DNA of 64,000 nucleotides from Haloferax larsenii JCM 13917 (GTDB lineage Archaea > Halobacteriota > Halobacteria > Halobacteriales > Haloferacaceae), in contig NZ_AOLI01000019.1 of NCBI RefSeq assembly GCF_000336955.1, positions 274,806 to 338,805 of the forward strand. Reading direction: 5' to 3'. This document shows, one piece after another, positions 1-64,000 of the stretch. Under the pieces are notes generated by a model. It was not told the DNA's origin and searched no databases. It saw nothing but the letters and a program-made list of their open reading frames with translations. The stretch's first letter is position 1, and every line of letters starts with the position of its first letter. The position numbers and the translations under genes are program-made.

Positions 1-1269
1 GTGATAATCGCCAAATTCGGGGTGTGTCTCGCGCATCCACACGAAGGCGATGCTACCGGAGAGAAACATCGCAGCGGCGGTCGCGTAGAACGCCATCTGG
101 ACCGAGACGAGGTCGGCCGCGAGGCCGATGAGTATTGCACCGAAGCCATAGCCGGCGTCGCGCCACATTCGATACACGCCGAGGCCGGTCGCGCGCCACG
201 TCGGATGGGCCGCGTCGCCGACGACAGTAATGAGATTTGGATACAAGAGTGCCATCCCGAAACCGGTGATGCCGGCGGTAATCGTCCACGGGACGAGTCC
301 CGAGACGAACGTCGTCGCCAGAACGCCGCCGCCAGCGACGAACATCCCCGCGACGACAGGGGGCCGACGCCCGATGTCGTCTGCGAGCTTTCCGGTGTAC
401 AACTGGAGGAGGCCCCACACGCCGCCGTAGACGCCGACCACGACGCCGACATCGACGACGGACTGCCCTGCCGAGGTGAGATACAGCGGGTACGCAATCC
501 ACACCAGCGCGTCGACGAATTTCTCGACGCTCCCAGCCTGTGCGGCGGCGAACAGCGTCTTGTCACCCCACGTCGCCCGCTTGAGAACCGTCGAAAAGGG
601 GAGGTTTGCACCCGAGTCGGTACCGTCGCCTGGTGTCTCTGCTTCTGCCCCTGCCTCTGTCTCGGCTTCGGCCTTCGCGTACGGAAGTGTCTCCTCGACG
701 AAGAACACCGCAACGAGAAGACCGAGGACGACGACGCCGGCGAGGAAGACGAACGGGGCGGGCCGGAGTCCATACTGTCCGGCGAGGACGCCCGTCACCC
801 ACGAGCCGACGGCGACGCCACCGTAGCCGAACGCTTCGTCCAAGCCGACCGCGAACCCGCGGCGTTCGCTCCCGGCGAGGTCGATTTTCGCGTTGACGCT
901 CATACTCCACGCAAGCCCCTGATTGACGCCGAGGAGGACGTTTCCGACCGTGACCCACCACCAACTCGGTGCGAAGATGAGGATGGCGGGAATCGGTAGG
1001 GCGACGACCCACCCCGCGACGAGAATCGGTTTTCGACCGTACGTTTCGGCCCACTTCCCGCCGTAGAGGTTGAGAAGCGCCTTGACGAACCCGAAGCTGA
1101 CGACGAACGACCCGATGACGAGGACCGATTCGACGCCCAGCACGTCTCTTCCGAGGATGGGGACGACGTTCCGCTCCGACCCGATTGTCAACCCCACCGC
1201 GAACACCGTCAGTAGTTGCAGTGCGAACTGCCGCCAGTTCTGACGAATCCCCTGCGTGTACCCTGTCAT
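1..1269 (-). CDS. MFS transporter (3' end beyond window)
   Basis: The minus-strand frame opens with ATG at 1269 and stays open for 423 codons to the window edge, so the C-terminus is missing. The protein is a chain of hydrophobic helices in two halves joined by an acidic Ala/Glu linker (KAEAETEAGAEAE, about residues 195-220). The first half carries the MFS loop-2/3 signature GKWAETYGRKP and the second half repeats it as GKLADDIGRRP. This supports a 12-TM major facilitator permease in the cytoplasmic membrane. The substrate is not recognisable. A TATA-like element lies about 30 bases upstream. A long plus-strand frame over 1-999 is its antisense shadow. Confidence 0.85.
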   Translation of the reverse strand, partial: MTGYTQGIRQNWRQFALQLLTVFAVGLTIGSERNVVPILGRDVLGVESVLVIGSFVVSFGFVKALLNLYGGKWAETYGRKPILVAGWVVALPIPAILIFAPSWWWVTVGNVLLGVNQGLAWSMSVNAKIDLAGSERRGFAVGLDEAFGYGGVAVGSWVTGVLAGQYGLRPAPFVFLAGVVVLGLLVAVFFVEETLPYAKAEAETEAGAEAETPGDGTDSGANLPFSTVLKRATWGDKTLFAAAQAGSVEKFVDALVWIAYPLYLTSAGQSVVDVGVVVGVYGGVWGLLQLYTGKLADDIGRRPPVVAGMFVAGGGVLATTFVSGLVPWTITAGITGFGMALLYPNLITVVGDAAHPTWRATGLGVYRMWRDAGYGFGAILIGLAADLVSVQMAFYATAAAMFLSGSIAFVWMRETHPEFGDYH

Positions 1270-1297
1270 CTCCGTGTACGTCGTCGGGGATGGCCCC

Positions 1298-1305
1298 ATT
1301 AATAG
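1298..1305 (-). promoter_or_regulatory. TATA-like promoter of the MFS gene
   Basis: On the minus strand this reads CTATTAAT. It is 29-36 bases before the ATG at 1269, the spacing expected for a leaderless haloarchaeal transcript. Confidence 0.45.
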
Positions 1306-1442
1306 TGTGCGGTTTTCACTATATTATGAATAGGAGAGGAGAAGATGAGAGGCACCCGGCTGGCAGTGGCGTCGCGTCCGCTGGTCTCTCAGTCTCGTGT
1401 TTCGTCGGCTGTTTACTGGGGTGACGTCTCGAAAGTGGGTTC

Positions 1443-2180
1443 TTAGAGGTCTTTCCCACCGTTGACGTCGATGACTTCGCCCGTGATGAACGACGAGCGG
1501 TCGCTCGCGAGGAACGCGACGACCTCGGCGACTTCTTCGACGGTGCCAAGTCGGCCGAGTGGCGTGTCCTCCCGGATACGGTCTTTTATTTTCTCGGGAA
1601 GTTCCTCGACCATCTGCGTCGAGATGAACCCCGGTGCGACGCAGTTAGCAGTCGTGCCTTCACGAGCGAGTTCGAGCGCGAGCGTCCGGGTGAAGCCGAA
1701 GATTCCGGCCTTCGCAGTCGCGTAGTTCGCCTGCCCGAAGTTGCCTCCCTTGCCCACGATACTGGAGATGTTGATGAGGCGGCCCTCTTCGGCGGCGACC
1801 AAATCGTCGTAGAACGTCTGCGTGCAGTGGAACGTCCCGTCGAGGTGCACGTCGAGAACGACGTCCCAGTCTTCGTGGGACATCTCCTTGAACAGGATGT
1901 CCTGATTGATACCCGCATTGTTCACCAGCACGTCGACCGGTCCAAAGGTCTCGTGGACCTCTGCGCGCATCTGCTCGACTTGGTCGACGTCGGTCACGTC
2001 AGCCTGCACCGCGATAGCCGACCCACCTGACGACTCGATTGCGTCGACGACCGCCTCGGCCTCTTCCGGAGAGGACCGGTAGTTGACTACGACCTCACAG
2101 CCTTCGTTCCCGAACCGCTCTGCGATTCCGCGACCGATTCCACGCGACGACCCCGTGACCACGCACGTTTTCTTCCGCAT
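1443..2180 (-). CDS. fabG: 3-oxoacyl-ACP / acetoacetyl-CoA reductase-type SDR
   Basis: A 245-aa classical short-chain dehydrogenase. The Rossmann glycine motif TGSSRGIG is at residues 10-16, NNAG at 87-90, and the catalytic Ser139/140, Tyr153 and Lys157 sit in SS...NYATAK. It ends in GEVIDVNGGKDL, typical of the FabG/PhaB group that reduces 3-oxoacyl thioesters with NADPH. In haloarchaea such enzymes serve polyhydroxyalkanoate or fatty-acid-like metabolism; which one applies here is not visible. The ATG at 2180 is chosen over the in-frame ATG at 2192 because the TATA-like box is about 27 bases upstream of it. It is divergent from rfcL. Confidence 0.85.
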   Translation of the reverse strand: MRKKTCVVTGSSRGIGRGIAERFGNEGCEVVVNYRSSPEEAEAVVDAIESSGGSAIAVQADVTDVDQVEQMRAEVHETFGPVDVLVNNAGINQDILFKEMSHEDWDVVLDVHLDGTFHCTQTFYDDLVAAEEGRLINISSIVGKGGNFGQANYATAKAGIFGFTRTLALELAREGTTANCVAPGFISTQMVEELPEKIKDRIREDTPLGRLGTVEEVAEVVAFLASDRSSFITGEVIDVNGGKDL

Positions 2181-2202
2181 AGTACCGTACATACAGTCCG
2201 AG

Positions 2203-2210
2203 TCATAAAG
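2203..2210 (-). promoter_or_regulatory. TATA-like promoter of the fabG-like gene
   Basis: The minus-strand sequence CTTTATGA is centred about 27 bases before the ATG at 2180. This supports a leaderless transcript starting at that codon. Confidence 0.5.
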
Positions 2211-2321
2211 TAATCTAGCGGTGACACTATCGGCGACCGTTCTCGGCCGTTTACTCCGACGTCGGTGGCCGTCGAACAGCGCTCCGCAACCACTAAACGC
2301 GCCTCGGTCCTTCCTCCGGTA

Positions 2322-3785
2322 ATGGTAGATTGGACGGAGAAGTACCGCCCATCGACGCTCTCGGAGGTGCGCGGGAACAACAAGGCCCGGGACGCACTCG
2401 CCGAGTGGGGCAAATCGTGGGATGACCACCGAGAGGCGGCCATCGTCCACGGCAGTCCGGGTATCGGGAAGACCTCCGCCGCCCACGCGCTCGCGGCCGA
2501 CCTGGGGTGGGAGACAGTCGAGTTGAACGCCTCGGACCAGCGGACCGCCGACGTCATCGAGCGCTTCGCCGGTCGCGCCGCGAAGAACGCCACGCTCGCC
2601 GGGTCGTCGTCGGGCACGTCCACTCGGCAGTTAGTCATCCTCGACGAGGCGGACAACATCCACGGCAACTACGACCGCGGCGGTGCCAGCGCCATCACGA
2701 AACTCGTCAAGTCGTCGAGCCAGCCTATCGTTCTCATCGCCAACGAGTTCTACGACATGAGTCGCGGCCTGCGGAACGCCTGCCGCGAAATCGAGTTCCG
2801 AGACGTGTCGGCGCGCTCTATCGTCCCCGTCCTCCGCGACATCTGTCGAAAAGAGGGCGTCGAGTTCGAGTCGGCGGCCCTCGAACGCATCGCGGACATG
2901 AACAGCGGCGACCTCCGCTCGGCGGTCAACGACCTCCAGGCAATCGCCGAAGGCCGCGACCAAATCACCGAAGAGAACGTCGTGATGGGCGACCGGGACC
3001 GCTCGGTGGGGCTCTTCGAATTCCTCGACGCCGTCCTCAAAGAAAAGCCCGCACAGGAGGCGCTGTACACCGCCTACGACGTGGACGAGACGCCGGACGA
3101 CCTCACGAAGTGGATAGAGGACAAGGTGTCTCTCGTCTACGAACCGGACGAACTCGCGCGGGCGTACGAGTTCCTCGCCAACGCGGACCGCTGGCTGGGT
3201 CGCGTCCGCGCCACGCAGAACTACTCCTATTGGCGCTATGCGACCGACAACCTCGCCGCTGGCGTCGCCGCCTCCCGAGACCGCACCCGCGGTGGATGGA
3301 CCCGATACGGTGGCGCACCGTATCGCTCGACGCGAGACAAGACGCGCGACACCGTCGTGCGGAAGATTGCCGAACACGGGGGGTTCAGCATGGCCACCGC
3401 ACGGCGTGAAGTGCTGCCGTTCCTCTCGGCTATCACGCACCACTGCAAACCGCGTGAGTTGACCGTGGCGATGACGGCGTACTACGACTTCGACACCTCG
3501 CACGTCTCGTTCGTCACCGGAAGCGGCGAGACGACGAACAAGGTCCAGTCCATCGTCGAAGACGCCGAGGAACTGCGCGAGGAATTAGTCGAAGAACACG
3601 CCGGCGGTGCCTTCGCCGGGATGGACGACCTCGAAACCGGCGGTCCGGGTGACGGCGAACGAGTCGATGGCGACACCGACACCGGCTCCGACGACGTCCT
3701 CGATAGGGACGCCGACGAGACTGCCGAGACGGACGACGCGTCTGCGACGGACGACGGACAGGCCGGGCTGTCCGACTTCTTCTGA
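2322..3785 (+). CDS. rfcL: Replication factor C large subunit (clamp loader)
   Basis: A 487-aa AAA+ protein. With the small RFC subunits the large subunit opens and loads PCNA onto primed DNA. It starts VDWTEKYRPSTLSEVRGN, the RFC box. Walker A is GSPGIGKT (44-51), Walker B LDEAD (107-111), and a sensor-type region follows (NSGDLRSAVNDLQ). A long acidic Asp/Thr linker precedes the end QAGLSDFF, a perfect PCNA-interacting peptide (QxxLxxFF) that stops at the last residue. The ATG at 2322 follows an ACTAAACG element at about -30. The gene is divergent from fabG, with a gap of about 140 bases. Confidence 0.95.
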   Translation: MVDWTEKYRPSTLSEVRGNNKARDALAEWGKSWDDHREAAIVHGSPGIGKTSAAHALAADLGWETVELNASDQRTADVIERFAGRAAKNATLAGSSSGTSTRQLVILDEADNIHGNYDRGGASAITKLVKSSSQPIVLIANEFYDMSRGLRNACREIEFRDVSARSIVPVLRDICRKEGVEFESAALERIADMNSGDLRSAVNDLQAIAEGRDQITEENVVMGDRDRSVGLFEFLDAVLKEKPAQEALYTAYDVDETPDDLTKWIEDKVSLVYEPDELARAYEFLANADRWLGRVRATQNYSYWRYATDNLAAGVAASRDRTRGGWTRYGGAPYRSTRDKTRDTVVRKIAEHGGFSMATARREVLPFLSAITHHCKPRELTVAMTAYYDFDTSHVSFVTGSGETTNKVQSIVEDAEELREELVEEHAGGAFAGMDDLETGGPGDGERVDGDTDTGSDDVLDRDADETAETDDASATDDGQAGLSDFF

Positions 3786-3815
3786 GTTCGAGCGGCGTCA
3801 GCTATCGATAGCTGG

Positions 3816-4589
3816 TCACTCTCCGACGTGGGGCGTCTCCCACCGAGTCAACGCCCGAAAGAGCCGGAGGACGACGAGATAACAGAGTGCCAACCCGGCG
3901 ACGACGCGGCCCGAAACGACCCAGAAGGTAATCACACCGAGCGATTTCACGACTCCGACCAGCGCGATGGTTGGCTTACGACCGAGATAGCCTGCTAGCG
4001 TGGTCTTGTTCGACTTCGAATCACCGTCGATATCTTGGATGTTCCGCGATTCGACGCCGGCGAACGCAATCAAAAACCAGCCGACGAAGACGCCGCCGAG
4101 TTCCCATCCAATCGTGACGGTCGTCGAAACCAGCAGTGAGAAGACGACGACGAACGCCCACGTCGCCCCGACAGCCAGCGAGTCGAACGTCGGGTGTTGC
4201 TTGAGGTGACCGTAGACGAGCAAGACGAGCAGCGGAAGGTGCCCGAGAGCGAGGTACTCGACGCCGAGGTCCGGGCGTTCGAGAACGAGCATCACCAAGA
4301 GGGCGACGTATCCGAGCAAAGCGAGCAGTTCCGTCACGAGGAGGGCAAACTGATGCCGTCGCACCAATTCGGTTCGGTACGGTTGGTTCACCTCGTCTTC
4401 TGGAGCGACTCGCCGTCTGTCTTCGACGTAGATGAAATAGAACAACAACGGGGGAAGAACCAACCCGACGCCGACGGACGAAAGCGGAATCGAGAGTGCC
4501 GTCGCAGAGATTGCGACCATCAGCGACGACGCCAGACACAACCAGATATTCAGTTTTAAAAACAGAAACCGTATTTCGTGGAGGGACAT
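3816..4589 (-). CDS. UbiA-family prenyltransferase-like membrane protein
   Basis: 257 aa with about seven hydrophobic helices. The second Asp-rich motif of UbiA enzymes is clear: NIQDIDGDSKSNKTTLAGYLG (about 186-206), matching DxxxD..G..TL. The first motif, normally NDxxD, is replaced by VEDRRRVAPEDEVNQP (about 55-70), so it is altered but still acidic. Family members transfer polyprenyl groups to aromatic or lipid acceptors in the membrane. The altered first motif makes activity or substrate uncertain. The gene is convergent with rfcL (30-base gap) and lies downstream of the histidine kinase on the same strand. Confidence 0.65.
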   Translation of the reverse strand: MSLHEIRFLFLKLNIWLCLASSLMVAISATALSIPLSSVGVGLVLPPLLFYFIYVEDRRRVAPEDEVNQPYRTELVRRHQFALLVTELLALLGYVALLVMLVLERPDLGVEYLALGHLPLLVLLVYGHLKQHPTFDSLAVGATWAFVVVFSLLVSTTVTIGWELGGVFVGWFLIAFAGVESRNIQDIDGDSKSNKTTLAGYLGRKPTIALVGVVKSLGVITFWVVSGRVVAGLALCYLVVLRLFRALTRWETPHVGE

Positions 4590-4682
4590 GTGAATTAGTC
4601 AGTAGTTGGTTGTTACGCTTGTTGCCAGTGCTGTCGGCCAAATCGGGTCAGTTCTTCGGTTACAGTCGTCATTCTGATGGTG

Positions 4683-6380
4683 TTACTGGGCTGCGACGCT
4701 TTCGGCCTCTGACGTCGTTTGGTTCTGTGGCAGGCGTGGAAGGGTGATTTCGATTTTGGTACCCGAATCGGTCACTTCCGTCGTCAGTTCTCCGTTCGAC
4801 CGGGCGACGATCCAGTGGACTAACCACAGGCCGATTCCGGAGCCGTGTTGCAGGTCGGTCTCTTCTTGCGCCTTCAGCACGCTGACTTCGACCGAGGGGA
4901 GTCCTGGGCCGTTGTCTTCGACGACGAGGGTCACACTCGTGTCGGTCAGCTCGGTGGAGACGACGATGTCAGCCGGTTCTGAGCCGTGGTGGTGTGTAAG
5001 GGCGTTGTCGATGAGTTCCAATACGGCGAGGTCGAATCGTGGGTGGACCTCGACTTCCACGTCGTCGATGTCGAACGAGACGGTTGCGGGGGGTGTGACC
5101 TGATATTCTTCTCGGGCTTTCTCGATGTCTTCTCTGAGTGACCGCTGGACCGTCTCGTCGTACGAAAACACCGACTCGATTTTCCCCGCCTTCTCGGCTT
5201 GCTTGACGATTTTCGTCGACCGGTCGTTGATTCTCTCCGCCCACTCGGCGACGTCTCCGCTGGACGCGTCTTCGATGATTTGTGCGTACCCAGAGATGAC
5301 GTTGAGGTCGTTGCGGATGTTGTGCCGGAAGACGCGAGAGAGAATCTGTTTGAGGAGGTCCAACTCGTTTTCGCGTTTCTTGAGCGCAGTGATGTCGCTC
5401 AATACCATTATTTCACCTTCGAGGCCCCTCCCGTACGCAATCGTAGAGGTCTGGACCGAGAAGAACCGTGTCTCGTCGTTACGCCGGAATTCGAGGGTCT
5501 CAGCCGCCCCTTCAGTCGAGGTCACGTGCTCAGAGAGGACGACGTCGATTTGTTGTCCGATGATTCCGGCCCCGAACAACTGTCCGGCCGCGTCGTTCAC
5601 GTCGACGACATTCCCCTCGGGATTGATGACAAATATCGCATCAGAGACCTCCTGGAACGTCTGTTCTCGGGCCACGGGGACGAACTTCATGAATCCGTTT
5701 TTGCTGATGGAGAATGCGAAAAACACGCCGGAAAACGAGTAGACCACGGAAGTCAGGTCGAAGTACACCGGCACCAACTCCGCGACCTTGACCACCGTCG
5801 AGAGAACGAGCATCGAGAAGATGACCAAGAGATAGAGCGTCTGCCGGCGATGGGTGCCATTCGTCCGGAGCGCCTCGCCGACGAACATCCCCGCGGCTAA
5901 GAACACCAGCAAGTATCCGTATATCTTCGTGACGAAGATTTTGAGCGGCCCGCCCAAATCAGGGGCATGTAAGTAGCCGTTTGGTCCGACGTGGTATTCG
6001 GGTGTGTACACTAAGTTGTCGGGGTTGAACCACGACAAGACGAACAACACGAGTATCGGGAGGAACGAAGCGACGGCGACCCGTCGTGAAACGTTGTGCT
6101 TGAAGACGAATTCGTAGGCGAGCAAGAACATCGTGACCGCTGCGGTCGGTATCATCACCCAGAAGAAGTTCGCGAGGGCGAGCGTGAGACCGGGGTCGGA
6201 GACGAGCGTAAACGTCGCAAAGAGGAACGCCCACGCACCACCGGTCGCCATCGACAGGATGAACCATATCACACCGGGCTTGCGTCGGTCTCCCCAGAGG
6301 ACGTAACTGTTAGCTATCGATGGAATCACTCCAAGATACATTAAAGCGATAGCAATTTCGGGAGTGAGCCAACTTTCCAT
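4683..6380 (-). CDS. Sensor histidine kinase, 7TM-PAS-HisKA-HATPase
   Basis: 565 aa. The first ~225 residues form seven hydrophobic helices, like the N-terminal 7TM histidine-kinase domain. A PAS domain follows (about 238-335; VINPEGNVVDVN). The dimerisation box holds the phospho-acceptor in FRHNIRNDLNVISG (His353). The ATPase domain has the N-box NALTHH, G1 EDNGPGLP and G2 GSGIGLWLV. All catalytic boxes are present, so it should autophosphorylate. No response regulator is adjacent, the usual arrangement for haloarchaeal orphan kinases. ATG at 6380 is preferred over GTG at 6386. The signal is unknown. Confidence 0.88.
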   Translation of the reverse strand: MESWLTPEIAIALMYLGVIPSIANSYVLWGDRRKPGVIWFILSMATGGAWAFLFATFTLVSDPGLTLALANFFWVMIPTAAVTMFLLAYEFVFKHNVSRRVAVASFLPILVLFVLSWFNPDNLVYTPEYHVGPNGYLHAPDLGGPLKIFVTKIYGYLLVFLAAGMFVGEALRTNGTHRRQTLYLLVIFSMLVLSTVVKVAELVPVYFDLTSVVYSFSGVFFAFSISKNGFMKFVPVAREQTFQEVSDAIFVINPEGNVVDVNDAAGQLFGAGIIGQQIDVVLSEHVTSTEGAAETLEFRRNDETRFFSVQTSTIAYGRGLEGEIMVLSDITALKKRENELDLLKQILSRVFRHNIRNDLNVISGYAQIIEDASSGDVAEWAERINDRSTKIVKQAEKAGKIESVFSYDETVQRSLREDIEKAREEYQVTPPATVSFDIDDVEVEVHPRFDLAVLELIDNALTHHHGSEPADIVVSTELTDTSVTLVVEDNGPGLPSVEVSVLKAQEETDLQHGSGIGLWLVHWIVARSNGELTTEVTDSGTKIEITLPRLPQNQTTSEAESVAAQ

Positions 6381-6744
6381 TCGCACGTGTGCAATTCTGG
6401 AGGGTACTATTCAATTGTTCGCCTACCTGATGGTCAATTATTCTATCTATTGACAATAGACACGAGAGGGGTATATAAAAACCCGATAAAAATGAGATAT
6501 AAAGAAGGGAACACAGGAGACGGTATATGTCTATACGAGATACTACCGGTATGTCTGATTATTGGTGTATTAATCGGGTTCGTCGAAATCTGCTGACGAG
6601 TCGACGTTCACAGCTGTGATTGAAATTCGACTATTTTGGGACTGCCAGCGCGACAGGCTGGACAACCTCTGCTGTCGGTCTCGATAAAAACAGTCTCGGT
6701 CAGTTCGGTTCCGAAACGGTGTGCCGGTGCGTGGCGTCTCGAGC
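6381..6744. other. Intergenic stretch, locally AT-rich
   Basis: This is the 364 bases between the kinase start and the small zinc-ribbon gene. Bases 6400-6600 are AT-rich, with several TATA-like runs (GGGTATATAAAAACC at about 6468). A 69-codon plus-strand frame from GTG 6387 has no coding character I trust. The TATA run may drive a short untranslated RNA, but I see no defined gene. Confidence 0.4.
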
Positions 6745-6978
6745 TCAGGGAATCGGTGCCGACACGGTACGGCCCGACCTGTCGTCGTCACCGGCAAACC
6801 CACGCCACACGGTCGCTCCGCAGTCTGGACAGTCGATACGCTGGAGTTGGCCGTCTACTTCGTGTGTGGGCCAGTCACCGAGCGCCGCTGCGCGGCCGCA
6901 CGTTTGACAGAACAGTATCGCCTTGCGGCGGTCGAAATCGGGGGGGTCGGTACTGAATTCGCAGGGTGTGTCGCTCAT
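6745..6978 (-). CDS. Small double CxxC zinc-ribbon protein
   Basis: A 77-aa soluble protein with two Cys pairs, CQTCG (about 24-28) and CPDCG (about 49-53), about 25 residues apart. This is the pattern of a one-zinc ribbon, and small CPxCG-type proteins are common in haloarchaea. The rest is hydrophilic and ends in a basic/acidic GDDDRSGR tail. No catalytic domain is visible. A role in nucleic-acid or protein binding is a guess from the fold. It is on the same strand as, and about 60 bases upstream of, the amino-acid ABC ATPase end. Confidence 0.7.
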   Translation of the reverse strand: MSDTPCEFSTDPPDFDRRKAILFCQTCGRAAALGDWPTHEVDGQLQRIDCPDCGATVWRGFAGDDDRSGRTVSAPIP

Positions 6979-7036
6979 GCCGCCACAACCGTGATTTCCG
7001 GCAATAAGACTGTTGGGAGGTGTGTTCCCGAGTGGC

Positions 7037-7765
7037 TCAGAACAGCTTCGAGAGGAACTGCTTCCCGCGGTCGGTCTTGGGGTTCTCGAAGAACTGCTCC
7101 GGCGGTGAGTCCTCGACGACGCGACCGTCGGCCATGAGGACGATACGGTCGCCGACTTCCCGAGCGAAGCCCATCTCGTGGGTGACGACGAGCATCGTCA
7201 TGCCCTCGTCGGCGAGGCCGTGCATGACGTCGAGCACTTCCCCGACGAGTTCGGGGTCGAGTGCGCTCGTGACCTCGTCGAAGAGCATGACACGTGGGTC
7301 CATCGCGAGTGCGCGGGCGATGGCGACGCGTTGTTGCTGGCCGCCGGAGAGTTGGTTCGGGTAGGAGTTATCCTGGTCGGCAAGACCGACCCGGTCGAGT
7401 AACTCTTCTGCCCGCCGGACGGCGACCTCTTCGTCGAGGTCCTTTACCTTCTTCGGGGCGAGCGTCACGTTCTCCAGCGCCGTCTTGTGCGGGAAGAGAT
7501 TGAAGCTCTGGAACACCATCCCGATGCGCTGCCGAAGGTGGTTGATGTCCGCGTCAGGGTCGGATATCGAGGTACCGTCGAGTCGAATCTCTCCGTCCTG
7601 AATCTCTTCGAGACGGTTCGCACAGCGAAGGAGCGTCGATTTCCCCGAGCCAGATGGCCCGATGATGACGCACACTTCGCCCTCTTCGACTTCGAGGTCG
7701 ACGTCTTTGAGGACGTGCGTCTCGCCGAAGTATTTGTCAACCTTGTCGAATTCGAGGAGACTCAT
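7037..7765 (-). CDS. glnQ: Polar amino-acid ABC transporter ATPase (GlnQ type)
   Basis: A 242-aa ABC ATPase that powers substrate import. Walker A is GPSGSGKST (about 36-44), the Q-loop is in VFQSFNLFPH, the signature LSGGQQQR, Walker B VMLFDEVTSALDPE, and the switch His is in VVTHEMGFA. The FNLFPH segment and the closing PKTDRGKQFLSKL are typical of the polar amino-acid (PAAT) subfamily. Its ATG overlaps the permease TGA (ATGA), so the two are translationally coupled. It is the last gene of a binding protein - permease - ATPase operon. Arg, Gln, Glu and His are all possible substrates. Confidence 0.92.
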   Translation of the reverse strand: MSLLEFDKVDKYFGETHVLKDVDLEVEEGEVCVIIGPSGSGKSTLLRCANRLEEIQDGEIRLDGTSISDPDADINHLRQRIGMVFQSFNLFPHKTALENVTLAPKKVKDLDEEVAVRRAEELLDRVGLADQDNSYPNQLSGGQQQRVAIARALAMDPRVMLFDEVTSALDPELVGEVLDVMHGLADEGMTMLVVTHEMGFAREVGDRIVLMADGRVVEDSPPEQFFENPKTDRGKQFLSKLF

Positions 7766-8595
7766 CGGCGGTCACCTCCCCAGTCCGCGCGGTTTTCGAG
7801 GTGGCTGACGATTTTGCCAAGTGGAATCGTAATCATGAGGTACGCGATAGCGACGAGAATAATCGGTGTCCACGGGTCGAACGTGGCCGAGTTGACGTTG
7901 CGGAACGCACTGATGAGTTCGGGGACGGCGATGACTGTCAGGAGTGAGGTGTCCTTCACGAGGATGACTTGGTCGTTGCCGATTGCAGCAAGCGCGTTGC
8001 GCCACGCCTGCGGGAGGACGACCTCACGCATCGCCTGCACGTAGGACATCCCGAGCGAGCGTGCTGCTTCCATCTGCCCCTCGGGGACGGCACTGATACC
8101 ACCGCGGACTGCCTCACCGACGTACGCGGCGTGGTTGAGCGTCAGGCCGATGATGGCGGCCGGAATCGCCCAGTTTCGGAGAGGGAACTGACCTGGTGGC
8201 CAGAATGCCGGAATCCCGTAGAATATAACGAGCAACTGGAACAAAAGCGGCGTACCCCGGAAGAACCCGACGTACCCAGTCGCGACGGTGTTTGTGATCT
8301 TAGTTTTTGAAACGCGACCCAGACCGACGATGACGCCTGCGGTGACGGACAACAGACTCCCGACGAGGACGATACCGAGCACCCGCAGGAACGCATCGAC
8401 GAATTGCGGGTAGATAATCTCCACGAAGAGTTCGGAATCGACCTGTGTGAAGATAATCGCCCCGATGAACAGACCGACAACCAGCGTGAACACTGACGCA
8501 ACTGCTGCACCTACGAACTTGAGCGTCTTGTCGTTCAGAAACTGCTCTTGGAACTCGTCGTCCGTGCTCCGCCCCTCAGAGTATGATTCTGCCAT
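7762..8595 (-). CDS. Polar amino-acid ABC transporter permease
   Basis: A 277-aa integral membrane protein of the HisM/GlnP family. Hydrophilic N-terminus (1-30), then several TM helices. The EAA-type coupling loop is EAARSLGMSYVQAMREVVLPQAWRNALAAIGN (read in parts), which contacts the ATPase. Only one permease gene is present, so the channel is probably a homodimer. It lies 45 bases downstream of the binding-protein gene and overlaps the ATPase by 4 bases. Confidence 0.9.
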   Translation of the reverse strand: MAESYSEGRSTDDEFQEQFLNDKTLKFVGAAVASVFTLVVGLFIGAIIFTQVDSELFVEIIYPQFVDAFLRVLGIVLVGSLLSVTAGVIVGLGRVSKTKITNTVATGYVGFFRGTPLLFQLLVIFYGIPAFWPPGQFPLRNWAIPAAIIGLTLNHAAYVGEAVRGGISAVPEGQMEAARSLGMSYVQAMREVVLPQAWRNALAAIGNDQVILVKDTSLLTVIAVPELISAFRNVNSATFDPWTPIILVAIAYLMITIPLGKIVSHLENRADWGGDRR

Positions 8596-8640
8596 TGATA
8601 ATGATTCTCACAGTGTTGGTATAAAAACGCGGTGCGCGAG

Positions 8641-9447
8641 TTAGCCCGAGAAGTACCTCGAGTAAATCTCGTCGTACGTCCCGTTTTCTTTGATGGTCGC
8701 GATAGCCCCGTTGACTTCCTCACGGAGTTCGTCGTCGTCCTTACGGAACCCGATACCGTACTCTTCGACGGTGAGCGTCAGGTACGGCGGTGCGTCTTTG
8801 CCCTGCTCTTCGGCAGCGCCGGTTCCTTCGAGGAATTTGGCGATATCACTCTGGTTGACGAACTCCGCGTTGACGGTGTTGTCGTTGACGACTGCGTCGA
8901 CCTGGTTGTTTCTGAGTGCGTCGAACGCACCGGTAATCTGGTCGTAGCGCTGAATGGTCAGGTCGCCGCCGAACTCTTCTTTGAGCCCGTCAGCGGCTGA
9001 TGCACCGGTCGTCCCCTTCTGGACACCAACCGTTGTCCCTTTGAGGTCTTCTTTCGCTGCGATGTCGCTGTCGTTCAGGATGACGACCGTCTGGTAGGCC
9101 GTGAAGTACGGGTCGGAGAAGTCAATCTCCTCTGCGCGGTCTTCGGTGATGGTCATCGCGGACATGATGACGCGGAAGTTCCCGTTGTTCAGCCCTTGGA
9201 TGATGCCGTCGAAACTCGTCTCTTGGAACTCGTGCTCATAACCGAGTTCATCAGTGAAGACGGCCTGTGCGATGTCAACGTCGAATCCGACGAGTTCGTC
9301 CTCAGGCGTCCTGTACTCGAACGGGCGGTACGGGATGTCCGACCCGATAGTAATCGTATTACCGCCACCACCGCCGCCGAGACAGCCGGCCATCGTGAAC
9401 GTGGCTGCAGCCCCTGCGGCACCCTTCAGATAGGTACGACGTTGCAT
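8641..9447 (-). CDS. Amino-acid ABC transporter substrate-binding Tat lipoprotein
   Basis: 268 aa, SBP family 3. The start MQRRTYLKGAAGAA carries the twin-arginine motif and TMAGC a lipobox, followed by a poly-Gly linker, so the folded protein is exported by Tat and lipid-anchored at about Cys21. The mature part has the periplasmic amino-acid-binding hallmarks GSDIPYRPFEY, GFDVDIA and the SAMTITEDRAEEIDFSDPY segment. It is first in the operon. ATG 9447 is preferred over upstream starts because it opens the Tat signal and a TATA box sits at -28. Confidence 0.93.
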   Translation of the reverse strand: MQRRTYLKGAAGAAATFTMAGCLGGGGGGNTITIGSDIPYRPFEYRTPEDELVGFDVDIAQAVFTDELGYEHEFQETSFDGIIQGLNNGNFRVIMSAMTITEDRAEEIDFSDPYFTAYQTVVILNDSDIAAKEDLKGTTVGVQKGTTGASAADGLKEEFGGDLTIQRYDQITGAFDALRNNQVDAVVNDNTVNAEFVNQSDIAKFLEGTGAAEEQGKDAPPYLTLTVEEYGIGFRKDDDELREEVNGAIATIKENGTYDEIYSRYFSG

Positions 9448-9472
9448 AACAAGGCACAGGTAGCACATCCGC

Positions 9473-9479
9473 CTATAAC
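9473..9479 (-). promoter_or_regulatory. TATA box of the amino-acid ABC operon
   Basis: The minus-strand sequence GTTATAG is 26-32 bases upstream of the ATG at 9447. Confidence 0.55.
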
Positions 9480-9670
9480 ACTTCTTCGGTCCGTCTCCCG
9501 ATTCACGTTTGTTTTGGTGAAATTTGCCAGAAAAACGGTAGAATGAATAAGAAATCAGCATATCATAGGAAATCTAACAATCTAAGTTAAGAATGTTGGT
9601 CAATGATACAACATAGCAAGGATATTTCGATTCGCAAAACTATACTCGTCGTGAAAATCAGGGCGGGAAG

Positions 9671-10504
9671 CTAGTCTGCGTCGTTGGTGACAGCGGCCCG
9701 AGGTGCGGGGAGGCCACCACGGACAACGGAGAACGCAGCTACGACGAGGACGAGCGCGACGACCGTTCCACCGAGGTGCGCGAGTTGGAGCGTCGGCCCG
9801 TACACCTGCCGACCGACGATGAGGAGCGCGACGACAATCACGCTCGCGGGCGCGACAAGTAGCCGTAGTTTGCCGTATGCATCCTTCTGCGCGCCGTGCG
9901 CTGCAGAGGCCCAGAGGGTTGCACAGATGAGTGCGGCGTAGGTGGCGAGGCCGACGACGTAGTAGGTTGCCTGCGTCGTCGGGCCGAAGGCGACGAAGCT
10001 GTGCGGTGTGAGGACGAGCATGATCGGCATCCCGAGGAGTGCCAGTCGGACTGCGTCAGCGGTGCGTCCGATACCGCGGTCGGCGAGCCCCCACGCAGCG
10101 GCGGCGACGACGGCAGTGAAGATGGACGTCGCGACGACGTAGTGGGCGGTCAGGATGACCCACTCGTACTCGGTGACGGTGAGCGCGCCGAGGACGATTT
10201 GGAACGGGAGGATGACCGTCGCGACGACGAGCGCGTAGCGAACGCGGGCGGCGACGCCCTCGCGCCACGCTTTCACCGTCGTGCCGAGGATGACGAAGCC
10301 GGTGAGCATCGCGACGAGGCGGTGGAACCACTCGATGAAGCTGCCCCAGTTGGCCGGAAAGAGACCGAGAAAGCCGTCACAGAACGGCCAGCGGCCGGCA
10401 CAGGTGAGTCCAGCGCCCGACGCGGCGGTGTAGACGCCGAGGACCATCAGAACGCCGGTCATCACGGCACCACCGGCGAGGAGGCGACGAAGCCGAGGTG
10501 TCAT
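9671..10504 (-). CDS. ctaA: Haem A synthase (COX15/CtaA)
   Basis: A 277-aa protein of about eight TM helices. It has the CtaA features: an extracytoplasmic loop with GLTCAGRWPFCDG (Cys pair about 34-41), EWFHRLVAM (haem-ligand His in helix 2, about 60), LTAHYVVA (about 118) and LQLAHLGG near the C-terminus (about 243). The enzyme oxidises the C8 methyl of haem O to give haem A for aa3-type oxidases. It stands alone here with its own promoter, divergent from the M24 gene. Confidence 0.9.
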   Translation of the reverse strand: MTPRLRRLLAGGAVMTGVLMVLGVYTAASGAGLTCAGRWPFCDGFLGLFPANWGSFIEWFHRLVAMLTGFVILGTTVKAWREGVAARVRYALVVATVILPFQIVLGALTVTEYEWVILTAHYVVATSIFTAVVAAAAWGLADRGIGRTADAVRLALLGMPIMLVLTPHSFVAFGPTTQATYYVVGLATYAALICATLWASAAHGAQKDAYGKLRLLVAPASVIVVALLIVGRQVYGPTLQLAHLGGTVVALVLVVAAFSVVRGGLPAPRAAVTNDAD

Positions 10505-10526
10505 ACGCGGGGGTCAGGCCCGCGTA

Positions 10527-10535
10527 AACTTATAT
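10527..10535 (-). promoter_or_regulatory. TATA box of ctaA
   Basis: The minus-strand sequence ATATAAGTT is 23-31 bases before the ATG at 10504. It is one of the clearest TATA elements in the window. Confidence 0.6.
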
Positions 10536-10639
10536 CTCGCAGGTATGGTCGTCGAAGACCGCGTCTCCTGTAAGTCGTCTCGGTCCGACACCGACCACGA
10601 GCCGTCCCATTCAAGTCGATTCGGTTGGACGCCCGAGAT

Positions 10640-11746
10640 ATGAACGAGCGACTCGCATCACGGGCCGAGCGTCTCGACGCGTACCTCGCCGAGCAGGACG
10701 CCGAGGCGGTCTGGTTCGCCCGCCCGAACTCCTTTGCGTGGCTCCTCGGTGGCGACAACGTCGTCGACCGCGACTCCGATATTGGGGTCGCGGCCGCCGG
10801 ATACGACGGCGACGAGTTCCACGTCGTGACCGACAACATCGAAGCGACTCGGTTACTTCACGAAGAAGTTCCCCACGAAGACGTGCAAATCCATCAGTAC
10901 CAATGGTACGAGGGTTCTCTCGCGTCCGCCGTCGCGACTGTGTCGCCGACGCCCGCAGCGGCTGACTTCGACGTCCCAGGCTTCAGTGAGGTCGATGCCG
11001 GAACCCTTCGACAGCCACTCAGCGAAGACGATATCGAGTCCTACCGCGCCCTCAGCCGCGACGTGGCCGACGCCGTCGAGCGCGTCTGTCGCGAACTCCA
11101 TCCCGACGACACCGAACACGAAGTCGCGTCCGGCCTGCGTGTGACGCTCCACGCGATGGGTATCGAGACGCCAGTGGCCCTCGTGGGTGGCGCGCGCCGG
11201 GCGCAGAAATACCGGCACTACACGCCGACTAAAGAGCGACTCGGCGACTACGCGTTGGTGTCGGTGACGGCCCAGCGAGACGGGCTTTACGCGAGTTGCA
11301 CGAGAACTGTCGCATTCGACGCCCCCGAGTGGCTCGAAGAACGCCACGAGAAGACGACGCGCGTCGAAGTGAACGCGCTCGGGGCGACACAGCGCGTCGC
11401 CGCCGAGGGAGGGACCGCTGCCGACGTGTTCGATACCATCCGCGACACCTACGACGAGGTCGGCGCGCCCGACGAGTGGCTGAACCACCATCAGGGCGGC
11501 GCTGCCGGGTTCGCCGGACGTGAGTGGTTCGCGCGCCCCGACGCCGACGACGAGGTTCGCGTCCCGATGGGCTACGCGTACAACCCGACTATCGAGGGCG
11601 CAAAGAGCGAAGACACGGTGCTCGTCACCGAGGACGACGCCGAAGTGCTGACGACGACCGATTCGTGGCCGACTCGAACCGTCACCGACGAGACTGGCAC
11701 CTTCGAACTCGAACGCCACGAAATTCTTCACATCGATTCGGAGTAA
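10640..11746 (+). CDS. M24 (pita-bread) family protein, metal site degenerate
   Basis: 368 aa. The N-terminal creatinase-like domain (about 1-125) and pita-bread domain (about 125-368) match the Xaa-Pro peptidase layout. Active M24 enzymes have two metal-binding Asp residues in a DxGa...DxTRT pattern. Here the segment reads [17 protein letters not shown], with Ser/Thr where the Asp ligands should be. The His region ([10 protein letters not shown]) and a Glu ([11 protein letters not shown]) remain. Metal-dependent peptidase activity is therefore doubtful, and a binding role is equally likely. The ATG at 10640 is chosen over the in-frame TTG at 10625. Confidence 0.75.
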
Positions 11747-11877
11747 TTTTTGTTCGCGCCCGGCGTCGAAGCGTCGCGTTCATCGAACTTCCGTCTGGCG
11801 ACGATTCGACAGCCGTCGAACTCAATATTCGACGCCCTTGGATAGTTTTTTGCCTCCGGACTGAGGACCACTGAGTC

Positions 11878-14133
11878 ATGGGACTGGACGACGACTCACG
11901 GGAATACCACCGACGGGACCCGCCCGGAAAGATAGAGATTGCGACGACAAAACCGACGAACACGCAGCGTGACCTCTCGCTCGCGTACTCGCCGGGTGTC
12001 GCGGCACCGTGTCGCGATATCGACGAAGACGAAGACGCCGCATACGAGTACACCGCGAAGGGGAACCTCGTGGGCGTCGTCTCCAACGGGACGGCCGTCC
12101 TCGGCCTCGGTGACATCGGCGCGTCGGCGTCCAAGCCCGTCATGGAGGGCAAAGGCGTCCTGTTCAAACGCTTCGCCGACATCGACGTGTTCGACGTCGA
12201 ACTCGACATCACCGACGTCGACGACTTCGTCGCGGCGACGAAGGCCATGGAACCGACGTTCGGCGGCATCAACCTCGAAGACATCAAAGCGCCGGAGTGC
12301 TTCGAAATCGAGCAACAACTCCGCGAGTCGATGGACATCCCGGTCTTCCACGACGACCAGCACGGGACGGCCATCATCTCCGGTGCGGCGCTGTTGAACG
12401 CTGCGGACGTCGTCGACAAGGAACTCGACGAACTCGATATCGTCTTCTCCGGTGCCGGTGCGTCGGCTCTCGCCACTGCTCGGTTCTACGTCTCTCTCGG
12501 CGCGAAGAAAGAGAACATCACGATGTGCGACTCCTCGGGTATCATCACGGAGGCGCGCGTCGAGGCGGGCGACGTCAACAAGTACAAAGCCGAGTTCGCT
12601 CAGCCAGTCGAAGAAGGCGACCTCGCGGACGCGATGCGGGGCGCAGACGTGTTCGCCGGTCTCTCGGTCGGCGGCATCGTCTCGCAGGAGATGGTTCGGT
12701 CGATGGCGAACGACCCCATCATCTTCGCGATGGCGAATCCGGACCCCGAAATCACCTACGAGGACGCCAAGAACGCCCGCGACGACATGGTCATCATGGC
12801 GACGGGGCGCTCCGACTATCCGAATCAGGTGAACAACGTCCTCGGATTCCCCTTCATCTTCCGCGGCGCGCTCGACGTGCGCGCCACCGAAATCAACGAG
12901 GAGATGAAGCGCGCGGCCGCCGAAGCGCTCGCCGAACTCGCTCGGCAGGACGTTCCCGACGCGGTCGTTAAGGCCTACGGCGACCACCCGCTTCAGTTCG
13001 GTCCCGACTACCTCATCCCGAAGCCACTCGACCCGCGCGTCCTGTTCGAAGTCGCGCCCGCGGTGGCACAGGCGGCGGTGAACTCCGGCGCGGCCCGCAA
13101 GCGCCTCGACCTCAACGAGTACCGCGAGCGCCTCGAAGCCCGCCTCGGGAAGTCCCGCGAGATGATGCGCGTCGTCCTCAACAAGGCGAAGTCCGACCCC
13201 AAGCGCGTCGCTCTCGCCGAGGGGACCAACGAGAAAATCATCCGCGCGGCCTACCAGATGCAGGAGGAAGGCATCGCACAGCCCATCCTCATCGGGAACA
13301 CCAAGCGAATTCTTCGGAAGGCGGAGGAACTCGGCCTCGACTTCGACCCCACAATCGCCAACCCACGTGACGGCGAGTGGGACCACTACGCCGACCGCCT
13401 CTACGAACTTCGCAAGCGCAAGGGACTCACGAAGTCCGAGGCGAGCGAACTCGTCCGCCGCGACTCCAACTACTTCGCCAGCGTGATGGTCGAGACGGGC
13501 GACGCCGACGCGATGCTGACGGGCCTCACCCACCACTACCCCGGTGGCCTTCGCCCGCCGCTGCAGGTTGTCGGCACGGCCGAAGACGCCGACTACGCGG
13601 CCGGTGTCTACATGATGACGTTCAAGAACCGCGTCGTCTTCTGCGCCGACGCGACGGTCAACCTCGACCCCGACGAGGAAGTTCTCGCGGAGATTACGAA
13701 GCACACGGCGGAACTCGCCCGGCGGTTCAACGTCGAACCCCGAGCAGCCCTGCTGTCGTACTCGAACTTCGGCAGTGTCGACAACGAAGGCACGGCCAAG
13801 CCACGGCACGCCGCCCAGATGCTGCAGGACGACCCGGACGTGGACTTCCCGGTCGACGGTGAGATGCAGGCCGACACGGCGCTCGTCGAGGACATCCTCA
13901 CGGGCACCTACGAGTTCGCAGACCTCGACGAACCCGCGAACCTGCTCATCTTCCCGAACCTCGAAGCAGGGAACATCGGCTACAAACTCCTCCAGCGCCT
14001 CGGTGGCGCGGAGGCTATCGGCCCGATGCTCGTCGGTATGGGCAAGCCCGTGCACGTCCTTCAGCGCGGCGACGAAGTGAAGGACATCGTCAATCTGGCT
14101 GCGACCGCTGTGGTCGACGCACAGAACGAGTAG
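11878..14133 (+). CDS. maeB: NADP-type malic enzyme with C-terminal phosphotransacetylase-like domain
   Basis: 751 aa. Residues about 1-410 form the malic enzyme: [12 protein letters not shown], the metal/substrate region [10 protein letters not shown], the NAD(P) site [11 protein letters not shown], and MANPDPEI. Residues about 425-750 form a phosphate acetyltransferase-like domain ([20 protein letters not shown] ... NLIFPN-type end), generally regulatory in MaeB proteins. The enzyme decarboxylates malate to pyruvate with reduction of NAD(P). The gene stands alone. A hairpin terminator follows immediately, and its last eight codons are repeated 109 bases downstream. Confidence 0.95.
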
Positions 14134-14256
14134 TCGCCCCCGAGCGGAGCGAGGGGGATTTTTGGTCCAGATTTTTCAAGGAGTGGTCGCCGGAGGCGAC
14201 CCGACGCAGAAAAAGGTGGTTGTCGACGCACAGAACGAGTAGTCGCCCCCGAGCGG
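14113..14256 (+). repeat. 35-bp direct duplication of the maeB 3' end
   Basis: Bases 14113-14147 (end of maeB, its TAG and the first terminator arm) recur exactly at 14222-14256. The second copy again encodes VVDAQNE-stop but lacks the G-rich terminator arm. The copies are 109 bases apart. Confidence 0.9.
14137..14163 (+). terminator. Hairpin terminator of maeB
   Basis: CCCCC (14137-14141) can pair with GGGGG (14153-14157) around an AG-rich loop, followed by ATTTTT. It starts four bases after the TAG. Confidence 0.6.
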
Positions 14257-14275
14257 CGTACCCGTTTTCTAACTT

Positions 14276-14962
14276 CTATCGAAAATCGACCCACGCGACA
14301 GCGACGCCGACGCCAGCGAGCGGCGGGGCCGCATAGAGCGCGAACGTCGTCGGGTCCGGCGGCGAGAAGAACGCGGCGAAGGCGACGATGAAAAGCAGCG
14401 CCACGCCACTGGTTCGACCACCGAGTCGGGACCAGAGTGCATTCGCCCGGACTAACCCGACCAAAAGCGGCGGAGTGGCCGCACCGACTCCGACAGCGAC
14501 GGGAAAGAAGAGTTCGAGTTCGAGCACCGCTTGTCGGGCCGAGAGCGTGAGCCGGTCCGCTCCGGCGAGGATATCGAGGAGCGTCGGCGTGGTGAGCCAC
14601 GCGAGTCCGGTACTGACGACGAACAAGACCGCGGCGGCGACGAAATGGGGCACAGCAGTTCGAAGGGAGACGCTGGAGTCGCGGCCGGTCAGCGAGACGA
14701 GGTGTGCGCCGCCCACGAAGACGCCCACGAGGGCGGCCAGTTCTCCGCGGACGAGGAGGTCCGAAGACGTGCCCAGTACCTGGCGTCCGAGTTCTACAGT
14801 TGGCGAGAGGTATCCCGGGTCGGACACGAGCGCGAAGACGACTGCCGATGCGACGAGGCTACTGACGGCGACGTTCAGTGCTCGACATCTGAGCGTCGCG
14901 GCAAGCGGGGACAACCCGCGGCCGCGCGGGTCGAACGACTCACCGGTTTCCGTCGCGTCCAT
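14276..14962 (-). CDS. Divergent TatC-like six-helix membrane protein
   Basis: 228 aa with about six hydrophobic segments. The C-terminal part resembles TatC, the Tat translocase core: a charged stretch before ELELFFPVAVGVGAATPPLL (about 148-167), then VALLFIVAFAAFFSPPDPTT (about 190-209) with the F-x-PPD motif typical of TatC helix 5, then a final helix. The N-terminal half is much less TatC-like, and the usual N-terminal HLxELRxR motif is not evident. A translocase or an accessory TatC paralogue are both possible; function is not proven. It ends just downstream of the maeB duplication and is divergent from the TauE gene. Confidence 0.5.
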   Translation of the reverse strand: MDATETGESFDPRGRGLSPLAATLRCRALNVAVSSLVASAVVFALVSDPGYLSPTVELGRQVLGTSSDLLVRGELAALVGVFVGGAHLVSLTGRDSSVSLRTAVPHFVAAAVLFVVSTGLAWLTTPTLLDILAGADRLTLSARQAVLELELFFPVAVGVGAATPPLLVGLVRANALWSRLGGRTSGVALLFIVAFAAFFSPPDPTTFALYAAPPLAGVGVAVAWVDFR

Positions 14963-15117
14963 GAGCGCCCGTCGTCATACTTCGTTGTCAACTTTGTGCC
15001 GAGGGCTTGCTGCCTGTTGCTTCTCTGCGGCCTCCCGTTCGCGGCGGGAGTATCGCCCCTGTACAGCGGGCGCACTCGGGACGCAGATTCATACCCGTCT
15101 CTTCCGAGAGTCGTCCT

Positions 15118-15894
15118 ATGGAGGTCACACTGACCACCGCAGCGCTCGTCTTCGGCATCGTCGCGTTCGGTGGCTTCGTCACCGGTGTCAACGGATTCGG
15201 ATTCGCCGTCGTCGGCACGGCACTGCTCGCAGCGACGATTGGCCCGCAACTGGCGGTCGTCGTGATGATTCTCCCGATACTCGCCGGTAACGTCTCGCTC
15301 GTGCGCGAACTCGACCGGTCGAGCCTGCGGTCGTGTGTGCGCCGCTTTTGGCCATACGTCGCTGCGGCGGCGGTCGGAACCGTCGTCGGGATGGTGCTCC
15401 TGTCGGCGATTCCGACCGGACCGCTGACTCTCGCGCTCGGCGTGTTCGTCCTCGTCTACGTCGCTATCTCGCAACCGTGGATGTCGATTCCGGGTGAGGG
15501 CCGGTTCCGAGCGGTCTGCTTCACTGAGGGGCCAGGCATGAAAGCGGCGCTCGGTCTCGTCTCGGGGGTCGTCTTCGGCGCGAGCAACGTGGGCGTACAG
15601 GTCGTCGCGTACCTTCAGAGCCTCCGACTCGACCGCTCGACGTTCGTCGGCGTCGTCGCGCTGATATTCCTCGGTATCTCGACGGTTCGCGTGGCGTTGG
15701 CGGCGTGGCTCGGGTTGTTCGGCGGGACCGACCTGTTGGCACTGTCTGCGGTCGCTTCACTGCCAGGATTGGTCGGAGTGGAGGCGGGAAAATGGGTGCG
15801 ACCGAAGATTCCGCAGTCGTCCCAGCAGGCCGCGACGATGGGCCTGCTCGCGCTCATCGGACTCCGGTTGACGACTCGTGGGATTGGGCTCTGA
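15118..15894 (+). CDS. TauE/SafE-family anion permease
   Basis: 258 aa, almost wholly hydrophobic, with about eight helices. The family signature appears as GGFVTGVNGFGFAVVG (about 19-34) and again in the second half as ASGVVFGASNVGVQV-type sequence. Members export sulfite, sulfoacetate or other organosulfur anions, or act as uncharacterised permeases. No sulfur-metabolism gene is adjacent, so the substrate is unknown. ATG 15118 is preferred to upstream starts because it precedes the first TM helix directly. Confidence 0.8.
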   Translation: MEVTLTTAALVFGIVAFGGFVTGVNGFGFAVVGTALLAATIGPQLAVVVMILPILAGNVSLVRELDRSSLRSCVRRFWPYVAAAAVGTVVGMVLLSAIPTGPLTLALGVFVLVYVAISQPWMSIPGEGRFRAVCFTEGPGMKAALGLVSGVVFGASNVGVQVVAYLQSLRLDRSTFVGVVALIFLGISTVRVALAAWLGLFGGTDLLALSAVASLPGLVGVEAGKWVRPKIPQSSQQAATMGLLALIGLRLTTRGIGL

Positions 15895-16001
15895 GAGCGA
15901 GGGTGGGCCCTCAGTACGTCCCGCGAGCGCGAGACTGACCCATAGCGGGAGTGCGGGTGAGGGTCACCCGCACCGGGAGTCGAGGGGCGTTCGTTCGGGA
16001 C

Positions 16002-16634
16002 TTAGTCGCCTGCCTGCCCTTCGAATCGGGAGGGAGGGAGATAGCTCGCATCCTGCTCCGATTCGAAGCCGAGGGGGTCCGGGAGGACACACCGGTCCGG
16101 TTGCTCGTTGACGTGTTTGTACTCGTTCGGTGAGTTTGCCAACGGATGGGCCGGGTTCTCTCTCCCGTCGATACTCGCCGCGCGAACCTCTTCGAAGCCC
16201 GCGATGCGGGCTCGAATCCCGCGCCAGTGGTATTCGCTTCCGGCGGGGACGCTGATTGGTTTCGGCGGTTTCCAGTCGGGGTGGTCCGACGCGAGTACGG
16301 CGTTGTTCACGTTTGCAGCCAGGTCGTCGAGGTCGACGAGGACGCCAACGCGGGCCCCGGGCGGCGCTCTATGGGCGAGCACGTCGAGTCCGAGGTGAAG
16401 TGCGCGATACTCCGAGACGTTGTTGTCCGGAGCCACGTCGGGAAGCGAGAGTCGGGTCACTCGTTCGCCATCGCGGGTTTCGATTACCACACCGAGTCCA
16501 CCGGAGTTCGGGCGGTACGACCCGTCCGTCGCGACGTAGAAGTGACGCCGATGCGTCCACGGCGGGTGCGCGATGTGAGGCGTGGGCGACTCGTCGAACA
16601 AGTCCCTGAGTGTGGGACGGCCGGTCACGGCCAT
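16002..16634 (-). CDS. RNase H-like protein with altered fourth carboxylate
   Basis: 210 aa. The type-1 RNase H core is visible from about residue 31: YVATDGSYRPNSGGLG (Asp37), NNVSEYRAL (Glu75) and VLVDLDDLAANVN (Asp101). The family's fourth acidic residue should lie in the last helix (NxxADxLA), but here the segment reads NPAHPLANS, with His in its place. RNase HI hydrolyses RNA in RNA-DNA hybrids. The change could lower activity or redirect it to binding. About 50 extra hydrophilic residues follow the domain. The N-terminal ~30 residues are Pro/His-rich. Confidence 0.72.
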   Translation of the reverse strand: MAVTGRPTLRDLFDESPTPHIAHPPWTHRRHFYVATDGSYRPNSGGLGVVIETRDGERVTRLSLPDVAPDNNVSEYRALHLGLDVLAHRAPPGARVGVLVDLDDLAANVNNAVLASDHPDWKPPKPISVPAGSEYHWRGIRARIAGFEEVRAASIDGRENPAHPLANSPNEYKHVNEQPDRCVLPDPLGFESEQDASYLPPSRFEGQAGD

Positions 16635-16754
16635 ACCGAATCTTCTGCTATGGAGGATAATAAGCGTACCCCGGGTTTGTGTCGGTCTAACTCTATGTTA
16701 TAACGTGGCAATATATAGAGCAGCTGTACTGGATGGGGCCAAAACAGGCAATGG

Positions 16755-16760
16755 TTATAA
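16755..16760 (+). promoter_or_regulatory. TATA box of the oligopeptide ABC operon
   Basis: TTATAA is 26-31 bases upstream of the ATG at 16786. It decides this start over the long in-frame upstream extension. Confidence 0.6.
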
Positions 16761-16785
16761 GAACGACGGCGTCATTTTTCCTTCG

Positions 16786-18417
16786 ATGACTGATAACAAC
16801 CCACACATTGGCAGACGCAAATACCTCACACTGGCTGGTGGCGCGGCAGCTTCTGCCGCAATCGCTGGGTGCGCCGGCGGTGGCGGCGAAGAAACGACGA
16901 CCACCACGGAAGACGACGGGGAGACGACAACCACGGAAGGCGGCGACGAGACGACCGCCACGCCGCAGGAGTCGTTCGACGTGACGATTACGCAGGGCCA
17001 GATGCCGTCGGGTCTCGACCCGCACGACCACCGTGAGACGCCGACGACTATCGTCATGCTACACGCCTACGAGGGCGTGCTCACCCGTGATGCGGCCGGT
17101 GCGATGCAAGAAGCGCTCGCGACGAACTACGAGCGCATCGATGGCGAGAACGCGGTCCGGTTCGACCTCCGGGAGGGCGTTACGTTCCACAACGGCGACG
17201 AACTCACGCCCGAGGACGTCGCGTACAGTATCAACCGCGTCGTCGACGAGGAAGTCGGCTTCGCGAGCCCGCAGAGTGACCAGCTCGCTGGCGTCACCGG
17301 CGCGGAGGCTATCGAGGGCGAGATGGCCGTCAAAGTGAACAACGACGGGCTGAACCCCATCGTGTTCTCCGAGTTCGCGACCTATCTCGACGTGATGCAG
17401 CAGTCGTGGGTCGAAGAGCGCAGTAAGGCCGAAGTCAGCCAGCAGATGAACGGGACTGGACCGTTCCAACTCAGTTCGTACACCGAAGACGAGGAAGTCG
17501 TCCTCACGGCGTACGAAGACTACTGGCAGGACCCCGCTGCCGTCGACACGCTCACCTTCCGCGCCGCCTCGGAAGCGAGTACCCGCGTCAATCAGCTTCT
17601 CCAGGGCGAGACGGACGTTATCGTCAACGTCCCGCCGCAGGAAGTCTCGCGTGTCAACAACTCCGAGAACGCTCGGGTTGCCGCCGCACCGTCGACACGC
17701 ATTATCTACAACGCGATGCGCTTCGACGTGGAACCGTTCACGTCGGTCGAATTCCGGCAGGCGATGAACTACGCAATCGACCTCGAAAGCATCGTCCAGA
17801 ACGTCCTCGGCGGCTTTGGTGCGCAGACGAGTCAGCCGACGCTCCCCGAGTTCGTCGGCCACAACGCCGACCTCGACCCGTACCCCTACGACCCCGACCA
17901 AGCCGAACAACTGGTCGAAGACTCCGGGTTCGCCGGTGCCGAAATCGAGCTTCACACGCCGGTCGGCCGCTACCTGAAGGACCTCGAGATCGCGCAGGCG
18001 GTCGCGGGCTACATCGACGAACTGCCGAACGTCACAGCCACGGTTCGCCAGCGCGACTTCGGGTCGCTCGTCGACGAACTCCTCGCCGGGTCCATCGAGG
18101 CGCGACCGCCCTGGTTCCTCATCGGTTGGGGTGAAGCGACGTTCGACGGCGGTCTCGTGATGAAGGCGCTGCTCGCCTCGGACGGGACGCTCACCACGTG
18201 GCAAAACGAGGAGTTCGACGCACTCCTCGAAGAAGCCGGGACACAGACCGGAGACGCCCGCGACGCCACGCTTCAGGAGGCCAACGCGATGGCGCACGAA
18301 CAGTGCCCGTGGATATTCCTGAACCAGCAGTTCAGCGTCTACGGCGTCAACGACGCCATCGCCTGGGAAGCCCGCTCCGACGAGCGCATCGACGCCTACG
18401 CGATGAGCCTGAAGTAG
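16786..18417 (+). CDS. dppA: Oligopeptide/dipeptide ABC transporter substrate-binding lipoprotein
   Basis: 543 aa, SBP family 5. The start has a twin-arginine-like NPHIGRRKYLTLAGG and a lipobox IAGC followed by GGGG and a Thr-rich linker (about 38-60), so it is a Tat-exported lipid-anchored protein. The body shows family traits: LDPHDHRETPT, VRFDLREGVTFHNGDELTPEDV, NGTGPFQL and FRQAMNYAID. It captures peptides or a similar solute (nickel or sugar binders share this fold) for the permeases encoded directly downstream. The dpp symbols here denote family only. Confidence 0.9.
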   Translation: MTDNNPHIGRRKYLTLAGGAAASAAIAGCAGGGGEETTTTTEDDGETTTTEGGDETTATPQESFDVTITQGQMPSGLDPHDHRETPTTIVMLHAYEGVLTRDAAGAMQEALATNYERIDGENAVRFDLREGVTFHNGDELTPEDVAYSINRVVDEEVGFASPQSDQLAGVTGAEAIEGEMAVKVNNDGLNPIVFSEFATYLDVMQQSWVEERSKAEVSQQMNGTGPFQLSSYTEDEEVVLTAYEDYWQDPAAVDTLTFRAASEASTRVNQLLQGETDVIVNVPPQEVSRVNNSENARVAAAPSTRIIYNAMRFDVEPFTSVEFRQAMNYAIDLESIVQNVLGGFGAQTSQPTLPEFVGHNADLDPYPYDPDQAEQLVEDSGFAGAEIELHTPVGRYLKDLEIAQAVAGYIDELPNVTATVRQRDFGSLVDELLAGSIEARPPWFLIGWGEATFDGGLVMKALLASDGTLTTWQNEEFDALLEEAGTQTGDARDATLQEANAMAHEQCPWIFLNQQFSVYGVNDAIAWEARSDERIDAYAMSLK

Positions 18418-18420
18418 TCA

Positions 18421-19419
18421 ATGTCGCTGTCGAGGTTCCTCGTCAAGCGCTCGCTGCAAGGGCTGTTCGTCATCTGGGGGGTCATCACCGTGGTCTTCGG
18501 ACTGCGGTTTATCTCCCCCGGCGACCCGGCGAACGTCCTGTTACCGCCGGACGTCGACCCGGAGGTCAGAGCGGAGGTCATCGCCGAACTCGGGTTGAAC
18601 GAACCCCTCTACGTCCAGTACTGGGACTTCATCTCGGGCATCCCACTCGGCGACCTCGGCTTCTCGCTCGTGACGCGAACCCCCGTCGCAGCGCGTGTAC
18701 TGGCAAAGCTGCCAGCTACGCTCGAACTCGCCATCGCGGCGACCATCGTCGCAATCGTCATCGCCATCCCGCTCGGTGTCATCTCGGCGACGCGCCGACA
18801 CCAGCCCGCCGATTACGGGGCGACGGTGTTCTCGCTTGTCGGCATCAGCACGCCGAACTTCTGGTTGGGCGTGATGCTCATCATCGTCCTCGCGGTGCAG
18901 TTCGACCTGTTCCCGACGAGTCAGCGACCTATCGGTGTCGACGGGATTGTGCTGCTCTTCGTGAGCGGGAGTCTCGGCGAGGCCGTCGATGGGCTGACGA
19001 CGTGGCTGTGGCACATCACGTTGCCCGCAATCACGCTCGGGACGTACTTCACGGCGCTCATCACGCGACTCACCCGCAGTGGGATGCTCGACCAACTCGG
19101 GCAAACCTACGTCCGGGCGTCGCGCGCGAAGGGGCTTCCCGAGACGCTCGTGCGGTACAAACACGCACTTCGGAACACACTCATCCCGGTCATCACCGTC
19201 ATCGGCCTCCAACTCGGCACCCTCATCGGCGGGGCCGTCATCACGGAGGCCGTCTTCGCGTGGCCGGGATTGGGGACGTTGATTATCAACAGCATCAACG
19301 CGCGCGATTGGCCGGTCCTTCAGGGCTCGCTCATCGTCGTCGCTGTCGGCTTCGTCCTCGTGAACATCCTCGTTGACGCGCTCTACGCGTACGTCAACCC
19401 ACAGGTGGCATACGATTGA
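18421..19419 (+). CDS. dppB: Peptide ABC transporter permease (DppB type)
   Basis: 332 aa, six-helix binding-protein-dependent permease. It starts SRFLVKRSLQGLFVIWGV, typical of the DppB N-terminus, and has the periplasmic loop FISPGDPAN. The EAA loop near RASRAKGLPETLVRYKHALRN contacts the ATPase subunits. It begins three bases after the dppA stop, so co-transcription is near certain. It pairs with DppC. Confidence 0.93.
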   Translation: MSLSRFLVKRSLQGLFVIWGVITVVFGLRFISPGDPANVLLPPDVDPEVRAEVIAELGLNEPLYVQYWDFISGIPLGDLGFSLVTRTPVAARVLAKLPATLELAIAATIVAIVIAIPLGVISATRRHQPADYGATVFSLVGISTPNFWLGVMLIIVLAVQFDLFPTSQRPIGVDGIVLLFVSGSLGEAVDGLTTWLWHITLPAITLGTYFTALITRLTRSGMLDQLGQTYVRASRAKGLPETLVRYKHALRNTLIPVITVIGLQLGTLIGGAVITEAVFAWPGLGTLIINSINARDWPVLQGSLIVVAVGFVLVNILVDALYAYVNPQVAYD

Positions 19420-19435
19420 ACCACGTCGTCTATCG

Positions 19436-20500
19436 ATGATATCGGAACGCACACTCAGGAATCTCCGCCGCGAACTCAGGCGGAGCCTTCTCGCGAAGAT
19501 TGGCATCGCCGTCGTCGTCTTCATCCTCTTGATGGCAGTCTTCGCGCCGTTCATCTCGCCGTATAGCCCGGGCAAACAGAACCTCGACGAAGCGCGTCTC
19601 CCCCCACTCGGCTTCAGCACTGCCGAGACAAAGGAGGTGACAAAGATGGAAAACGGGAGCGTCGTCATCGAAGGCGGTGAGGTCGTCACCGAAGAGCGAA
19701 CCGTCTACACGAACGCGACCGCGGCCCATCCGCTCGGCACCGACGGGAACGGGAGAGACATCCTCTCACGCGTCATCTACGGCGCGCGAACGTCCATTCT
19801 CGTCGGTATCTTCGGAACCTCGTTGGCCGCTCTCATCGGCGTCCTCGTCGGGCTGACAGCGGGGTACTACCGCGGCCGCGTCGACGACGTGTTGATGCGG
19901 AGCGCCGACATCATGTTGGCGTTCCCGTCGCTCGTCCTCGCTATCGCCCTCGTGGGCGTCTGGGGCCAAGCGCAAGCACCCATCCCCGACCCGTTCGTCG
20001 TGACCGGGCTCGCACCCGCGTTCCGGTCGGCGCTCGGGTTCACGACGGGGATGCCGGACACGGTGGTCTTACCGGGGACCGTCATCGTCGTCGTCGCGCT
20101 CGTCAACTGGGTGTGGTTCGCCCGCGTCGCGCGCGGCGAAGCGCTCTCGATACGCGAAGAAGAGTACGTGAAGGCCGCGCGCGCACTCGGCGCGAGCGAC
20201 GGGTGGACCGTGCTTCGGCACGTCCTCCCGAACGCCATCACGCCAATTCTCGTCCTCGCGACGATTCAGGTGGCGGCTATCATCCTGCTCGAATCCGCAC
20301 TGTCGTTCCTCGGATTCTCCGGGGCCGACGTGTCGTGGGGCTTCGACATCGCGCTCGGTCGCCAGTACCAGTCCACTGCGTGGTGGATTTCGACGATACC
20401 GGGGCTTGCAATCGTGATTACCGTCGTCGGTCTCAACCTCGTCGGCGACTGGCTCCGCGACGCGCTCGACCCCGGCATCGAAGGTGAGGGGGGTGTCTGA
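19436..20500 (+). CDS. dppC: Peptide ABC transporter permease (DppC type)
   Basis: 354 aa. It begins RRELRRSLLAKIGIAVVVF, the N-terminal DppC helix. It has the HPLGTDGNGRDILSRVIYGAR signature (read in parts; about 95-115) and the EAA loop YVKAARALGASDGWTVLRHVLPN (in parts). An extra extracytoplasmic segment (about 45-90) carries ENGSVVIEGGEVVTEE. ATG 19436 is chosen because upstream codons encode basic shadow sequence. It lies 16 bases after dppB. Confidence 0.92.
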   Translation: MISERTLRNLRRELRRSLLAKIGIAVVVFILLMAVFAPFISPYSPGKQNLDEARLPPLGFSTAETKEVTKMENGSVVIEGGEVVTEERTVYTNATAAHPLGTDGNGRDILSRVIYGARTSILVGIFGTSLAALIGVLVGLTAGYYRGRVDDVLMRSADIMLAFPSLVLAIALVGVWGQAQAPIPDPFVVTGLAPAFRSALGFTTGMPDTVVLPGTVIVVVALVNWVWFARVARGEALSIREEEYVKAARALGASDGWTVLRHVLPNAITPILVLATIQVAAIILLESALSFLGFSGADVSWGFDIALGRQYQSTAWWISTIPGLAIVITVVGLNLVGDWLRDALDPGIEGEGGV

Positions 20501-20501
20501 G

Positions 20502-21668
20502 ATGGCCGACCCCATCCTCAAGATTCGCGACCTCTCGACCAGCTTCTTCACCGAAGAGGGGAAAGTCAACGCCGTCGATTCGGTCACGTTCGACGTCGAA
20601 GACGGCGAGATATTCGGCATCGTCGGCGAGTCCGGGTCGGGGAAGTCGGTGACTGCGCTGTCTGTCATCGACCTCATCGACTCACCCGGTCGCGTGACCG
20701 GCGGCGAGGTCTGGTACCGAAACGCCGACCTCGCCGAGGAGTTCCGCGGGTCGAGGCCTGAAGCGGTCGACGGCGACTTCGTCGACGTGCGCCGTCTCCC
20801 CAAGGGTGTCCGTCGGTCGCTTCGCGGGCCGTCGTTCAGCATGATTTTCCAGGACGCCATGAGCAGTTTCAACCCCTCGATTACCGTCGGCGAGCAAATC
20901 GCCGAGGCCGTCGAGGTACAGCGTCGCGCCCGCGCTAACCCGCGGCGCACGCGCTCGCGGACACAAGGCTACGGACTCGGGTCTGCCATCCTCGATACGT
21001 TCCTGCCCAACCGAGACTACGTCTCGAACGAGAGCATGGACCGTGCGGTCGAGTTGCTCGACCAAGTGGGGATTCCGGACCCCGAAGACCGAGCCGAGGA
21101 GTACCCACACCAGTTCTCTGGCGGGATGCTCCAGCGGGCGATGATTGCACAGGCGCTCGCGGGCGAACCGGACATTCTGGTCGCCGACGAACCGACGACG
21201 GCGCTCGACGTGACGATTCAAGCGCAGATTCTCAATCTCCTGCGCGACTTGCAGGAACAGGAGGGCATGAGCATCCTGATGATTACGCACAACCTGGGCG
21301 TCATCGCCCGGATGTGCGACCGCGTCGGCGTCATGTACGCCGGCGAAATCGTCGAGCGCGGGCCACTCGGCGACATCTTCGAGAACCCGGTTCACCCGTA
21401 CACGCAGGGGCTACTGGGGTCGGTACCGGACATCGACGACCCCTCGGACCGCCTCGAACCCATCACGGGCAACGTCCCGAGCCTCCTCGAATCGGAGATG
21501 CCCGACGCGTGCTACTTCGCGGACCGCTGCCCGAAAGCGATGACAGACTGCATGACGCGCATCCCAGAGTACGATCTCGACGGCCGCCACAGCGTTCGCT
21601 GTGTCCTTGCCGAACGCGAGTACGACGAAGCAGACGCACTGGAACAGGAGGTGATGGCCGATGACTGA
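20502..21668 (+). CDS. dppD: Peptide ABC transporter ATPase (DppD type)
   Basis: 388 aa. Walker A is GESGSGKS (about 39-46), the Q-loop [13 protein letters not shown], the signature FSGGMLQR, Walker [15 protein letters not shown], and the C-terminal peptide-transporter domain has [14 protein letters not shown]. An acidic/basic insertion (about 70-105 and 150-180) lengthens it relative to bacterial homologues. The ATG at 20502 has GGTGAGGGGGG upstream, and an in-frame GTG at 20484 is the alternative. It overlaps dppF by eight bases. Confidence 0.92.
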
Positions 21669-22992
21669 CCCGCTCTTGTCTGTCCGCGACCTCCAGAAGT
21701 ACTACTACGAGCAGGACACGTTCGTCGATACCCTGCTCGGCCGAGAGCGACAGAGCGTCAAGGCAGTCGACGGCATCTCCTTCGACATCGAACCGGGCGA
21801 GACACTGGGACTCGTCGGCGAGTCCGGATGCGGGAAATCGACGACTGGTGAGACGCTGCTCCGACTCCGTGAGGCGACCGGCGGGGCAGTCGAGTTCGAC
21901 GGCGAGAACGTCTTCGAGATGGGCTCGGACGAACTCAAAGCGTTCCGAAAGGACGCCCAAATCGTCTTTCAGGACCCGTTTTCGAGTCTCGACCCGCGGA
22001 TGACTATTGGCGACATCATCGCCGAACCGCTTCGGATACACGATATGCCCACCGACCCGGGCGACAAGTCGAAACGGGAGTGGCGACGCGACAAGGCGAG
22101 TGAACTATTAGAGCGCGTCGGCCTTTCGGCGACCCAACTCGACCGCTATCCGCACGAGTTCTCCGGCGGGCAGCGCCAGCGTATCGGCGTCGCTCGCGCG
22201 CTGGCGCTCGAACCCGAGTTCATCGTCCTCGACGAGCCAGTGTCCGCACTGGACGTGAGCGTGCAGGCCCAAGTCCTGAACCTCCTCGACGACCTCCAGA
22301 CGGAACTCGGCCTGACGTACCTGTTTATCGCCCACGACCTCTCTGTCGTCCGGCACATCTGCGACCGCGTCGCCGTGATGTACCTCGGGAACATCGTCGA
22401 ACTCGGACCGACGGACGAACTGTTCGAATCGCCGAAACATCCCTACACGGAGGCGCTGTTGGAGAGCGTCCCGCGACCGTCGACGCGTGAGCAGGGTCGC
22501 CGTGTGGACGCGCTTTCGGGCGACGTTCCGTCGCCGCGGAATCCGCCGTCCGGGTGTCGCTTCCGGACGCGCTGTCCGAAGGTCATCCCGCCGGACGACC
22601 TCGACATCGACCAAGAGGCGTACCGGGCCGTGATGGACCTCCGCGACGCGTTGGTCGTCGGCGACGTGAACCCAGACCACATCTGGGAGACGGCCGACCC
22701 CGAGCGCGTCGACGAAGAAGCGTTCATCGAAGAAGCCCGTGCTCGACACGTCGACGCCGAACTCAGAGGCGACGTCGCCAGCGTGGTAGACACCGCACTC
22801 GGCCACCTCGTCGACGGCGACGTCGAGCAGACACAGACGGTGCTTCGCGAGACGTTCGAAAGTCCCTGTGAGACGCGCCGCCCCGGCGTCGGTGATACGA
22901 CTCACCCCGCGGCGTGCCACCTCTACGAAGGCTCAGACGAGGTCGAAGTCATCGAGACGACGGCAGACGCGCCCGTCTCAGCCGACGACTGA
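21661..22992 (+). CDS. dppF: Peptide ABC transporter ATPase (DppF type) with enlarged C-terminus
   Basis: 443 aa. Walker A is GESGCGKS, Q-loop [13 protein letters not shown], signature FSGGQRQR, Walker [15 protein letters not shown]. In the C-terminal transporter domain the cysteines [10 protein letters not shown] and the final CHLYEG region are separated by about 100 acidic residues, where bacterial DppF has a short loop. It is the last gene of the five-gene import operon, coupled to dppD by an eight-base overlap. Confidence 0.92.
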
Positions 22993-23091
22993 GCGTTCCG
23001 GTGGACGGGTCCCCGTCGATATTCCCGTCCATCTTCCGGCGAAACCACCCCAGAACGAAACGTTCAGGCACTCGCATAGCACATCACCTGT

Positions 23092-24030
23092 GTGACACGG
23101 TACCGCAACCTCGGACTCTTCGTCGTTCTCGCAGCCGTATGGGGCTCTGCGTTCATGGCTATCAAAGCCGGATTGGCGTACTTCCCGCCGGTGCTCTTCG
23201 CCGCGCTCCGCTACGACGTGGCCGGCGTCGTGATGCTGGGGTATGCGTTTTATGCGACCGACACACCGCTTCCGCGAGGTCGCGCAGAGTGGACAGAAGT
23301 GGCGATTGGAGCCGTCTTCCTCATCGCCGCCTACCACGTGTTGTTGTTCATCGGGCAAAACGACCCCACGGTGACGAGCGCCGCTGCGGCCGTCATCGTG
23401 AGTCTCAGCCCGATTCTCACGACCGGGTTCGCGCGCGCACTCCTCCCGAGTGAGCGACTGACTGCACTCGGCATCGTCGGAATGCTGCTCGGCCTCGTCG
23501 GCGTCGCCGTGCTGTCGGAACTCGACCCGGCGAACCTCCTTGCGGGTGGCACCGTCGCTAAACTGCTCATCTTCGGGGCGGCGGCCGCGTTCGCCCTCGG
23601 CGCAGTCCTCACCCGGCGGGTCGACTCGGACCTCCCCATCGAGACGATGGAAGCGTGGTCGATGCTCGGCGGCGCGCTGTTGATGCACGTCGTCTCACTC
23701 GGTCTCGGTGAATCGTTCGCCACCGTCGAGGTCAACTTGCAGTCGATGCTCGCGCTCGGTTACCTCTCGATTGCAGCGAGTGCACTCGGCTTTCTCATCT
23801 ACTTCGACCTCTTGGAACGGCTCGGCCCCATCGAAATCAACCTCGTCTCCTACGTGGCCCCGCTGTTCGCCGCACTCGCGGGGTGGGCGTTCCTGAGCGA
23901 GGTTCCGAACACAGCGACTGCTGGCGGATTCGGACTCATCTTCGTCGGATTCGTGCTGCTGAAACGCGCCGCGATTCGCCGCGAACTCCGGCATCGATTC
24001 GGGGACAGCGGCCTCGACGCAGCAGATTAA
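23092..24030 (+). CDS. EamA/DMT-family permease
   Basis: 312 aa with ten hydrophobic helices in two EamA repeats. The first starts LFVVLAAVWGSAFMAIKAG (helix 1) and the second at about residue 150 (FALGAVLTRRV). Members of the drug/metabolite superfamily export metabolites or amino acids, and the substrate cannot be told. Translation starts at GTG 23092, directly before helix 1. The C-terminus is basic and cytoplasmic (KRAAIRRELRHRF). It lies about 100 bases after dppF, probably a separate unit. Confidence 0.85.
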   Translation: MTRYRNLGLFVVLAAVWGSAFMAIKAGLAYFPPVLFAALRYDVAGVVMLGYAFYATDTPLPRGRAEWTEVAIGAVFLIAAYHVLLFIGQNDPTVTSAAAAVIVSLSPILTTGFARALLPSERLTALGIVGMLLGLVGVAVLSELDPANLLAGGTVAKLLIFGAAAAFALGAVLTRRVDSDLPIETMEAWSMLGGALLMHVVSLGLGESFATVEVNLQSMLALGYLSIAASALGFLIYFDLLERLGPIEINLVSYVAPLFAALAGWAFLSEVPNTATAGGFGLIFVGFVLLKRAAIRRELRHRFGDSGLDAAD

Positions 24031-24036
24031 GCGACC

Positions 24037-24318
24037 CTACGAGTCGACTCGTTCGACAGACGCGACGTTTCCGACCATCTGCCAGCCGTCGCCGTCGGGG
24101 TCCTGTCGGCCGACGATGACTGCGTCGTTGTCTTCGGTCGTCGTAAACCGATAGACCGCGTCGTCGCCTTCGAGGCTTCCTTCGGCCTGAAAATCAGTCT
24201 GGAAGAACTCTGCACTGTCGAGGGTGAACGTCCCCTCGATGTCCTCGCCGACGACGAGACGCATCGGCTTCGGATGGATGTTGTACATGCGCTTTGCGAC
24301 GCGATTGAGGTCGGCCAT
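24037..24318 (-). CDS. Small hypothetical haloarchaeal protein
   Basis: 93 aa, soluble and acidic, not recognised. It alternates beta-like strands (RLVVGEDIEGTFTLDSAEF, YRFTTTEDNDAVIVGRQ, WQMVGNVASVERV), consistent with a small beta-barrel or ligand-binding sheet. There is no Cys, signal or TM helix. It is convergent with the EamA gene, with a six-base gap between the stops. Codon use matches the neighbours, so it is probably a real gene. Confidence 0.65.
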   Translation of the reverse strand: MADLNRVAKRMYNIHPKPMRLVVGEDIEGTFTLDSAEFFQTDFQAEGSLEGDDAVYRFTTTEDNDAVIVGRQDPDGDGWQMVGNVASVERVDS

Positions 24319-24682
24319 GCCTCGTCTCTCGTTCCGGTTGAATAAATCGGTGCGGGAATCTCGTCGCGAACGGCGGTATCAGCGTGCTCGAATAGACCGA
24401 TTAACCCGATACTTGCGCTTACTCTCCAGTATTCGAGACGCTCGTATTTTCTGTGGACGTTTGGATAGATATTCAACCAGTTGCGACTGTACAATAAGTG
24501 AGAGTGAATATCCGAATAAAAGAGTTAGCGAACGTTATGAATCGTTAAATCGATTTTGAGAGAGTGATAAAATTTCACATTTATAAGAATATACTGCCTA
24601 AACGACCATAAAACGAGCCGAATTCTCGCGCGGAATTATGACCCCTCACGTCGATATACAGACTGTAGGTGAGCCCTCCACT
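24319..24682. other. Intergenic stretch with AT-rich promoter region
   Basis: 364 bases between divergent genes. Bases 24470-24610 are AT-rich and contain TTTATAAGAATATACT at about 24580, a plausible promoter for the downstream 87-aa gene if it has a leader of about 70 nt. I see no coding frame or RNA gene. Confidence 0.4.
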
Positions 24683-24946
24683 ATGTCAAACTCCTCATCG
24701 ACGGTCCCCCGAGAACGCCTCGCCCAAGTATGGGACGTTCTCGCGAACGTACAGCACAACAACACCGGTGTCAAACTCGTCGCCGCCCCACTCAGATTCG
24801 TCGGCTTCTGGACCGCTGTTGCCCTTCCCTTCCTGTACCTGCCCCTCCTCCACGGTGGTCTCGAGTCGAACGAACTCTCGGTGTTCGTCGCGCTCGTCGC
24901 CGTAAACGCCGTCGCGCTCGTCGTCGGGCACAACTACGGCCGGTAA
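24683..24946 (+). CDS. Small two-helix membrane protein
   Basis: 87 aa. A hydrophilic N-terminus (1-30; QVWDVLANVQHNNTG) is followed by two hydrophobic segments, FVGFWTAVALPFLYLPLL (about 39-56) and VFVALVAVNAVALVVG (about 66-81), separated by a short acidic loop. No family was recognised. ATG 24683 (MSNSSSTV) is preferred over an upstream in-frame ATG at 24638. Its context gives no functional clue. Confidence 0.65.
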   Translation: MSNSSSTVPRERLAQVWDVLANVQHNNTGVKLVAAPLRFVGFWTAVALPFLYLPLLHGGLESNELSVFVALVAVNAVALVVGHNYGR

Positions 24947-25072
24947 CGAACGCTCCCGTCCCTCCCCGCTCCGTTTTCGATTGTTGGCTGTCACGCTCGC
25001 GAGTGAAACAGCCGTCGAACAGTTCGACAAAAAATCGTGGACCTTTACCACCAGCCTTCCTTCGGTCTTCGT

Positions 25073-26056
25073 ATGTCGCTCGAGACGGTTCCACTGGGAC
25101 GGACCGGGACGAAGGTATCTGAGATTGCCTTCGGGACGTGGCGGTTCGGTCGCCGTAACGACGCCGACGAGGTCGAAGTCGACGCCGACCAGGCGCACGA
25201 ACTTCTCGACGCGTACGCCGCGGCCGGCGGGAACTTCATCGACACCGCCGACATGTACGGCGAGGGCGCGAGCGAGACCTACATCGGCGAGTGGCTCTCG
25301 ACGCGAGACCGCGAAGACTTCGTCATCGCCTCGAAGATTTTCTGGCCGACGAGAGACGACCCGAACGGGCGCGGACTGAGCAGAAAGCACCTCCGACGGC
25401 AAATCGACCGCATCCTCGACCGCCTCGGAACCGACTACGTCGACCTCCTGTACATCCACCGCTGGGACGACGACACGCCGGTCGAGGAGTTCATGCGGAC
25501 GCTCGACCAGTTCGTCCGCGACGGGAAGGTCAACTACCTCGGCACCTCGACGCTCGAACCCAACGCGTGGAAGGTCGTGAAGGCGAACGAACTCGCGGAC
25601 AAACGCGGCTACGAACCGTTCCGCATCGCTCAACCCCGATACAACGTCGTCAACCGCGAAGTCGAAGGGAACTACCTCGATATGTGTGACGACTACGACA
25701 TCGGTGTCGTCCCATGGTCGCCGCTTGCCGGTGGGTTCCTGACCGGGAAATACACCCGTGGCGAGTCACCGCCGCCGAATTCCCGGGCCGCGACCGACCA
25801 GCGATTCGCCGACTCGTATCTCACGTCGGCGAACTTCGACGTGCTGGACGCGGTCGAGGCCGTCGCCGAGGAAGTCGACGCCACGCCCGCGCAAGTCAGC
25901 CTCGCATGGCTCGTCAACCACCCGCAGGTCACGGCACCCATCATCGGTGCCCGGACTGTCAACCAACTTCGGGAGGACCTCGCCGCTGCGACTATCGACC
26001 TCTCGTCCGAGCAGTTCACCCGGCTTTCGGCCGCCAAACGAGACCACTCCGTCTGA
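25073..26056 (+). CDS. Aldo/keto reductase
   Basis: 327 aa, (beta/alpha)8 NAD(P)H-dependent oxidoreductase. The catalytic tetrad is visible: Asp and Tyr in NFIDTADMYGEG (about 56-67), Lys in IASKIFW (about 86), His in YIHRWDD (about 125). The cofactor site near the C-terminus is PIIGARTVNQLREDL. It looks like the potassium-channel-beta/YghZ-like branch that reduces aldehydes and ketones. It is monocistronic, with CCTTTACC at about -28. Confidence 0.9.
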   Translation: MSLETVPLGRTGTKVSEIAFGTWRFGRRNDADEVEVDADQAHELLDAYAAAGGNFIDTADMYGEGASETYIGEWLSTRDREDFVIASKIFWPTRDDPNGRGLSRKHLRRQIDRILDRLGTDYVDLLYIHRWDDDTPVEEFMRTLDQFVRDGKVNYLGTSTLEPNAWKVVKANELADKRGYEPFRIAQPRYNVVNREVEGNYLDMCDDYDIGVVPWSPLAGGFLTGKYTRGESPPPNSRAATDQRFADSYLTSANFDVLDAVEAVAEEVDATPAQVSLAWLVNHPQVTAPIIGARTVNQLREDLAAATIDLSSEQFTRLSAAKRDHSV

Positions 26057-26124
26057 GGCGAGAACGCCTCGCCAGTCCGTGCTGAACCGTCAGGTGTAGG
26101 TGTGGCCGGTGGGTATCCCCGGCC

Positions 26125-26694
26125 ATGACCGACGCTGACGCGTTCGACCCCGAGGCCTACGCGACGTCGCTCCGGGCGAAGCGCCGCGAGAAAGACGAGT
26201 TCTTCGACAGCCACCCACAGTCCCCAATTCCGCCCGCAGACCGCGACGACTTCGACGGACTGGATTTCTTCGACCCCGACCCCGAATTTCGCGTGACGGC
26301 GACCGTCGAGACACACGCCGACCCCGAACCGGTCGTGATGGACACCTCTGCCGGTCGGGAGGTTCGGTACCTGCGCGTCGCGACGTTCCACTTCGAACTC
26401 CGTGACACCGACCTCGAACTCGGAGCGTACCGACAGGAACACGACGATTCCCAGACGCTCTTCGTCCCCTTCCGCGACAAGACGACCGGGCAGCAGACCT
26501 ACGACGGCGGGCGGTACATGGAACTCACGCCGGACGCCCCGCTCGACGAACTCGACGAGGTCGTGGTCGATTTCAACCTCGCGTACAATCCCTTCTGCGC
26601 GTTCACCGACACGTTCGACTGTCCGCTCCCTCCCGAAGAAAACTGGCTCGACGTGGTCGTGCCCGCGGGCGAGAAGAAGTACGAGTCAGCGTAG
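26125..26694 (+). CDS. DUF1684 protein
   Basis: 189 aa. The family signature is present: FVPFRDKTTGQQTYDGGRYM (about 112-131), VDFNLAYNPFCAF (about 149-161) and CPLPPEENWL near the C-terminus. DUF1684 proteins are soluble beta-rich proteins of unknown biochemical role, widespread in bacteria and haloarchaea. It lies about 70 bases after the aldo/keto reductase in the same direction and could be co-transcribed. Confidence 0.88.
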   Translation: MTDADAFDPEAYATSLRAKRREKDEFFDSHPQSPIPPADRDDFDGLDFFDPDPEFRVTATVETHADPEPVVMDTSAGREVRYLRVATFHFELRDTDLELGAYRQEHDDSQTLFVPFRDKTTGQQTYDGGRYMELTPDAPLDELDEVVVDFNLAYNPFCAFTDTFDCPLPPEENWLDVVVPAGEKKYESA

Positions 26695-26747
26695 TTCCTC
26701 GCCCAAAAGCGCAAGTTCCATATCGCCCCCTTCCGCAGAGACACGAC

Positions 26748-26936
26748 ATGGGACTACTCACCTCGCGCAAAGCGCTCATCGGACTCGTTCTCATGGTCGT
26801 CGGTACCCTCGGAATCATCCCGGGTGCGCTCCCCGGTTCCGCACAGACGATGACCTACGCACTCGTCCCCGCCGCGGCCGCACTCACCCTCGGGACGTGG
26901 CTCGTCGGGACGTCTGAAGGCGGCCGCCCGGTCTAA
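26748..26936 (+). CDS. Very small two-helix membrane protein
   Basis: 62 aa, two hydrophobic segments (IGLVLMVVGTLGIIPGAL, about 11-28; YALVPAAAALTLGTWLVG, about 37-54) with a short loop. No family was recognised. The ATG at 26748 follows the DUF1684 gene by about 50 bases. It is convergent with the pilin cluster. Confidence 0.6.
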   Translation: MGLLTSRKALIGLVLMVVGTLGIIPGALPGSAQTMTYALVPAAAALTLGTWLVGTSEGGRPV

Positions 26937-26988
26937 ACGCGGTTACTCGACGAGGAATCGGCGTTCGAAAAAAGAGTCTTCTCCGCGG

Positions 26989-27462
26989 TTACGCGTTCGG
27001 TCCAGTCCACTTCTGGAGCGTCGCAGACGAGGAGCCGGACTCGGAGTTCCAGACGACGCGGACGGTTTGGTCGGCGAGAGTGGAACTAGGCTCGGGGTAG
27101 ATGGTCACACCTGACCCTGCCTTCACATCCTCTGGACCATTGTTGAGGAACGTCCACGATACACTGTTCGAGTTCTGGTTGCTCGTGTTTGCTGTGGAAT
27201 TGATCTCTACACCAGTACTCACACTCAGCCGGTCTGAGTTAATCGCTTCACCGCTCTCGTGGGTGATGTTCAAGTAATCGTTGGAGCTTTGGTTGTATTG
27301 GAAACTGAAGCTGGCTTGTGGAGCCGTCTCCGTCTGCTCACCGAGGCCGAGGACGAACGTTCCGATAACTGCGGCGAGGATGACGGTGATAGCCACCATC
27401 AGAATCACCCCGATGACGGGCGATACTGCGTCGTCGTCTGTGATGAGTTCGTGGAGTTTCAT
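26989..27462 (-). CDS. pilA: Type IV pilin, fourth in tandem cluster
   Basis: 157 aa. The prepilin leader MKLHELITDDD precedes the H-domain AVSPVIGVILMVAITVILA, which PibD peptidase should expose by cleaving before the AVSP. The H-domain continues unchanged to FVLGLGEQ. The mature domain is Ser/Asn-rich with N-glycosylation sequons (NQS, NIT, NTS). It ends RVVWNSESGSSSATLQKW, a motif shared by all four neighbours. Haloferax PilA pilins with this H-domain form adhesion pili. ATG 27462 is selected because it opens the leader. Its upstream element matches that of the next pilin. Confidence 0.88.
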   Translation of the reverse strand: MKLHELITDDDAVSPVIGVILMVAITVILAAVIGTFVLGLGEQTETAPQASFSFQYNQSSNDYLNITHESGEAINSDRLSVSTGVEINSTANTSNQNSNSVSWTFLNNGPEDVKAGSGVTIYPEPSSTLADQTVRVVWNSESGSSSATLQKWTGPNA

Positions 27463-27503
27463 AGTTCCTGAATGTGTTAACAATTGACTATTCTAGTTGA
27501 TTT

Positions 27504-27520
27504 CACCTAAGGCTATCGGG
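27504..27520 (-). promoter_or_regulatory. Conserved upstream element of pilin gene 4
   Basis: The 17 bases CACCTAAGGCTATCGGG (plus-strand reading) lie 42 bases before the start codon. The identical word occurs at 28076-28092 before the preceding pilin, at 41 bases. A shared GACTATTC follows at 27486 and 28049. Confidence 0.6.
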
Positions 27521-27564
27521 GATATGTGAAATAAAGAATAACAGTCCGCGTAGTAGCTGTGGGT

Positions 27565-28035
27565 TTAGGCGTCAGGGCCAGACCACTTCTGGAGCGTCGC
27601 GGACGAAGAACCGGAGTCTGCGGTCCATACGACGCGGATAGTTTCACTGTTGAGCGTGCCACTATCGGCTTTAATCGTCACCGAGGACCCTGCCTTCACG
27701 TCCACTTCCGTGCCCGTATCGAGGTCAGTCCAGCTCAGACTTCCTGCTGCAGAGGGAGTCCCTGTCTGGTTAGTAATATCCGTACTGGCAGTGATATTCA
27801 GCCGGTCCGAACTTATCTTCTGACCGCTCTCGTGGGTAATAGTCAGGTTGGTGTTTGCACTCTGGTTGTAATCGAACCCGAAGCTGGCTTGTGGAGCCGT
27901 CTCTGTTTGCTCACCGAGGCCGAGAACGAACGTCCCGATGACTGCGGCGAGAATGACGGTAATAGCCACCATCAGGATGACACCGATAACCGGAGAGACT
28001 GCGTTGTCGTCTGTAAGGAATTTTTGGAGTTTCAT
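27565..28035 (-). CDS. pilA: Type IV pilin, third in tandem cluster
   Basis: 156 aa. Leader MKLQKFLTDDN, then the same H-domain AVSPVIGVILMVAITVILA through FVLGLGEQTETAPQASF. The mature part holds sequons (NQS, NLT, NIT, NQT) and ends SSSATLQKWSGPDA. It lies 102 bases upstream of the fourth pilin and 104 downstream of the second. Its own conserved upstream element suggests independent expression. Minor or major pilin status cannot be decided. Confidence 0.88.
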   Translation of the reverse strand: MKLQKFLTDDNAVSPVIGVILMVAITVILAAVIGTFVLGLGEQTETAPQASFGFDYNQSANTNLTITHESGQKISSDRLNITASTDITNQTGTPSAAGSLSWTDLDTGTEVDVKAGSSVTIKADSGTLNSETIRVVWTADSGSSSATLQKWSGPDA

Positions 28036-28075
28036 AGGTCGTGACTGTGTGTGTAGATGACTATTCGAATTGCCA

Positions 28076-28092
28076 CACCTAAGGCTATCGGG
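28076..28092 (-). promoter_or_regulatory. Conserved upstream element of pilin gene 3
   Basis: Identical 17-base word to 27504-27520, at the same distance from its start codon (41 bases). This is either a promoter core or a regulator site duplicated with the gene. Confidence 0.6.
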
Positions 28093-28139
28093 TAGTTATC
28101 ACATCTGAAGAAGAACGGATGACTGAAGGTTGGTGCCGA

Positions 28140-28616
28140 TTAGGCGTCCGGTCCAGACCACTTCTGCAGGGTTGCAGACGTGGAGCCGGATTCTGCGGTC
28201 CACACGACGCGGAAGGTCGCGCTATTGAAATCGTTGCCGTTGCCCGCGACAGTCACCGAATTGCCAGCGGTGACGTCACCTGAAACATTCATAGCCTCGA
28301 ACGTCTTCGAAGAGTTAGACTGGCCTACGAGGCCGCCGTTGTCCTCTTCGAAGTTAACCGAGGCAGTCAGATTAACGCTGTCCGCCGGGATTGATTCACC
28401 ACTGTCGTGAGTGACTGTGAGTGAGTCGTTGTTTCCGTTCTCAGCAAAGTCGAAGCTGAAACTCGCTTGCGGTGCTGTTTCGCTCACCTGGTCACCGAGA
28501 CCGAGGACGAACGTCCCGATAACGGCTGCGAGGATGACGGTGATAGCCACCATCAGGATGACTCCGATGACTGGGGACACCGCGTCGTCGTCAGCGAGGA
28601 GTTCTCTAATATTCAT
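28140..28616 (-). CDS. pilA: Type IV pilin, second in tandem cluster
   Basis: 158 aa. Leader MNIRELLADDD, the invariant H-domain from AVSPVIG to FVLGLGDQ, then an Asn/Ser-rich domain with several sequons (NDS, NLT, NSS, NVS) and the closing STSATLQKWSGPDA. Its ATG directly abuts the TAA of the first pilin (TAA-ATG with no gap), so it is translated from the same message. H-domain identity with the others suggests recent duplication or gene conversion. Confidence 0.88.
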   Translation of the reverse strand: MNIRELLADDDAVSPVIGVILMVAITVILAAVIGTFVLGLGDQVSETAPQASFSFDFAENGNNDSLTVTHDSGESIPADSVNLTASVNFEEDNGGLVGQSNSSKTFEAMNVSGDVTAGNSVTVAGNGNDFNSATFRVVWTAESGSTSATLQKWSGPDA

Positions 28617-29042
28617 TTATCCGTTGTAGGTCCACTTTTGGAGGGTAGATGAAGTACCACCACTTTCGGACGTCCAGACGATACGGACGGTGTCCCCATC
28701 CGAAGGTGCTGGACTAGTCAGCGCGATCGTCGTGGAGTCACCTGCCGAGATTTCGTTGTCAGAGTCGGTCCACGCGCGATCTGTGCTATTGTACAGCGTA
28801 ACATTCAGATCGGAGTCGGAAATTGACTCACCGCTTTCGTGGGTGATCGTCAAATCGCCCGATCCGCTGTCGTAGTCAAACGCGAAACTCGCCTGTGGTG
28901 CCGTCTCCTGCACTTGGTCGCCAAGCCCGAGGACGAACGTCCCGATAACGGCTGCGAGAATCACGGTGATGGCCACCATCAGGATAACCCCGATGACTGG
29001 CGAAACTGCGCGGTCTTCTGTGAAGAGGTTCTTAAGCTTCAT
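28617..29042 (-). CDS. pilA: Type IV pilin, first in tandem cluster
   Basis: 141 aa, the shortest of the four. Leader MKLKNLFTEDR, H-domain AVSPVIG...FVLGLGDQ, short glycosylatable domain (NVT, NST) and a diverged end SSTLQKWTYNG instead of GPDA. It leads the two-gene unit with the second pilin. ATG 29042 is chosen over an in-frame upstream ATG at 29063 because it starts the prepilin leader. Confidence 0.87.
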   Translation of the reverse strand: MKLKNLFTEDRAVSPVIGVILMVAITVILAAVIGTFVLGLGDQVQETAPQASFAFDYDSGSGDLTITHESGESISDSDLNVTLYNSTDRAWTDSDNEISAGDSTTIALTSPAPSDGDTVRIVWTSESGGTSSTLQKWTYNG

Positions 29043-29182
29043 GTGTTGCGTTGTGTCCCACACCGAGACGGCCTGAGTACACCCCGTTACAGATGTACTA
29101 AAGGGGTGGGTTGCACTCCCCCTCTGCCCGGTGGCCGTCCTAGTGTGTCCAACCGATGGTTATCGTGGGGTGACTTAAAACT

Positions 29183-29267
29183 GGGTGCCAAATTAATGGT
29201 ATGTTAGGACCGATAAATTCTCTCTTAATATAGGGTTTATATGGGGTTTATTCTCGGAATGGCACCC
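29183..29267. repeat. Spaced inverted repeat GGGTGCCA / TGGCACCC
   Basis: Eight-base arms at 29183-29190 and 29260-29267 flank a 69-base AT-rich core containing TTTATATGGGGTTTAT. The core could be a regulatory region. Confidence 0.4.
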
Positions 29268-29588
29268 GAAATCGGCTGTTCAATAGGAACCATTGACACG
29301 TTTGGGAGAGTTGCACACGTTTGGAGGAGTCGTCAATCTTTGCTGTACACGTGTGGTCGGGAGGCAAGGGTGACGAACTCCCAGAAGGGGTCGACAGAAA
29401 AGTCCCTGCCGAAAAATAGATTTCGGGCACGTATTTTTCGAGGACCTACTTCTTGTTAGCGCGCGCTCGCGTGAGAGAGAACAACTCAGTTGACTACAGT
29501 TCAGTCGAATCCGACGAAGGGACGACTCAGAATCAGTTGTCGAAGGAGGCGCGTCCGCTCTACAGTTTGTTTCGTCGAGAACGAAGAA

Positions 29589-29608
29589 GTCCCCGGCGAA
29601 CCGGGGAC
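29589..29608 (+). repeat. Perfect hairpin GTCCCCGG-CGAA-CCGGGGAC
   Basis: An eight-bp stem with a four-base CGAA loop in otherwise non-coding DNA. There is no T-tract on either side, so it is not an obvious terminator. It could be part of an RNA or a protein site. Confidence 0.5.
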
Positions 29609-29744
29609 ATCGTTCCTACCCAAGGTGGCGTGCGCACGCGTTGAACAGGTACACTTTCTGGCTACATATGTTTTGTGGGGTACATTGGCTCATTCGGGCC
29701 TCTACTGCATGATTGTTAACGTTTCAGATTAGGTCAATCACACA

Positions 29745-29754
29745 AAGTATTTAC
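29745..29754 (+). promoter_or_regulatory. Probable promoter of the S-layer glycoprotein gene
   Basis: AAGTATTTAC is a TATA-like element. A start about 27 bases downstream would leave a leader of about 120 nt before the ATG at 29898, unusually long for haloarchaea. The leader contains a CCGGG-TTCTG-CCCGG hairpin. Confidence 0.45.
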
Positions 29755-29897
29755 CGTGAACGCCCAACAGGTCCAACCGTACCCCTGCCCATGGAGACAC
29801 CTGTGAGTACCCCACCTCGGTCCGGGTTCTGCCCGGTTCGACTCAATCCGAGGATTGACGAAAACGGTGTCCCCGACTGCAACACCCATCAACAACA

Positions 29898-32642
29898 ATG
29901 ACACGTAACAAACAGATCCGTGCAGTGCTTCTCGCTGCGCTGATGGTCTTCTCGGTTTTCGCCGGGTCCATCGCGTTTACGGGTAGTGCTGCTGCGGAGG
30001 CAACCAGTCCCTCCCTCTCTCCGGATACGGTAGAGACTGGTTCTTCCACAACGGTTGACGTAACGATTGACGACGATGACGGCGACTCTGTCGGCCTGCA
30101 CGCGTGGGTCGACGAGAACGACGACGGCTTCTACAACGCTAGTGAGCCGTCCGTCTCGAACTCCAGTGCTTACACTGGTGGGAACAGTGGCATTACGCTG
30201 TCCTCCATCGACGTGAGCAGCCTCGACGCCGGTGACTACGATGTCGCCGTCGCTGAGAACGAGTCGCTCACGGACGGCGTCACGCAGGAGAACTCCAGCA
30301 CCACGCTGACCATCTCCGAGTCGGACGCCCCTGAGCTCCTCTCCGCGACCCACTTCGCAACGAAGGGTGGCGACAAGGTTCTCGAACTCTCGTTCGACGA
30401 GCAGGTTGACATCAGCAGCGCAACGTTCGACCTCTATCAGGACGAAGAACTGGTTGCGGAACTTGACGACAACGACGCAACCCAGAACACCAACGGTCAG
30501 GTCCTCGTCAACACCAGCGGTGAGCTCTACACCGGCGACATTGAAGTGAAGGTCGAAGGTGTCGAGGACACCGCAGGTAACGATCTTGACGAAGGTCTCG
30601 ACTCGGACAACAACGCGTCCGTTACGGTCGCGACGGTCACGTTCGACGACACTGAGTCGAGCACCGTCGACGCCTACAAGGGCGAGACTGTTGCAATCAC
30701 TGACGGCACCGTTGGTACGGATGTCGAGATTACGTCCGACGAGACCCAGGACGACAACGAAGGCTTCTTCCGCTCCGGTAACACTGGTTCGACCTCCGAA
30801 GTCTACGTCTTCGACACGTCCGAGCGCAACACCGAACGCTACAACATCTCCGTTGCTGGTAGCTTCGTCGACAAGGTCCAGATCCGTGACCTCGGTCTCG
30901 AAGTCAGCGTTGACGACCTCAACGTTACCGACGAGGACCTCATCGAAGGCAAAGTTAACGCCAACGTTGACCAGCGTAACATCGAGGTCCGTCTCCTCGA
31001 CGACGACGGCGACGAAGTCGAAGAAGTCACCATCAGCGCGACCACGGACGGTCAGGGTGAATACGAATACGAGTTCAACGCATCCTCCGATGACATCGAC
31101 ACGGGCGACTACACGGTCGAAGTCATCGACAAGGCCTCTGGCGTGACGGTCGAATCCGACACGATCACCGTCTCCGAGGCTGGCGAAGGTAAGACGAACA
31201 TCGGTGGAGATGGCGTCATCAACGACGAACGTGGTGACGTCGTCGCAATCCCTGTTACGCTCACGAACACTGACACCGCTACCCTCACTATCGGTACCGA
31301 GGGTGATGGTTACCAGGCTAACGTCACCGTCGAAGACGGCGACGAAGACGGCGAAGTTGTCGTCCTCTGGGACAGCTCCAAATCCACCAGCACCAACGTT
31401 GATACTGTCTTCGATGTCGAAGACGGTGACGACGAGATCCTGACGGGCAGTGACGGTGACACTGGCGTCAGCGAGACGACCAACGACCTCATTGACTCCG
31501 GCGACTACGAACTCGAAGTCCGTACCGGTACGGACTCCTCGAACGACGCCGACAATGTCGGTTCCCTCGTCCTTGGTGACGCTTCCGTCGAAACGGTCGC
31601 AATGTGGACCGCACCGGATTCTGAGTCCCTCAGCGACCTCGACGACGTGAACGCAGCACTCGAAAACGGTAACATCACGCAGGACAGCAAGATCGCCTTC
31701 GGCGACAAGGCTGTCGTCGAGATCGTCGCCCCCGGCCTCGAAGGCTTCGTGGGCGCTCAGGATGACGAGACGCCGAACTTCTTCAACGGCGCTTACAACG
31801 ACTCCTACCGCCTCACGGTCAACCAGAGTAACCCTGGCCCGAACCGTGACGCGAAGATCATCAACGTCAGCAACGCGTCGGTCGTCGCTGACGGTGACAA
31901 CGACACTTACTACGTCGTGTTCAACACGGAAGAGATCGACGCAGTCCGTGACGAAGACGACAACGGTGTTATCGACAAAGGCACTGACACCGACGACGCT
32001 ACCCTCGAAGACGACGACGCGTTCAACGTCGAGTTCAAGCTGATCGGCGAAGACGACGTCTCGAACAACAACCTCGCGCTGGTCGAGGACGACACCTCCA
32101 TGACGACCTCCTTCGAGAACATCGAAGCAGAGCACACGTTCGACATGGACCCGGTCAACGTCACGAACGCCGAAAGTCAGACCATCACGGGTACGACTGA
32201 CGTCGCACCCGGTACGGAACTCACCATCCGCGTGAAGTCCGACGGCGACACGCAGCCGCGCTTCCTCAAGACGGCGACCGCGTACGTCCAGACTGACGGC
32301 ACGTTCTCCGCCACGTTCGACTTCTCCGAGCAGAACGTCGGTGACACCTTCACCGTGACTGTCTCGGGTGCTGGCGACGTGGCCTCTGACGAAGAAATCG
32401 ACGGCAACGTCGTCGAATCTGTCGAGACGGCAACCGCGACGCCGGAAGAGACGACCGAGACGCCGGAACAGACGACTGAGACGCCGGAACCGACGACCGA
32501 AACGCCGGAACCGACGACTGAGACGTCTGAGCCGACGACTGAGACGACGGAAACGACCGACACCGGAACGCCCGGCTTCGGCATCGCCGTTGCTCTCGTC
32601 GCGCTCGTCGCTGCGGCGCTCCTCGCAGTCCGTCGCGACTAA
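29898..32642 (+). CDS. S-layer-type surface glycoprotein, PGF-CTERM anchored
   Basis: 914 aa. The Sec signal peptide has the haloarchaeal surface-glycoprotein form (RAVLLAALMVFSVFAGSIAF, cleavage after about SAAA). The ectodomain is very acidic, built of beta-strand-rich Ig-like stretches with several N-glycosylation sequons (NSS, NVS, NVT, NIT). A Thr/Glu/Pro stalk (five TPEPTTE-type repeats) suits O-glycosylation. It ends PGFGIAVALVALVAAALL-AVRRD: the PGF motif for archaeosortase A, a helix and a basic tail. It probably forms the cell-wall lattice or is a major surface protein. It resembles Halobacteria csg proteins only in layout, so no csg symbol is given. Confidence 0.85.
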   Translation: MTRNKQIRAVLLAALMVFSVFAGSIAFTGSAAAEATSPSLSPDTVETGSSTTVDVTIDDDDGDSVGLHAWVDENDDGFYNASEPSVSNSSAYTGGNSGITLSSIDVSSLDAGDYDVAVAENESLTDGVTQENSSTTLTISESDAPELLSATHFATKGGDKVLELSFDEQVDISSATFDLYQDEELVAELDDNDATQNTNGQVLVNTSGELYTGDIEVKVEGVEDTAGNDLDEGLDSDNNASVTVATVTFDDTESSTVDAYKGETVAITDGTVGTDVEITSDETQDDNEGFFRSGNTGSTSEVYVFDTSERNTERYNISVAGSFVDKVQIRDLGLEVSVDDLNVTDEDLIEGKVNANVDQRNIEVRLLDDDGDEVEEVTISATTDGQGEYEYEFNASSDDIDTGDYTVEVIDKASGVTVESDTITVSEAGEGKTNIGGDGVINDERGDVVAIPVTLTNTDTATLTIGTEGDGYQANVTVEDGDEDGEVVVLWDSSKSTSTNVDTVFDVEDGDDEILTGSDGDTGVSETTNDLIDSGDYELEVRTGTDSSNDADNVGSLVLGDASVETVAMWTAPDSESLSDLDDVNAALENGNITQDSKIAFGDKAVVEIVAPGLEGFVGAQDDETPNFFNGAYNDSYRLTVNQSNPGPNRDAKIINVSNASVVADGDNDTYYVVFNTEEIDAVRDEDDNGVIDKGTDTDDATLEDDDAFNVEFKLIGEDDVSNNNLALVEDDTSMTTSFENIEAEHTFDMDPVNVTNAESQTITGTTDVAPGTELTIRVKSDGDTQPRFLKTATAYVQTDGTFSATFDFSEQNVGDTFTVTVSGAGDVASDEEIDGNVVESVETATATPEETTETPEQTTETPEPTTETPEPTTETSEPTTETTETTDTGTPGFGIAVALVALVAAALLAVRRD
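32439..32543 (+). repeat. 21-bp tandem repeat encoding the TPEPTTE stalk
   Basis: Five near-exact 21-base units encode TPE(E/Q/P)TTE, the last as TSEPTTE. Length here may vary between strains and would change the stalk length. Confidence 0.8.
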
Positions 32643-32839
32643 CTCGGATAGCTAACCACCGGGATTTTCCCGGCTCTATTCTTTCTTTCGACGCTACACC
32701 GAGAGCCGCAGCACTCACTCAACTGCCGACCGACCCGACCGACGAGTCCAAACAGAGGAGTAGATACTCTGAGTCGATGAAGTCGGATCAGTAAGTACGA
32801 AAAGTACCCATTCAGAACAGCTGGTCTCTGCGAGAGCAG

Positions 32840-33688
32840 TCACGACGATTCGTCGTCGTCGTCGGTTTGTCCCCGTAATTTGGGGTCGATTGCAGGGTCA
32901 CGGTGTTGCTTCCGTGCTCGCTTCTTAGCGGAGCCAACGAGCGAATCTGGTTCCTGTTGACTTTCGACGAACTCCGTGTCTCCAATTTTTTGTGAAGCGA
33001 TCTGATGTAATTCTGCGTTGTCTGGGTTGGCAGTGGCCCTATACGATGAGGTACTGGACGTAGCCGATGAGGCTGAGACCACGTTAAAATCCGTGTGGTC
33101 CGTAATCATCATCTGTATCTGGTCTTTTTGGCTGTAGAAATGGTCTTTGACGCCGATAAATTCGAACCGAGCACCCTCCTCTAAGTACGGGTGACTGACG
33201 CCATCGTTCACGACGAAGACGACGCTGTGGTGGACGCTCTCGTCTACGACCGTCCCTTTGATGTCTGGGGTTCCAGCGTCGCCTTTGTTGACCCACGTGA
33301 TGGACTCGATAACTGCTTCAACGGTGACGAAGTCCCCACTCCCTGTTAGCTGGGAAAGCGTCCGAACGTTGTCACCACCCGTGTTGGTCTGCTCGTCGGG
33401 AGATGAACCATCGTCCGAGGACGACGGTGGCGTGTCCGTGCCGTCTACTCCTGATTCATTTACTGAAGCAAATAGATAGTTTGGACCTTGCCCCTCTCCC
33501 ATCACGTATTTCGAAACTGTGACATGGACATCTGCGGTTTCATGTGACTCGGGGAGGTCGTGATTAGAACTGAAGATACACTTCACGTCAAAGTCGACTG
33601 CGGGCGAGTCGAGAAACCAGTCACCGTCTCGTAGTCGTACAGACAGCGTTCCGGTCGTTCCCGGTTCAGTGAACCACTGGCCTGACAT
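32840..33688 (-). CDS. Hypothetical protein with a possible OB-fold domain
   Basis: 282 aa, not recognised as a named family. Residues about 1-75 form a beta-rich N-terminal unit (LSVRLRDGDWFLDS...DFDVKCIF). A Ser/Asp linker (about 80-105) leads to a second unit (about 108-205), VRTLSQLTGSGDFVTVEAVIESI...GTVVDESVHHSVVFVV, whose strand pattern resembles an OB-fold nucleic-acid-binding domain of the RPA/SSB kind. The tail is basic then acidic (KKRARKQHRD ... DDDDESS). There is no signal or TM helix. It has its own TATA box and lies next to tRNA-Met. DNA or RNA binding is inference. Confidence 0.6.
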   Translation of the reverse strand: MSGQWFTEPGTTGTLSVRLRDGDWFLDSPAVDFDVKCIFSSNHDLPESHETADVHVTVSKYVMGEGQGPNYLFASVNESGVDGTDTPPSSSDDGSSPDEQTNTGGDNVRTLSQLTGSGDFVTVEAVIESITWVNKGDAGTPDIKGTVVDESVHHSVVFVVNDGVSHPYLEEGARFEFIGVKDHFYSQKDQIQMMITDHTDFNVVSASSATSSTSSYRATANPDNAELHQIASQKIGDTEFVESQQEPDSLVGSAKKRARKQHRDPAIDPKLRGQTDDDDESS

Positions 33689-33711
33689 TTGTTTATTATC
33701 ACGGTGATGGG

Positions 33712-33720
33712 GGATATAAT
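33712..33720 (-). promoter_or_regulatory. TATA box of the possible OB-fold gene
   Basis: The minus-strand sequence ATTATATCC lies 24-32 bases before the ATG at 33688. Confidence 0.55.
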
Positions 33721-33800
33721 GGTTAACTCAGCAGAATGTGGTGAAGATCAATAGACAAGATGCGACTCCCGAATGTGAGTCGGTGTCTTCAGAAGTGGTA

Positions 33801-33949
33801 TGCCCGGGGTGGGCTCCGAACCCACGATCTCCGCATGTCCCAGGTGCGAGGCCGGCATGACCTCGCGAGGGGCGGAGGCTTCCAAGGCGTTCCGCACCGA
33901 TTGTGAAACCCTATGAGTGCGGCGCTATGTCCAGCTAAGCCACCCGGGC
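33801..33949 (-). tRNA. tRNA-Met (CAT, elongator) with 75-nt intron
   Basis: Exon 1 is 33949-33912 (38 nt) and exon 2 is 33836-33801 (36 nt), giving a 74-nt tRNA. Acceptor GCCCGGG pairs with CCCGGGC and the discriminator is A. The anticodon stem CCGCA/TGCGG encloses CTCATAA with anticodon CAT. The intron (33911-33837) interrupts after position 37, the canonical archaeal site, and can form the bulge-helix-bulge around the splice sites. The A-T-rich-free acceptor without G1-C72 mismatch, together with the intron, marks it as the elongator. No CCA is encoded. Confidence 0.93.
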
Positions 33950-34046
33950 TCAACTTCCCGTTGTGTGCTGGTTGTATTTAAGCTTCTCATCTCCGGCGGC
34001 TTCGAGAGGAGTCACCACGGGACTCGATTGGCCGCATCACCCACGG

Positions 34047-34053
34047 ATTTATG
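34047..34053 (+). promoter_or_regulatory. TATA-like box of the DUF7115 gene
   Basis: ATTTATG lies 25-31 bases before the ATG at 34078, supporting that codon over the upstream in-frame GTG at 34066. Confidence 0.5.
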
Positions 34054-34077
34054 CCCTAACACTGGGTGACTCAACCC

Positions 34078-35139
34078 ATGAGCCAACCGGAGATCGTCCA
34101 GTCCATCCTCGACGAGGAGACCGTGGTGTCTCGCGTCCACCTCGGGGGCGAGGACGAACTGTTTGTGACTCCGAACCGGACCCTCGTCTACCGTGCAGAG
34201 GGCCTGCTCTCGGACGAGTCCGTCGACGAATTTTCGCACGCCGCCGAGCGGGTGTCGGTAAAAGAGGGACGACGAAAAGCAAAGATATCGCTCGACTACG
34301 GCCTCGACGGGTCCGAAACGTTCGGCCTGTCGGCGAAGCGTCTCGACGAAGCACTGCAACCCATCCTCGAAGGCGTTCTCACGAGCGCGGGCGTCGTCGA
34401 CGACGACGAGCGCCTCGTCGAGGCGTTCCGATTCAGCGAACTCACGTTCGTCGTCACCGAAAAGCGCGTGGTCCGACACATCGGAAGCGCGGTGTGGGAC
34501 GAAGACTACGAGACGTACCACTACGACGACGTCACGGACCTGACGTTCGAGTCGGGGAGCGTCGCCACGACGGTCGTTCTCACGGTCGACGGCCGCCAAG
34601 AGCGGTTCAAGACGCCGAACGAGGACGCACGCCTCGTCCGCGAGAAGCTTTCGAAGGCAATCTGTGACCACCACGGCGTCGGGAGCCTCGAAGAGTTCCG
34701 GGTCAAGATGGCCGAAGCGCAACAGCAGGCGGAAGCAGAGCCCGAGCGTGACAACACCAACTTCGGAGAGGGACCGGACCCACTGAGCGCCAACCCGGCG
34801 GAACTCTCCGAGGAACCGACGAACTCGACACGTGAAGAAGAACACGCCGAGAGCGTCGAACGACAGCCAGTCGAAGCAACACCGACGGCGAGTGGGCAAA
34901 CAGAGACGGAGACAGAGACGGAGCCTGTCGAATCGGCGAACACTACGGTCGCAGACGCCGGGGACCTCGGATTCGAGGGGTCCGGCTTCGAACCCGCCGA
35001 CGAGGCGGTGTCGTCGGAGGAAGACATCGTCGCCGAGATTCAGTCGCTCCGCGAAGTCGTCGAGGCACAGGGCGAGCAGATTCGCTACCAGCAGGAACTC
35101 ATCGAACAGCTCATCGAGGAATTGCGACGCGGCCGGTGA
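34078..35139 (+). CDS. DUF7115-type haloarchaeal protein with coiled-coil end
   Basis: 353 aa. Two similar beta-rich segments (about 15-85 and 115-190) look like repeated PH-like modules: ELFVTPNRTLVYRAEGLLSD in the first and FVVTEKRVVRHIGSAVWDED in the second. A Glu/Thr-rich disordered linker (about 220-310) follows, then a final coiled coil (REVVEAQGEQIRYQQELIEQLIEEL). The family appears restricted to haloarchaea, and its function is unknown. An IS1341-type element begins about five bases after the TGA, so the last codons could have been affected by insertion. Confidence 0.7.
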   Translation: MSQPEIVQSILDEETVVSRVHLGGEDELFVTPNRTLVYRAEGLLSDESVDEFSHAAERVSVKEGRRKAKISLDYGLDGSETFGLSAKRLDEALQPILEGVLTSAGVVDDDERLVEAFRFSELTFVVTEKRVVRHIGSAVWDEDYETYHYDDVTDLTFESGSVATTVVLTVDGRQERFKTPNEDARLVREKLSKAICDHHGVGSLEEFRVKMAEAQQQAEAEPERDNTNFGEGPDPLSANPAELSEEPTNSTREEEHAESVERQPVEATPTASGQTETETETEPVESANTTVADAGDLGFEGSGFEPADEAVSSEEDIVAEIQSLREVVEAQGEQIRYQQELIEQLIEELRRGR

Positions 35140-35143
35140 ATCG

Positions 35144-35164
35144 CCTCGGGGTCAAGCCCCGAGG
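35144..35164 (-). repeat. Right-end hairpin overlapping the tnpB stop
   Basis: Eight-bp arms with loop TCAAG. The tnpB TGA (35152-35154) is in the loop, so the stem is part coding and part downstream. This is the expected region of the omegaRNA scaffold. Confidence 0.7.
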
Positions 35165-36384
35165 CTTCCCGTTTCCACGACGCGCTTTGCAGATACCGAA
35201 GTGGTATCCGTAGGGAGCGCAGTCTCCACGGGCGTGTCTTCGGGCCATCCCAGCCCTAATTCAGAAAAGCCTCTCTTTAGAACGTTCATCGCCGCATTCG
35301 CATCCCTATCTGTCTTAAACCCGCAACTCGGGCAGGAGTGTTCTCGTACCCAGATGGGTTTCGCCGTCTCCACACCACACGATGCACACTCTTTCGTCGT
35401 GCCACGGGCCTCGACTTGAACGACGTGTGTGCCGTACAGGTCTGCTTTGTATTCGAGGAGTGTGATGAACTGTCGCCACGCAACGTCCTGCTTGTTCCGA
35501 GCGTTCCCGTCTCCCTGAAGCATACTCTGGACGTTCAGGTCTTCAACGAATACGGCGTCGTACTCTTTGACGAGCCACGTCGTGATTTTGTGCTGGTAGT
35601 CCAGCACGTTCCGTCGAATCCGACGTTTGACTTTGGCTACTTTGACTCGTTGTTTCTCGTAGTTGTTCGATCCTTTCTCCTTGCGAGACAACTTACGCTG
35701 TTCGCGTTGGAGTCGCTCGTAGTCGTCTTCGAGGTTGAGCCAATCCACAGTCTTTCCATCGCTGGTGTGGATGTAGTTCAGGATACCGAGGTCAATCCCA
35801 ACGCTGTTACTCGCGTTGAGCGAATCTTCATCGGGTTTCTCGGGCAGGTCACTCTCGTCTGTCTCTAACCCGAAGGAGACGAACCATTCGCCGGTCGTCT
35901 CCTTTTTGAAGGTGACTTCTTTGATGGTGGCGTGGTCGGGAATCAGGCGGTGATAACGGATTTTGACCCAGCCAATTTTGCTGAAGCGGACGTACGCATA
36001 CTTGTCGCGGCCCCTCTTTTCATCGAGGTCGAAACCAGACTGGTTGTACGTCACACTTCGGTACTCGGCGGGTGCTTGCCGCTTGAGACGACCAACGTTG
36101 TACCCCTTCTCTTTCTTTTTGCGAAGGTTTGAGAGGTTGCGATGGAAGCGTGCGACGGTCTCTTGGGCGGCTTTCGAGTGTAGCTCGCTGAATACCGACC
36201 ACTTCCGCTTCCATTCGGGGAGTCTGTTGTTCTGGTCGTACTCACTCGGCTTATCGTCTTCAGGACTGTTCTCGTAGTCCCAGCGGACGTGGTTGTAGAG
36301 TTGGCGATGAACGTTCAGATGGTATTCCAGTTCAGCCGCTACCTCTTGTGTTGGGTAAGCGTGGTAGCGGTGACTGTATTCCAT
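35152..36384 (-). CDS. tnpB: TnpB RNA-guided nuclease, IS200/IS605 family
   Basis: 410 aa, full length. The N-terminal helix-turn-helix region (about 1-100) precedes the RuvC-like core. All three catalytic acids are present: Asp in SVGIDLGILN (about 195), Glu in VFVEDLNVQSM (about 283) and Asp in KTDRDANAAMN (about 362). The C4 zinc finger is CASCG ... CPSCG (about 338-356). TnpB proteins cut DNA guided by an omegaRNA from the element's right end, which here would overlap the end of this gene and the hairpin at 35144-35164. The stop codon lies inside that hairpin loop. The intact active site suggests recent activity. Confidence 0.92.
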   Translation of the reverse strand: MEYSHRYHAYPTQEVAAELEYHLNVHRQLYNHVRWDYENSPEDDKPSEYDQNNRLPEWKRKWSVFSELHSKAAQETVARFHRNLSNLRKKKEKGYNVGRLKRQAPAEYRSVTYNQSGFDLDEKRGRDKYAYVRFSKIGWVKIRYHRLIPDHATIKEVTFKKETTGEWFVSFGLETDESDLPEKPDEDSLNASNSVGIDLGILNYIHTSDGKTVDWLNLEDDYERLQREQRKLSRKEKGSNNYEKQRVKVAKVKRRIRRNVLDYQHKITTWLVKEYDAVFVEDLNVQSMLQGDGNARNKQDVAWRQFITLLEYKADLYGTHVVQVEARGTTKECASCGVETAKPIWVREHSCPSCGFKTDRDANAAMNVLKRGFSELGLGWPEDTPVETALPTDTTSVSAKRVVETGSLGA

Positions 36385-36444
36385 CGCTGTCTCTTGATTA
36401 GCAATGTTTCCTTAATGGTTTGTATCACGAGTTGTCGGCTTCAT

Positions 36445-36465
36445 CCCCGAGGTCAAGCCTCGGGG
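36445..36465 (-). repeat. Left-end hairpin of the IS1341-type element
   Basis: CCCCGAGG-TCAAG-CCTCGGGG, the mirror arrangement of the right-end hairpin, about 60 bases upstream of tnpB. Confidence 0.65.
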
Positions 36466-36512
36466 TATTCGCCTTGACTTTTGATAAAGACCGCGAGCGA
36501 GTCTCCGCGGTT

Positions 36513-36884
36513 CTATTCCCTTCCGAGTACTTTTCTGATACACGACGACCCGAAGGGACCGAGTTCGCCCGATTCGAACTTGACGAAGTGACCCGTCGTT
36601 ATCGACGCACCGCAGCGCCGACAGTCGAACTCGCCTTCTTTTTGGACCACTTGGCTCTCGAAGCGGACGAACGTCCCACCGCGATTGTGACGGATTCGAC
36701 CGCCTTCGCGGTCGATGATACCGCGCACCTCGGCCGTATCGAGGATGTCGCGTGTGAGCGTCGGGTCGGTCGTCACCGTCTCGATGCGGTCGACGACCTC
36801 GGCGAGCGAGAGTTCTTCGGCTTCGAGGTGGGCGAGGAGTTCGAGCGCGAGTTCCACGCGCTCGTCGCGTGTCGGACCAGTCAC
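36513..36884 (-). CDS. DUF5830-type protein, winged helix plus Cys pairs
   Basis: 123 aa, GTG start at 36884 (no ATG available downstream of the upstream non-coding extension). Residues 9-65 look like a helix-turn-helix / winged helix (ELALELLAHLEAEELSLAEV ... TRDILDTAEVRGIIDREGG). A treble-clef-like segment follows with CRRCG (88-92) and a lone Cys in SSCIRKVLG (115). This matches a small haloarchaeal family (DUF5830), and a DNA-binding role is an inference. It is divergent from the VTT gene. Confidence 0.72.
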   Translation of the reverse strand: MTGPTRDERVELALELLAHLEAEELSLAEVVDRIETVTTDPTLTRDILDTAEVRGIIDREGGRIRHNRGGTFVRFESQVVQKEGEFDCRRCGASITTGHFVKFESGELGPFGSSCIRKVLGRE

Positions 36885-36974
36885 GATTCGACTCTGTCTC
36901 GGAGCGGTGCGGGCTAAAGCCCACCGAAGCACAAAGCGTTTGGTCGCCGCGAGCACATCCACGGTCGAGACCCC

Positions 36975-37616
36975 GTGCCCCGTACCCGCCTCGTTGCTGG
37001 ACTCGCCTTCCTGTTCGTCCTCGCGGGCGCACTCGCCGTCTCTCCAGAGACGGTTTTCGGCCACATCGCGTGGTTGGCTGCCGACCCAGTTCGGCTCGTC
37101 GTCGCGGTGAGTGCACTCGCACTCGTCAGACCTCTCGTCGCGTGGCCGACGACACTCCTCGCACTCGTGGCTGGGTTCGGACTCGGTCCCACGGCGATTC
37201 CGCTCGCGCTCGTACTCATCGTCCTGACGAGTGTCCCACCGTTCTTGTTCGCCCGGCACGTCGGTGGCGCGGGCAGGCTCGCAGACGTCGGCGAGCAGAC
37301 CGTCGCGGTGACTGGCTCGGTTCGCGGCGTGACCGCGAGCCGACTCCTTCCGATTCCTTCGGACGTCGTCTCGGTGGCCGCGGGCGTGTCGAACGTCTCG
37401 CTCGGTGCGTTCGTCATCGGGACTGCGGTTGGAGAACTCCCGTGGGCTGTCGCGGGCGTCGTCGCGGGCGCGTCCGTCGAGACGCTCACGACCGAGTCGC
37501 TACAGGCGGTGATTCAGCCCGAGTTCGCTGCCCTCGCTGCGCTGGCGGGGGTGTCGCTTCTCGTCCCGCCGGCATACCGTCGTTATCGTAGCGGAGTTGG
37601 CGTCGACGGAGGATAA
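36975..37616 (+). CDS. VTT-domain (DedA/TVP38-like) membrane protein
   Basis: 213 aa, GTG start. About six hydrophobic segments. The conserved VTT region has the Gly/Pro-rich AGFGLGPTAIPLALVLIVL and the segment SRLLPIPSDVVSVAAGVSNVSLGAFVIGTAVGELPW (read in parts), with the R-x-x-P-x-P motif. DedA/TVP38 relatives include lipid carriers and flippases of unclear substrate in archaea. It is convergent with gpmI, six bases apart. Confidence 0.8.
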   Translation: MPRTRLVAGLAFLFVLAGALAVSPETVFGHIAWLAADPVRLVVAVSALALVRPLVAWPTTLLALVAGFGLGPTAIPLALVLIVLTSVPPFLFARHVGGAGRLADVGEQTVAVTGSVRGVTASRLLPIPSDVVSVAAGVSNVSLGAFVIGTAVGELPWAVAGVVAGASVETLTTESLQAVIQPEFAALAALAGVSLLVPPAYRRYRSGVGVDGG

Positions 37617-37621
37617 GTCGC

Positions 37622-39217
37622 TTAGTCGAGCAGCGACTCGCCTGTCATCGCGGATGGCTGGTCGAGCCCGACCAGTTCGAGCAGCGTCGGCGCGATATCA
37701 CACAGCGACCCGTCTTTTCGAACCGTTCGACCGCCGGAAAGCGGACGGTCCGGGTCGTTCTCGTCGTTCCTGTCGTTCCCGCCGTTTTCGTCAGGGTGAG
37801 GCGGCACTTCCTCTTCGTCGTCCGCTTCGGGAACCAAGTAGACGAACGGGACCGGATTGAAGGTGTGCGCCGTGTGCGGGTCGTCTTCGGTCCCCATGTC
37901 GTCGGCGTTCCCGTGGTCGGCCGTGAGACAGACGTGGCCGCCGTGGCTGCGAACCGTCTCGACGAGTCGTCCGAGTTGTTCGTCCACCGCTTCGACCGCT
38001 TCGATAGCCGCCTCGTAGTCCCCCGTGTGGCCGACCATGTCCGGATTCGCGTAGTTGAGAACCATCACGTCGGGGTCTTCGGTCTCGACGAGGTTGATTG
38101 CTGTGTCAGTGAGTTCGGGTGCGGACATCTCCGGCTGGAGGTCGTAGGTCGGCACGTTCGGGCTCTCGACGATGCGTCGAATCTCACCCTCGAACTCGAT
38201 TTCGCGCCCGCCGTTGAGGAAGTAGGTGACGTGAGGGTACTTCTCGGATTCGGCGAGGCGGAGTTGCGTCATCCCGTCTTCGGAGAGCACGTCGCCGATG
38301 GTGTCTTCGGGCTGTTCCGGCGGGAACGCGACCGGAAGGTCGAACGTCTTGTCGTACTGCGTCATCGTCGTCAGCAGAATCTCCGGCGGCGTCGTCTCGA
38401 CGGCCCACTCGGGTTCGATATCGGCGAGCATTCGGACGAGTTGGCGAGCACGGTCCGCGCGGAAGTTGAAGAAGATGACTGCGTCGCCGTCGTCGAGTGC
38501 GGGCGCGTCGTCGACGAGCGTCGGTTCGACGAACTCGTCGGTGTCGCCGCGGTCGTACGAGTCCGTGACCGCATCGACGGCCGTTTCGGCGGTCCACTCG
38601 GCCTCGCGCTCGACGATGGCGTCGTACGCGCGCTTAGTGCGCTCCCAGTTCTCGTCGCGATCCATCGCGTAGTAGCGCCCGCTGACAGTCGCGACCTGCC
38701 CGGTACCGTGTTCGGCCGCGACGGATTCGAGGGACGAGAGGTACTCCTCGCCGCCGTGTGGGCTGGTGTCGCGGCCGTCGGTGAAGGCGTGGGTGACGGC
38801 CTCGATGCCGCGGTCTGCGGCGAGTTCGATGAGCGCGTAGAGGTGTTCCTGGTCGGAGTGGACGCCCCCGTCGGAGACGAGCCCCATGAAGTGGATGCGG
38901 CCGTCGTTCTCCTCGGCGTAGTCGAACGCGCCCGTGAGCGCGTCGTTCTCGAAGAACGAGCCATCGTCGATGCTGTCGCCGATGCGCGTGTAGGCCTGTT
39001 TGACGACGCGACCGGCACCGATGTTGAGGTGGCCGACTTCGCTGTTGCCCATCTGCCCGTCCGGGAGGCCGACGCGGCGACCGTCGGTGACGAGCGTGCC
39101 GAAGGCTCCCGTGTCGCGGTAGCGGTCGAAGTTTGGCGTGTTCGCTGCCTTGACGGCGTCTCGGCGGTCGTGGTCGCCGAGACCCCAACCGTCGAGGATG
39201 ACGAGGGCTGCTTTCAT
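37622..39217 (-). CDS. gpmI: 2,3-bisphosphoglycerate-independent phosphoglycerate mutase
   Basis: 531 aa. It starts MKAALVILDGWGLGD, with the metal Asp. The nucleophilic Ser is in GQMGNSEVGHLNIG (about 60). The phosphate-binding DGRDTSP is at about 150 and the second metal cluster at LTADHGNADDM (about 430). It interconverts 3- and 2-phosphoglycerate in glycolysis and gluconeogenesis with Mn. An acidic Asn/Asp-rich insertion of about 30 residues near the C-terminus (between FVYLVPEAD and GSLCDIAPT) lengthens it relative to most family members. Confidence 0.95.
   Translation of the reverse strand: MKAALVILDGWGLGDHDRRDAVKAANTPNFDRYRDTGAFGTLVTDGRRVGLPDGQMGNSEVGHLNIGAGRVVKQAYTRIGDSIDDGSFFENDALTGAFDYAEENDGRIHFMGLVSDGGVHSDQEHLYALIELAADRGIEAVTHAFTDGRDTSPHGGEEYLSSLESVAAEHGTGQVATVSGRYYAMDRDENWERTKRAYDAIVEREAEWTAETAVDAVTDSYDRGDTDEFVEPTLVDDAPALDDGDAVIFFNFRADRARQLVRMLADIEPEWAVETTPPEILLTTMTQYDKTFDLPVAFPPEQPEDTIGDVLSEDGMTQLRLAESEKYPHVTYFLNGGREIEFEGEIRRIVESPNVPTYDLQPEMSAPELTDTAINLVETEDPDVMVLNYANPDMVGHTGDYEAAIEAVEAVDEQLGRLVETVRSHGGHVCLTADHGNADDMGTEDDPHTAHTFNPVPFVYLVPEADDEEEVPPHPDENGGNDRNDENDPDRPLSGGRTVRKDGSLCDIAPTLLELVGLDQPSAMTGESLLD
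37754..37789 (-). repeat. 9-bp tandem repeat inside gpmI
   Basis: Four imperfect GTCGTTCYC-like units in a row encode the NDRNDEND part of the acidic insertion, a likely site of length variation. Confidence 0.7.
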
Positions 39218-39343
39218 TATCGGCCATTCAGTGTGCCCGGCTAATTGTCCTTCGCTCTCGGCAGTCACGAACAGTGGTGTGTGGGAAGTGTGCTGGACGC
39301 AACCCCGACGGTCTTTTCTCCTGCCGCCTCCTCGATTTCGCCG

Positions 39344-40036
39344 ATGCGTCGCCGTGACTTCGACTTCGACGAACGGGTCGACGAGTGGGTCGAGTACTAC
39401 CTCGGAAACGGACCCAGTCTCGTCGTCTTTCTCGTCCTCACCGGGTCGGCGTTTCTCGTCGGCGTGAGCTTCTACGTCCACTCGGACCCGTCGCTTTCGG
39501 ACCTCCCGACGTTTCTCTACCCGCTTTTCGGTGACTCGCCGACCGCGCTCGCGTTGCTGACGCTCTCGGCTGCGACGTTGCTTCCGAACCTCGGGCGACC
39601 AGTTTCAGACGCGCCGGTCAACCGCCCACTCGCGTATCTCCACACGCTCGCGTTCGTCTGGCTCGTGAAGTACGGTATATGGACGTTCGTCGCCCTCAAC
39701 CTTCGCCCGGACCTCTACGTGGGTTTCTCCGGGGCTGCGCTCTGGGACTACTGGGGCATCATGCTGACGCACCTCGGGTTCCTCGTCGGCGCGTATCTCG
39801 TCCCGCGATACGGCGCAACGACACGGGGCGCGCTCGCCTTCGCGCTCGCGCTCGCGCTCGTCAACGACGTGTTCGACTACGGGTTCGGCTACTACCCGCC
39901 GCTGAAGTACGACGCCGGTCTCTTACTGGCCGGAATCACCGTTGCACTGTCGTTTGTTGCGGTGGCGCTCGCCGCCCGCGCGTTCGACCGCCTCGACCTG
40001 ACAGGGGACGACTACTCTGACCCACGGAAACAGTAA
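39344..40036 (+). CDS. DUF1405 membrane protein
   Basis: 230 aa with about seven hydrophobic helices. DUF1405 features are a first helix VVFLVLTGSAFLVGVSFYV (about 26-44), the Gly/Trp segment VKYGIWTFVAL (about 108-118), MLTHLGFLVGAYL, and NDVFDYGFGYYPPL (about 173-186) in a conserved loop. The function of the family is unknown. ATG 39344 (MRRRDFDFDERV) is preferred over the longer frame from 39245. It is divergent from gpmI. Confidence 0.8.
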   Translation: MRRRDFDFDERVDEWVEYYLGNGPSLVVFLVLTGSAFLVGVSFYVHSDPSLSDLPTFLYPLFGDSPTALALLTLSAATLLPNLGRPVSDAPVNRPLAYLHTLAFVWLVKYGIWTFVALNLRPDLYVGFSGAALWDYWGIMLTHLGFLVGAYLVPRYGATTRGALAFALALALVNDVFDYGFGYYPPLKYDAGLLLAGITVALSFVAVALAARAFDRLDLTGDDYSDPRKQ

Positions 40037-40101
40037 CCGCACGACTGCGGTCGATTGTCCATGAGAAGGGCTTTTGCCCGCCCACGGACTATGGTCGGAT
40101 A

Positions 40102-40773
40102 ATGGACTCCGCGGTACTGCTCGACTTACTCGGGAACGAAAACCGGCGACGAATCCTCCGGTTGCTCTCGCACAAACCGTGCTACGTCACCGAGATCAGC
40201 GAGTACCTCGGCGTCAGCCCGAAGGCGGTCATCGACCACCTTCGAAAGCTGGAAGACGCGGGACTCATCGAGTCCCGGACCGACGACCAGCGCCGCAAAT
40301 ACTTTCATATCTCTCGGAACCTCCGACTGGAGGTCAACGTCTCGCGCTACGGATTCGGTGCCAAGAGCGCCTACCCGCCGAGTCCGAGCCTCGATATGGC
40401 CGGTCGGTGCCCCCACGTCTCGCTCGAACTCGACAGTAACGACACGGACGACATCGCCGAACTCGCCCGCGAACTCGGGAAGTTAGAGGACCTCGACAAC
40501 GAACTCTCGCTCGCACAGCGCTGGGTGCAAGGCAAACAAACGGAGGTGTTAGACCGCATCAACGACCGCCTCGGCGTCGATGCAGACAGCCGCTTCTACG
40601 CGGAGATTCTCGCAGCACTGGCGAACGGGTCGAGCGCGACCGAGAGCGTCGCCCGCGACGTCAACGCCGACCCCGAGGCGGTCGACGCCGCACTCCGTCA
40701 CCTCGCCGACAACGGTCTCGTCACCTACGACGGCGACAGGTGGGATATCGCGTCGTCGACGGCCGACCACTGA
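40102..40773 (+). CDS. ArsR-type HTH transcriptional regulator
   Basis: 223 aa. The N-terminal winged helix is clear: LLGNENRRRILRLLSHKPCYV (in parts), then recognition helix SPKAVIDHLRKLEDAGLIES and wing RRKYFHISRN (about 10-75). The middle has a helical coiled segment (about 115-160) and the C-terminus (about 165-215) looks like a second winged helix (ILAALANGSSATESVARDVN ... LADNGLVTYDG). No metal-binding Cys cluster is evident. The target genes are unknown. Confidence 0.83.
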   Translation: MDSAVLLDLLGNENRRRILRLLSHKPCYVTEISEYLGVSPKAVIDHLRKLEDAGLIESRTDDQRRKYFHISRNLRLEVNVSRYGFGAKSAYPPSPSLDMAGRCPHVSLELDSNDTDDIAELARELGKLEDLDNELSLAQRWVQGKQTEVLDRINDRLGVDADSRFYAEILAALANGSSATESVARDVNADPEAVDAALRHLADNGLVTYDGDRWDIASSTADH

Positions 40774-40785
40774 CGACAGCTTTTT

Positions 40786-41280
40786 TCAGACATCGCGGGT
40801 CAGCCCGTCGCGCAGGTCGCGCCCGAAGTAGTGCCCGACGAGCCCTGCGAGTCCTCCACTGAGCGCGCCGACGCCCGCGATGGCGAGCCCATAGTCCGCG
40901 AGCAACTGCACCGCAAACGGCGCGAAGACCGAAGCCAGCGTCGAGAGGACGAACGCGAGTCCTGCGGCGATGGCACCGGCCAGTCCGATTTCGACGTACC
41001 GGCGTTTCGAGCCGACGAGTCCGAGCAGGAACCCGGCGGCGGCGATACCGACAAAGCGGCCGATGAAGCCGACGAGTGGGATGGCACCGCCGACGACGAG
41101 TCCACCGATGGAGAGCACGAGCGCGAGCAGGAACGCCCGCGCGGAAAAGAGGCGACCGAGGCGACCCGGTTTTTTCTCGCTCGACTGGCTGGTCGGCGAC
41201 GAGTCGTCCTCGCCGAGGTTGAGGCCCGAGAGGATGTCGCTCGTGGACCGCTCAGACTCGCGTTGGTCTGACCGTTGCAT
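40786..41280 (-). CDS. Hypothetical four-helix membrane protein
   Basis: 164 aa. Residues 1-50 are hydrophilic and Ser/Glu-rich (QRESERSTSDILSGLNLGEDD). The rest is Gly/Ala/Leu-rich with about four helices (FLLALVLSIGGLVVGGAIPLVG ..., GIAAAGFLLGLVG, GLAGAIAAGLAFVLST, IAGVGALSGGLAGLVG). There is a KRR patch after helix 2. The family was not recognised; the layout resembles DUF456-like or Gly-zipper haloarchaeal proteins. It is convergent with the ArsR gene, 13 bases apart. Confidence 0.6.
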   Translation of the reverse strand: MQRSDQRESERSTSDILSGLNLGEDDSSPTSQSSEKKPGRLGRLFSARAFLLALVLSIGGLVVGGAIPLVGFIGRFVGIAAAGFLLGLVGSKRRYVEIGLAGAIAAGLAFVLSTLASVFAPFAVQLLADYGLAIAGVGALSGGLAGLVGHYFGRDLRDGLTRDV

Positions 41281-41400
41281 ACGTGTCAGGACGGCCGGGA
41301 GGCTGATGGCTCTTGTGCCGCGTGCGCCGTTCGCCGAAAACCGGCGGTACAGTGTACTGGTCACGGTGACTGTCACCGAGTCGTCGCGGCCGCAGTCCCG

Positions 41401-41604
41401 TCAGTTCCGGCCGAGGATGACGTACAGGAGAATGCCGAGGAGTGGGGCGAGAAAGACGACGATAGCCCAGAGGAACGCCGGGTGACCGCTGTTCCGCCGC
41501 GCATCGCTGTACGTCCACACGGCCAACCCAACCGTCACGAGGAAGACGAGGAAGAACACCGCACCCGCGCCACCACCTGATTGGAGGAGTATGCTGGAGG
41601 GCAT
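41401..41604 (-). CDS. Small PLDc_N-like two-helix membrane protein
   Basis: 67 aa. Two hydrophobic helices (AVFFLVFLVTVGLAVWTY and FLWAIVVFLAPLLGILLYVIL) around a short YSDARRNSGHP loop. This matches the phospholipase D N-terminal (PLDc_N) domain that occurs alone in small membrane proteins. No catalytic domain is attached. The role is unknown. Confidence 0.7.
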   Translation of the reverse strand: MPSSILLQSGGGAGAVFFLVFLVTVGLAVWTYSDARRNSGHPAFLWAIVVFLAPLLGILLYVILGRN

Positions 41605-41682
41605 ACGTTAGCCGACGAACGTCCGTGTGAAATGGCTTTTGGCTGCCATGTGTGATCTGTTGTTGTCTTCTCACACACTCCC

Positions 41683-41730
41683 TTGCAGTACCATTCCAGC
41701 TACTACAATTGCAGTACCATTCCAGCTACT
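41683..41730. repeat. Two 22-bp direct repeats upstream of gatD
   Basis: An exact 22-base word occurs at 41683-41704 and 41709-41730, separated by ACAA (period 26). Each copy contains GTACCATTCCAGCTACT. No further copies are visible in the flanks, so it is not a CRISPR array. Confidence 0.85.
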
Positions 41731-41733
41731 GTA

Positions 41734-41768
41734 CCGAGAGACGAGCGGTAGCGAGTCTCTCGGCCTTT
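41734..41768 (+). terminator. Hairpin CCGAGAGAC/GTCTCTCGG with T-tract
   Basis: Nine-bp arms at 41734-41742 and 41755-41763 around a GAGCGGTAGCGA loop, followed by CCTTTTT. It lies upstream of gatD, so it may act as an attenuator or end an unannotated transcript. Confidence 0.55.
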
Positions 41769-41786
41769 TTCCCTCCAGGTTTTTGT

Positions 41787-41813
41787 CGGAGGGGTGGCTC
41801 TGCCACCCCTCCG
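41787..41813. repeat. Perfect 12-bp inverted repeat before gatD
   Basis: CGGAGGGGTGGC and its complement are separated by TCT, then TAAAAA. The very stable stem lies 45 bases before the gatD start. Confidence 0.8.
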
Positions 41814-41857
41814 GTAAAAAGGTGGGTTTGAAGTCTGACCCCGCGGTATCCCGCGAT

Positions 41858-43105
41858 ATGAACGCAGGGGACCTCGTCCGCGTCACCCGCGCGGGCGTCA
41901 CGAACGAAGGCGTCCTGATGCCCTCTTCGACAGAGGAGTACCTCGTCGTCAAGCTCGACGGCGGGTACAACATCGGCATCGCGCGCGAGGACGCAGACGT
42001 CGACGTACTCGAAACTGACGTGTACGACATCGAAGACGCACAGACCGACAGCGACGGGACCTCCGAAATCGAGTTCGACGAGGACCTGCCGACCATCTCG
42101 CTTATCTCTACCGGCGGGACCATCGCCTCGACCGTGGACTACCGCACGGGTGCGGTGACTGCGCAGTTCGACGCCGAAGACGTGCTTCGGGCCGTCCCTG
42201 ACCTCGCAGGGCGGGCGAACTACCGCGGCCGCGTCGTCGCCAACATCCTCTCGGAGAACATGACGACCGACGTGTGGGTCGACCTCGCCGAGGCCGTCGT
42301 CGAGGAAATCGAAGCCGGTGCCGACGGTGTCGTCATCATGCACGGGACCGACACGATGCAGTTCTCCGCGTCGGCGCTGGCGTTCATGCTCGATACGCCC
42401 GTTCCCATCGTCTTTACGGGCAGCCAGCGCTCGGCGGACCGCCCCTCGTCGGACAACGTGATGAATGCCGTCTGCGCCGTCGAGGCCGCGAAGGGCGACG
42501 CCGCGGAGGTCATGATTTGCATGCACGCCTCCGAGTCCGACGACGCCTGCGCGCTCCACGAGGGGACGCGCGTCCGCAAGAACCACACCTCGCGCCGCGA
42601 CGCCTTCCGGACCATCGGCGCGAAGCCACTCGGTGAGGTCGACTACGAGAGCGAGGAAATCACGTTCCGTCGCGACTACACGCCGCGAGGCGAGACCGAC
42701 CTCGCGCTCCACGCCGACCTCGACGACGAGGTCGAACTCGTGAAGTTCACGCCCGGGATGGACCCCGCGGCGCTGGACTACCTCGACGGGAAGTCCGGCC
42801 TCATCATCGAGGGGACGGGTCTCGGACACGTTCACACCGACTTCATCCCGCGTATCGAGGAACTCGTCGACGACGGCACCGTCGTCGCGATGGCCTCGCA
42901 GTGTCTCGAAGGCCGCGTCTGCGACCGGGTTTACGACACGGGTCGCGACCTGCTCGACGCGGGCGTCGTCGAAGCCGGAGACACCCTGCCGGGAACGGCG
43001 AAAGTGAAGCTCATGTGGGCGCTTGCGAACCTCTCGGACCCGGCGGAAGCGATGGGCCGAGACATCGCCGGGGAGTTGACAGAGCGCTCCGTGCCGTGGG
43101 AGTGA
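41858..43105 (+). CDS. gatD: Glu-tRNA(Gln) amidotransferase subunit D
   Basis: 415 aa. An N-terminal Tudor-like domain (about 1-75) precedes an L-asparaginase-like domain: ISLISTGGTIAS (nucleophile Thr, about 85), HGTDTMQFSA (about 160), the second Thr and catalytic Asp/Lys segments, and the C-terminal GTGLGHVHTDF. With GatE it releases ammonia from Gln for amidation of Glu-tRNA(Gln), the archaeal route to Gln-tRNA. ATG 41858 is chosen because it opens the Tudor-like domain after the structured leader. It lies four bases before the GNAT gene. Confidence 0.95.
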   Translation: MNAGDLVRVTRAGVTNEGVLMPSSTEEYLVVKLDGGYNIGIAREDADVDVLETDVYDIEDAQTDSDGTSEIEFDEDLPTISLISTGGTIASTVDYRTGAVTAQFDAEDVLRAVPDLAGRANYRGRVVANILSENMTTDVWVDLAEAVVEEIEAGADGVVIMHGTDTMQFSASALAFMLDTPVPIVFTGSQRSADRPSSDNVMNAVCAVEAAKGDAAEVMICMHASESDDACALHEGTRVRKNHTSRRDAFRTIGAKPLGEVDYESEEITFRRDYTPRGETDLALHADLDDEVELVKFTPGMDPAALDYLDGKSGLIIEGTGLGHVHTDFIPRIEELVDDGTVVAMASQCLEGRVCDRVYDTGRDLLDAGVVEAGDTLPGTAKVKLMWALANLSDPAEAMGRDIAGELTERSVPWE

Positions 43106-43109
43106 CCTG

Positions 43110-44030
43110 ATGGAGATACGCCCCGCTCGACCCGAGGATTACGACGCGGTCGCAGCGTTCACCCGCGATACGTGGGCCGACCGCGACGGCTCGGACTACA
43201 TCCCCGACATCTACCACGACTGGATTGCCCCTGACGACCCCACACAGGCGACCCTCCTCGTCGATATGGGCGACGAGACGCCCTCAGACGATATCGCCGC
43301 CATCGCGCAGATGGTCATGCTCTCGGAGTACGAGGCGTGGGCACAGGGGATGCGCGTCGCCCCCGCCTACCGCGAGCAGGGGATTGCGACGACGCTCACC
43401 CACGCGCTGTTCGACTGGGCGCGCGAGCAGGGCGCACGTCGCGCTCGGAACATGATTCACTCGTGGAACATGCCGAGCCTCGCGAACGCCCGGCACGTCG
43501 GGTTCGAACCCGCCGTGGAGTTCCGGTGGGCCATGCCGGAACCGGACGCTGACGCCGGACGCGACAGCGAGTCCGACTACCGCGTCGGCGACGATGCGGA
43601 CGCGGCGTGGGCGCTCTGGACCGGCAGCGAGATGCGAACCGAACTCTCGGGGCTCGCACTCGACCCCGACGAGTCGTGGGCGCTCTCGGAGTTGACCCGT
43701 CAGCGACTCCACGACGCTGCGGCCGACGACCGACTCTTCGTCGTCGCCGACGAGCGAGTGGCGGGCTTTACCCACCGGGTTCGGACCTACACCCGCGAAC
43801 CCGAAGACGGAGGAGAAGTAACGTGGGCGGAGTACGCAGTCGCCGCGTGGACCGACGCAGACGCCTGCCGAGCACTAATGGACGCGATTCGCCGCGACGC
43901 CGCGGCGGTCGGTGCCGACCGGACGCGAGTGCTCGTCCCGGAAGCACTCGGGTGGCTCTCCGATGTCGCACTCGCCCGAAGCGACCTCGCAGAAGAGCCG
44001 ACGTTCGTGATGGAAGCGGACCTCACGTAG
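43110..44030 (+). CDS. GNAT-family N-acetyltransferase
   Basis: 306 aa. The N-terminal GNAT domain has EIRPARPEDYDAVAAF at the start and the acetyl-CoA loop VAPAYREQGIATTL (about 92-105; Q/RxxGxG/A form), followed by NMIHSWNMPSLANARHVGFE. A second, weaker GNAT-like half (about 155-306) lacks a clear acetyl-CoA loop. Acceptor unknown. It is co-directional with gatD, four bases after its stop, so probably one transcript. Confidence 0.85.
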   Translation: MEIRPARPEDYDAVAAFTRDTWADRDGSDYIPDIYHDWIAPDDPTQATLLVDMGDETPSDDIAAIAQMVMLSEYEAWAQGMRVAPAYREQGIATTLTHALFDWAREQGARRARNMIHSWNMPSLANARHVGFEPAVEFRWAMPEPDADAGRDSESDYRVGDDADAAWALWTGSEMRTELSGLALDPDESWALSELTRQRLHDAAADDRLFVVADERVAGFTHRVRTYTREPEDGGEVTWAEYAVAAWTDADACRALMDAIRRDAAAVGADRTRVLVPEALGWLSDVALARSDLAEEPTFVMEADLT

Positions 44031-44048
44031 GCCGCACCGTCGGCACGC

Positions 44049-45074
44049 TCAGGTCCACGTCACCTCACCGACTTCGTATCTCGCACCGCCGAGTTCGGAG
44101 TCAGTGACTTCGAGTCGCCAGCCGTGGAGGTCGGCAATGCGGGAGACGATTGCGGTGTCGACCATCTCGTAGTCGGCACCGAGAAGCTCGTCGTCGGAGA
44201 ACTGAGCACGCTCTTCGGCCGGCATTTGCGGGCCGTCGTCGTCGATGAAGAACCCGTCGGCCGTCGTGCCGACGATGATTCGCGAGAGGGACGCGGCGGT
44301 CGCGTCCCGATGGCTGCTGTGGTTCAGAAGCAACTTACAGAACAACCCGAAGAGGTGAGCGTCGGCCATGAGATGCCCGTGCCCGACAATTCGAAGCGAG
44401 ACACCGGCGTGGTCGATGTCCGCCCACGCGACTTCGATTGCCGACCGAAAGTCGACCGGTTGCGTGTCGACCCGCGTCCCCTGGTTCGACAGCGCGACGC
44501 TCTGCTCGACGACGCTGTCCATACGCTCGAGGGCCTCGGCGAGCACCGCGGCGTCTGCTCCATCTGCGGCGACCAGTCGGCTGGCGGTCTCCATCGCCGA
44601 CGAGAGCGGTTCTCGAAGCTCCGCCGAGAGGAACCCGACGAGCATCGCGAGTTGGCGATTCGTTCCGCTCACCTGCAACTCCACGAGGCGACGCTCGGTG
44701 ATGTTCTGGTGGACGACGAGGACGAACCGGCCGTGTCTGGGTGTGTCGAACGGCACCGCCTGCATCGTGAACCACCGAAACTCCGACGATGAGTGACACG
44801 GGTACTCGACCGAAAAGAGGTCCTGTGTTCCCTGCAAGAGACCCCGAATCCCGTCGGCGACGACGCCCGCGACCTCCTCGTCGTCGCGGGCAGCATCGCA
44901 CGTGTCTAGATAATTGACTCCCAGCGAGTCCGGCGAGCCGACGTAGCCGTTCGCGCTGGCGAACGTTCGCCAGGCTCGGTTCGTGTAGACGATGTCGCCG
45001 TGACTATCGAGTATCGCGACTTCCGTCGGTAGTTCGTCGAAGGCCAGTTCGAGAAACGACACCTCTCCTTCCAT
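44049..45074 (-). CDS. PAS-domain histidine kinase homologue lacking the phospho-acceptor
   Basis: 341 aa, soluble. A PAS domain (about 9-125; VAILDSHGDIVYTNRAW) precedes a HisKA-like helix pair and an ATPase-like domain (about 215-330; IVGTTADGFFIDDDGPQMPAEER). In the H-box, FLSAELREPLSSAM (148-161), position 151 is Ala where kinases have His (SHELRNPL). The ATPase G2 box is also weak (DYEMVDTAIVSRIADLHGW lacks GxGxGL). It therefore cannot autophosphorylate in the usual way and may be a sensor or dimer partner. Its ATG is at 45074. Confidence 0.75.
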   Translation of the reverse strand: MEGEVSFLELAFDELPTEVAILDSHGDIVYTNRAWRTFASANGYVGSPDSLGVNYLDTCDAARDDEEVAGVVADGIRGLLQGTQDLFSVEYPCHSSSEFRWFTMQAVPFDTPRHGRFVLVVHQNITERRLVELQVSGTNRQLAMLVGFLSAELREPLSSAMETASRLVAADGADAAVLAEALERMDSVVEQSVALSNQGTRVDTQPVDFRSAIEVAWADIDHAGVSLRIVGHGHLMADAHLFGLFCKLLLNHSSHRDATAASLSRIIVGTTADGFFIDDDGPQMPAEERAQFSDDELLGADYEMVDTAIVSRIADLHGWRLEVTDSELGGARYEVGEVTWT

Positions 45075-45230
45075 GGCTACTAATGACACCCAAACGGCTT
45101 TGACCTTTCTGTGGGCTGACGGTCTCTCGTTCGAGAACACTCGGAAGAGACGCACAGCTACCTGCGTCGAGAAGATGAGAGGAGCCTACAGCTATCCGTG
45201 TCGAGAAAGCGAAACCGTGCGGCTGTTCGG

Positions 45231-46313
45231 TCAGTCCGAGGCGACGACGCGCCGCTTACGCCCGTTTCCCTCTGACTCCGTCATCGCGAGGACGTCGTCG
45301 AAGAAGTCGAGCGTGTCGTTCGGGCCGGGGTGGGCTTCGGGGTGGTACTGGCGCGTGATGACGTCCAGTTCCTCGCTCGCGAGGCCCTCTGCGGTGTCGT
45401 CGTTGACGTTGATTTGGGTAACGTCGAGGTGTTCACCGGGGTCAGCGACGGTGTACCCGTGGTTCTGGGTGGTCATGACGACGCGACCCGTCTCGATGTC
45501 GCGAACGGGCTGGTTCACGCCGCGGTGTCCGAACGCCATCTTCTCGGTGGTACCGCCGAGCGCGCTGGCGATAATCTGCTGGCCGAGACAGATGCCCGCC
45601 ATCGGAACGTCGCCTGCGAAGTAATCGACGAGGTCGTGGGTCGGCTCGTAGTTTTCGGGGTCGCCGGGGCCGTTGGAGATAAACAGGATGTCGGTGTCGA
45701 GCGCTTCGACGTCCTCGGGCGACGCGTCGTACGGAAGGACGTGAACCGTGGCGCCGCGCTGGACGAGCGAGTCCACGATGGACTGCTTGGCACCGCAGTC
45801 GACGAGCGTGACGGTGGTGTCGCCGTCGCCCTCGTAGGTGGTCGGCTCGGGCGTCGTGACCTGTGCGCCGATTTCGGTGTGCTCGCTCATGCCCTTGCAC
45901 TTGGCCAGTTCCGCTTTTGCGGCTTCGGGCGTCGCGTCGTCGCCGACCGCGATACCGACTTTCATCGCGCCCTCCTCGCGAATCGAGGTGACGAGGTCGC
46001 GCGTGTCGAGGTGGTCGACAGCCGGGACGTCTTCCTCGGCGAGCCACTCGACGACTTCTTCGGTGAACTCACGGGCGACAGCGGCGCGCGGGTGAACCCG
46101 GTCGGATTCGAATCGCTCCGCTCGGACGCCGTAGTTCCCGATGAGAGGGTACGAGAAGGTGAGGACCTGTTCTTCGTAGGATGGGTCAGTCAAGCTCTCT
46201 TCGTACCCGGTGTATGCAGTCGTGAACACCAGTTCACCACGTGTACGTCCCGGAACGCGACCACGCGCTTCGACCACGCGGCCATCTTCCAGGGCCAGAT
46301 AGGCGTCCGACAT
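45231..46313 (-). CDS. carA: Carbamoyl phosphate synthase small subunit
   Basis: 360 aa glutaminase subunit. The N-terminal domain starts YLALEDGRVVEARG. The class I amidotransferase has VDCGAKQSIVDSL, the oxyanion GPGDPENYEPT, nucleophile Cys in MAGICLGQQIIA (about 236) and the catalytic His-x-Glu in HPEAHPGPNDT. With CarB it makes carbamoyl phosphate for arginine and pyrimidines. ATG 46313 is chosen over a longer frame. It is divergent from an Lrp-type regulator, with a palindrome between. Confidence 0.94.
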   Translation of the reverse strand: MSDAYLALEDGRVVEARGRVPGRTRGELVFTTAYTGYEESLTDPSYEEQVLTFSYPLIGNYGVRAERFESDRVHPRAAVAREFTEEVVEWLAEEDVPAVDHLDTRDLVTSIREEGAMKVGIAVGDDATPEAAKAELAKCKGMSEHTEIGAQVTTPEPTTYEGDGDTTVTLVDCGAKQSIVDSLVQRGATVHVLPYDASPEDVEALDTDILFISNGPGDPENYEPTHDLVDYFAGDVPMAGICLGQQIIASALGGTTEKMAFGHRGVNQPVRDIETGRVVMTTQNHGYTVADPGEHLDVTQINVNDDTAEGLASEELDVITRQYHPEAHPGPNDTLDFFDDVLAMTESEGNGRKRRVVASD

Positions 46314-46365
46314 TACGAGAAACGAACGGAACACGGGTGCATAAGTGTTGCTTTCGAAGCCGAGT

Positions 46366-46380
46366 TACGAAATTCGTAAT
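46366..46380. promoter_or_regulatory. 15-bp palindrome, probable operator between carA and lrp
   Basis: TTACGAAATTCGTAA is a perfect inverted repeat about 30 bases before the lrp start and 55 before carA. Its place between a divergent regulator and carA suits Lrp-family autoregulation and control of carA. Confidence 0.55.
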
Positions 46381-46410
46381 CGGTAAGTCGCTGGGGTGGT
46401 CAGGAGGGAT

Positions 46411-46824
46411 ATGGACGAGTTGGATAGGCGAATCCTCGACATCCTCCGACGGGACGCACGAACCCCGAACACGGAGATTGCGGCCGAAGTCGGAACGTCC
46501 GAGGGGACGGTCCGAAACCGCGTCGAGCGACTCGTCGACGAAGGCGTCATCGAGCGATTCACTATCTCGACCCGGACGGGGAACCTGAAGGCGATGATAG
46601 AGGTGACCGTCGCGGTGGACGTCGACACGCACAGCGTCTCCGAGCGCATGGCCGACTGGAAGGACGTCGACTTCGTCTGGCAGGTCTCCGGTGAGGAGGA
46701 TATCGTCCTCGTCGTCGACGCCGCCGACACGCGCGCCGTGAACGAACTCATCACGCGAGCGCGCGAGCACGACGACGTGAAGAGCACGAAGACGCGTCTC
46801 ATTCTCGACGAACGGTTGGGCTGA
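46411..46824 (+). CDS. lrp: Lrp/AsnC-family transcriptional regulator
   Basis: 137 aa. The N-terminal HTH is typical: ELDRRILDILRRDARTPNTE (in parts), recognition helix TSEGTVRNRVERLVDEGVIER (about 29-49). The C-terminal RAM domain (about 65-137) has the ferredoxin-like strands EVTVAVDV and WQVSGEEDIVLVVDA with the ligand-binding Gly. Such dimers bind amino acids and DNA palindromes. The ATG at 46411 is preferred over an in-frame ATG at 46396. The divergent carA is the obvious candidate target. Confidence 0.9.
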   Translation: MDELDRRILDILRRDARTPNTEIAAEVGTSEGTVRNRVERLVDEGVIERFTISTRTGNLKAMIEVTVAVDVDTHSVSERMADWKDVDFVWQVSGEEDIVLVVDAADTRAVNELITRAREHDDVKSTKTRLILDERLG

Positions 46825-46898
46825 AGACCGCACTCCACCCGCCGACCTCACCGCGTCGCATCGAAGCTTAGTTGTCCCCCGACTTCGACGAACGTGAC

Positions 46899-47468
46899 AT
46901 GAGCGACACACAGGCCTCTCAAGCGACTGAACTCCACAAGAACGCCGAACAGGACGTCATCGCCGTCGACTCCGACGACAACGCCGAGGGAACGGTCAAC
47001 CGCCTCGACGCCCACACGGGCGATGGCATCCGCCACCGGGCCTTCACGTGTCTCGTGTTCAACGAAGAGGGACAGCTCCTTCTCGCCCAGCGTGCGCCGA
47101 ACAAGCGCCTCTGGGACACCCACTGGGACGGCACCGTCGCCTCCCACCCCGTCGAGGGACAGACGCAGGAGGAAGCAACCGAAGAGCGCCTCGAAGAGGA
47201 ACTCGGCATCACGCCCGACCAGTACTCCGACCTGCGCGTGACGGACAAGTTCGAGTACAAGCGCTACTACGGCAACTCCGGTCTCGAATGGGAGGTCTGC
47301 GCCGTGCTCAAGGTCACCCTCGAAGACACCTCGCTCGACCCCGACGAAGACGAGATTGCCGGTATGCTCTGGGTGGACTACGAGCACCTCAACGACCACC
47401 CCAAGTGGTACCGTCAACTGCGTCTCTGCCCGTGGTTCGAGATTGCGATGCGCCGTGACTTCGAGTAA
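46899..47468 (+). CDS. idi: Isopentenyl-diphosphate delta-isomerase (type 1)
   Basis: 189 aa, Nudix fold. RHRAFTCLVFNEEGQLLLAQR (in parts), the type-1 IDI core KRLWDTHWDGTVASHP and the catalytic Glu region EEATEERLEEELGI (metal helix) are present. The usual active-site Cys (in TNTCCSHP) is replaced: the corresponding segment is TVASHP. It interconverts IPP and DMAPP for the isoprenoid lipids of the archaeal membrane. It overlaps the JAMM gene by 14 bases. Confidence 0.88.
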   Translation: MSDTQASQATELHKNAEQDVIAVDSDDNAEGTVNRLDAHTGDGIRHRAFTCLVFNEEGQLLLAQRAPNKRLWDTHWDGTVASHPVEGQTQEEATEERLEEELGITPDQYSDLRVTDKFEYKRYYGNSGLEWEVCAVLKVTLEDTSLDPDEDEIAGMLWVDYEHLNDHPKWYRQLRLCPWFEIAMRRDFE

Positions 47469-47874
47469 GCTCACGCTCGCCGCCGCAGTCCGCGACGAGA
47501 TTCGTTCGCACGCACGCGACGGGGCCGCCCGCGACCCTCCAGCAGAAGTCTGTGGCGTCCTCGTCGGCGACCGAACCACCACTACCATCTCCGACTCACT
47601 CCCCGTTTCGAACGTGGCCGACGAGCCACGCGTCGCCTACGAACTCGACCCTGCGGAGACAGTCGGTGCCTTCGACGAGGTCGAGGCTGCGGGCGACGAA
47701 GTCGTCGGGTTCTATCACTCACACCCCGAGTCAGCGCCGATTCCCAGCGCCGCCGACCGCGAGCAGGCGTCGTGGCCGGGGTACGTCTATCTCATCTGCA
47801 CTCCTGACGGGCGACTCACCGCCCACGAGTGGACCGGCGACGAGTTCCGCGAACTCGATATCGCCATCGAGTGA
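47455..47874 (+). CDS. JAMM/MPN metalloprotease (desampylase type)
   Basis: 139 aa, GTG start at 47455 inside the end of idi. The JAMM zinc site is complete: Glu in PPAEVCGVLVGD (about 27) and HSHPESAPIPSAAD (HxHx7SxxD, about 84-97). It resembles the short single-domain haloarchaeal JAMM proteins (HvJAMM1-like), which remove SAMP (ubiquitin-like) modifiers from proteins. The start is chosen by the first GTG before KLTLAAAVRDEI. Overlap with idi implies co-translation. Confidence 0.88.
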   Translation: MTSSKLTLAAAVRDEIRSHARDGAARDPPAEVCGVLVGDRTTTTISDSLPVSNVADEPRVAYELDPAETVGAFDEVEAAGDEVVGFYHSHPESAPIPSAADREQASWPGYVYLICTPDGRLTAHEWTGDEFRELDIAIE

Positions 47875-47937
47875 CTCCGGCCCTCCGGTTCGGCCGTTTT
47901 CGGTGAGAATAACCCGGGCGAGTGCTCACGGACTCGC

Positions 47938-48636
47938 ATGGAACCCGACATCTACGACGACCTCGACGGACAGGTCGCCCTCGTCACGGGCGCGAATCGG
48001 GGAATCGGCCGCCAAATCGCCGAAAACCTCCGCGACCTCGGCGCGACAGTCTACGCCGGGTCCCGAAGCGTCACGAACGAGACGCCCGAGGGGACAGAGC
48101 GCGTCCTCCTCGACGTGACCCAAGAAGGCGACATCGAGGACGTCGTCGATGGCCTCTTCGCCGACCAGGGGAAACTCGACATCCTCGTCAACAACGCCGG
48201 TATCGGCGGAGATGGCGAGGATATCGTCGCCGAACCGACCGACAAAATCGACCGCACCCTCGGTGTCAACCTCCGCGGGCCGATGCTCATGTGCAAACAC
48301 GCCGTGCCGCTTCTCCTCCAGAGCGACGCAGGTCGCGTCGTCAACGTCTCCTCCGGGATGGGTGCGCTCGAAGAAGGCCAATCCGGCGGGTTTCCCTCTT
48401 ATCGAATCTCGAAAACCGGTCTCAACGGCCTCACCGTCTACCTCGACGGCCAGTACGGTGACGACGGACTCATCGCCAACTCGGTCTGTCCCGGGTGGGT
48501 CCGCACCGACATGGGCGGCGAGGAAGCCGACCGCCCCGTAGAGAAGGGTGCCGAGACACCGACGTGGCTTGCGAGATTCGAAGCGGGCAGTCCGTCGGGA
48601 AAATTCTGGCGCGACAAGGAAGTTCTCGACTGGTAA
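47938..48636 (+). CDS. SDR-family oxidoreductase
   Basis: 232 aa. TGANRGIG (about 17-24) binds NADP, NNAG is at about 85, VVNVSSGMGAL holds the catalytic Ser (about 142), and SYRISKTG the Tyr-x-x-x-Lys pair (about 156-160). The long loop after the active site resembles carbonyl reductases. Substrate unknown. It lies about 60 bases after the JAMM gene with the same direction. Confidence 0.87.
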   Translation: MEPDIYDDLDGQVALVTGANRGIGRQIAENLRDLGATVYAGSRSVTNETPEGTERVLLDVTQEGDIEDVVDGLFADQGKLDILVNNAGIGGDGEDIVAEPTDKIDRTLGVNLRGPMLMCKHAVPLLLQSDAGRVVNVSSGMGALEEGQSGGFPSYRISKTGLNGLTVYLDGQYGDDGLIANSVCPGWVRTDMGGEEADRPVEKGAETPTWLARFEAGSPSGKFWRDKEVLDW

Positions 48637-48688
48637 ACGGGCGAGTCCAAGACCCGGAACGCTGCTCTCCTCTTGCTCTCGACGATAG

Positions 48689-48871
48689 CTACTCGTCGAA
48701 CGTCAGCCCGAACCAGACGACGACGAAGAAACCGAGCATGCCGAGAAGCGGCATCACACCGGGCAGAGTCGAATAGTTATTCGAAGCCATGTAGTAGGTC
48801 TGAACGATGAGAAGCAGCGAGATGAACATGAGCCACCGCTGTATCGACAGGAGTTGCGTCTCGGGGTCCAT
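48689..48871 (-). CDS. Small two-helix membrane protein
   Basis: 60 aa. Helices WLMFISLLLIVQTYYMA (about 13-29) and PLLGMLGFFVVVWFGLTF (about 41-58) around a short SNNYSTLPG loop. No family was recognised. It has a clear ATG and its own upstream AT-rich sequence. Convergent with the SDR gene. Confidence 0.6.
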   Translation of the reverse strand: MDPETQLLSIQRWLMFISLLLIVQTYYMASNNYSTLPGVMPLLGMLGFFVVVWFGLTFDE

Positions 48872-48915
48872 ACGAACGTGTTCTGCTAACTTGTTATATT
48901 TCTGACTGCATCGAA

Positions 48916-50199
48916 TTACGTCACCCCGCCGCTTTGCTTCACAAACTCCTCGTACTCATTCTCGTCCAGAACCTCACGCAGGTTCGAAACCGCCCGAAAC
49001 ACGTCCTCGAAGCCGACGTAGGACGGGATGGGTGCGATGCGAATGACGTTCGGTTGGCGGAAGTCCACGACGACGCCGCGCTCCTTGAGCGCGAGGCTGA
49101 TGCGGTACGCTTCGGGGTGCTCGACCGCGACGTGGCCGCCGCGGGCCGCCGAGTCACGCGGGGTACCGACCTCGCAGTCGGGCAGTTTCTCGTCGACGAG
49201 GTCGATGAGGAAGTCGGTGAGCGCGAGTGATTTTTCGCGGAGCGCGGCCACGCCACCGGCGTCTTCGACGATATCGAGTGCGCCGTCGAGGGGCGCAGTC
49301 GAGAGAATCGGAATCGTCCCGGTCTGGAACGCGGCGGCGGAGTGTTCGGGGTCGTAGGTCAGTGCCATGTCGAACTGCGTCTCCTTGTCGTTGCCCCACC
49401 ACCCGGCGAGCGCGGGCGTCACACCGAAGTGGCGTTCGTTGACGTAGAGGCCCGCAATCGCACCGGGGCCAGCGTTGAGGTACTTGTAGTTGCACCAGAC
49501 GGCGAAATCGACACCGATGTCGGAGAGGTCGTGGGGGACCGCGCCAATCGAGTGCGCGAGGTCGAACCCGGCCAGCGCGCCCGCGTCGTGGGCTGCCTCG
49601 GTGATGGTCTCGATGTCGAACAGTTGGCCGCTCCGGTAGAGGACCGAAGGGAGAAACACCATTCCCACGTCGTCGTCGATGGCGTCGAGCACGTCTTCGG
49701 TGGCGATAGTTCGGCCGTCGTGGCTTTCGACCACGCGTAGTGCTTCGTCGGGGTCGCGGCCGTGCTGGCGGAGTTGCGCCCGAATCGCGTAGTGGTCGGT
49801 CGGGAAGTCGAGGTCGTCGACGACGATTTTCTCGCCGCGGTCGGGGTCGTAGAAGGTACCGACGAGCGTGTGGATGTTGACGGTCGTGGAGTTAGCGACG
49901 ACGACCTCTTCGGGGTTCGCGCCGACGAGCGGGGCGAGACGCGCGCCGAGTCGCTCGCCGTAGGTGTGCCAGTCGGGGTCGGCGTCGGTCCATCCGCGAA
50001 TGGCGAGTTCGCGCCACTCCTCGACGACGTGTTCGAGGGCCGCTTCGGCGTCTTTCGAGAGCAAGCCGAGCGAGTTACCGTCCATGTACAGGTCGCCATC
50101 GGGGATGTAGAAACGGTCGCGAAGGTCCGAAAGCGGGTCCGCCGTGTCCATCTTCCGTGCGTCTGCGATGGTGATTGAATCGCCGTCACTCATACCCAT
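48916..50199 (-). CDS. kynU: Kynureninase
   Basis: 427 aa, fold-type I PLP enzyme. It starts with DLRDRFYIPDGDLYMDGNSLGL (kynureninase N-terminus). The PLP-binding Lys is in WCNYKYLNAGPG (about 237). VSIDFPTDHY-like and FQTGTIPILS segments fit the family. It cleaves kynurenine to anthranilate and alanine in tryptophan breakdown. No kynurenine formamidase or dioxygenase gene is adjacent. The ATG at 50199 is followed two codons later by an alternative at 50193. Confidence 0.92.
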   Translation of the reverse strand: MGMSDGDSITIADARKMDTADPLSDLRDRFYIPDGDLYMDGNSLGLLSKDAEAALEHVVEEWRELAIRGWTDADPDWHTYGERLGARLAPLVGANPEEVVVANSTTVNIHTLVGTFYDPDRGEKIVVDDLDFPTDHYAIRAQLRQHGRDPDEALRVVESHDGRTIATEDVLDAIDDDVGMVFLPSVLYRSGQLFDIETITEAAHDAGALAGFDLAHSIGAVPHDLSDIGVDFAVWCNYKYLNAGPGAIAGLYVNERHFGVTPALAGWWGNDKETQFDMALTYDPEHSAAAFQTGTIPILSTAPLDGALDIVEDAGGVAALREKSLALTDFLIDLVDEKLPDCEVGTPRDSAARGGHVAVEHPEAYRISLALKERGVVVDFRQPNVIRIAPIPSYVGFEDVFRAVSNLREVLDENEYEEFVKQSGGVT

Positions 50200-50289
50200 T
50201 GCTACGGCGTTTCATGCGAAGTAGGTTCGCAGGCCATACGGCAAGGCATACTCCTCGGGGTGGATAGTCCAAGCGTCGTGGGGTGAGAC

Positions 50290-51315
50290 TTATTCGACGG
50301 CCCCGCCAGCCAGTCGGTCGTAGGCGTCCCACGCCGGGTCGACGTCTGGGTGTTCGACGCGCTCGCCGTCGACGACGACACCATCGCCGTCGACGACAGT
50401 TCCCGCGACACCGACTGGCGTCCCGCGCGAACTGAGTGCGGCGAGCACGTCGTCGGTGACAGTCGGGTCGGTTGCGACGACGAGCGTTCCGGCGGTCGTC
50501 GAGTGCCACGGGTCGATGTCGAGGAAGTCACAGACTTCCCGGACGCCGGGTCTGAATGGAATGCTCGACGTGTCTATCTCCAGTTGCACGCCAGCACTGT
50601 TCGCAACCTCGTTGAGTGCGCCGTAGAGACCGCCTTCGGTCGCGTCGTGCATGGCGTGGACGTTGCGACCACCAGCGGCCGAGACGGTCATGGCGTCGCG
50701 GACGGCGTCAGTCTCGTCTAGCCTGTCCTGTGCGGTGGCGAGGACCGTCGGGTCGAGGTCGGCGAACCCTTCTGGAAAGAGCGTCGTCAAGAGGCCGGTG
50801 GTCTCGACACCCGGGCCTTTGGTGACGAGCACGTCGTCGCCGGGTCGGGCACCGTCCGGGCGAATCAGGTCGTCGTGGTCGCCGACTGCGAGGGCGGTCG
50901 CACCGCCAACCCACGGATACGAACAGCCCGAATACCGGGCGGTGTGACCGGTGGCGATGCTCACACCGAGGTCGTCGGCCTCGTCGTGCATCGCGGTCCA
51001 GAGTTCGGCGAACTGGTCGTCTGTCATCTCCGGTGGGAGCGTAAAGGAGATGGCGAGGTGTGATGGGTCGAGGCCGGAGACGGCGACGTCCGACAGGACG
51101 ATGTCGAGTGCGAATCGACCCGCGCGGTCGAAGCCGAGTTCCGGAAGGACGGAGAGTGGGTCGGTCGCGAGCGCGACGGCGGTGCCGTCGATATCGAGCA
51201 CTCCGAAGTCGACGCCGTGTGTCGGGCCGAGCGTCACGTCGTCTCGGGAGGCACCGAGATGGGGGTAGATGTACTCGGTGAAGAAGTCGCGGTCGACCTT
51301 TCCGAGGTCGGTCAT
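50290..51315 (-). CDS. AIR synthase-related (HypE/ThiL-like) protein
   Basis: 341 aa. The N-terminal PurM domain has a Asp-rich metal/ATP segment (VLDIDGTAVALATDPLSVL; about 38-56) and SDVAVSGLDPSHL (about 74-86). The C-terminal half holds MHDATEGGLYGALNEVA (about 215-231), the typical HypE/PurM substrate loop. This family phosphorylates or dehydrates small substrates with ATP. The actual reaction (HypE, ThiL or SelD-like) cannot be told: no hyp or sel genes are nearby. ATG 51315. Confidence 0.82.
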   Translation of the reverse strand: MTDLGKVDRDFFTEYIYPHLGASRDDVTLGPTHGVDFGVLDIDGTAVALATDPLSVLPELGFDRAGRFALDIVLSDVAVSGLDPSHLAISFTLPPEMTDDQFAELWTAMHDEADDLGVSIATGHTARYSGCSYPWVGGATALAVGDHDDLIRPDGARPGDDVLVTKGPGVETTGLLTTLFPEGFADLDPTVLATAQDRLDETDAVRDAMTVSAAGGRNVHAMHDATEGGLYGALNEVANSAGVQLEIDTSSIPFRPGVREVCDFLDIDPWHSTTAGTLVVATDPTVTDDVLAALSSRGTPVGVAGTVVDGDGVVVDGERVEHPDVDPAWDAYDRLAGGAVE

Positions 51316-51635
51316 AATCGCGCTCGGCGGCGCGTGAGTAAGAACGTACTCATCCCGTCTCTGGGTGGTAGGAAAGTGGGACGGTCCCCCGTCCCTGCTC
51401 ATGAAGAAGGACGCGGCGCGGTACGAAGGGATAGAAAACTCCCACCACCGGACTGCTCCCGCGTCATTGCTGTCTCTTGGCCGGTGATACAAGAACCTCG
51501 CTAAGTTCCCTCGGTGGACCTATATAGGGGAATCAAGGAACACCCAAACAGCCCCTACTTTTGCCTGACGGTTTCGATATCGTTCACACGTGAGTCGGTT
51601 TGCAGCGCGCCCACGACGCCTACACGACCTCCATC
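51316..51635. other. Intergenic stretch with an orphan TATA element
   Basis: 320 bases between two minus-strand genes. CCTATATAGGGG at about 51520-51531 is a near-palindromic TATA box with no gene at the expected spacing on either strand. The downstream 100 bases have no trusted coding frame. It may drive a small RNA or the AIR-synthase gene with a ~180-nt leader. Confidence 0.4.
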
Positions 51636-52586
51636 TCAGATGGGTCGGTGGCCGGCTTCGTCGGGCGTGTTGTTCGGCGTCCGCCACGCGTCGTCGAAGT
51701 GGTCGACAAGCGCCCGGGCGACTGCCACCGGTTCTTCGTGATGGACCCAGTGTGTCGCATCGTCGAACGTCCTGAGGTGGCTGTCGGCGCAGTACGTGAG
51801 GCTCTCTCTGGCCATCTTCTGGCGAAGGAACCGGTCGCGCTTCCCCCAGACGACGAGCGTGGGCGCATCGACCTGTGTCTCCCGCGGCTCCGGCCGACTG
51901 CGCACGACAGCACGATACCAGTTGACCATCGACCCGTAGGCGTCGGGGACAGCCCACGCCTTCCGGTAGTGTTCGAGGTCCGCCGGTGAGAACGTTCCCG
52001 GAAGTGCCGAATCCCGAAGTGTCCGTTCGAGGAGGGCATAGTCACCGAGTGGTGCGAGTAACTCTGGAACCTTCGGGAGTTGGAAGAACAGCACGTACCA
52101 ACTCTTGAGCTGTTGTGCCGGGTCACGTCGCAGATGCCGTGCGAAGACGGTTGGGTGCGGGAGGTTCATCGCGGTGAGCGAGTGGACTCGGTCCGGGTGG
52201 TGAAGCGCGGTCCACCACGCGACGGCACCGCCCCAGTCGTGGCCGACGACGTGGGCGCGTTCCTTGCCGAGCGCCCGAATGAGGCCGACGACGTCGCTTG
52301 CGAGTTCGTCGATGTGGTAGGCGTCGACGGTTTCCGGGTGGTCGCTCAGATTGTACCCCCGTTGGTCGGGGACGACGACCCGGTATCCGGCCTGCGTCAA
52401 CGGGCGGAGGTAGTCGGTCCACGCGTACCAACACTCCGGGAAACCGTGGAGGAGGACGACCAAGTCCCCGTCTTCAGGTCCTGCTTCGACGGTATAGAGG
52501 GTCACGTCGCCGACGTCGACGTACTTCCCCTCAGCCTCGACCGGAGTGTCTACCGCATCGAACGACAGGCCCGATGTACTCGACAT
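51636..52586 (-). CDS. Alpha/beta hydrolase (epoxide hydrolase / haloalkane dehalogenase type)
   Basis: 316 aa. The oxyanion motif is HGFPECWY (about 47-54), the nucleophile Asp is in VGHDWGGAVA (about 115-118), the charge-relay acid in WGKRDRFL and His in ATHWVHHE near the C-terminus (about 285). Asp as nucleophile plus HGFPE points to soluble epoxide hydrolase or dehalogenase. Which of the two needs the cap tyrosines to be checked. Soluble, no signal. Confidence 0.87.
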   Translation of the reverse strand: MSSTSGLSFDAVDTPVEAEGKYVDVGDVTLYTVEAGPEDGDLVVLLHGFPECWYAWTDYLRPLTQAGYRVVVPDQRGYNLSDHPETVDAYHIDELASDVVGLIRALGKERAHVVGHDWGGAVAWWTALHHPDRVHSLTAMNLPHPTVFARHLRRDPAQQLKSWYVLFFQLPKVPELLAPLGDYALLERTLRDSALPGTFSPADLEHYRKAWAVPDAYGSMVNWYRAVVRSRPEPRETQVDAPTLVVWGKRDRFLRQKMARESLTYCADSHLRTFDDATHWVHHEEPVAVARALVDHFDDAWRTPNNTPDEAGHRPI

Positions 52587-52739
52587 ACCGTCCGGTAGGA
52601 GAGGGGAGATTATAGATGCCGTGGTGGGTGTGAACTTATCACAAATTAAATTGCGTTGGAGATTCGTCGCGTTGAGGACGCGTCGAAAACGGCCAATCGT
52701 GGAACACAGAACTCCGATTCGCGGGAGCGGTTGTGCGTC

Positions 52740-54965
52740 TCAGTCCGACCCGAAGAGTCGCTCGCGGAGGCTCCGCTGTCTGGATTGTTCGGCGAGGAGA
52801 ACCGAACACTCGACGTCGTCGACGACGTTCAGCACCAGCGCACCTCTGACGAGTCGTGAGAGCAGGCCGCGTTCGGTCGCACCGATGAACAGGAGCGAAC
52901 AATCGGCCGCGTGCGACTCGATTGCCCGCTCGACGTCGCCGGTCTCGACGACCAGTTTGGCATCGCCGAGGTCCCGCTCTTCGGCCCACTCGCGAAGGAA
53001 GGCTTCACCCTCCTGTTTGTCGTCGGCGACGTGCAAGAGCGTCACGTCAGAGTCGTAGAACTCCTGCATGACGGTGGCGACGGACGCCGAGAGGTCGGAG
53101 TCTGGACCACCGGCGGTCGGGACGAGCACGCGAGATGGGTCGAAGCCGCGGTCTTTCAGGACCAACACGTCGTAGGACAGCGAGTGGGTCATCTCTTCGA
53201 TGGCACTCTCTGCGCGGCCGGGGGCACCGTGACTGTCGGGACCCCAGCCCATCACCATGAGGTCGGCGTTGTAGGTCTCTGCGGCGTCGAACACCTCTTC
53301 GAACGACCGGTGTGAGAGAACGGTGTGGGTCTCGATTGGGACGCCGAGTTTGTCGGCGTCGATACGGGCCTGTTCGAGCAACTCGTCCGCCTCTGCGAAG
53401 TCGAACTCCTCGCGGGCAGATTCGAGTGCCGTCTGGTCGGGCACTTGTTCGATGTGGACGCCCACGAGCGTTCCGTTCCGCGCTTTCGCGACCGACCCGG
53501 CGAGTTTGATGAGGTCGGCCTCGCTTTCGGGGTTCGCCAGCGGGACCATGACGCGGTAGCCACCGTCAGGTTGGAACGAGGTGGTCGCCGAGACGGCAGC
53601 GTCGGGCATCTGCTCCGACCGCGAGAGGATGTACTTCCCGAGGATGCCCTGCTTCGTCGCCTTGCCGCGGGCGTAGACCGCGTACCAAATCATCGCAAAC
53701 ACGACGAACCCAACCGCGAGCAGGACGATTGTGTTGGCGAAGAACGCGATGAGCGCGAACGACGTAATCGCCCCAATGATTGGCGTAAACGGATACAGCG
53801 GCACCCGGTAGTCCGGTTGGTAATCTTCGGGGTCGGACACGCGCATCACGATGAGCGCGACGTTGAGCAGGCCGTAGATAATCAGGTGGAGCACGCTCCC
53901 GGCGTTCGCGAGCGTTCCCACGTCGGCCAAGAGGATGAAAAGCAGGATGAACCCGCCAGTGATTCCAATCGACCGGTACGGCGTTCCGAACCGTGGGTGA
54001 ATCTCGTTGAGTTCCGACGAGACGATTTGGTCGCGTCCCATCGCGAAGTTGATGCGCGAGGACGCGAGGATGGAGGCGTTCGCGGACGACGCCGTGGCGA
54101 GAAGTCCGCCGAAGAGCATCGCCCCCGCACCAACCGGGCCGATGAGGTGCCGAGCCACGTCGACGACTGCGGTCTCGTTTCCGGCCACGAGACTGTTATC
54201 GACGGCGGCGAGCACCGTCACGAGGACGAGTGCGTACACTGCGGTGACGATGATAACGCTCCCGAGCACGGCACGCGGCAGGTTCTTGCCGGGGTCTTTG
54301 ATTTCCTCGGCGACCGAGGTAATCTGGACGAACCCGAGGTAGGAGACGAAGACGAGGCCCGTGACGGGAAGCAGCGGGCTGATTCCCTTGTCTGGCGGGA
54401 CGAACGGTCGAAGCTTGGCGAGGTCGGCGTTCAGGAGGCCGAACACCGTGAAGACGGCCAAGATTGCGAGGAGAATCAGAACGATTGCGTTCTGTAGTTT
54501 CCCGGTCTCTTTCGCACCGACGTAGTTGATGAACACGAACAGTGCACCGCCAGCGAGGGCGACGAGCTTGACGCCGGAGATGGTTATCCCAGCGATAGAC
54601 AGGCTCGGGACAGGAAGGAACGTGACGACGTACTGCCCGAAGCCAGTCATGTAGAACGCGGACGCGAACGCGAGACCCATCCAGTTGCCCCAGCCAGCGA
54701 CGCTGCCGAACAGTGGGCCGAGTGCGTGGTTGATGTAGTAGTACGCACCACCGGATTTCGGCATCGCAGTCCCCAGTTCACTGGCGGAGGCAGCGGTGAA
54801 GATGGCAATGATGCCACCGAGGACGAACGCACCGGCAGCGAGCGGCCCCGCCTCTTTGACCGCGGCACCGGGGAGAACGAAGATACCGGCACCAATCATC
54901 GTCCCGATACCAATCGTCAGCGCTGCGAGCGGGCCAAGGTCTTTTGCGAGTTCTTCGTCAGTCAT
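52740..54965 (-). CDS. APC-family amino-acid permease fused to USP domains
   Basis: 741 aa. Residues about 1-440 form a 12-helix APC permease: LTIGIGTMIGAGIFVLPG (about 17-34), the substrate-binding GG-rich helix and YLGFVQITSVAEEIKDP (about 215-231). Residues about 470-741 hold two universal-stress-protein domains: the first YRVMVPLANPESEADLIKLA to DLMVMGWG (about 472-600), the second RVLVPTAGGPDSDLSASVAT to LFIGATERG (about 608-720). The cytoplasmic USP pair probably gates transport in response to nucleotide or stress. It is translationally coupled with the separate USP gene by a four-base overlap (ATGA). Confidence 0.88.
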   Translation of the reverse strand: MTDEELAKDLGPLAALTIGIGTMIGAGIFVLPGAAVKEAGPLAAGAFVLGGIIAIFTAASASELGTAMPKSGGAYYYINHALGPLFGSVAGWGNWMGLAFASAFYMTGFGQYVVTFLPVPSLSIAGITISGVKLVALAGGALFVFINYVGAKETGKLQNAIVLILLAILAVFTVFGLLNADLAKLRPFVPPDKGISPLLPVTGLVFVSYLGFVQITSVAEEIKDPGKNLPRAVLGSVIIVTAVYALVLVTVLAAVDNSLVAGNETAVVDVARHLIGPVGAGAMLFGGLLATASSANASILASSRINFAMGRDQIVSSELNEIHPRFGTPYRSIGITGGFILLFILLADVGTLANAGSVLHLIIYGLLNVALIVMRVSDPEDYQPDYRVPLYPFTPIIGAITSFALIAFFANTIVLLAVGFVVFAMIWYAVYARGKATKQGILGKYILSRSEQMPDAAVSATTSFQPDGGYRVMVPLANPESEADLIKLAGSVAKARNGTLVGVHIEQVPDQTALESAREEFDFAEADELLEQARIDADKLGVPIETHTVLSHRSFEEVFDAAETYNADLMVMGWGPDSHGAPGRAESAIEEMTHSLSYDVLVLKDRGFDPSRVLVPTAGGPDSDLSASVATVMQEFYDSDVTLLHVADDKQEGEAFLREWAEERDLGDAKLVVETGDVERAIESHAADCSLLFIGATERGLLSRLVRGALVLNVVDDVECSVLLAEQSRQRSLRERLFGSD

Positions 54966-55435
54966 GTTTCACCGTCTGTCGTCTCGGAGTGGTCGGCGTG
55001 CTGTGCTGGCAACACGACAACTGGGCGGTCGCTGTCGCGGACGAGTCGGTCCCGAACGTCACCGGAAAACAGGTCCCACCACGACCGGCCGCCGCGGGGC
55101 GTAAACACGATGGCCGTCGCGTCGATATCCTCGGCGGCATCGAGAATCGCGTCGCCGACGTCGGTTCCGAACCGGAGGTCGGTGTCGAGTTCGATGCCAG
55201 CCTCGGTGGCGACGCCGCGGGCGAGCGAGAAGATGTCCTCCGCGACCGTTTCGCGCTGCTCGACGCTGGCCTTGTCGGGGGCACCGCCAGCCTTCTCGAT
55301 GACGTGGACGACGTACGCGTGACCGTCTTCGGCCACGATACGGGGGGCCGCGGCGGCACAACTCGCCTCAGCGTCCGCCTCGTTCGCGAGCGGGAGAAGC
55401 GGACGTGAGAACAGGGACTCGACCTCGTCAGTCAT
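54962..55435 (-). CDS. Universal stress protein (UspA family)
   Basis: 157 aa single USP domain. The first strand is RPLLPLANEADAEAS (about 10-24). The nucleotide-type motif at the end reads FTPRGGRSWWDLFSGDVRDRLVRDSDRPVVVL (in parts; about 110-140), near the G-x2-G-x9-G(S/T) of ATP-binding USPs, but the second Gly/Ser is not exact. ATG 55435. It is upstream of the APC-USP gene and overlaps it by four bases, which suggests that the proteins act together. Confidence 0.85.
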   Translation of the reverse strand: MTDEVESLFSRPLLPLANEADAEASCAAAAPRIVAEDGHAYVVHVIEKAGGAPDKASVEQRETVAEDIFSLARGVATEAGIELDTDLRFGTDVGDAILDAAEDIDATAIVFTPRGGRSWWDLFSGDVRDRLVRDSDRPVVVLPAQHADHSETTDGET

Positions 55436-55643
55436 GGTTTCGTGCACATTGATACGGGGTGTACAGTAGTCGATTCGACCCGGCGGAGCGGTGTTGTGTC
55501 GGGGCCGTGTGACCCGGTCCACAACGTGGCCGTCGGGAAGTCATACCGCCTTCTTGGGAGCCAACTGGTTTAGAAGTTCCCAAATCATGTCCGGAAATAG
55601 GTGATATTCGCCGCAGAAATATCACGTTCGTTTAGTTCGACCC

Positions 55644-56042
55644 TCAAATAGCGACGACCCACGCACGATAGTCTTCCGCACGGCCGTAGACTGCCTGAAA
55701 CACCTCGTCGACGAATCCGGCGAGTCGGTTCGCGTCAGAACGGGCGGTAATACGAACGTTGGTTCCCTCGGCTTCCTCGGGACTCTCTAACTGGTCGATA
55801 CGGAACTCGGGAAACGACGAGAGCAGGTCTTTCAGCCGGTCGAGTTCCTCGTCGGTCACGTCCATGTTGAACGTCTTATCGGAGAACTGCACCCACGGGC
55901 AGGGGGCGTCCTCACCGTCGAGGTCGGGGTCGCGGTCCGCTTCGATAGTCAGGAAGGCGCTGCCGCGGTTTCGGTGCGCCACGACCGCGTCAGCGAAGAG
56001 TTTCCGGCGCTCGCGGGACGTGTCGGCCTCGAATCGGGTCAT
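55644..56042 (-). CDS. Hypothetical haloarchaeal protein
   Basis: 132 aa, soluble and acidic. The N-terminal helix (TSRERRKLFADAVVAHRNRG) leads to strands FLTIEADRDPD and PWVQFSDKTFNMDVT and ends in a helix pair (FVDEVFQAVYG). This alpha-beta layout is not a family I know. Start ATG 56042. Same strand as, and about 80 bases downstream of, the YeiH gene. It could be in its transcript. Confidence 0.65.
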   Translation of the reverse strand: MTRFEADTSRERRKLFADAVVAHRNRGSAFLTIEADRDPDLDGEDAPCPWVQFSDKTFNMDVTDEELDRLKDLLSSFPEFRIDQLESPEEAEGTNVRITARSDANRLAGFVDEVFQAVYGRAEDYRAWVVAI

Positions 56043-56122
56043 GGGCGGTCGTTTACTCTCTCGGTACAAAAACCGCCCGCGTCGTGTCGATTCCGGAGTG
56101 ATTAGCGCGCCGTACCAACGCT

Positions 56123-57127
56123 TCAAAAGATGGCGAGGACCAGCCCCAACGAGACGACGCTCACCGCAACGAGATGCGCCGCGAGGACGACGACTGGTGC
56201 CACGCCGGTCTGGCGCATCGAATCGACCCGAACGCCGAGCCCCAACCCGACGAACGCGAGGGCGAACAGCGCGTCGCTCGCGGAATCGATTATCGACAGT
56301 GTCTCCGGGTCGAAGAGGCCGAGATTCGCGGCCGCAGCGACGAGACCGAATCCGACGAGAAACCGTGGGACGCCTTCTGCCGCCGACGCGAGACTGTCCG
56401 TGCGCCCGCCCGCGTAGTGCACTGCGTACCAGAGCGCGACGACGCCGAGCATCGAGTTGCGCGCCAGTTTCGTCACGGTCGCCCACTGCCCGGCGACGTC
56501 CGAGTGGGCGAATCCGGCGGCAGTGACGGGGCCGGTGCTGAACATGCTCAGGCCAGCCCAGATACCGAACTGCTGCCCAGACAGCGGAAGGAGACCACCG
56601 AGGACGGGAAATATAGCGAGCGTGAGTGCGTCGAACAGGAGGACGGCCGCGACGACGTGCGTCAGCGACTCGCCGTCCGCGTCGATGGTCCCCGCGATGG
56701 TCGTCGCCGCGGAGACGCCGCAGACACTCGCTCCCGCTGCGAGAAGCGACCCCATCTCGTCGGCGAGTCCGAACACGTGCCGAGAGATGAGTTCGACGAA
56801 CGCGACGCTCGCGACGACGGTTGCGACGACAGCGCCGACGAGCATCGGCCCCGACGCGACGAGTTCGTCGATGGCGATTCGCGCACCGAGGAGGACGATT
56901 CCGGTCTCTAGGAGGAGCTTCCGTGTTCGGATTCCCGGCTGTGCGATGTCGGGGACACCAGCAGTATTTGCGACAAGTGCACCGAGTGCGACGCCGAGCA
57001 GGAGGGCGTTCACGCCTGGCACAGCGTCCGCGACGAGGACAGCAGTGGTGGCGATGACGACGAGCAGTCCGAAGCCGGGGAGGAGGCGACGGATAGCGTC
57101 GAGCGGTTTCCGGGTCTCCCCACTCAC
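56123..57127 (-). CDS. YeiH/UPF0324-family membrane protein
   Basis: 334 aa with about ten hydrophobic segments. The family signature is clear: LLLETGIVLLGARI (about 67-80), AGASVCGVSAATTIAGTI (about 128-145; the CGxSA motif) and FSTGPVTAAGFAHSD (about 200-214). Members are putative sulfate/anion exporters of unknown mechanism. GTG start at 57127 (SGETRKPLDAIRR). The frame upstream does not look coding. Confidence 0.88.
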   Translation of the reverse strand: MSGETRKPLDAIRRLLPGFGLLVVIATTAVLVADAVPGVNALLLGVALGALVANTAGVPDIAQPGIRTRKLLLETGIVLLGARIAIDELVASGPMLVGAVVATVVASVAFVELISRHVFGLADEMGSLLAAGASVCGVSAATTIAGTIDADGESLTHVVAAVLLFDALTLAIFPVLGGLLPLSGQQFGIWAGLSMFSTGPVTAAGFAHSDVAGQWATVTKLARNSMLGVVALWYAVHYAGGRTDSLASAAEGVPRFLVGFGLVAAAANLGLFDPETLSIIDSASDALFALAFVGLGLGVRVDSMRQTGVAPVVVLAAHLVAVSVVSLGLVLAIF

Positions 57128-57430
57128 GGCCCGACAACGGAGAGGGCGCTCACCAGCACGACACCGAGTGTGGTTGCCTGCCACCCACGGTCGAGCGAGT
57201 GCCACCAGCCAATCAGACGCGCGAAGGGACCAGTGTTGGACAGTAAGCCACGCATCAGTCGTGGCAACGTGGTCGTTCCCGTTGAACGTGTCGCTCTACG
57301 TCAGAGGAACCAGCAAAATAGTCTTGTATCTGTGTCGTCTGGTGCTCGCCCGTCGCGGCCCCCTGGATAGAGAGGGTGCGAAAGCGGTACCACGGGGGAT
57401 TCGTCGCAGAACTGGGCGCGTATCTTCAAC

Positions 57431-57438
57431 ACTATATG
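57431..57438 (+). promoter_or_regulatory. TATA box of adk
   Basis: ACTATATG is 23-30 bases before the ATG at 57461. Confidence 0.55.
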
Positions 57439-57460
57439 CTCTCGCCGGGTGGTGGACGAT

Positions 57461-58087
57461 ATGGGAAAGCGCATCCTCCTGCTCGGTGCCCCCGGCGCCG
57501 GGAAGGGCACGCAGTCGAAGCGACTCGCCGAGGAGTACGACGTCGAACACGTCACCACGGGTGACGCGCTCCGCGCGAACAAGGACATGGAGACGGAGTA
57601 CGGGACGCCGCGGTCGTTCATGGAGAAGGGTGAACTCGTCCCCGACGCCGTCGTCAACGAAATCGTGAAGGCCGCTCTGGAGGACGCCGACGGCTACGTG
57701 CTCGACGGCTACCCGCGAAACCTCTCGCAGGCGGAGTACCTCACCGAGATTACGAACCTCGACGCCGTCATCTACCTGAACGTCGCCGAAGACGAACTCG
57801 TCGAGCGCCTCACCGGTCGCCGCGTCTGTTCGGAGTGCGGCACCAACTTCCACGTGAAGTTCAACCAGCCCGAAGAAGCGGGCGTCTGCGACGAGTGCGG
57901 CGGCGAACTCATCCAGCGCGACGACGACACCGAAGAGACCGTCCGCGAGCGACTGTCGGTCTTCGACGAGAACACGGCACCCGTCATCGAACACTACCGC
58001 GACGAGGGCGTCCTCGTCGAGGTCGACGGCGAGCAGACGCCGGACGAGGTCTTCGAGGACGTCGCCGACGTCGTCGACGACGCGTAA
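57461..58087 (+). CDS. adk: Adenylate kinase
   Basis: 208 aa. P-loop [10 protein letters not shown] (about 8-17), [11 protein letters not shown] (AMP site, about 83-93), and a zinc-binding lid with four Cys (CSECG ... CDECGG, about 125-150). It balances ATP + AMP with 2 ADP. The ATG at 57461 is preferred over GTG 57449 because the TATA spacing fits a leaderless message. First of the adk - DUF106 - cmk - cbf5 block seen in euryarchaea, here without the ribosomal L14e/L34e genes between. Confidence 0.96.
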
Positions 58088-58201
58088 GCCTCCATTTCGT
58101 CTTTTTCGGCGCTATCGCCCGTCTAGCGGCGGGTCTCACTTGTGCGCGCTCACGCCCACAGAGTAAAAGCTTGATAACGGCCGATTGCCAACGAATCCGT
58201 A

Positions 58202-59122
58202 ATGGCACGAATCGAATCGAAGGTGCGCGACCTCGTCGGCACAGACGCCGACATGCGCACCGCCGTCGAAGTCGTCCTCGAACGGGCGGACGGCGGCGAA
58301 GTCGAGTGGGCAGACGTCCGCGACGAACTCACGAGTGGTCAGTGGGGTCGTCTCATCGAGAAGGGAATCCTCGTCGACGGCGAGGAGGGCTTCCGACTCG
58401 CTGACCCCGAGGGTGCACGCGCCGGTCTCGAAGAGAACACGTCTGCGACGAGTTCGTCGTCGTCGACGTCGACGCCGTCTATCGACACCGGCGACTCCTC
58501 GTGGTCGAAGTACGATAAGGGTGCGGCCGTCGTGACCGTCGGCCTGTTCCTCGGCTACTCGGTCTCCGAAGTCCGAAACATCATCGGTGGCGTCATGGAC
58601 GTCGCGCTCGGCCCGCTGGCCGAGATGCTCCCGTTCTACGCCGTCGTGATGGTGCTCGCGCTCGCGACTGGCCTCTACTCCACGCTCCTGCAGGCGAACC
58701 TGATGGACATGGAGAAGATGGGCAAGTACCAAGAGCGGATGAAGGACATCCAAAAGCGACAGAAGGACGCCAAGGAACGCGGTGACGACGCCGCACTGGA
58801 GAAAATCCAGGAAGAGCAGATGGAAGCCATGGGCGACCAGATGGGGATGTTCAAAGAGCAGTTCCGCCCGATGGTCTGGATTATGTTCCTCACCATCCCG
58901 GTGTTCCTCTGGATGTACTGGGCCATCGGCGTCGGCGGAAACGCAGACCCACACATCATCACCGAGAACATCGTGCTCCCCCTCGTCGGCTCCGTCAGTT
59001 GGACCGCGGGCGTCCTCGGTCCCATGCAGGCGTGGATTGTCTGGTACTTCCTGTGTTCGATGGGCTTCACCCAGATTATCCGCAAGGCGCTCAACATCGA
59101 CATGACGCCGTCGTCCGCCTGA
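58202..59122 (+). CDS. DUF106 (Oxa1/EMC3-like) membrane insertase homologue
   Basis: 306 aa. A soluble N-terminus (about 1-70) and a Ser/Thr linker precede TM helices. A cytoplasmic coiled coil follows helix 2 (MEKMGKYQERMKDIQKRQKD ... ALEKIQEEQMEAM, about 165-205), then two or three more helices with the FVLLxW-type face (MVWIMFLTIPVFLWMYWAIG). DUF106 proteins are the archaeal members of the YidC/Oxa1/TMCO1 insertase group. The conserved context next to secY-linked genes supports a role in membrane-protein insertion. Confidence 0.88.
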   Translation: MARIESKVRDLVGTDADMRTAVEVVLERADGGEVEWADVRDELTSGQWGRLIEKGILVDGEEGFRLADPEGARAGLEENTSATSSSSSTSTPSIDTGDSSWSKYDKGAAVVTVGLFLGYSVSEVRNIIGGVMDVALGPLAEMLPFYAVVMVLALATGLYSTLLQANLMDMEKMGKYQERMKDIQKRQKDAKERGDDAALEKIQEEQMEAMGDQMGMFKEQFRPMVWIMFLTIPVFLWMYWAIGVGGNADPHIITENIVLPLVGSVSWTAGVLGPMQAWIVWYFLCSMGFTQIIRKALNIDMTPSSA

Positions 59123-59195
59123 GGACGACACCTTCTCGCCCACTGTCCACTCGGGCGTGAGAAGCCCCCACAGGGGCCGTCGCCAACGATAACCT

Positions 59196-59201
59196 CTTTT
59201 A
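59196..59201 (+). promoter_or_regulatory. TATA-like element deciding the cmk start
   Basis: CTTTTA lies 23-28 bases before ATG 59224 but only 17-22 before ATG 59218. This favours the second ATG for a leaderless transcript. Confidence 0.4.
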
Positions 59202-59223
59202 GGCGACCCACCCGAGCATGGAT

Positions 59224-59802
59224 ATGTTACTGACCGTCTCCGGTCCACCGGGCAGCGGAAAGAGTACGACCGCCGCCGCACTCGCCGAGGCGTTCGACCT
59301 CGAACACATCAGCGGTGGAGACATCTTTCGCGAACTCGCCGCCGAACACGACATGTCGGCCGTCGAGTTCAACAAACTCGCGGAAGAAGACGACCAAATC
59401 GACCGCGACCTCGACCGTCGCCTCCGCGACATCGCACTCGAACGCGACGACGTGTTGCTCGAATCGCGTCTCGCAGGCTGGTTAGCTGGCGACGCTGCCG
59501 ACCTTCGATTCTGGCTCGACGCCCCTGTTGACGTTCGCGCCGAGCGCATCGCCGACCGCGAGGACAAACCCGTGGACGTCGCGCGCGAAGAGACTGTTAC
59601 TCGCGAGGCCAGCGAGGCAAAACGCTATATGGAGTACTACAACATCGACTACTCCGACCTCTCTATCTACGATATCTCGCTGAACACCGCCCGGTGGGGA
59701 GAAAACGAGGTCTCTGAAATCATCACCTCGGCCGTCGAAGCGTACGACCCCGAAGACGACGAAGGCAAGTACCCCGTCGAAGGCGTCCGCTACGACTTCT
59801 GA
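59224..59802 (+). CDS. cmk: Cytidylate kinase
   Basis: 192 aa. P-loop [13 protein letters not shown] (about 6-18), the acceptor region [23 protein letters not shown] (about 79-89) and lid arginines in [23 protein letters not shown] (read in parts). The archaeal type-2 CMK phosphorylates CMP and dCMP. I start at ATG 59224 (MLLTVSG) because of promoter spacing. The in-frame ATG at 59218 would add two residues. It ends two bases before cbf5. Confidence 0.92.
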
Positions 59803-59804
59803 CT

Positions 59805-60674
59805 ATGCTCCGCGACCCGCCCGAAAACCGAAGTCTCGACGCGCTGCTCTCGTTTGGCGTCGTCAATCTCGACAAGCCGCCGGGGCCGTCGGCCCACCAA
59901 GTGACCGGGTGGGTCCGCGATATGGCCGACCTCGACCGAGCGGCCCACTCGGGGACGCTCGACCCCAAAGTCACCGGCTGTCTCCCCATTCTTCTCGGCG
60001 ACGCCACCCGGATGGCGCAGGTGTTCCTCGAAGGCTCGAAGGAGTACGTCTCTGTGCTGGAGCTGCACGGCCCTGCGCCCGCCGACATCGAATCGACCGT
60101 CGCGGAGTTCGAGTCCAAACTCTACCAGAAACCGCCGCGCAAATCAGCCGTCTCGCGTCGCCTGCGCGTCCGCGAAATCTACGACCTCGACCTCCTCGAA
60201 GTCAAAGACCGACAGGCGCTCCTCCGTATCCGGTGTGAATCGGGGACGTACATCCGCAAGCTGTGTCACGACATCGGGCTCGCGCTCGGCACCGGCGGCC
60301 ACATGGGTCACCTGCGCCGCACCGCGACCGACCCCTTCGACGACACGACGCTCGTGGATATTCACGACCTGAAAGACGCGCTCGCGTTCGCCGAGGAGGG
60401 CGACGAATCGTGGATTCGCGACGTTGTCTCGCCCGCCGAGCGCGCCCTGACGCACCTCCCGTCTGTCACCATCGCCGACAACGCCGCCCGGGAGGTTGCA
60501 AACGGCGCGCCCGTGTACGCCCCCGGCGTGCTGGCCGTGGACAACGATGCCTCTCGCGGTGATTTGGTGGCGTGCTACACCGAAAACGGCTCGGCCGTCT
60601 GTCTGGGCGAACTCACCGGCGACGCCGACGCGGAATCGGGAACTGTCGTCTCCTTAGAGAGCGTTCTAGTCTGA
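59805..60674 (+). CDS. cbf5: H/ACA pseudouridine synthase Cbf5
   Basis: 289 aa. The TruB-type catalytic Asp is in HSGTLDPKVTGCLPI (Asp53), followed by the conserved KEYV segment and YIRKLCHDIG (about 147-156). A C-terminal PUA domain (about 205-280; NGAPVYAPGVLAVDNDASRG) binds the guide RNA or tRNA. In archaea Cbf5 with Nop10, Gar1 and L7Ae modifies rRNA guided by H/ACA RNAs and tRNA U55. It starts two bases after cmk. Confidence 0.94.
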   Translation: MLRDPPENRSLDALLSFGVVNLDKPPGPSAHQVTGWVRDMADLDRAAHSGTLDPKVTGCLPILLGDATRMAQVFLEGSKEYVSVLELHGPAPADIESTVAEFESKLYQKPPRKSAVSRRLRVREIYDLDLLEVKDRQALLRIRCESGTYIRKLCHDIGLALGTGGHMGHLRRTATDPFDDTTLVDIHDLKDALAFAEEGDESWIRDVVSPAERALTHLPSVTIADNAAREVANGAPVYAPGVLAVDNDASRGDLVACYTENGSAVCLGELTGDADAESGTVVSLESVLV

Positions 60675-60679
60675 GTTTT

Positions 60680-60698
60680 CGCGGGGGTCGCCCCCGCG
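60680..60698. terminator. Shared hairpin CGCGGGGG-TCG-CCCCCGCG
   Basis: An eight-bp GC stem in the 33 bases between the convergent cbf5 and the 92-aa gene. No strong T-tract is present on the plus side. Confidence 0.5.
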
Positions 60699-60707
60699 TC
60701 AGTGGTT

Positions 60708-60986
60708 CTATCGGCGCTTTTTCTCTGCTTCGGCGAGCGTTTCGGCTTGCTCGTTGACGGAATCGACCGCCCGCTTCGCATCCGGCTTGTCGAGGTCGTA
60801 GACGTATCGCCACGACGCCAGTGGGTAGCCGTGGGACTCCTCGGGCTGTCGCTCCGGTGGGTGTGCGTCCTCGTCGCGCCGGAGGAACCACCACCGCAGG
60901 CCGCCAACCGTGAAGGCGACGACGAGGAGGGCTGCCGTACCCAGGTAGAGGAGGTCGAACGGAATCGCATCCAGGATACTTGGCAT
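60708..60986 (-). CDS. Small one-helix membrane protein
   Basis: 92 aa. One N-terminal hydrophobic helix (FDLLYLGTAALLVVAFTVGG, about 9-28) is followed by WWFLRRDEDAHPPERQ and a charged cytoplasmic tail ending EKKRR. No family was recognised. The start ATG 60986 is preferred over a long basic upstream extension. Convergent with cbf5. Confidence 0.65.
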   Translation of the reverse strand: MPSILDAIPFDLLYLGTAALLVVAFTVGGLRWWFLRRDEDAHPPERQPEESHGYPLASWRYVYDLDKPDAKRAVDSVNEQAETLAEAEKKRR

Positions 60987-61132
60987 TGTGTTGTCAGTGG
61001 TCGGCGCGAGCGTAAAGTCGTATTCCCCGATTCGGGTCGATGACTGCAACGTATTCGCACGACAGACACTCGCTCCCCGACGACGAAACGAAGGGCTTAA
61101 CCGCGAGACACGCATCGCTTTGAATGCACCCT

Positions 61133-61203
61133 GGGACCGTGGGGTAGTGGTATCCTCTGCCGATGGGGTCGGTAGGACCTGAGTTCGACTCTCAGCGGTC
61201 CCA
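61133..61203 (+). tRNA. tRNA-Pro (GGG)
   Basis: 71 nt without encoded CCA. Acceptor GGGACCG pairs with CGGTCCC with discriminator A. The anticodon stem TGCCG/CGGTA encloses ATGGGGT with anticodon GGG. The T arm is CTGAG-TTCGACT-CTCAG. No intron. It stands at the edge between GC-rich core and the AT-rich island, a usual integration site. Confidence 0.93.
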
Positions 61204-61565
61204 TACTTTTCCCGACGCTACCTTTCGAGCCGTGAGTCCGTCAGGACTCCGGCGAGTACCTTCTGCGTCGGGTGAATTATGCACGGAGCTGAGCGTCGAG
61301 CCCGGAAGTCGCAGCCGACGAGCGCAGCGAGGAGGACCGTCTTCCGACGTTCGACTCTACTTTTTCTGTCTGGAATTCATTCCTTAAAAAACCTGCCTTC
61401 GTAAGTGTGACTAACGTCACAACTGCGGAAAAAACCCCACCGCTGTGTGGCTGCAATTGATGCACGCGAAAGGTAGAGAGCGAAGCACTGCGCGAAATAC
61501 AGACCCGAGATGTCGTGAGTTGTCTATCCAGAAGACATATATCTATGATATCTTATTGTGACACA
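61204..61565. other. Junction region between tRNA-Pro and AT-rich cassette
   Basis: 362 bases with no trusted gene. GC stays high to about 61350 and then drops. TATATATC at about 61538 is 24-30 bases before the ATG at 61566, a possible promoter for the cassette. A ten-base word of the tRNA T-arm (GTTCGACTCT) recurs at 61349-61358. Confidence 0.45.
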
Positions 61566-61922
61566 ATGTCCGACAACGAGGATGGCAAGGAACACGACCC
61601 AATTAGTCACAATCAATTACATGAATTCCATAAGGATATGACATCGGATGGTGTTCGCGTAAAAAAAGACGCTACGTCGTTGATGCAACAACAACTGCAG
61701 AATACATCTAGAGCCGTAATCCAACTAGCCGAAAAAAAGATGGAAGCAAGGGATGGGGGACAGCTAGAAAAACAAGACGTGAGAGCCGCATTCGATGAGG
61801 CTCTACGTCCATATAGTCTAATTGATGATTTCATAACAATTATGGGAGAATATGAATTTGATTTAAAACAAGAGGCATCAAGGACAAACGTCCTCGAATT
61901 TGATATTGAAGATGACGAGTAG
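61566..61922 (+). CDS. Single histone-fold protein with acidic C-terminal tail
   Basis: 118 aa, AT-rich codons unlike the neighbours. Residues about 15-80 align by eye with archaeal histones: helix 1 LHEFHKDM, loop VRVKKDA (30-35; histones have RVS-DA), long helix 2 TSLMQQQLQNTSRAVIQLAEKKMEA (in parts, 37-62), short loop GGQLEK and helix 3 QDVRAAFDEAL (70-80) with the Asp at 71. Residues 85-118 add an acidic tail. Haloarchaeal core histone HstA is a doublet, so this singlet is not it. It may bind DNA or a partner histone-fold. ATG 61566 starts after a TATA-like run. Overlaps the next gene by 11 bases. Confidence 0.6.
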   Translation: MSDNEDGKEHDPISHNQLHEFHKDMTSDGVRVKKDATSLMQQQLQNTSRAVIQLAEKKMEARDGGQLEKQDVRAAFDEALRPYSLIDDFITIMGEYEFDLKQEASRTNVLEFDIEDDE

Positions 61923-63321
61923 ATTGTATTTTTTTCGAGAAGAGGATGAGTATGATGTCGAAGAAATGGTTAGCCGAATTACGGTTGGTGATATTCGAAA
62001 TACCACAAGTGAACCAGTGAAGCATGTGATCGAAAATTCACCAGTTAGTGCTCAAGACCTGCAGAAAAAAGAGCAAGAATTGCATTCTCTACTGCAATCA
62101 AAATTGGGGTTCCAAGGCTACCGAAGGTTCATCAAAGATATATTCGAATATTGTGGAGAAAAAGGAGACAAATTTAATTTACAAATATATACTGGTGCGG
62201 GGATGGACTACGATGAGTTGCTTACCAACGCCAAGAAAAAACAACAAGGTCTTGATCCTGATGAATTAGTGGGCAAGAAAATCGAGAAGTCACTAATACA
62301 ATATGAAGAACGTGGTTCTAACGTACTAGACCTCCGTTTTGTTTTGGCTGAGGACTATTCAGTTACTATAGTTAGCGATGATGGTGAAGAGAATGAGGTT
62401 TATCGCTCGCAGCCTTCCTTTGTCGAAGCTCGTGTGTATACTGATAAAAACATTGTAGTTCTATCAAACCGACAACTTGACGATGACGAAAAACTAAGGG
62501 TTCGGAGAACTGTCCAAGATTGGACGGGGGGCACGATTAGTTCTGGTCCAGATTTAATGGAAAATGAACTACTTGCTCTACAAAATTACCTGAACGGAGA
62601 GAATAGTGGAATAGATTACGGTGACTTCAATGAAGACAGTATCTCCACGGCAAAATATCGAGGAGAGAGAAACTTAGCTCTCTCGAGGTCAAGGATTGTT
62701 CAGCCTGCGAAGCAAGATGGACGAATTGTTGCACTACAATTTTATCGGCAATATGGTTCTGGAAATCATGAAAGAGATGTGTTGGTCAGAATTCACCGTG
62801 ATGGTCATCTAACTGCTTCAAAACCTACTGAGCCAGATTTCATAGACGAGATCGTATCGGCACTCACTCGCCTACGAAAACATCGTGAGTTTTGGAACAC
62901 TTTGAATTCACAGATAGAATCGTACATTGACGAGTTAATGGTTCGCTCTTTAATCAAAGGCGTGAAAAATTACAAAAGTAAAAAACACCAGGCAACAGGA
63001 GCTAACGTAAATGAATTTGTTGAAGACAATGAGTATCAAATAGTTGAAGTCCAACTCTATGAAGCGGTATTATTCAATATCGGGTGCAAACTCATTGAGT
63101 TACAGATAAATGGCAACCTGCCAGATGTCGACACTGCTGACAAAGACCCACGTCAAAAAGACGAACTTAGGGGATTGTTCAACGACTTTGCAGAGTACGA
63201 AATTGATTCACCCCATTATGACTTCGAGCATATCTGGGATCATCTATACGCACTGCTTTCGAGTGATTACTCATCTTCGCTTGAATTGATTGAAGAAGCA
63301 ACTCAACGATATAGGATATGA
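61912..63321 (+). CDS. Unknown 469-aa cassette protein
   Basis: 469 aa, not recognised, no signal or TM helix. The N-terminal ~95 residues are helical and charged (QDLQKKEQELHSLLQSKLGF). About 100-230 alternate beta-like strands with charged loops (DLRFVLAEDYSVTIVSDD, RVYTDKNIVVLSN). The C-terminal half is helix-rich (EIVSALTRLRKHREFWNTL, YIDELMVRSLIKGVKNYKSKK). No nuclease, helicase or NTPase motif is visible. AT-rich codon use matches the histone-fold gene. ATG 61912 overlaps it by 11 bases and ends in ATGA with the third gene, so the three are one transcriptional and probably functional unit. Confidence 0.6.
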   Translation: MTSRLYFFREEDEYDVEEMVSRITVGDIRNTTSEPVKHVIENSPVSAQDLQKKEQELHSLLQSKLGFQGYRRFIKDIFEYCGEKGDKFNLQIYTGAGMDYDELLTNAKKKQQGLDPDELVGKKIEKSLIQYEERGSNVLDLRFVLAEDYSVTIVSDDGEENEVYRSQPSFVEARVYTDKNIVVLSNRQLDDDEKLRVRRTVQDWTGGTISSGPDLMENELLALQNYLNGENSGIDYGDFNEDSISTAKYRGERNLALSRSRIVQPAKQDGRIVALQFYRQYGSGNHERDVLVRIHRDGHLTASKPTEPDFIDEIVSALTRLRKHREFWNTLNSQIESYIDELMVRSLIKGVKNYKSKKHQATGANVNEFVEDNEYQIVEVQLYEAVLFNIGCKLIELQINGNLPDVDTADKDPRQKDELRGLFNDFAEYEIDSPHYDFEHIWDHLYALLSSDYSSSLELIEEATQRYRI

Positions 63322-64000
63322 CCGTCTCAGGAGACTTACCAAATAATGGAATCTCGCGCGCTAATATTGAGCTGCTGCGCTGGTGTTTTTCGAAGATTCC
63401 AGCAGGGGGTTCTGTTGACGATTTTTCATTCACCCAGGGGGAGTTGGAAGAAAAACACGAAAAGTATACCGAACTTCTAAATTGCGGTCCAACAAATCGA
63501 AGCTGGAAAGCATATTTTAACTCTACAGATAGTCAATCATGGAAAATCAACGTTGACACGATTGTTAACGCGTGGTGTGCAACGGTTCAAAATAAGTATC
63601 TAGTCGATGTTTTGGAGGTTACATCTAACTCAAAAGACTCCACTTTATATCAAGTGGTTGTTGATACTAACAACAGAGGGGAAATTGAATTTAATCTGTT
63701 CTTTGACACCGAAGAATTGTTGAAAAGTTCACCAGACCCATCAGAATCGAGATTCTCTGTCTGGTTCATTGAACCACAGAGTGGTGATAACCGTGATTCT
63801 GTTTTTGGATGGCATAAAGTAAGTGATGACGAGTTCTGGGATGAAATAATCGCTCAAATCATCAAAAACCAAAGGGCACCAGATGAGCTCATCTGTCAGA
63901 TGAGTTCACATGCAGTGACCGAGAATTTTGATGGTGTGAAGGATAATATCAAAATCTTTGGTGAGATGTATGGTACAAAAATAAAGACACAACCTCAACT
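63318..64000 (+). CDS. Unknown cassette protein, 3' end beyond window
   Basis: ATG at 63318 overlaps the previous TGA by four bases, and the frame stays open for 227 codons to the window edge. The visible part starts NNGISRANIELLRWCFSKIPAGG, then has strands LVDVLEVTSN, YQVVVDTNNRGEIEFNLFFD and FSVWFIEPQSG, and an acidic-basic mix. Trp and Cys are frequent. No family was recognised. Its size and start are certain only at the 5' side. Confidence 0.55.
   Translation, partial: MTVSGDLPNNGISRANIELLRWCFSKIPAGGSVDDFSFTQGELEEKHEKYTELLNCGPTNRSWKAYFNSTDSQSWKINVDTIVNAWCATVQNKYLVDVLEVTSNSKDSTLYQVVVDTNNRGEIEFNLFFDTEELLKSSPDPSESRFSVWFIEPQSGDNRDSVFGWHKVSDDEFWDEIIAQIIKNQRAPDELICQMSSHAVTENFDGVKDNIKIFGEMYGTKIKTQPQ

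Follow-up and report, generated by a model that had tools for sequence, protein, structure and literature searches.

A stretch of 64,000 nucleotides from Haloferax larsenii JCM 13917 (the window; C19:274806-338805 of genome G000) ends in three overlapping genes, which raise the questions of what kind of operon they form, how they came to this site and what their products might do together. Positions are those of the window unless they are prefixed L003, which denotes the locus read from position 330000 of contig C19. The features discussed below are as follows.

61132..61204, plus strand: tRNA-Pro (GGG), found with ARAGORN; context beside the block, outside the operon
61353..64000, no strand: left part of an AT-rich block (whole block, L003:6159-9870) absent from the closest congener, G009, by BLASTN
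61566..61922, plus strand: gene 1, an open reading frame of 118 aa encoding an RdgC-type histone relative
61912..63321, plus strand: gene 2, 469 aa, RdgC-like protein by predicted fold
63318..64000, plus strand: gene 3, first 227 aa of a predicted transmembrane protein; the frame is open at the window end and continues to about L003:9546

The three genes and their site

The earlier note had described three AT-rich plus-strand genes, each overlapping the next by a few bases. The open reading frames and the GC content bore this out, with the stated 11 bases shared by genes 1 and 2 and 4 shared by genes 2 and 3; the three overlapping genes are presumably co-translated. The start of gene 1 was placed at the ATG at 61566 and not at an upstream GTG, because the relatives P0006 and P0007 start there. 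The trio is not a product of chance, since every frame has relatives and the same order was observed in 18 other loci. It is real and coherent, and apparently complete.

Gene 3 runs beyond the window and contains two single-N scaffold joints (L003:8715-9162, an interval that begins at window position 63909). At each joint the flanking contig end is duplicated exactly, over 92 bases at one and 99 at the other, and both joints are likely to be artefacts of scaffolding or assembly rather than biology. They could lead annotation to call gene 3 broken. The three unjoined pieces together spanned positions 2-390 of the 400-position gene 3 profile; hence, gene 3 looks complete, with its end near L003:9546.

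The trio lies in a 3.7-kb block downstream of tRNA-Pro(GGG), with a GC content of 40.7% against 63.7% upstream and 63.9% downstream. The flanks (L003:4531-6158 and stretches from 9871 on) showed about 85-95% identity with G009 by BLASTN, and where the block sits this nearest congener has about 760 bp of different DNA. Of the 15 genomes of the genus, that of the window was matched by the profiles of gene 2, gene 3 and the histone, and each profile gave no match in the 14 congeners. Presence of the genes in one genome of 15 and absence of the block from the nearest congener suggest a recent gain. No att-like direct repeat of at least 14 bases was seen in L003:5850-10300. The site downstream of tRNA-Pro(GGG), from window position 61205 onward, varies among congeners (loci L103-L115), with at least about 11 kb of lower-GC sequence in G010 and about 3.5 kb in G002, and is possibly an insertion hotspot. 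Further dips in GC (about 0.53-0.63 per kb) were observed at window positions 4000-10000, 27000-30000 and 33000-36000, and these may be more islands.

The gene products and the RdgC histone operon

Searched alone, the gene 1 protein matched no Pfam family, PF00808 included (E up to 1). It was 41% identical to a Haladaptatus protein (L037:9637-9987) and 37-43% identical to the family members at L035, L037, L042, L043 and L068. The Haladaptatus protein matched the NCBIfam family archaea_histone with an E value of 2.5e-8, under NCBI's cut-off, and PF00808 was matched by 9 of 14 members of the gene 1 family (E up to 1; best 2.1e-6). Furthermore, comparison of the family profile with six canonical haloarchaeal histones using hhalign gave an E value of 2.5e-5, against 0.09 for the best of 20 shuffles. 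These family-level results join the gene 1 product to the archaeal histones as a relative, and they support the earlier note in its reading of a small first gene that may bind DNA.

The structure model of the gene 2 product was closest to E. coli RdgC and to the kinetochore proteins CENP-L and CENP-N. The predicted match covers residues 85-325 of 469, with about 84 extra residues before this core and about 144 after it. No sequence relation to RdgC was found by profile comparison with five RdgC proteins. Among the virus proteins matched in support of the gene 2 fold is a phage protein with the name recombination-associated. The gene 2 product is accordingly described here as having a predicted fold of the RdgC/CENP-L/CENP-N type with extra N- and C-terminal parts. 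It was about 26-37% identical to its relatives in the fetched loci. In eight relatives (L027, L031, L033, L034, L045, L072, L073 and L148), gene 2 was split into two overlapping genes near the position of residue 205 of the window protein; seven of these are among the 18 trio loci, and the eighth is L148, whose gene 3 lies beyond the stretch read.

The gene 3 product was 27% identical over 214 aa to that of L037 (BLASTP, E 2e-29). By hydropathy, the C-terminal frame of gene 3 in the window genome carries two hydrophobic segments; 17 of 18 relatives also have two, and L034 has one. About 300 residues precede these segments, and the product may begin with a domain that by prediction is winged-helix-like.

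In 2024, Schwab et al. (PMC11390915) named an RdgC histone operon in Haloferax volcanii (D4GVY1) and Bacillus, the function of which was unknown at that time. In the passages of that paper on the operon, the order is histone, RdgC-like protein and transmembrane protein; the histone carries a long C-terminal helix through which a tetramer is predicted to form, and bridging of DNA is predicted as well. The second protein is given there as an RdgC fold with extra small N- and C-terminal domains, and the third as a protein with a winged-helix start and a transmembrane domain that occurs only with the histone operon. RdgC itself is said in the same passages to be thought to modulate RecA. Within the literature searched, the phrases "RdgC histone" and "RdgC-like protein" occurred in PMC11390915 only.

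We compared the trio with this description. The histone fold of the first gene was found at the family level by sequence, and the order of histone, RdgC-like and transmembrane genes holds for the window and for 18 further loci. The RdgC fold with extra terminal domains was found in the second protein by prediction only, and the transmembrane nature of the third by hydropathy. Restriction of the third protein to the operon was also found: all 11 genomes with gene 3 in a sample of 391 have an adjacent gene 2. Taken together, these findings indicate that the trio is very probably a divergent copy of the RdgC histone operon, as far as it can be likened to the published one by its description. The term "undescribed" in the earlier note was therefore wrong at the level of kind, since the same gene order is given in those passages of PMC11390915.

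The likeness to CENP-L and CENP-N bears on how genes 1 and 2 might act together. The 2014 eLife paper PMC4080450 states, in the part that concerns this fold, that Chl4 and Iml3 (yeast CENP-N and CENP-L) are similar to RdgC and TBP, and that CENP-A, the histone of the centromere, is bound by the CENP-N/L complex. A histone relative and a CENP-N/L-like predicted fold in one operon are suggestive, because CENP-N/L binds CENP-A. The modelled likeness of gene 2 to CENP-L and CENP-N may reflect only a common TBP-like arrangement.

Distribution and genomic neighbours of the trio

Fetching the surroundings of gene 2 matches gave 20 distinct loci besides that of the window. Of these, 18 have the trio; the exceptions are L035 (a remnant) and L036 (a marginal gene 2 match, with no gene 1 match). 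Gene 2 of L038 has masked bases, and was located but kept outside the tabulation. L035 (G279) is apparently a decayed copy: at 8749-9316 it has a 126-aa histone-like gene, after which no more than about 65 codons match gene 2, and the gene 3 profile search gave no match there. Among 391 genomes of the class, gene 2 matches were found in 13 (E 0.01), of which 11 were solid, one was the remnant in G279 and one was marginal (G192). Gene 3 matches were found in 11 of 391, namely the genomes with the solid gene 2 matches, and were adjacent to gene 2 every time; the two samples of 391 are presumed to be identical. In the order-level sample, gene 2 was matched in 16 of 392 genomes (E 0.001).

This distribution bears on the possibility that the products regulate the nucleoid or recombination of the host, with a DNA-bridging histone and an RdgC-like recombination modulator at the membrane tuning the cell's own repair or expression. 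The suggested action of RdgC on RecA and the predicted DNA bridging by RdgC histones (PMC11390915, in the passages on the operon) agree with such a role. However, gene 3 was matched in 11 of the 391 genomes of the class and the 14 congeners gave no match. This patchiness counts against such a role, since a core part in the nucleoid should go with wide conservation. The absence of the AT-rich block from the nearest congener and the defence genes near many relatives speak against it as well, and we consider host regulation unlikely.

Gene 2 was found in 5 of 72,556 plasmid records, and the same five also have genes 1 and 3; one of them is Halobaculum roseum NZ_CP082289.1. A search of the plasmid collection with gene 1 added one match at chance level (E 5). 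On a plasmid of Natrinema sp. SYSU A 869 (NZ_CP082248.1, 191953-192102), a stretch of 50 residues shares 60% identity with the beginning of gene 3; no gene 2 match was found in this record, and the stretch is perhaps a remnant of the operon. Other copies sit on large contigs, chromosome-sized at 2.0 to 3.8 Mb (G383, G135, G149, G425 and G430). Gene 2 matched 0 of 50,697 phage records, its confirmed matches in IMG/VR with the two patterns used were zero, and no replication family of Pfam or NCBIfam was found among the trio products.

The plasmid copies raise the possibility of a partition module for plasmids or islands, in which the histone would mark a site, the RdgC/CENP-N-like protein would read the mark and the membrane protein would anchor the replicon for inheritance. 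One of the five plasmid copies lies near ParA and orc1/cdc6 genes and another near orc1/cdc6 and Cdc6 genes; gene 2 resembles, by predicted fold, binders of a centromeric histone (PMC4080450, in the part cited above), and a membrane anchor suits segregation. Nevertheless, some copies lie on the chromosome-sized contigs named above, and replicons of that size would have no obvious need of an extra partition module; we regard partition as a fairly unlikely explanation. The earlier note had allowed that the genes might turn out to be pieces of a replication module already known from plasmids or viruses. Although five copies are on haloarchaeal plasmids, this was not borne out: gene 2 matched no phage record and, with the two patterns used, no confirmed IMG/VR contig, no replication family was found, and several copies are on chromosome-sized contigs.

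A defence role is the reading that we prefer, and the neighbourhoods of the relatives bear on it. A recognised defence gene was found with PADLOC within about 5.5 kb of the operon in 10 of 18 relative neighbourhoods:

L026: Druantia DruE, scanned singly
L027 and L072: type I restriction, proteins scanned singly
L028: type IIG-like methylase, scanned singly
L029: BREX BrxC (2494 bits), scanned singly
L030: Hma-like methylase, scanned singly
L034: SoFic, scanned singly
L043: Pycsar effector, single scan and annotation
L045: DISARM/BREX-like helicase and annotated PglX
L068: DpdA, scanned singly

At L043 (Haloterrigena salifodinae plasmid pHTS138), genes for a cyclase-domain protein and a Pycsar-type effector occupy 5136-6355, about 5 kb from the operon. 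The count excludes one weak match at L032 (PDC-S02, E 2e-11) and does not take in the locus of the window itself (L003) or the decayed L035. By eye, no defence neighbour was recognised beside the copy in the window.

Control stretches elsewhere on the same contigs were clearly positive in 1 of 15 cases (L124, type IIG) and in up to 5 of 15 when counted loosely, that is, with the generic SMC/HerA and UvrD matches and those to CARF3 and PDC-S27 added. With 1, 3 or 5 positive controls, 10 of 18 gave one-sided Fisher p values of 0.004, 0.04 and 0.18, respectively. On the 15 paired contigs, 7 neighbourhoods were positive against 1, 3 or 5 controls (p 0.018, 0.12 and 0.36); L030, L043 and L045, all positive, had no control. 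A simple script that applied an acid-excess rule was used to call genes in the neighbourhoods and the controls. Group scans covered 147 of 229 called neighbour proteins in the 18 neighbourhoods (269 and 251 PADLOC family matches) and 140 of 162 called proteins in the 15 control stretches (70 and 123 matches); as PADLOC models are redundant, the match totals cannot be treated as independent. Single scans covered 20 proteins across the 18 neighbourhoods and, among the controls, 10 proteins drawn from 7 of the 15 stretches, an unequal effort, and the proteins were picked by size, position, or pointers from the group scans or annotation. The neighbourhoods thus give moderate support, because the effort was unequal and the paired-contig count was 7 against 1 to 5.

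The earlier note had proposed, as a check, to see whether the trio recurs beside known defence genes, and it does so in this collection: the trio occurs in 18 loci, with a defence gene near 10. The defence-type architecture that the note proposed is plausible from the neighbourhoods and the patchy distribution. On this evidence, we tentatively favour a defence role for the operon, at somewhat less than an even balance.

A rival explanation is a toxin-antitoxin-like or abortive module, in which the gene 3 product would be an effector that damages membranes and would be governed by genes 1 and 2 as a DNA-binding regulator or sensor. The two C-terminal hydrophobic segments of gene 3 would fit, as 2TM effectors likewise carry two membrane segments, and so would the overlapping genes with the small one first; the PADLOC matches at L043 include one to a 2TM effector. 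However, about 300 residues stand ahead of the membrane segments, gene 3 was found only beside gene 2 in the 391-genome sample, and no convincing match to a toxin family was found, so that an abortive module of this kind appears distinctly improbable.

A possible mechanism and comparison with known systems

For the preferred defence role, the likeliest arrangement, which we hold tentatively, is that the three products form a membrane-anchored complex capturing foreign DNA. The histone would coat or bridge incoming DNA, as the tetramer predicted in the relevant passages of PMC11390915 suggests for bridging; the RdgC-like protein would clamp the DNA or read the histone-DNA particle; and the gene 3 product would tie the complex to the membrane. 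Replication or transcription of the virus or plasmid might then be blocked, or the cell shut down. Tethering as the working mechanism is more doubtful. In its most specific form, which we think quite unlikely, the operon would be a mobile, membrane-tethered chromatin trap, in which a dedicated histone packages invader DNA and the CENP-N/CENP-L-like partner reads the resulting particle and passes it to the membrane anchor.

The kind of operon was named in 2024, and the trio of the window adds a divergent member. The present analysis adds that the three genes are tightly coupled and were probably gained recently at a variable site, that many relatives have defence-gene neighbours, that gene 2 also occurs in a split form, and that its predicted fold matches histone-binding kinetochore proteins. 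An orphan operon is thereby given a concrete hypothesis, testable in genetically tractable haloarchaea. A role of histones in antiviral defence, if real, would alter the view of the purpose that histones serve in archaea, and a gene 2 product that reads histones would open the origin of CENP-N and CENP-L to testing. A chromatin trap, if true, would be a new class of histone-based antiviral defence; it would also be the counterpart in prokaryotes, and might even be a relative, of the module that reads histones in the eukaryotic inner kinetochore.

Among known systems, the anti-virus systems of PADLOC 2.0 resemble the trio in position, several of them being adjoined by its relatives; the proteins of the window differ in that they match no model better than E 0.014 (a methylase model, over 32 residues). 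E. coli RdgC shares the predicted core fold of gene 2 at residues 85-325, and differs in that no sequence relation was found and gene 2 carries the additional terminal residues; no histone gene was seen among the annotated neighbours of E. coli rdgC in the 6 kb viewed. From CENP-L and CENP-N (Iml3 and Chl4), to which the likeness is one of predicted fold, the trio differs by its adjoining histone gene and membrane protein. From the RdgC histone operon itself, it differs in that gene 1 of the window falls under Pfam detection, gene 2 has diverged to the identities given above even among the fetched-locus relatives, and gene 2 is split in eight relatives, a form unmentioned in the passages of PMC11390915 on the operon. 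The RdgC histone operon is nonetheless the system that it most resembles, with a histone relative, a predicted RdgC-like fold with extra ends and a transmembrane protein, again in haloarchaea.
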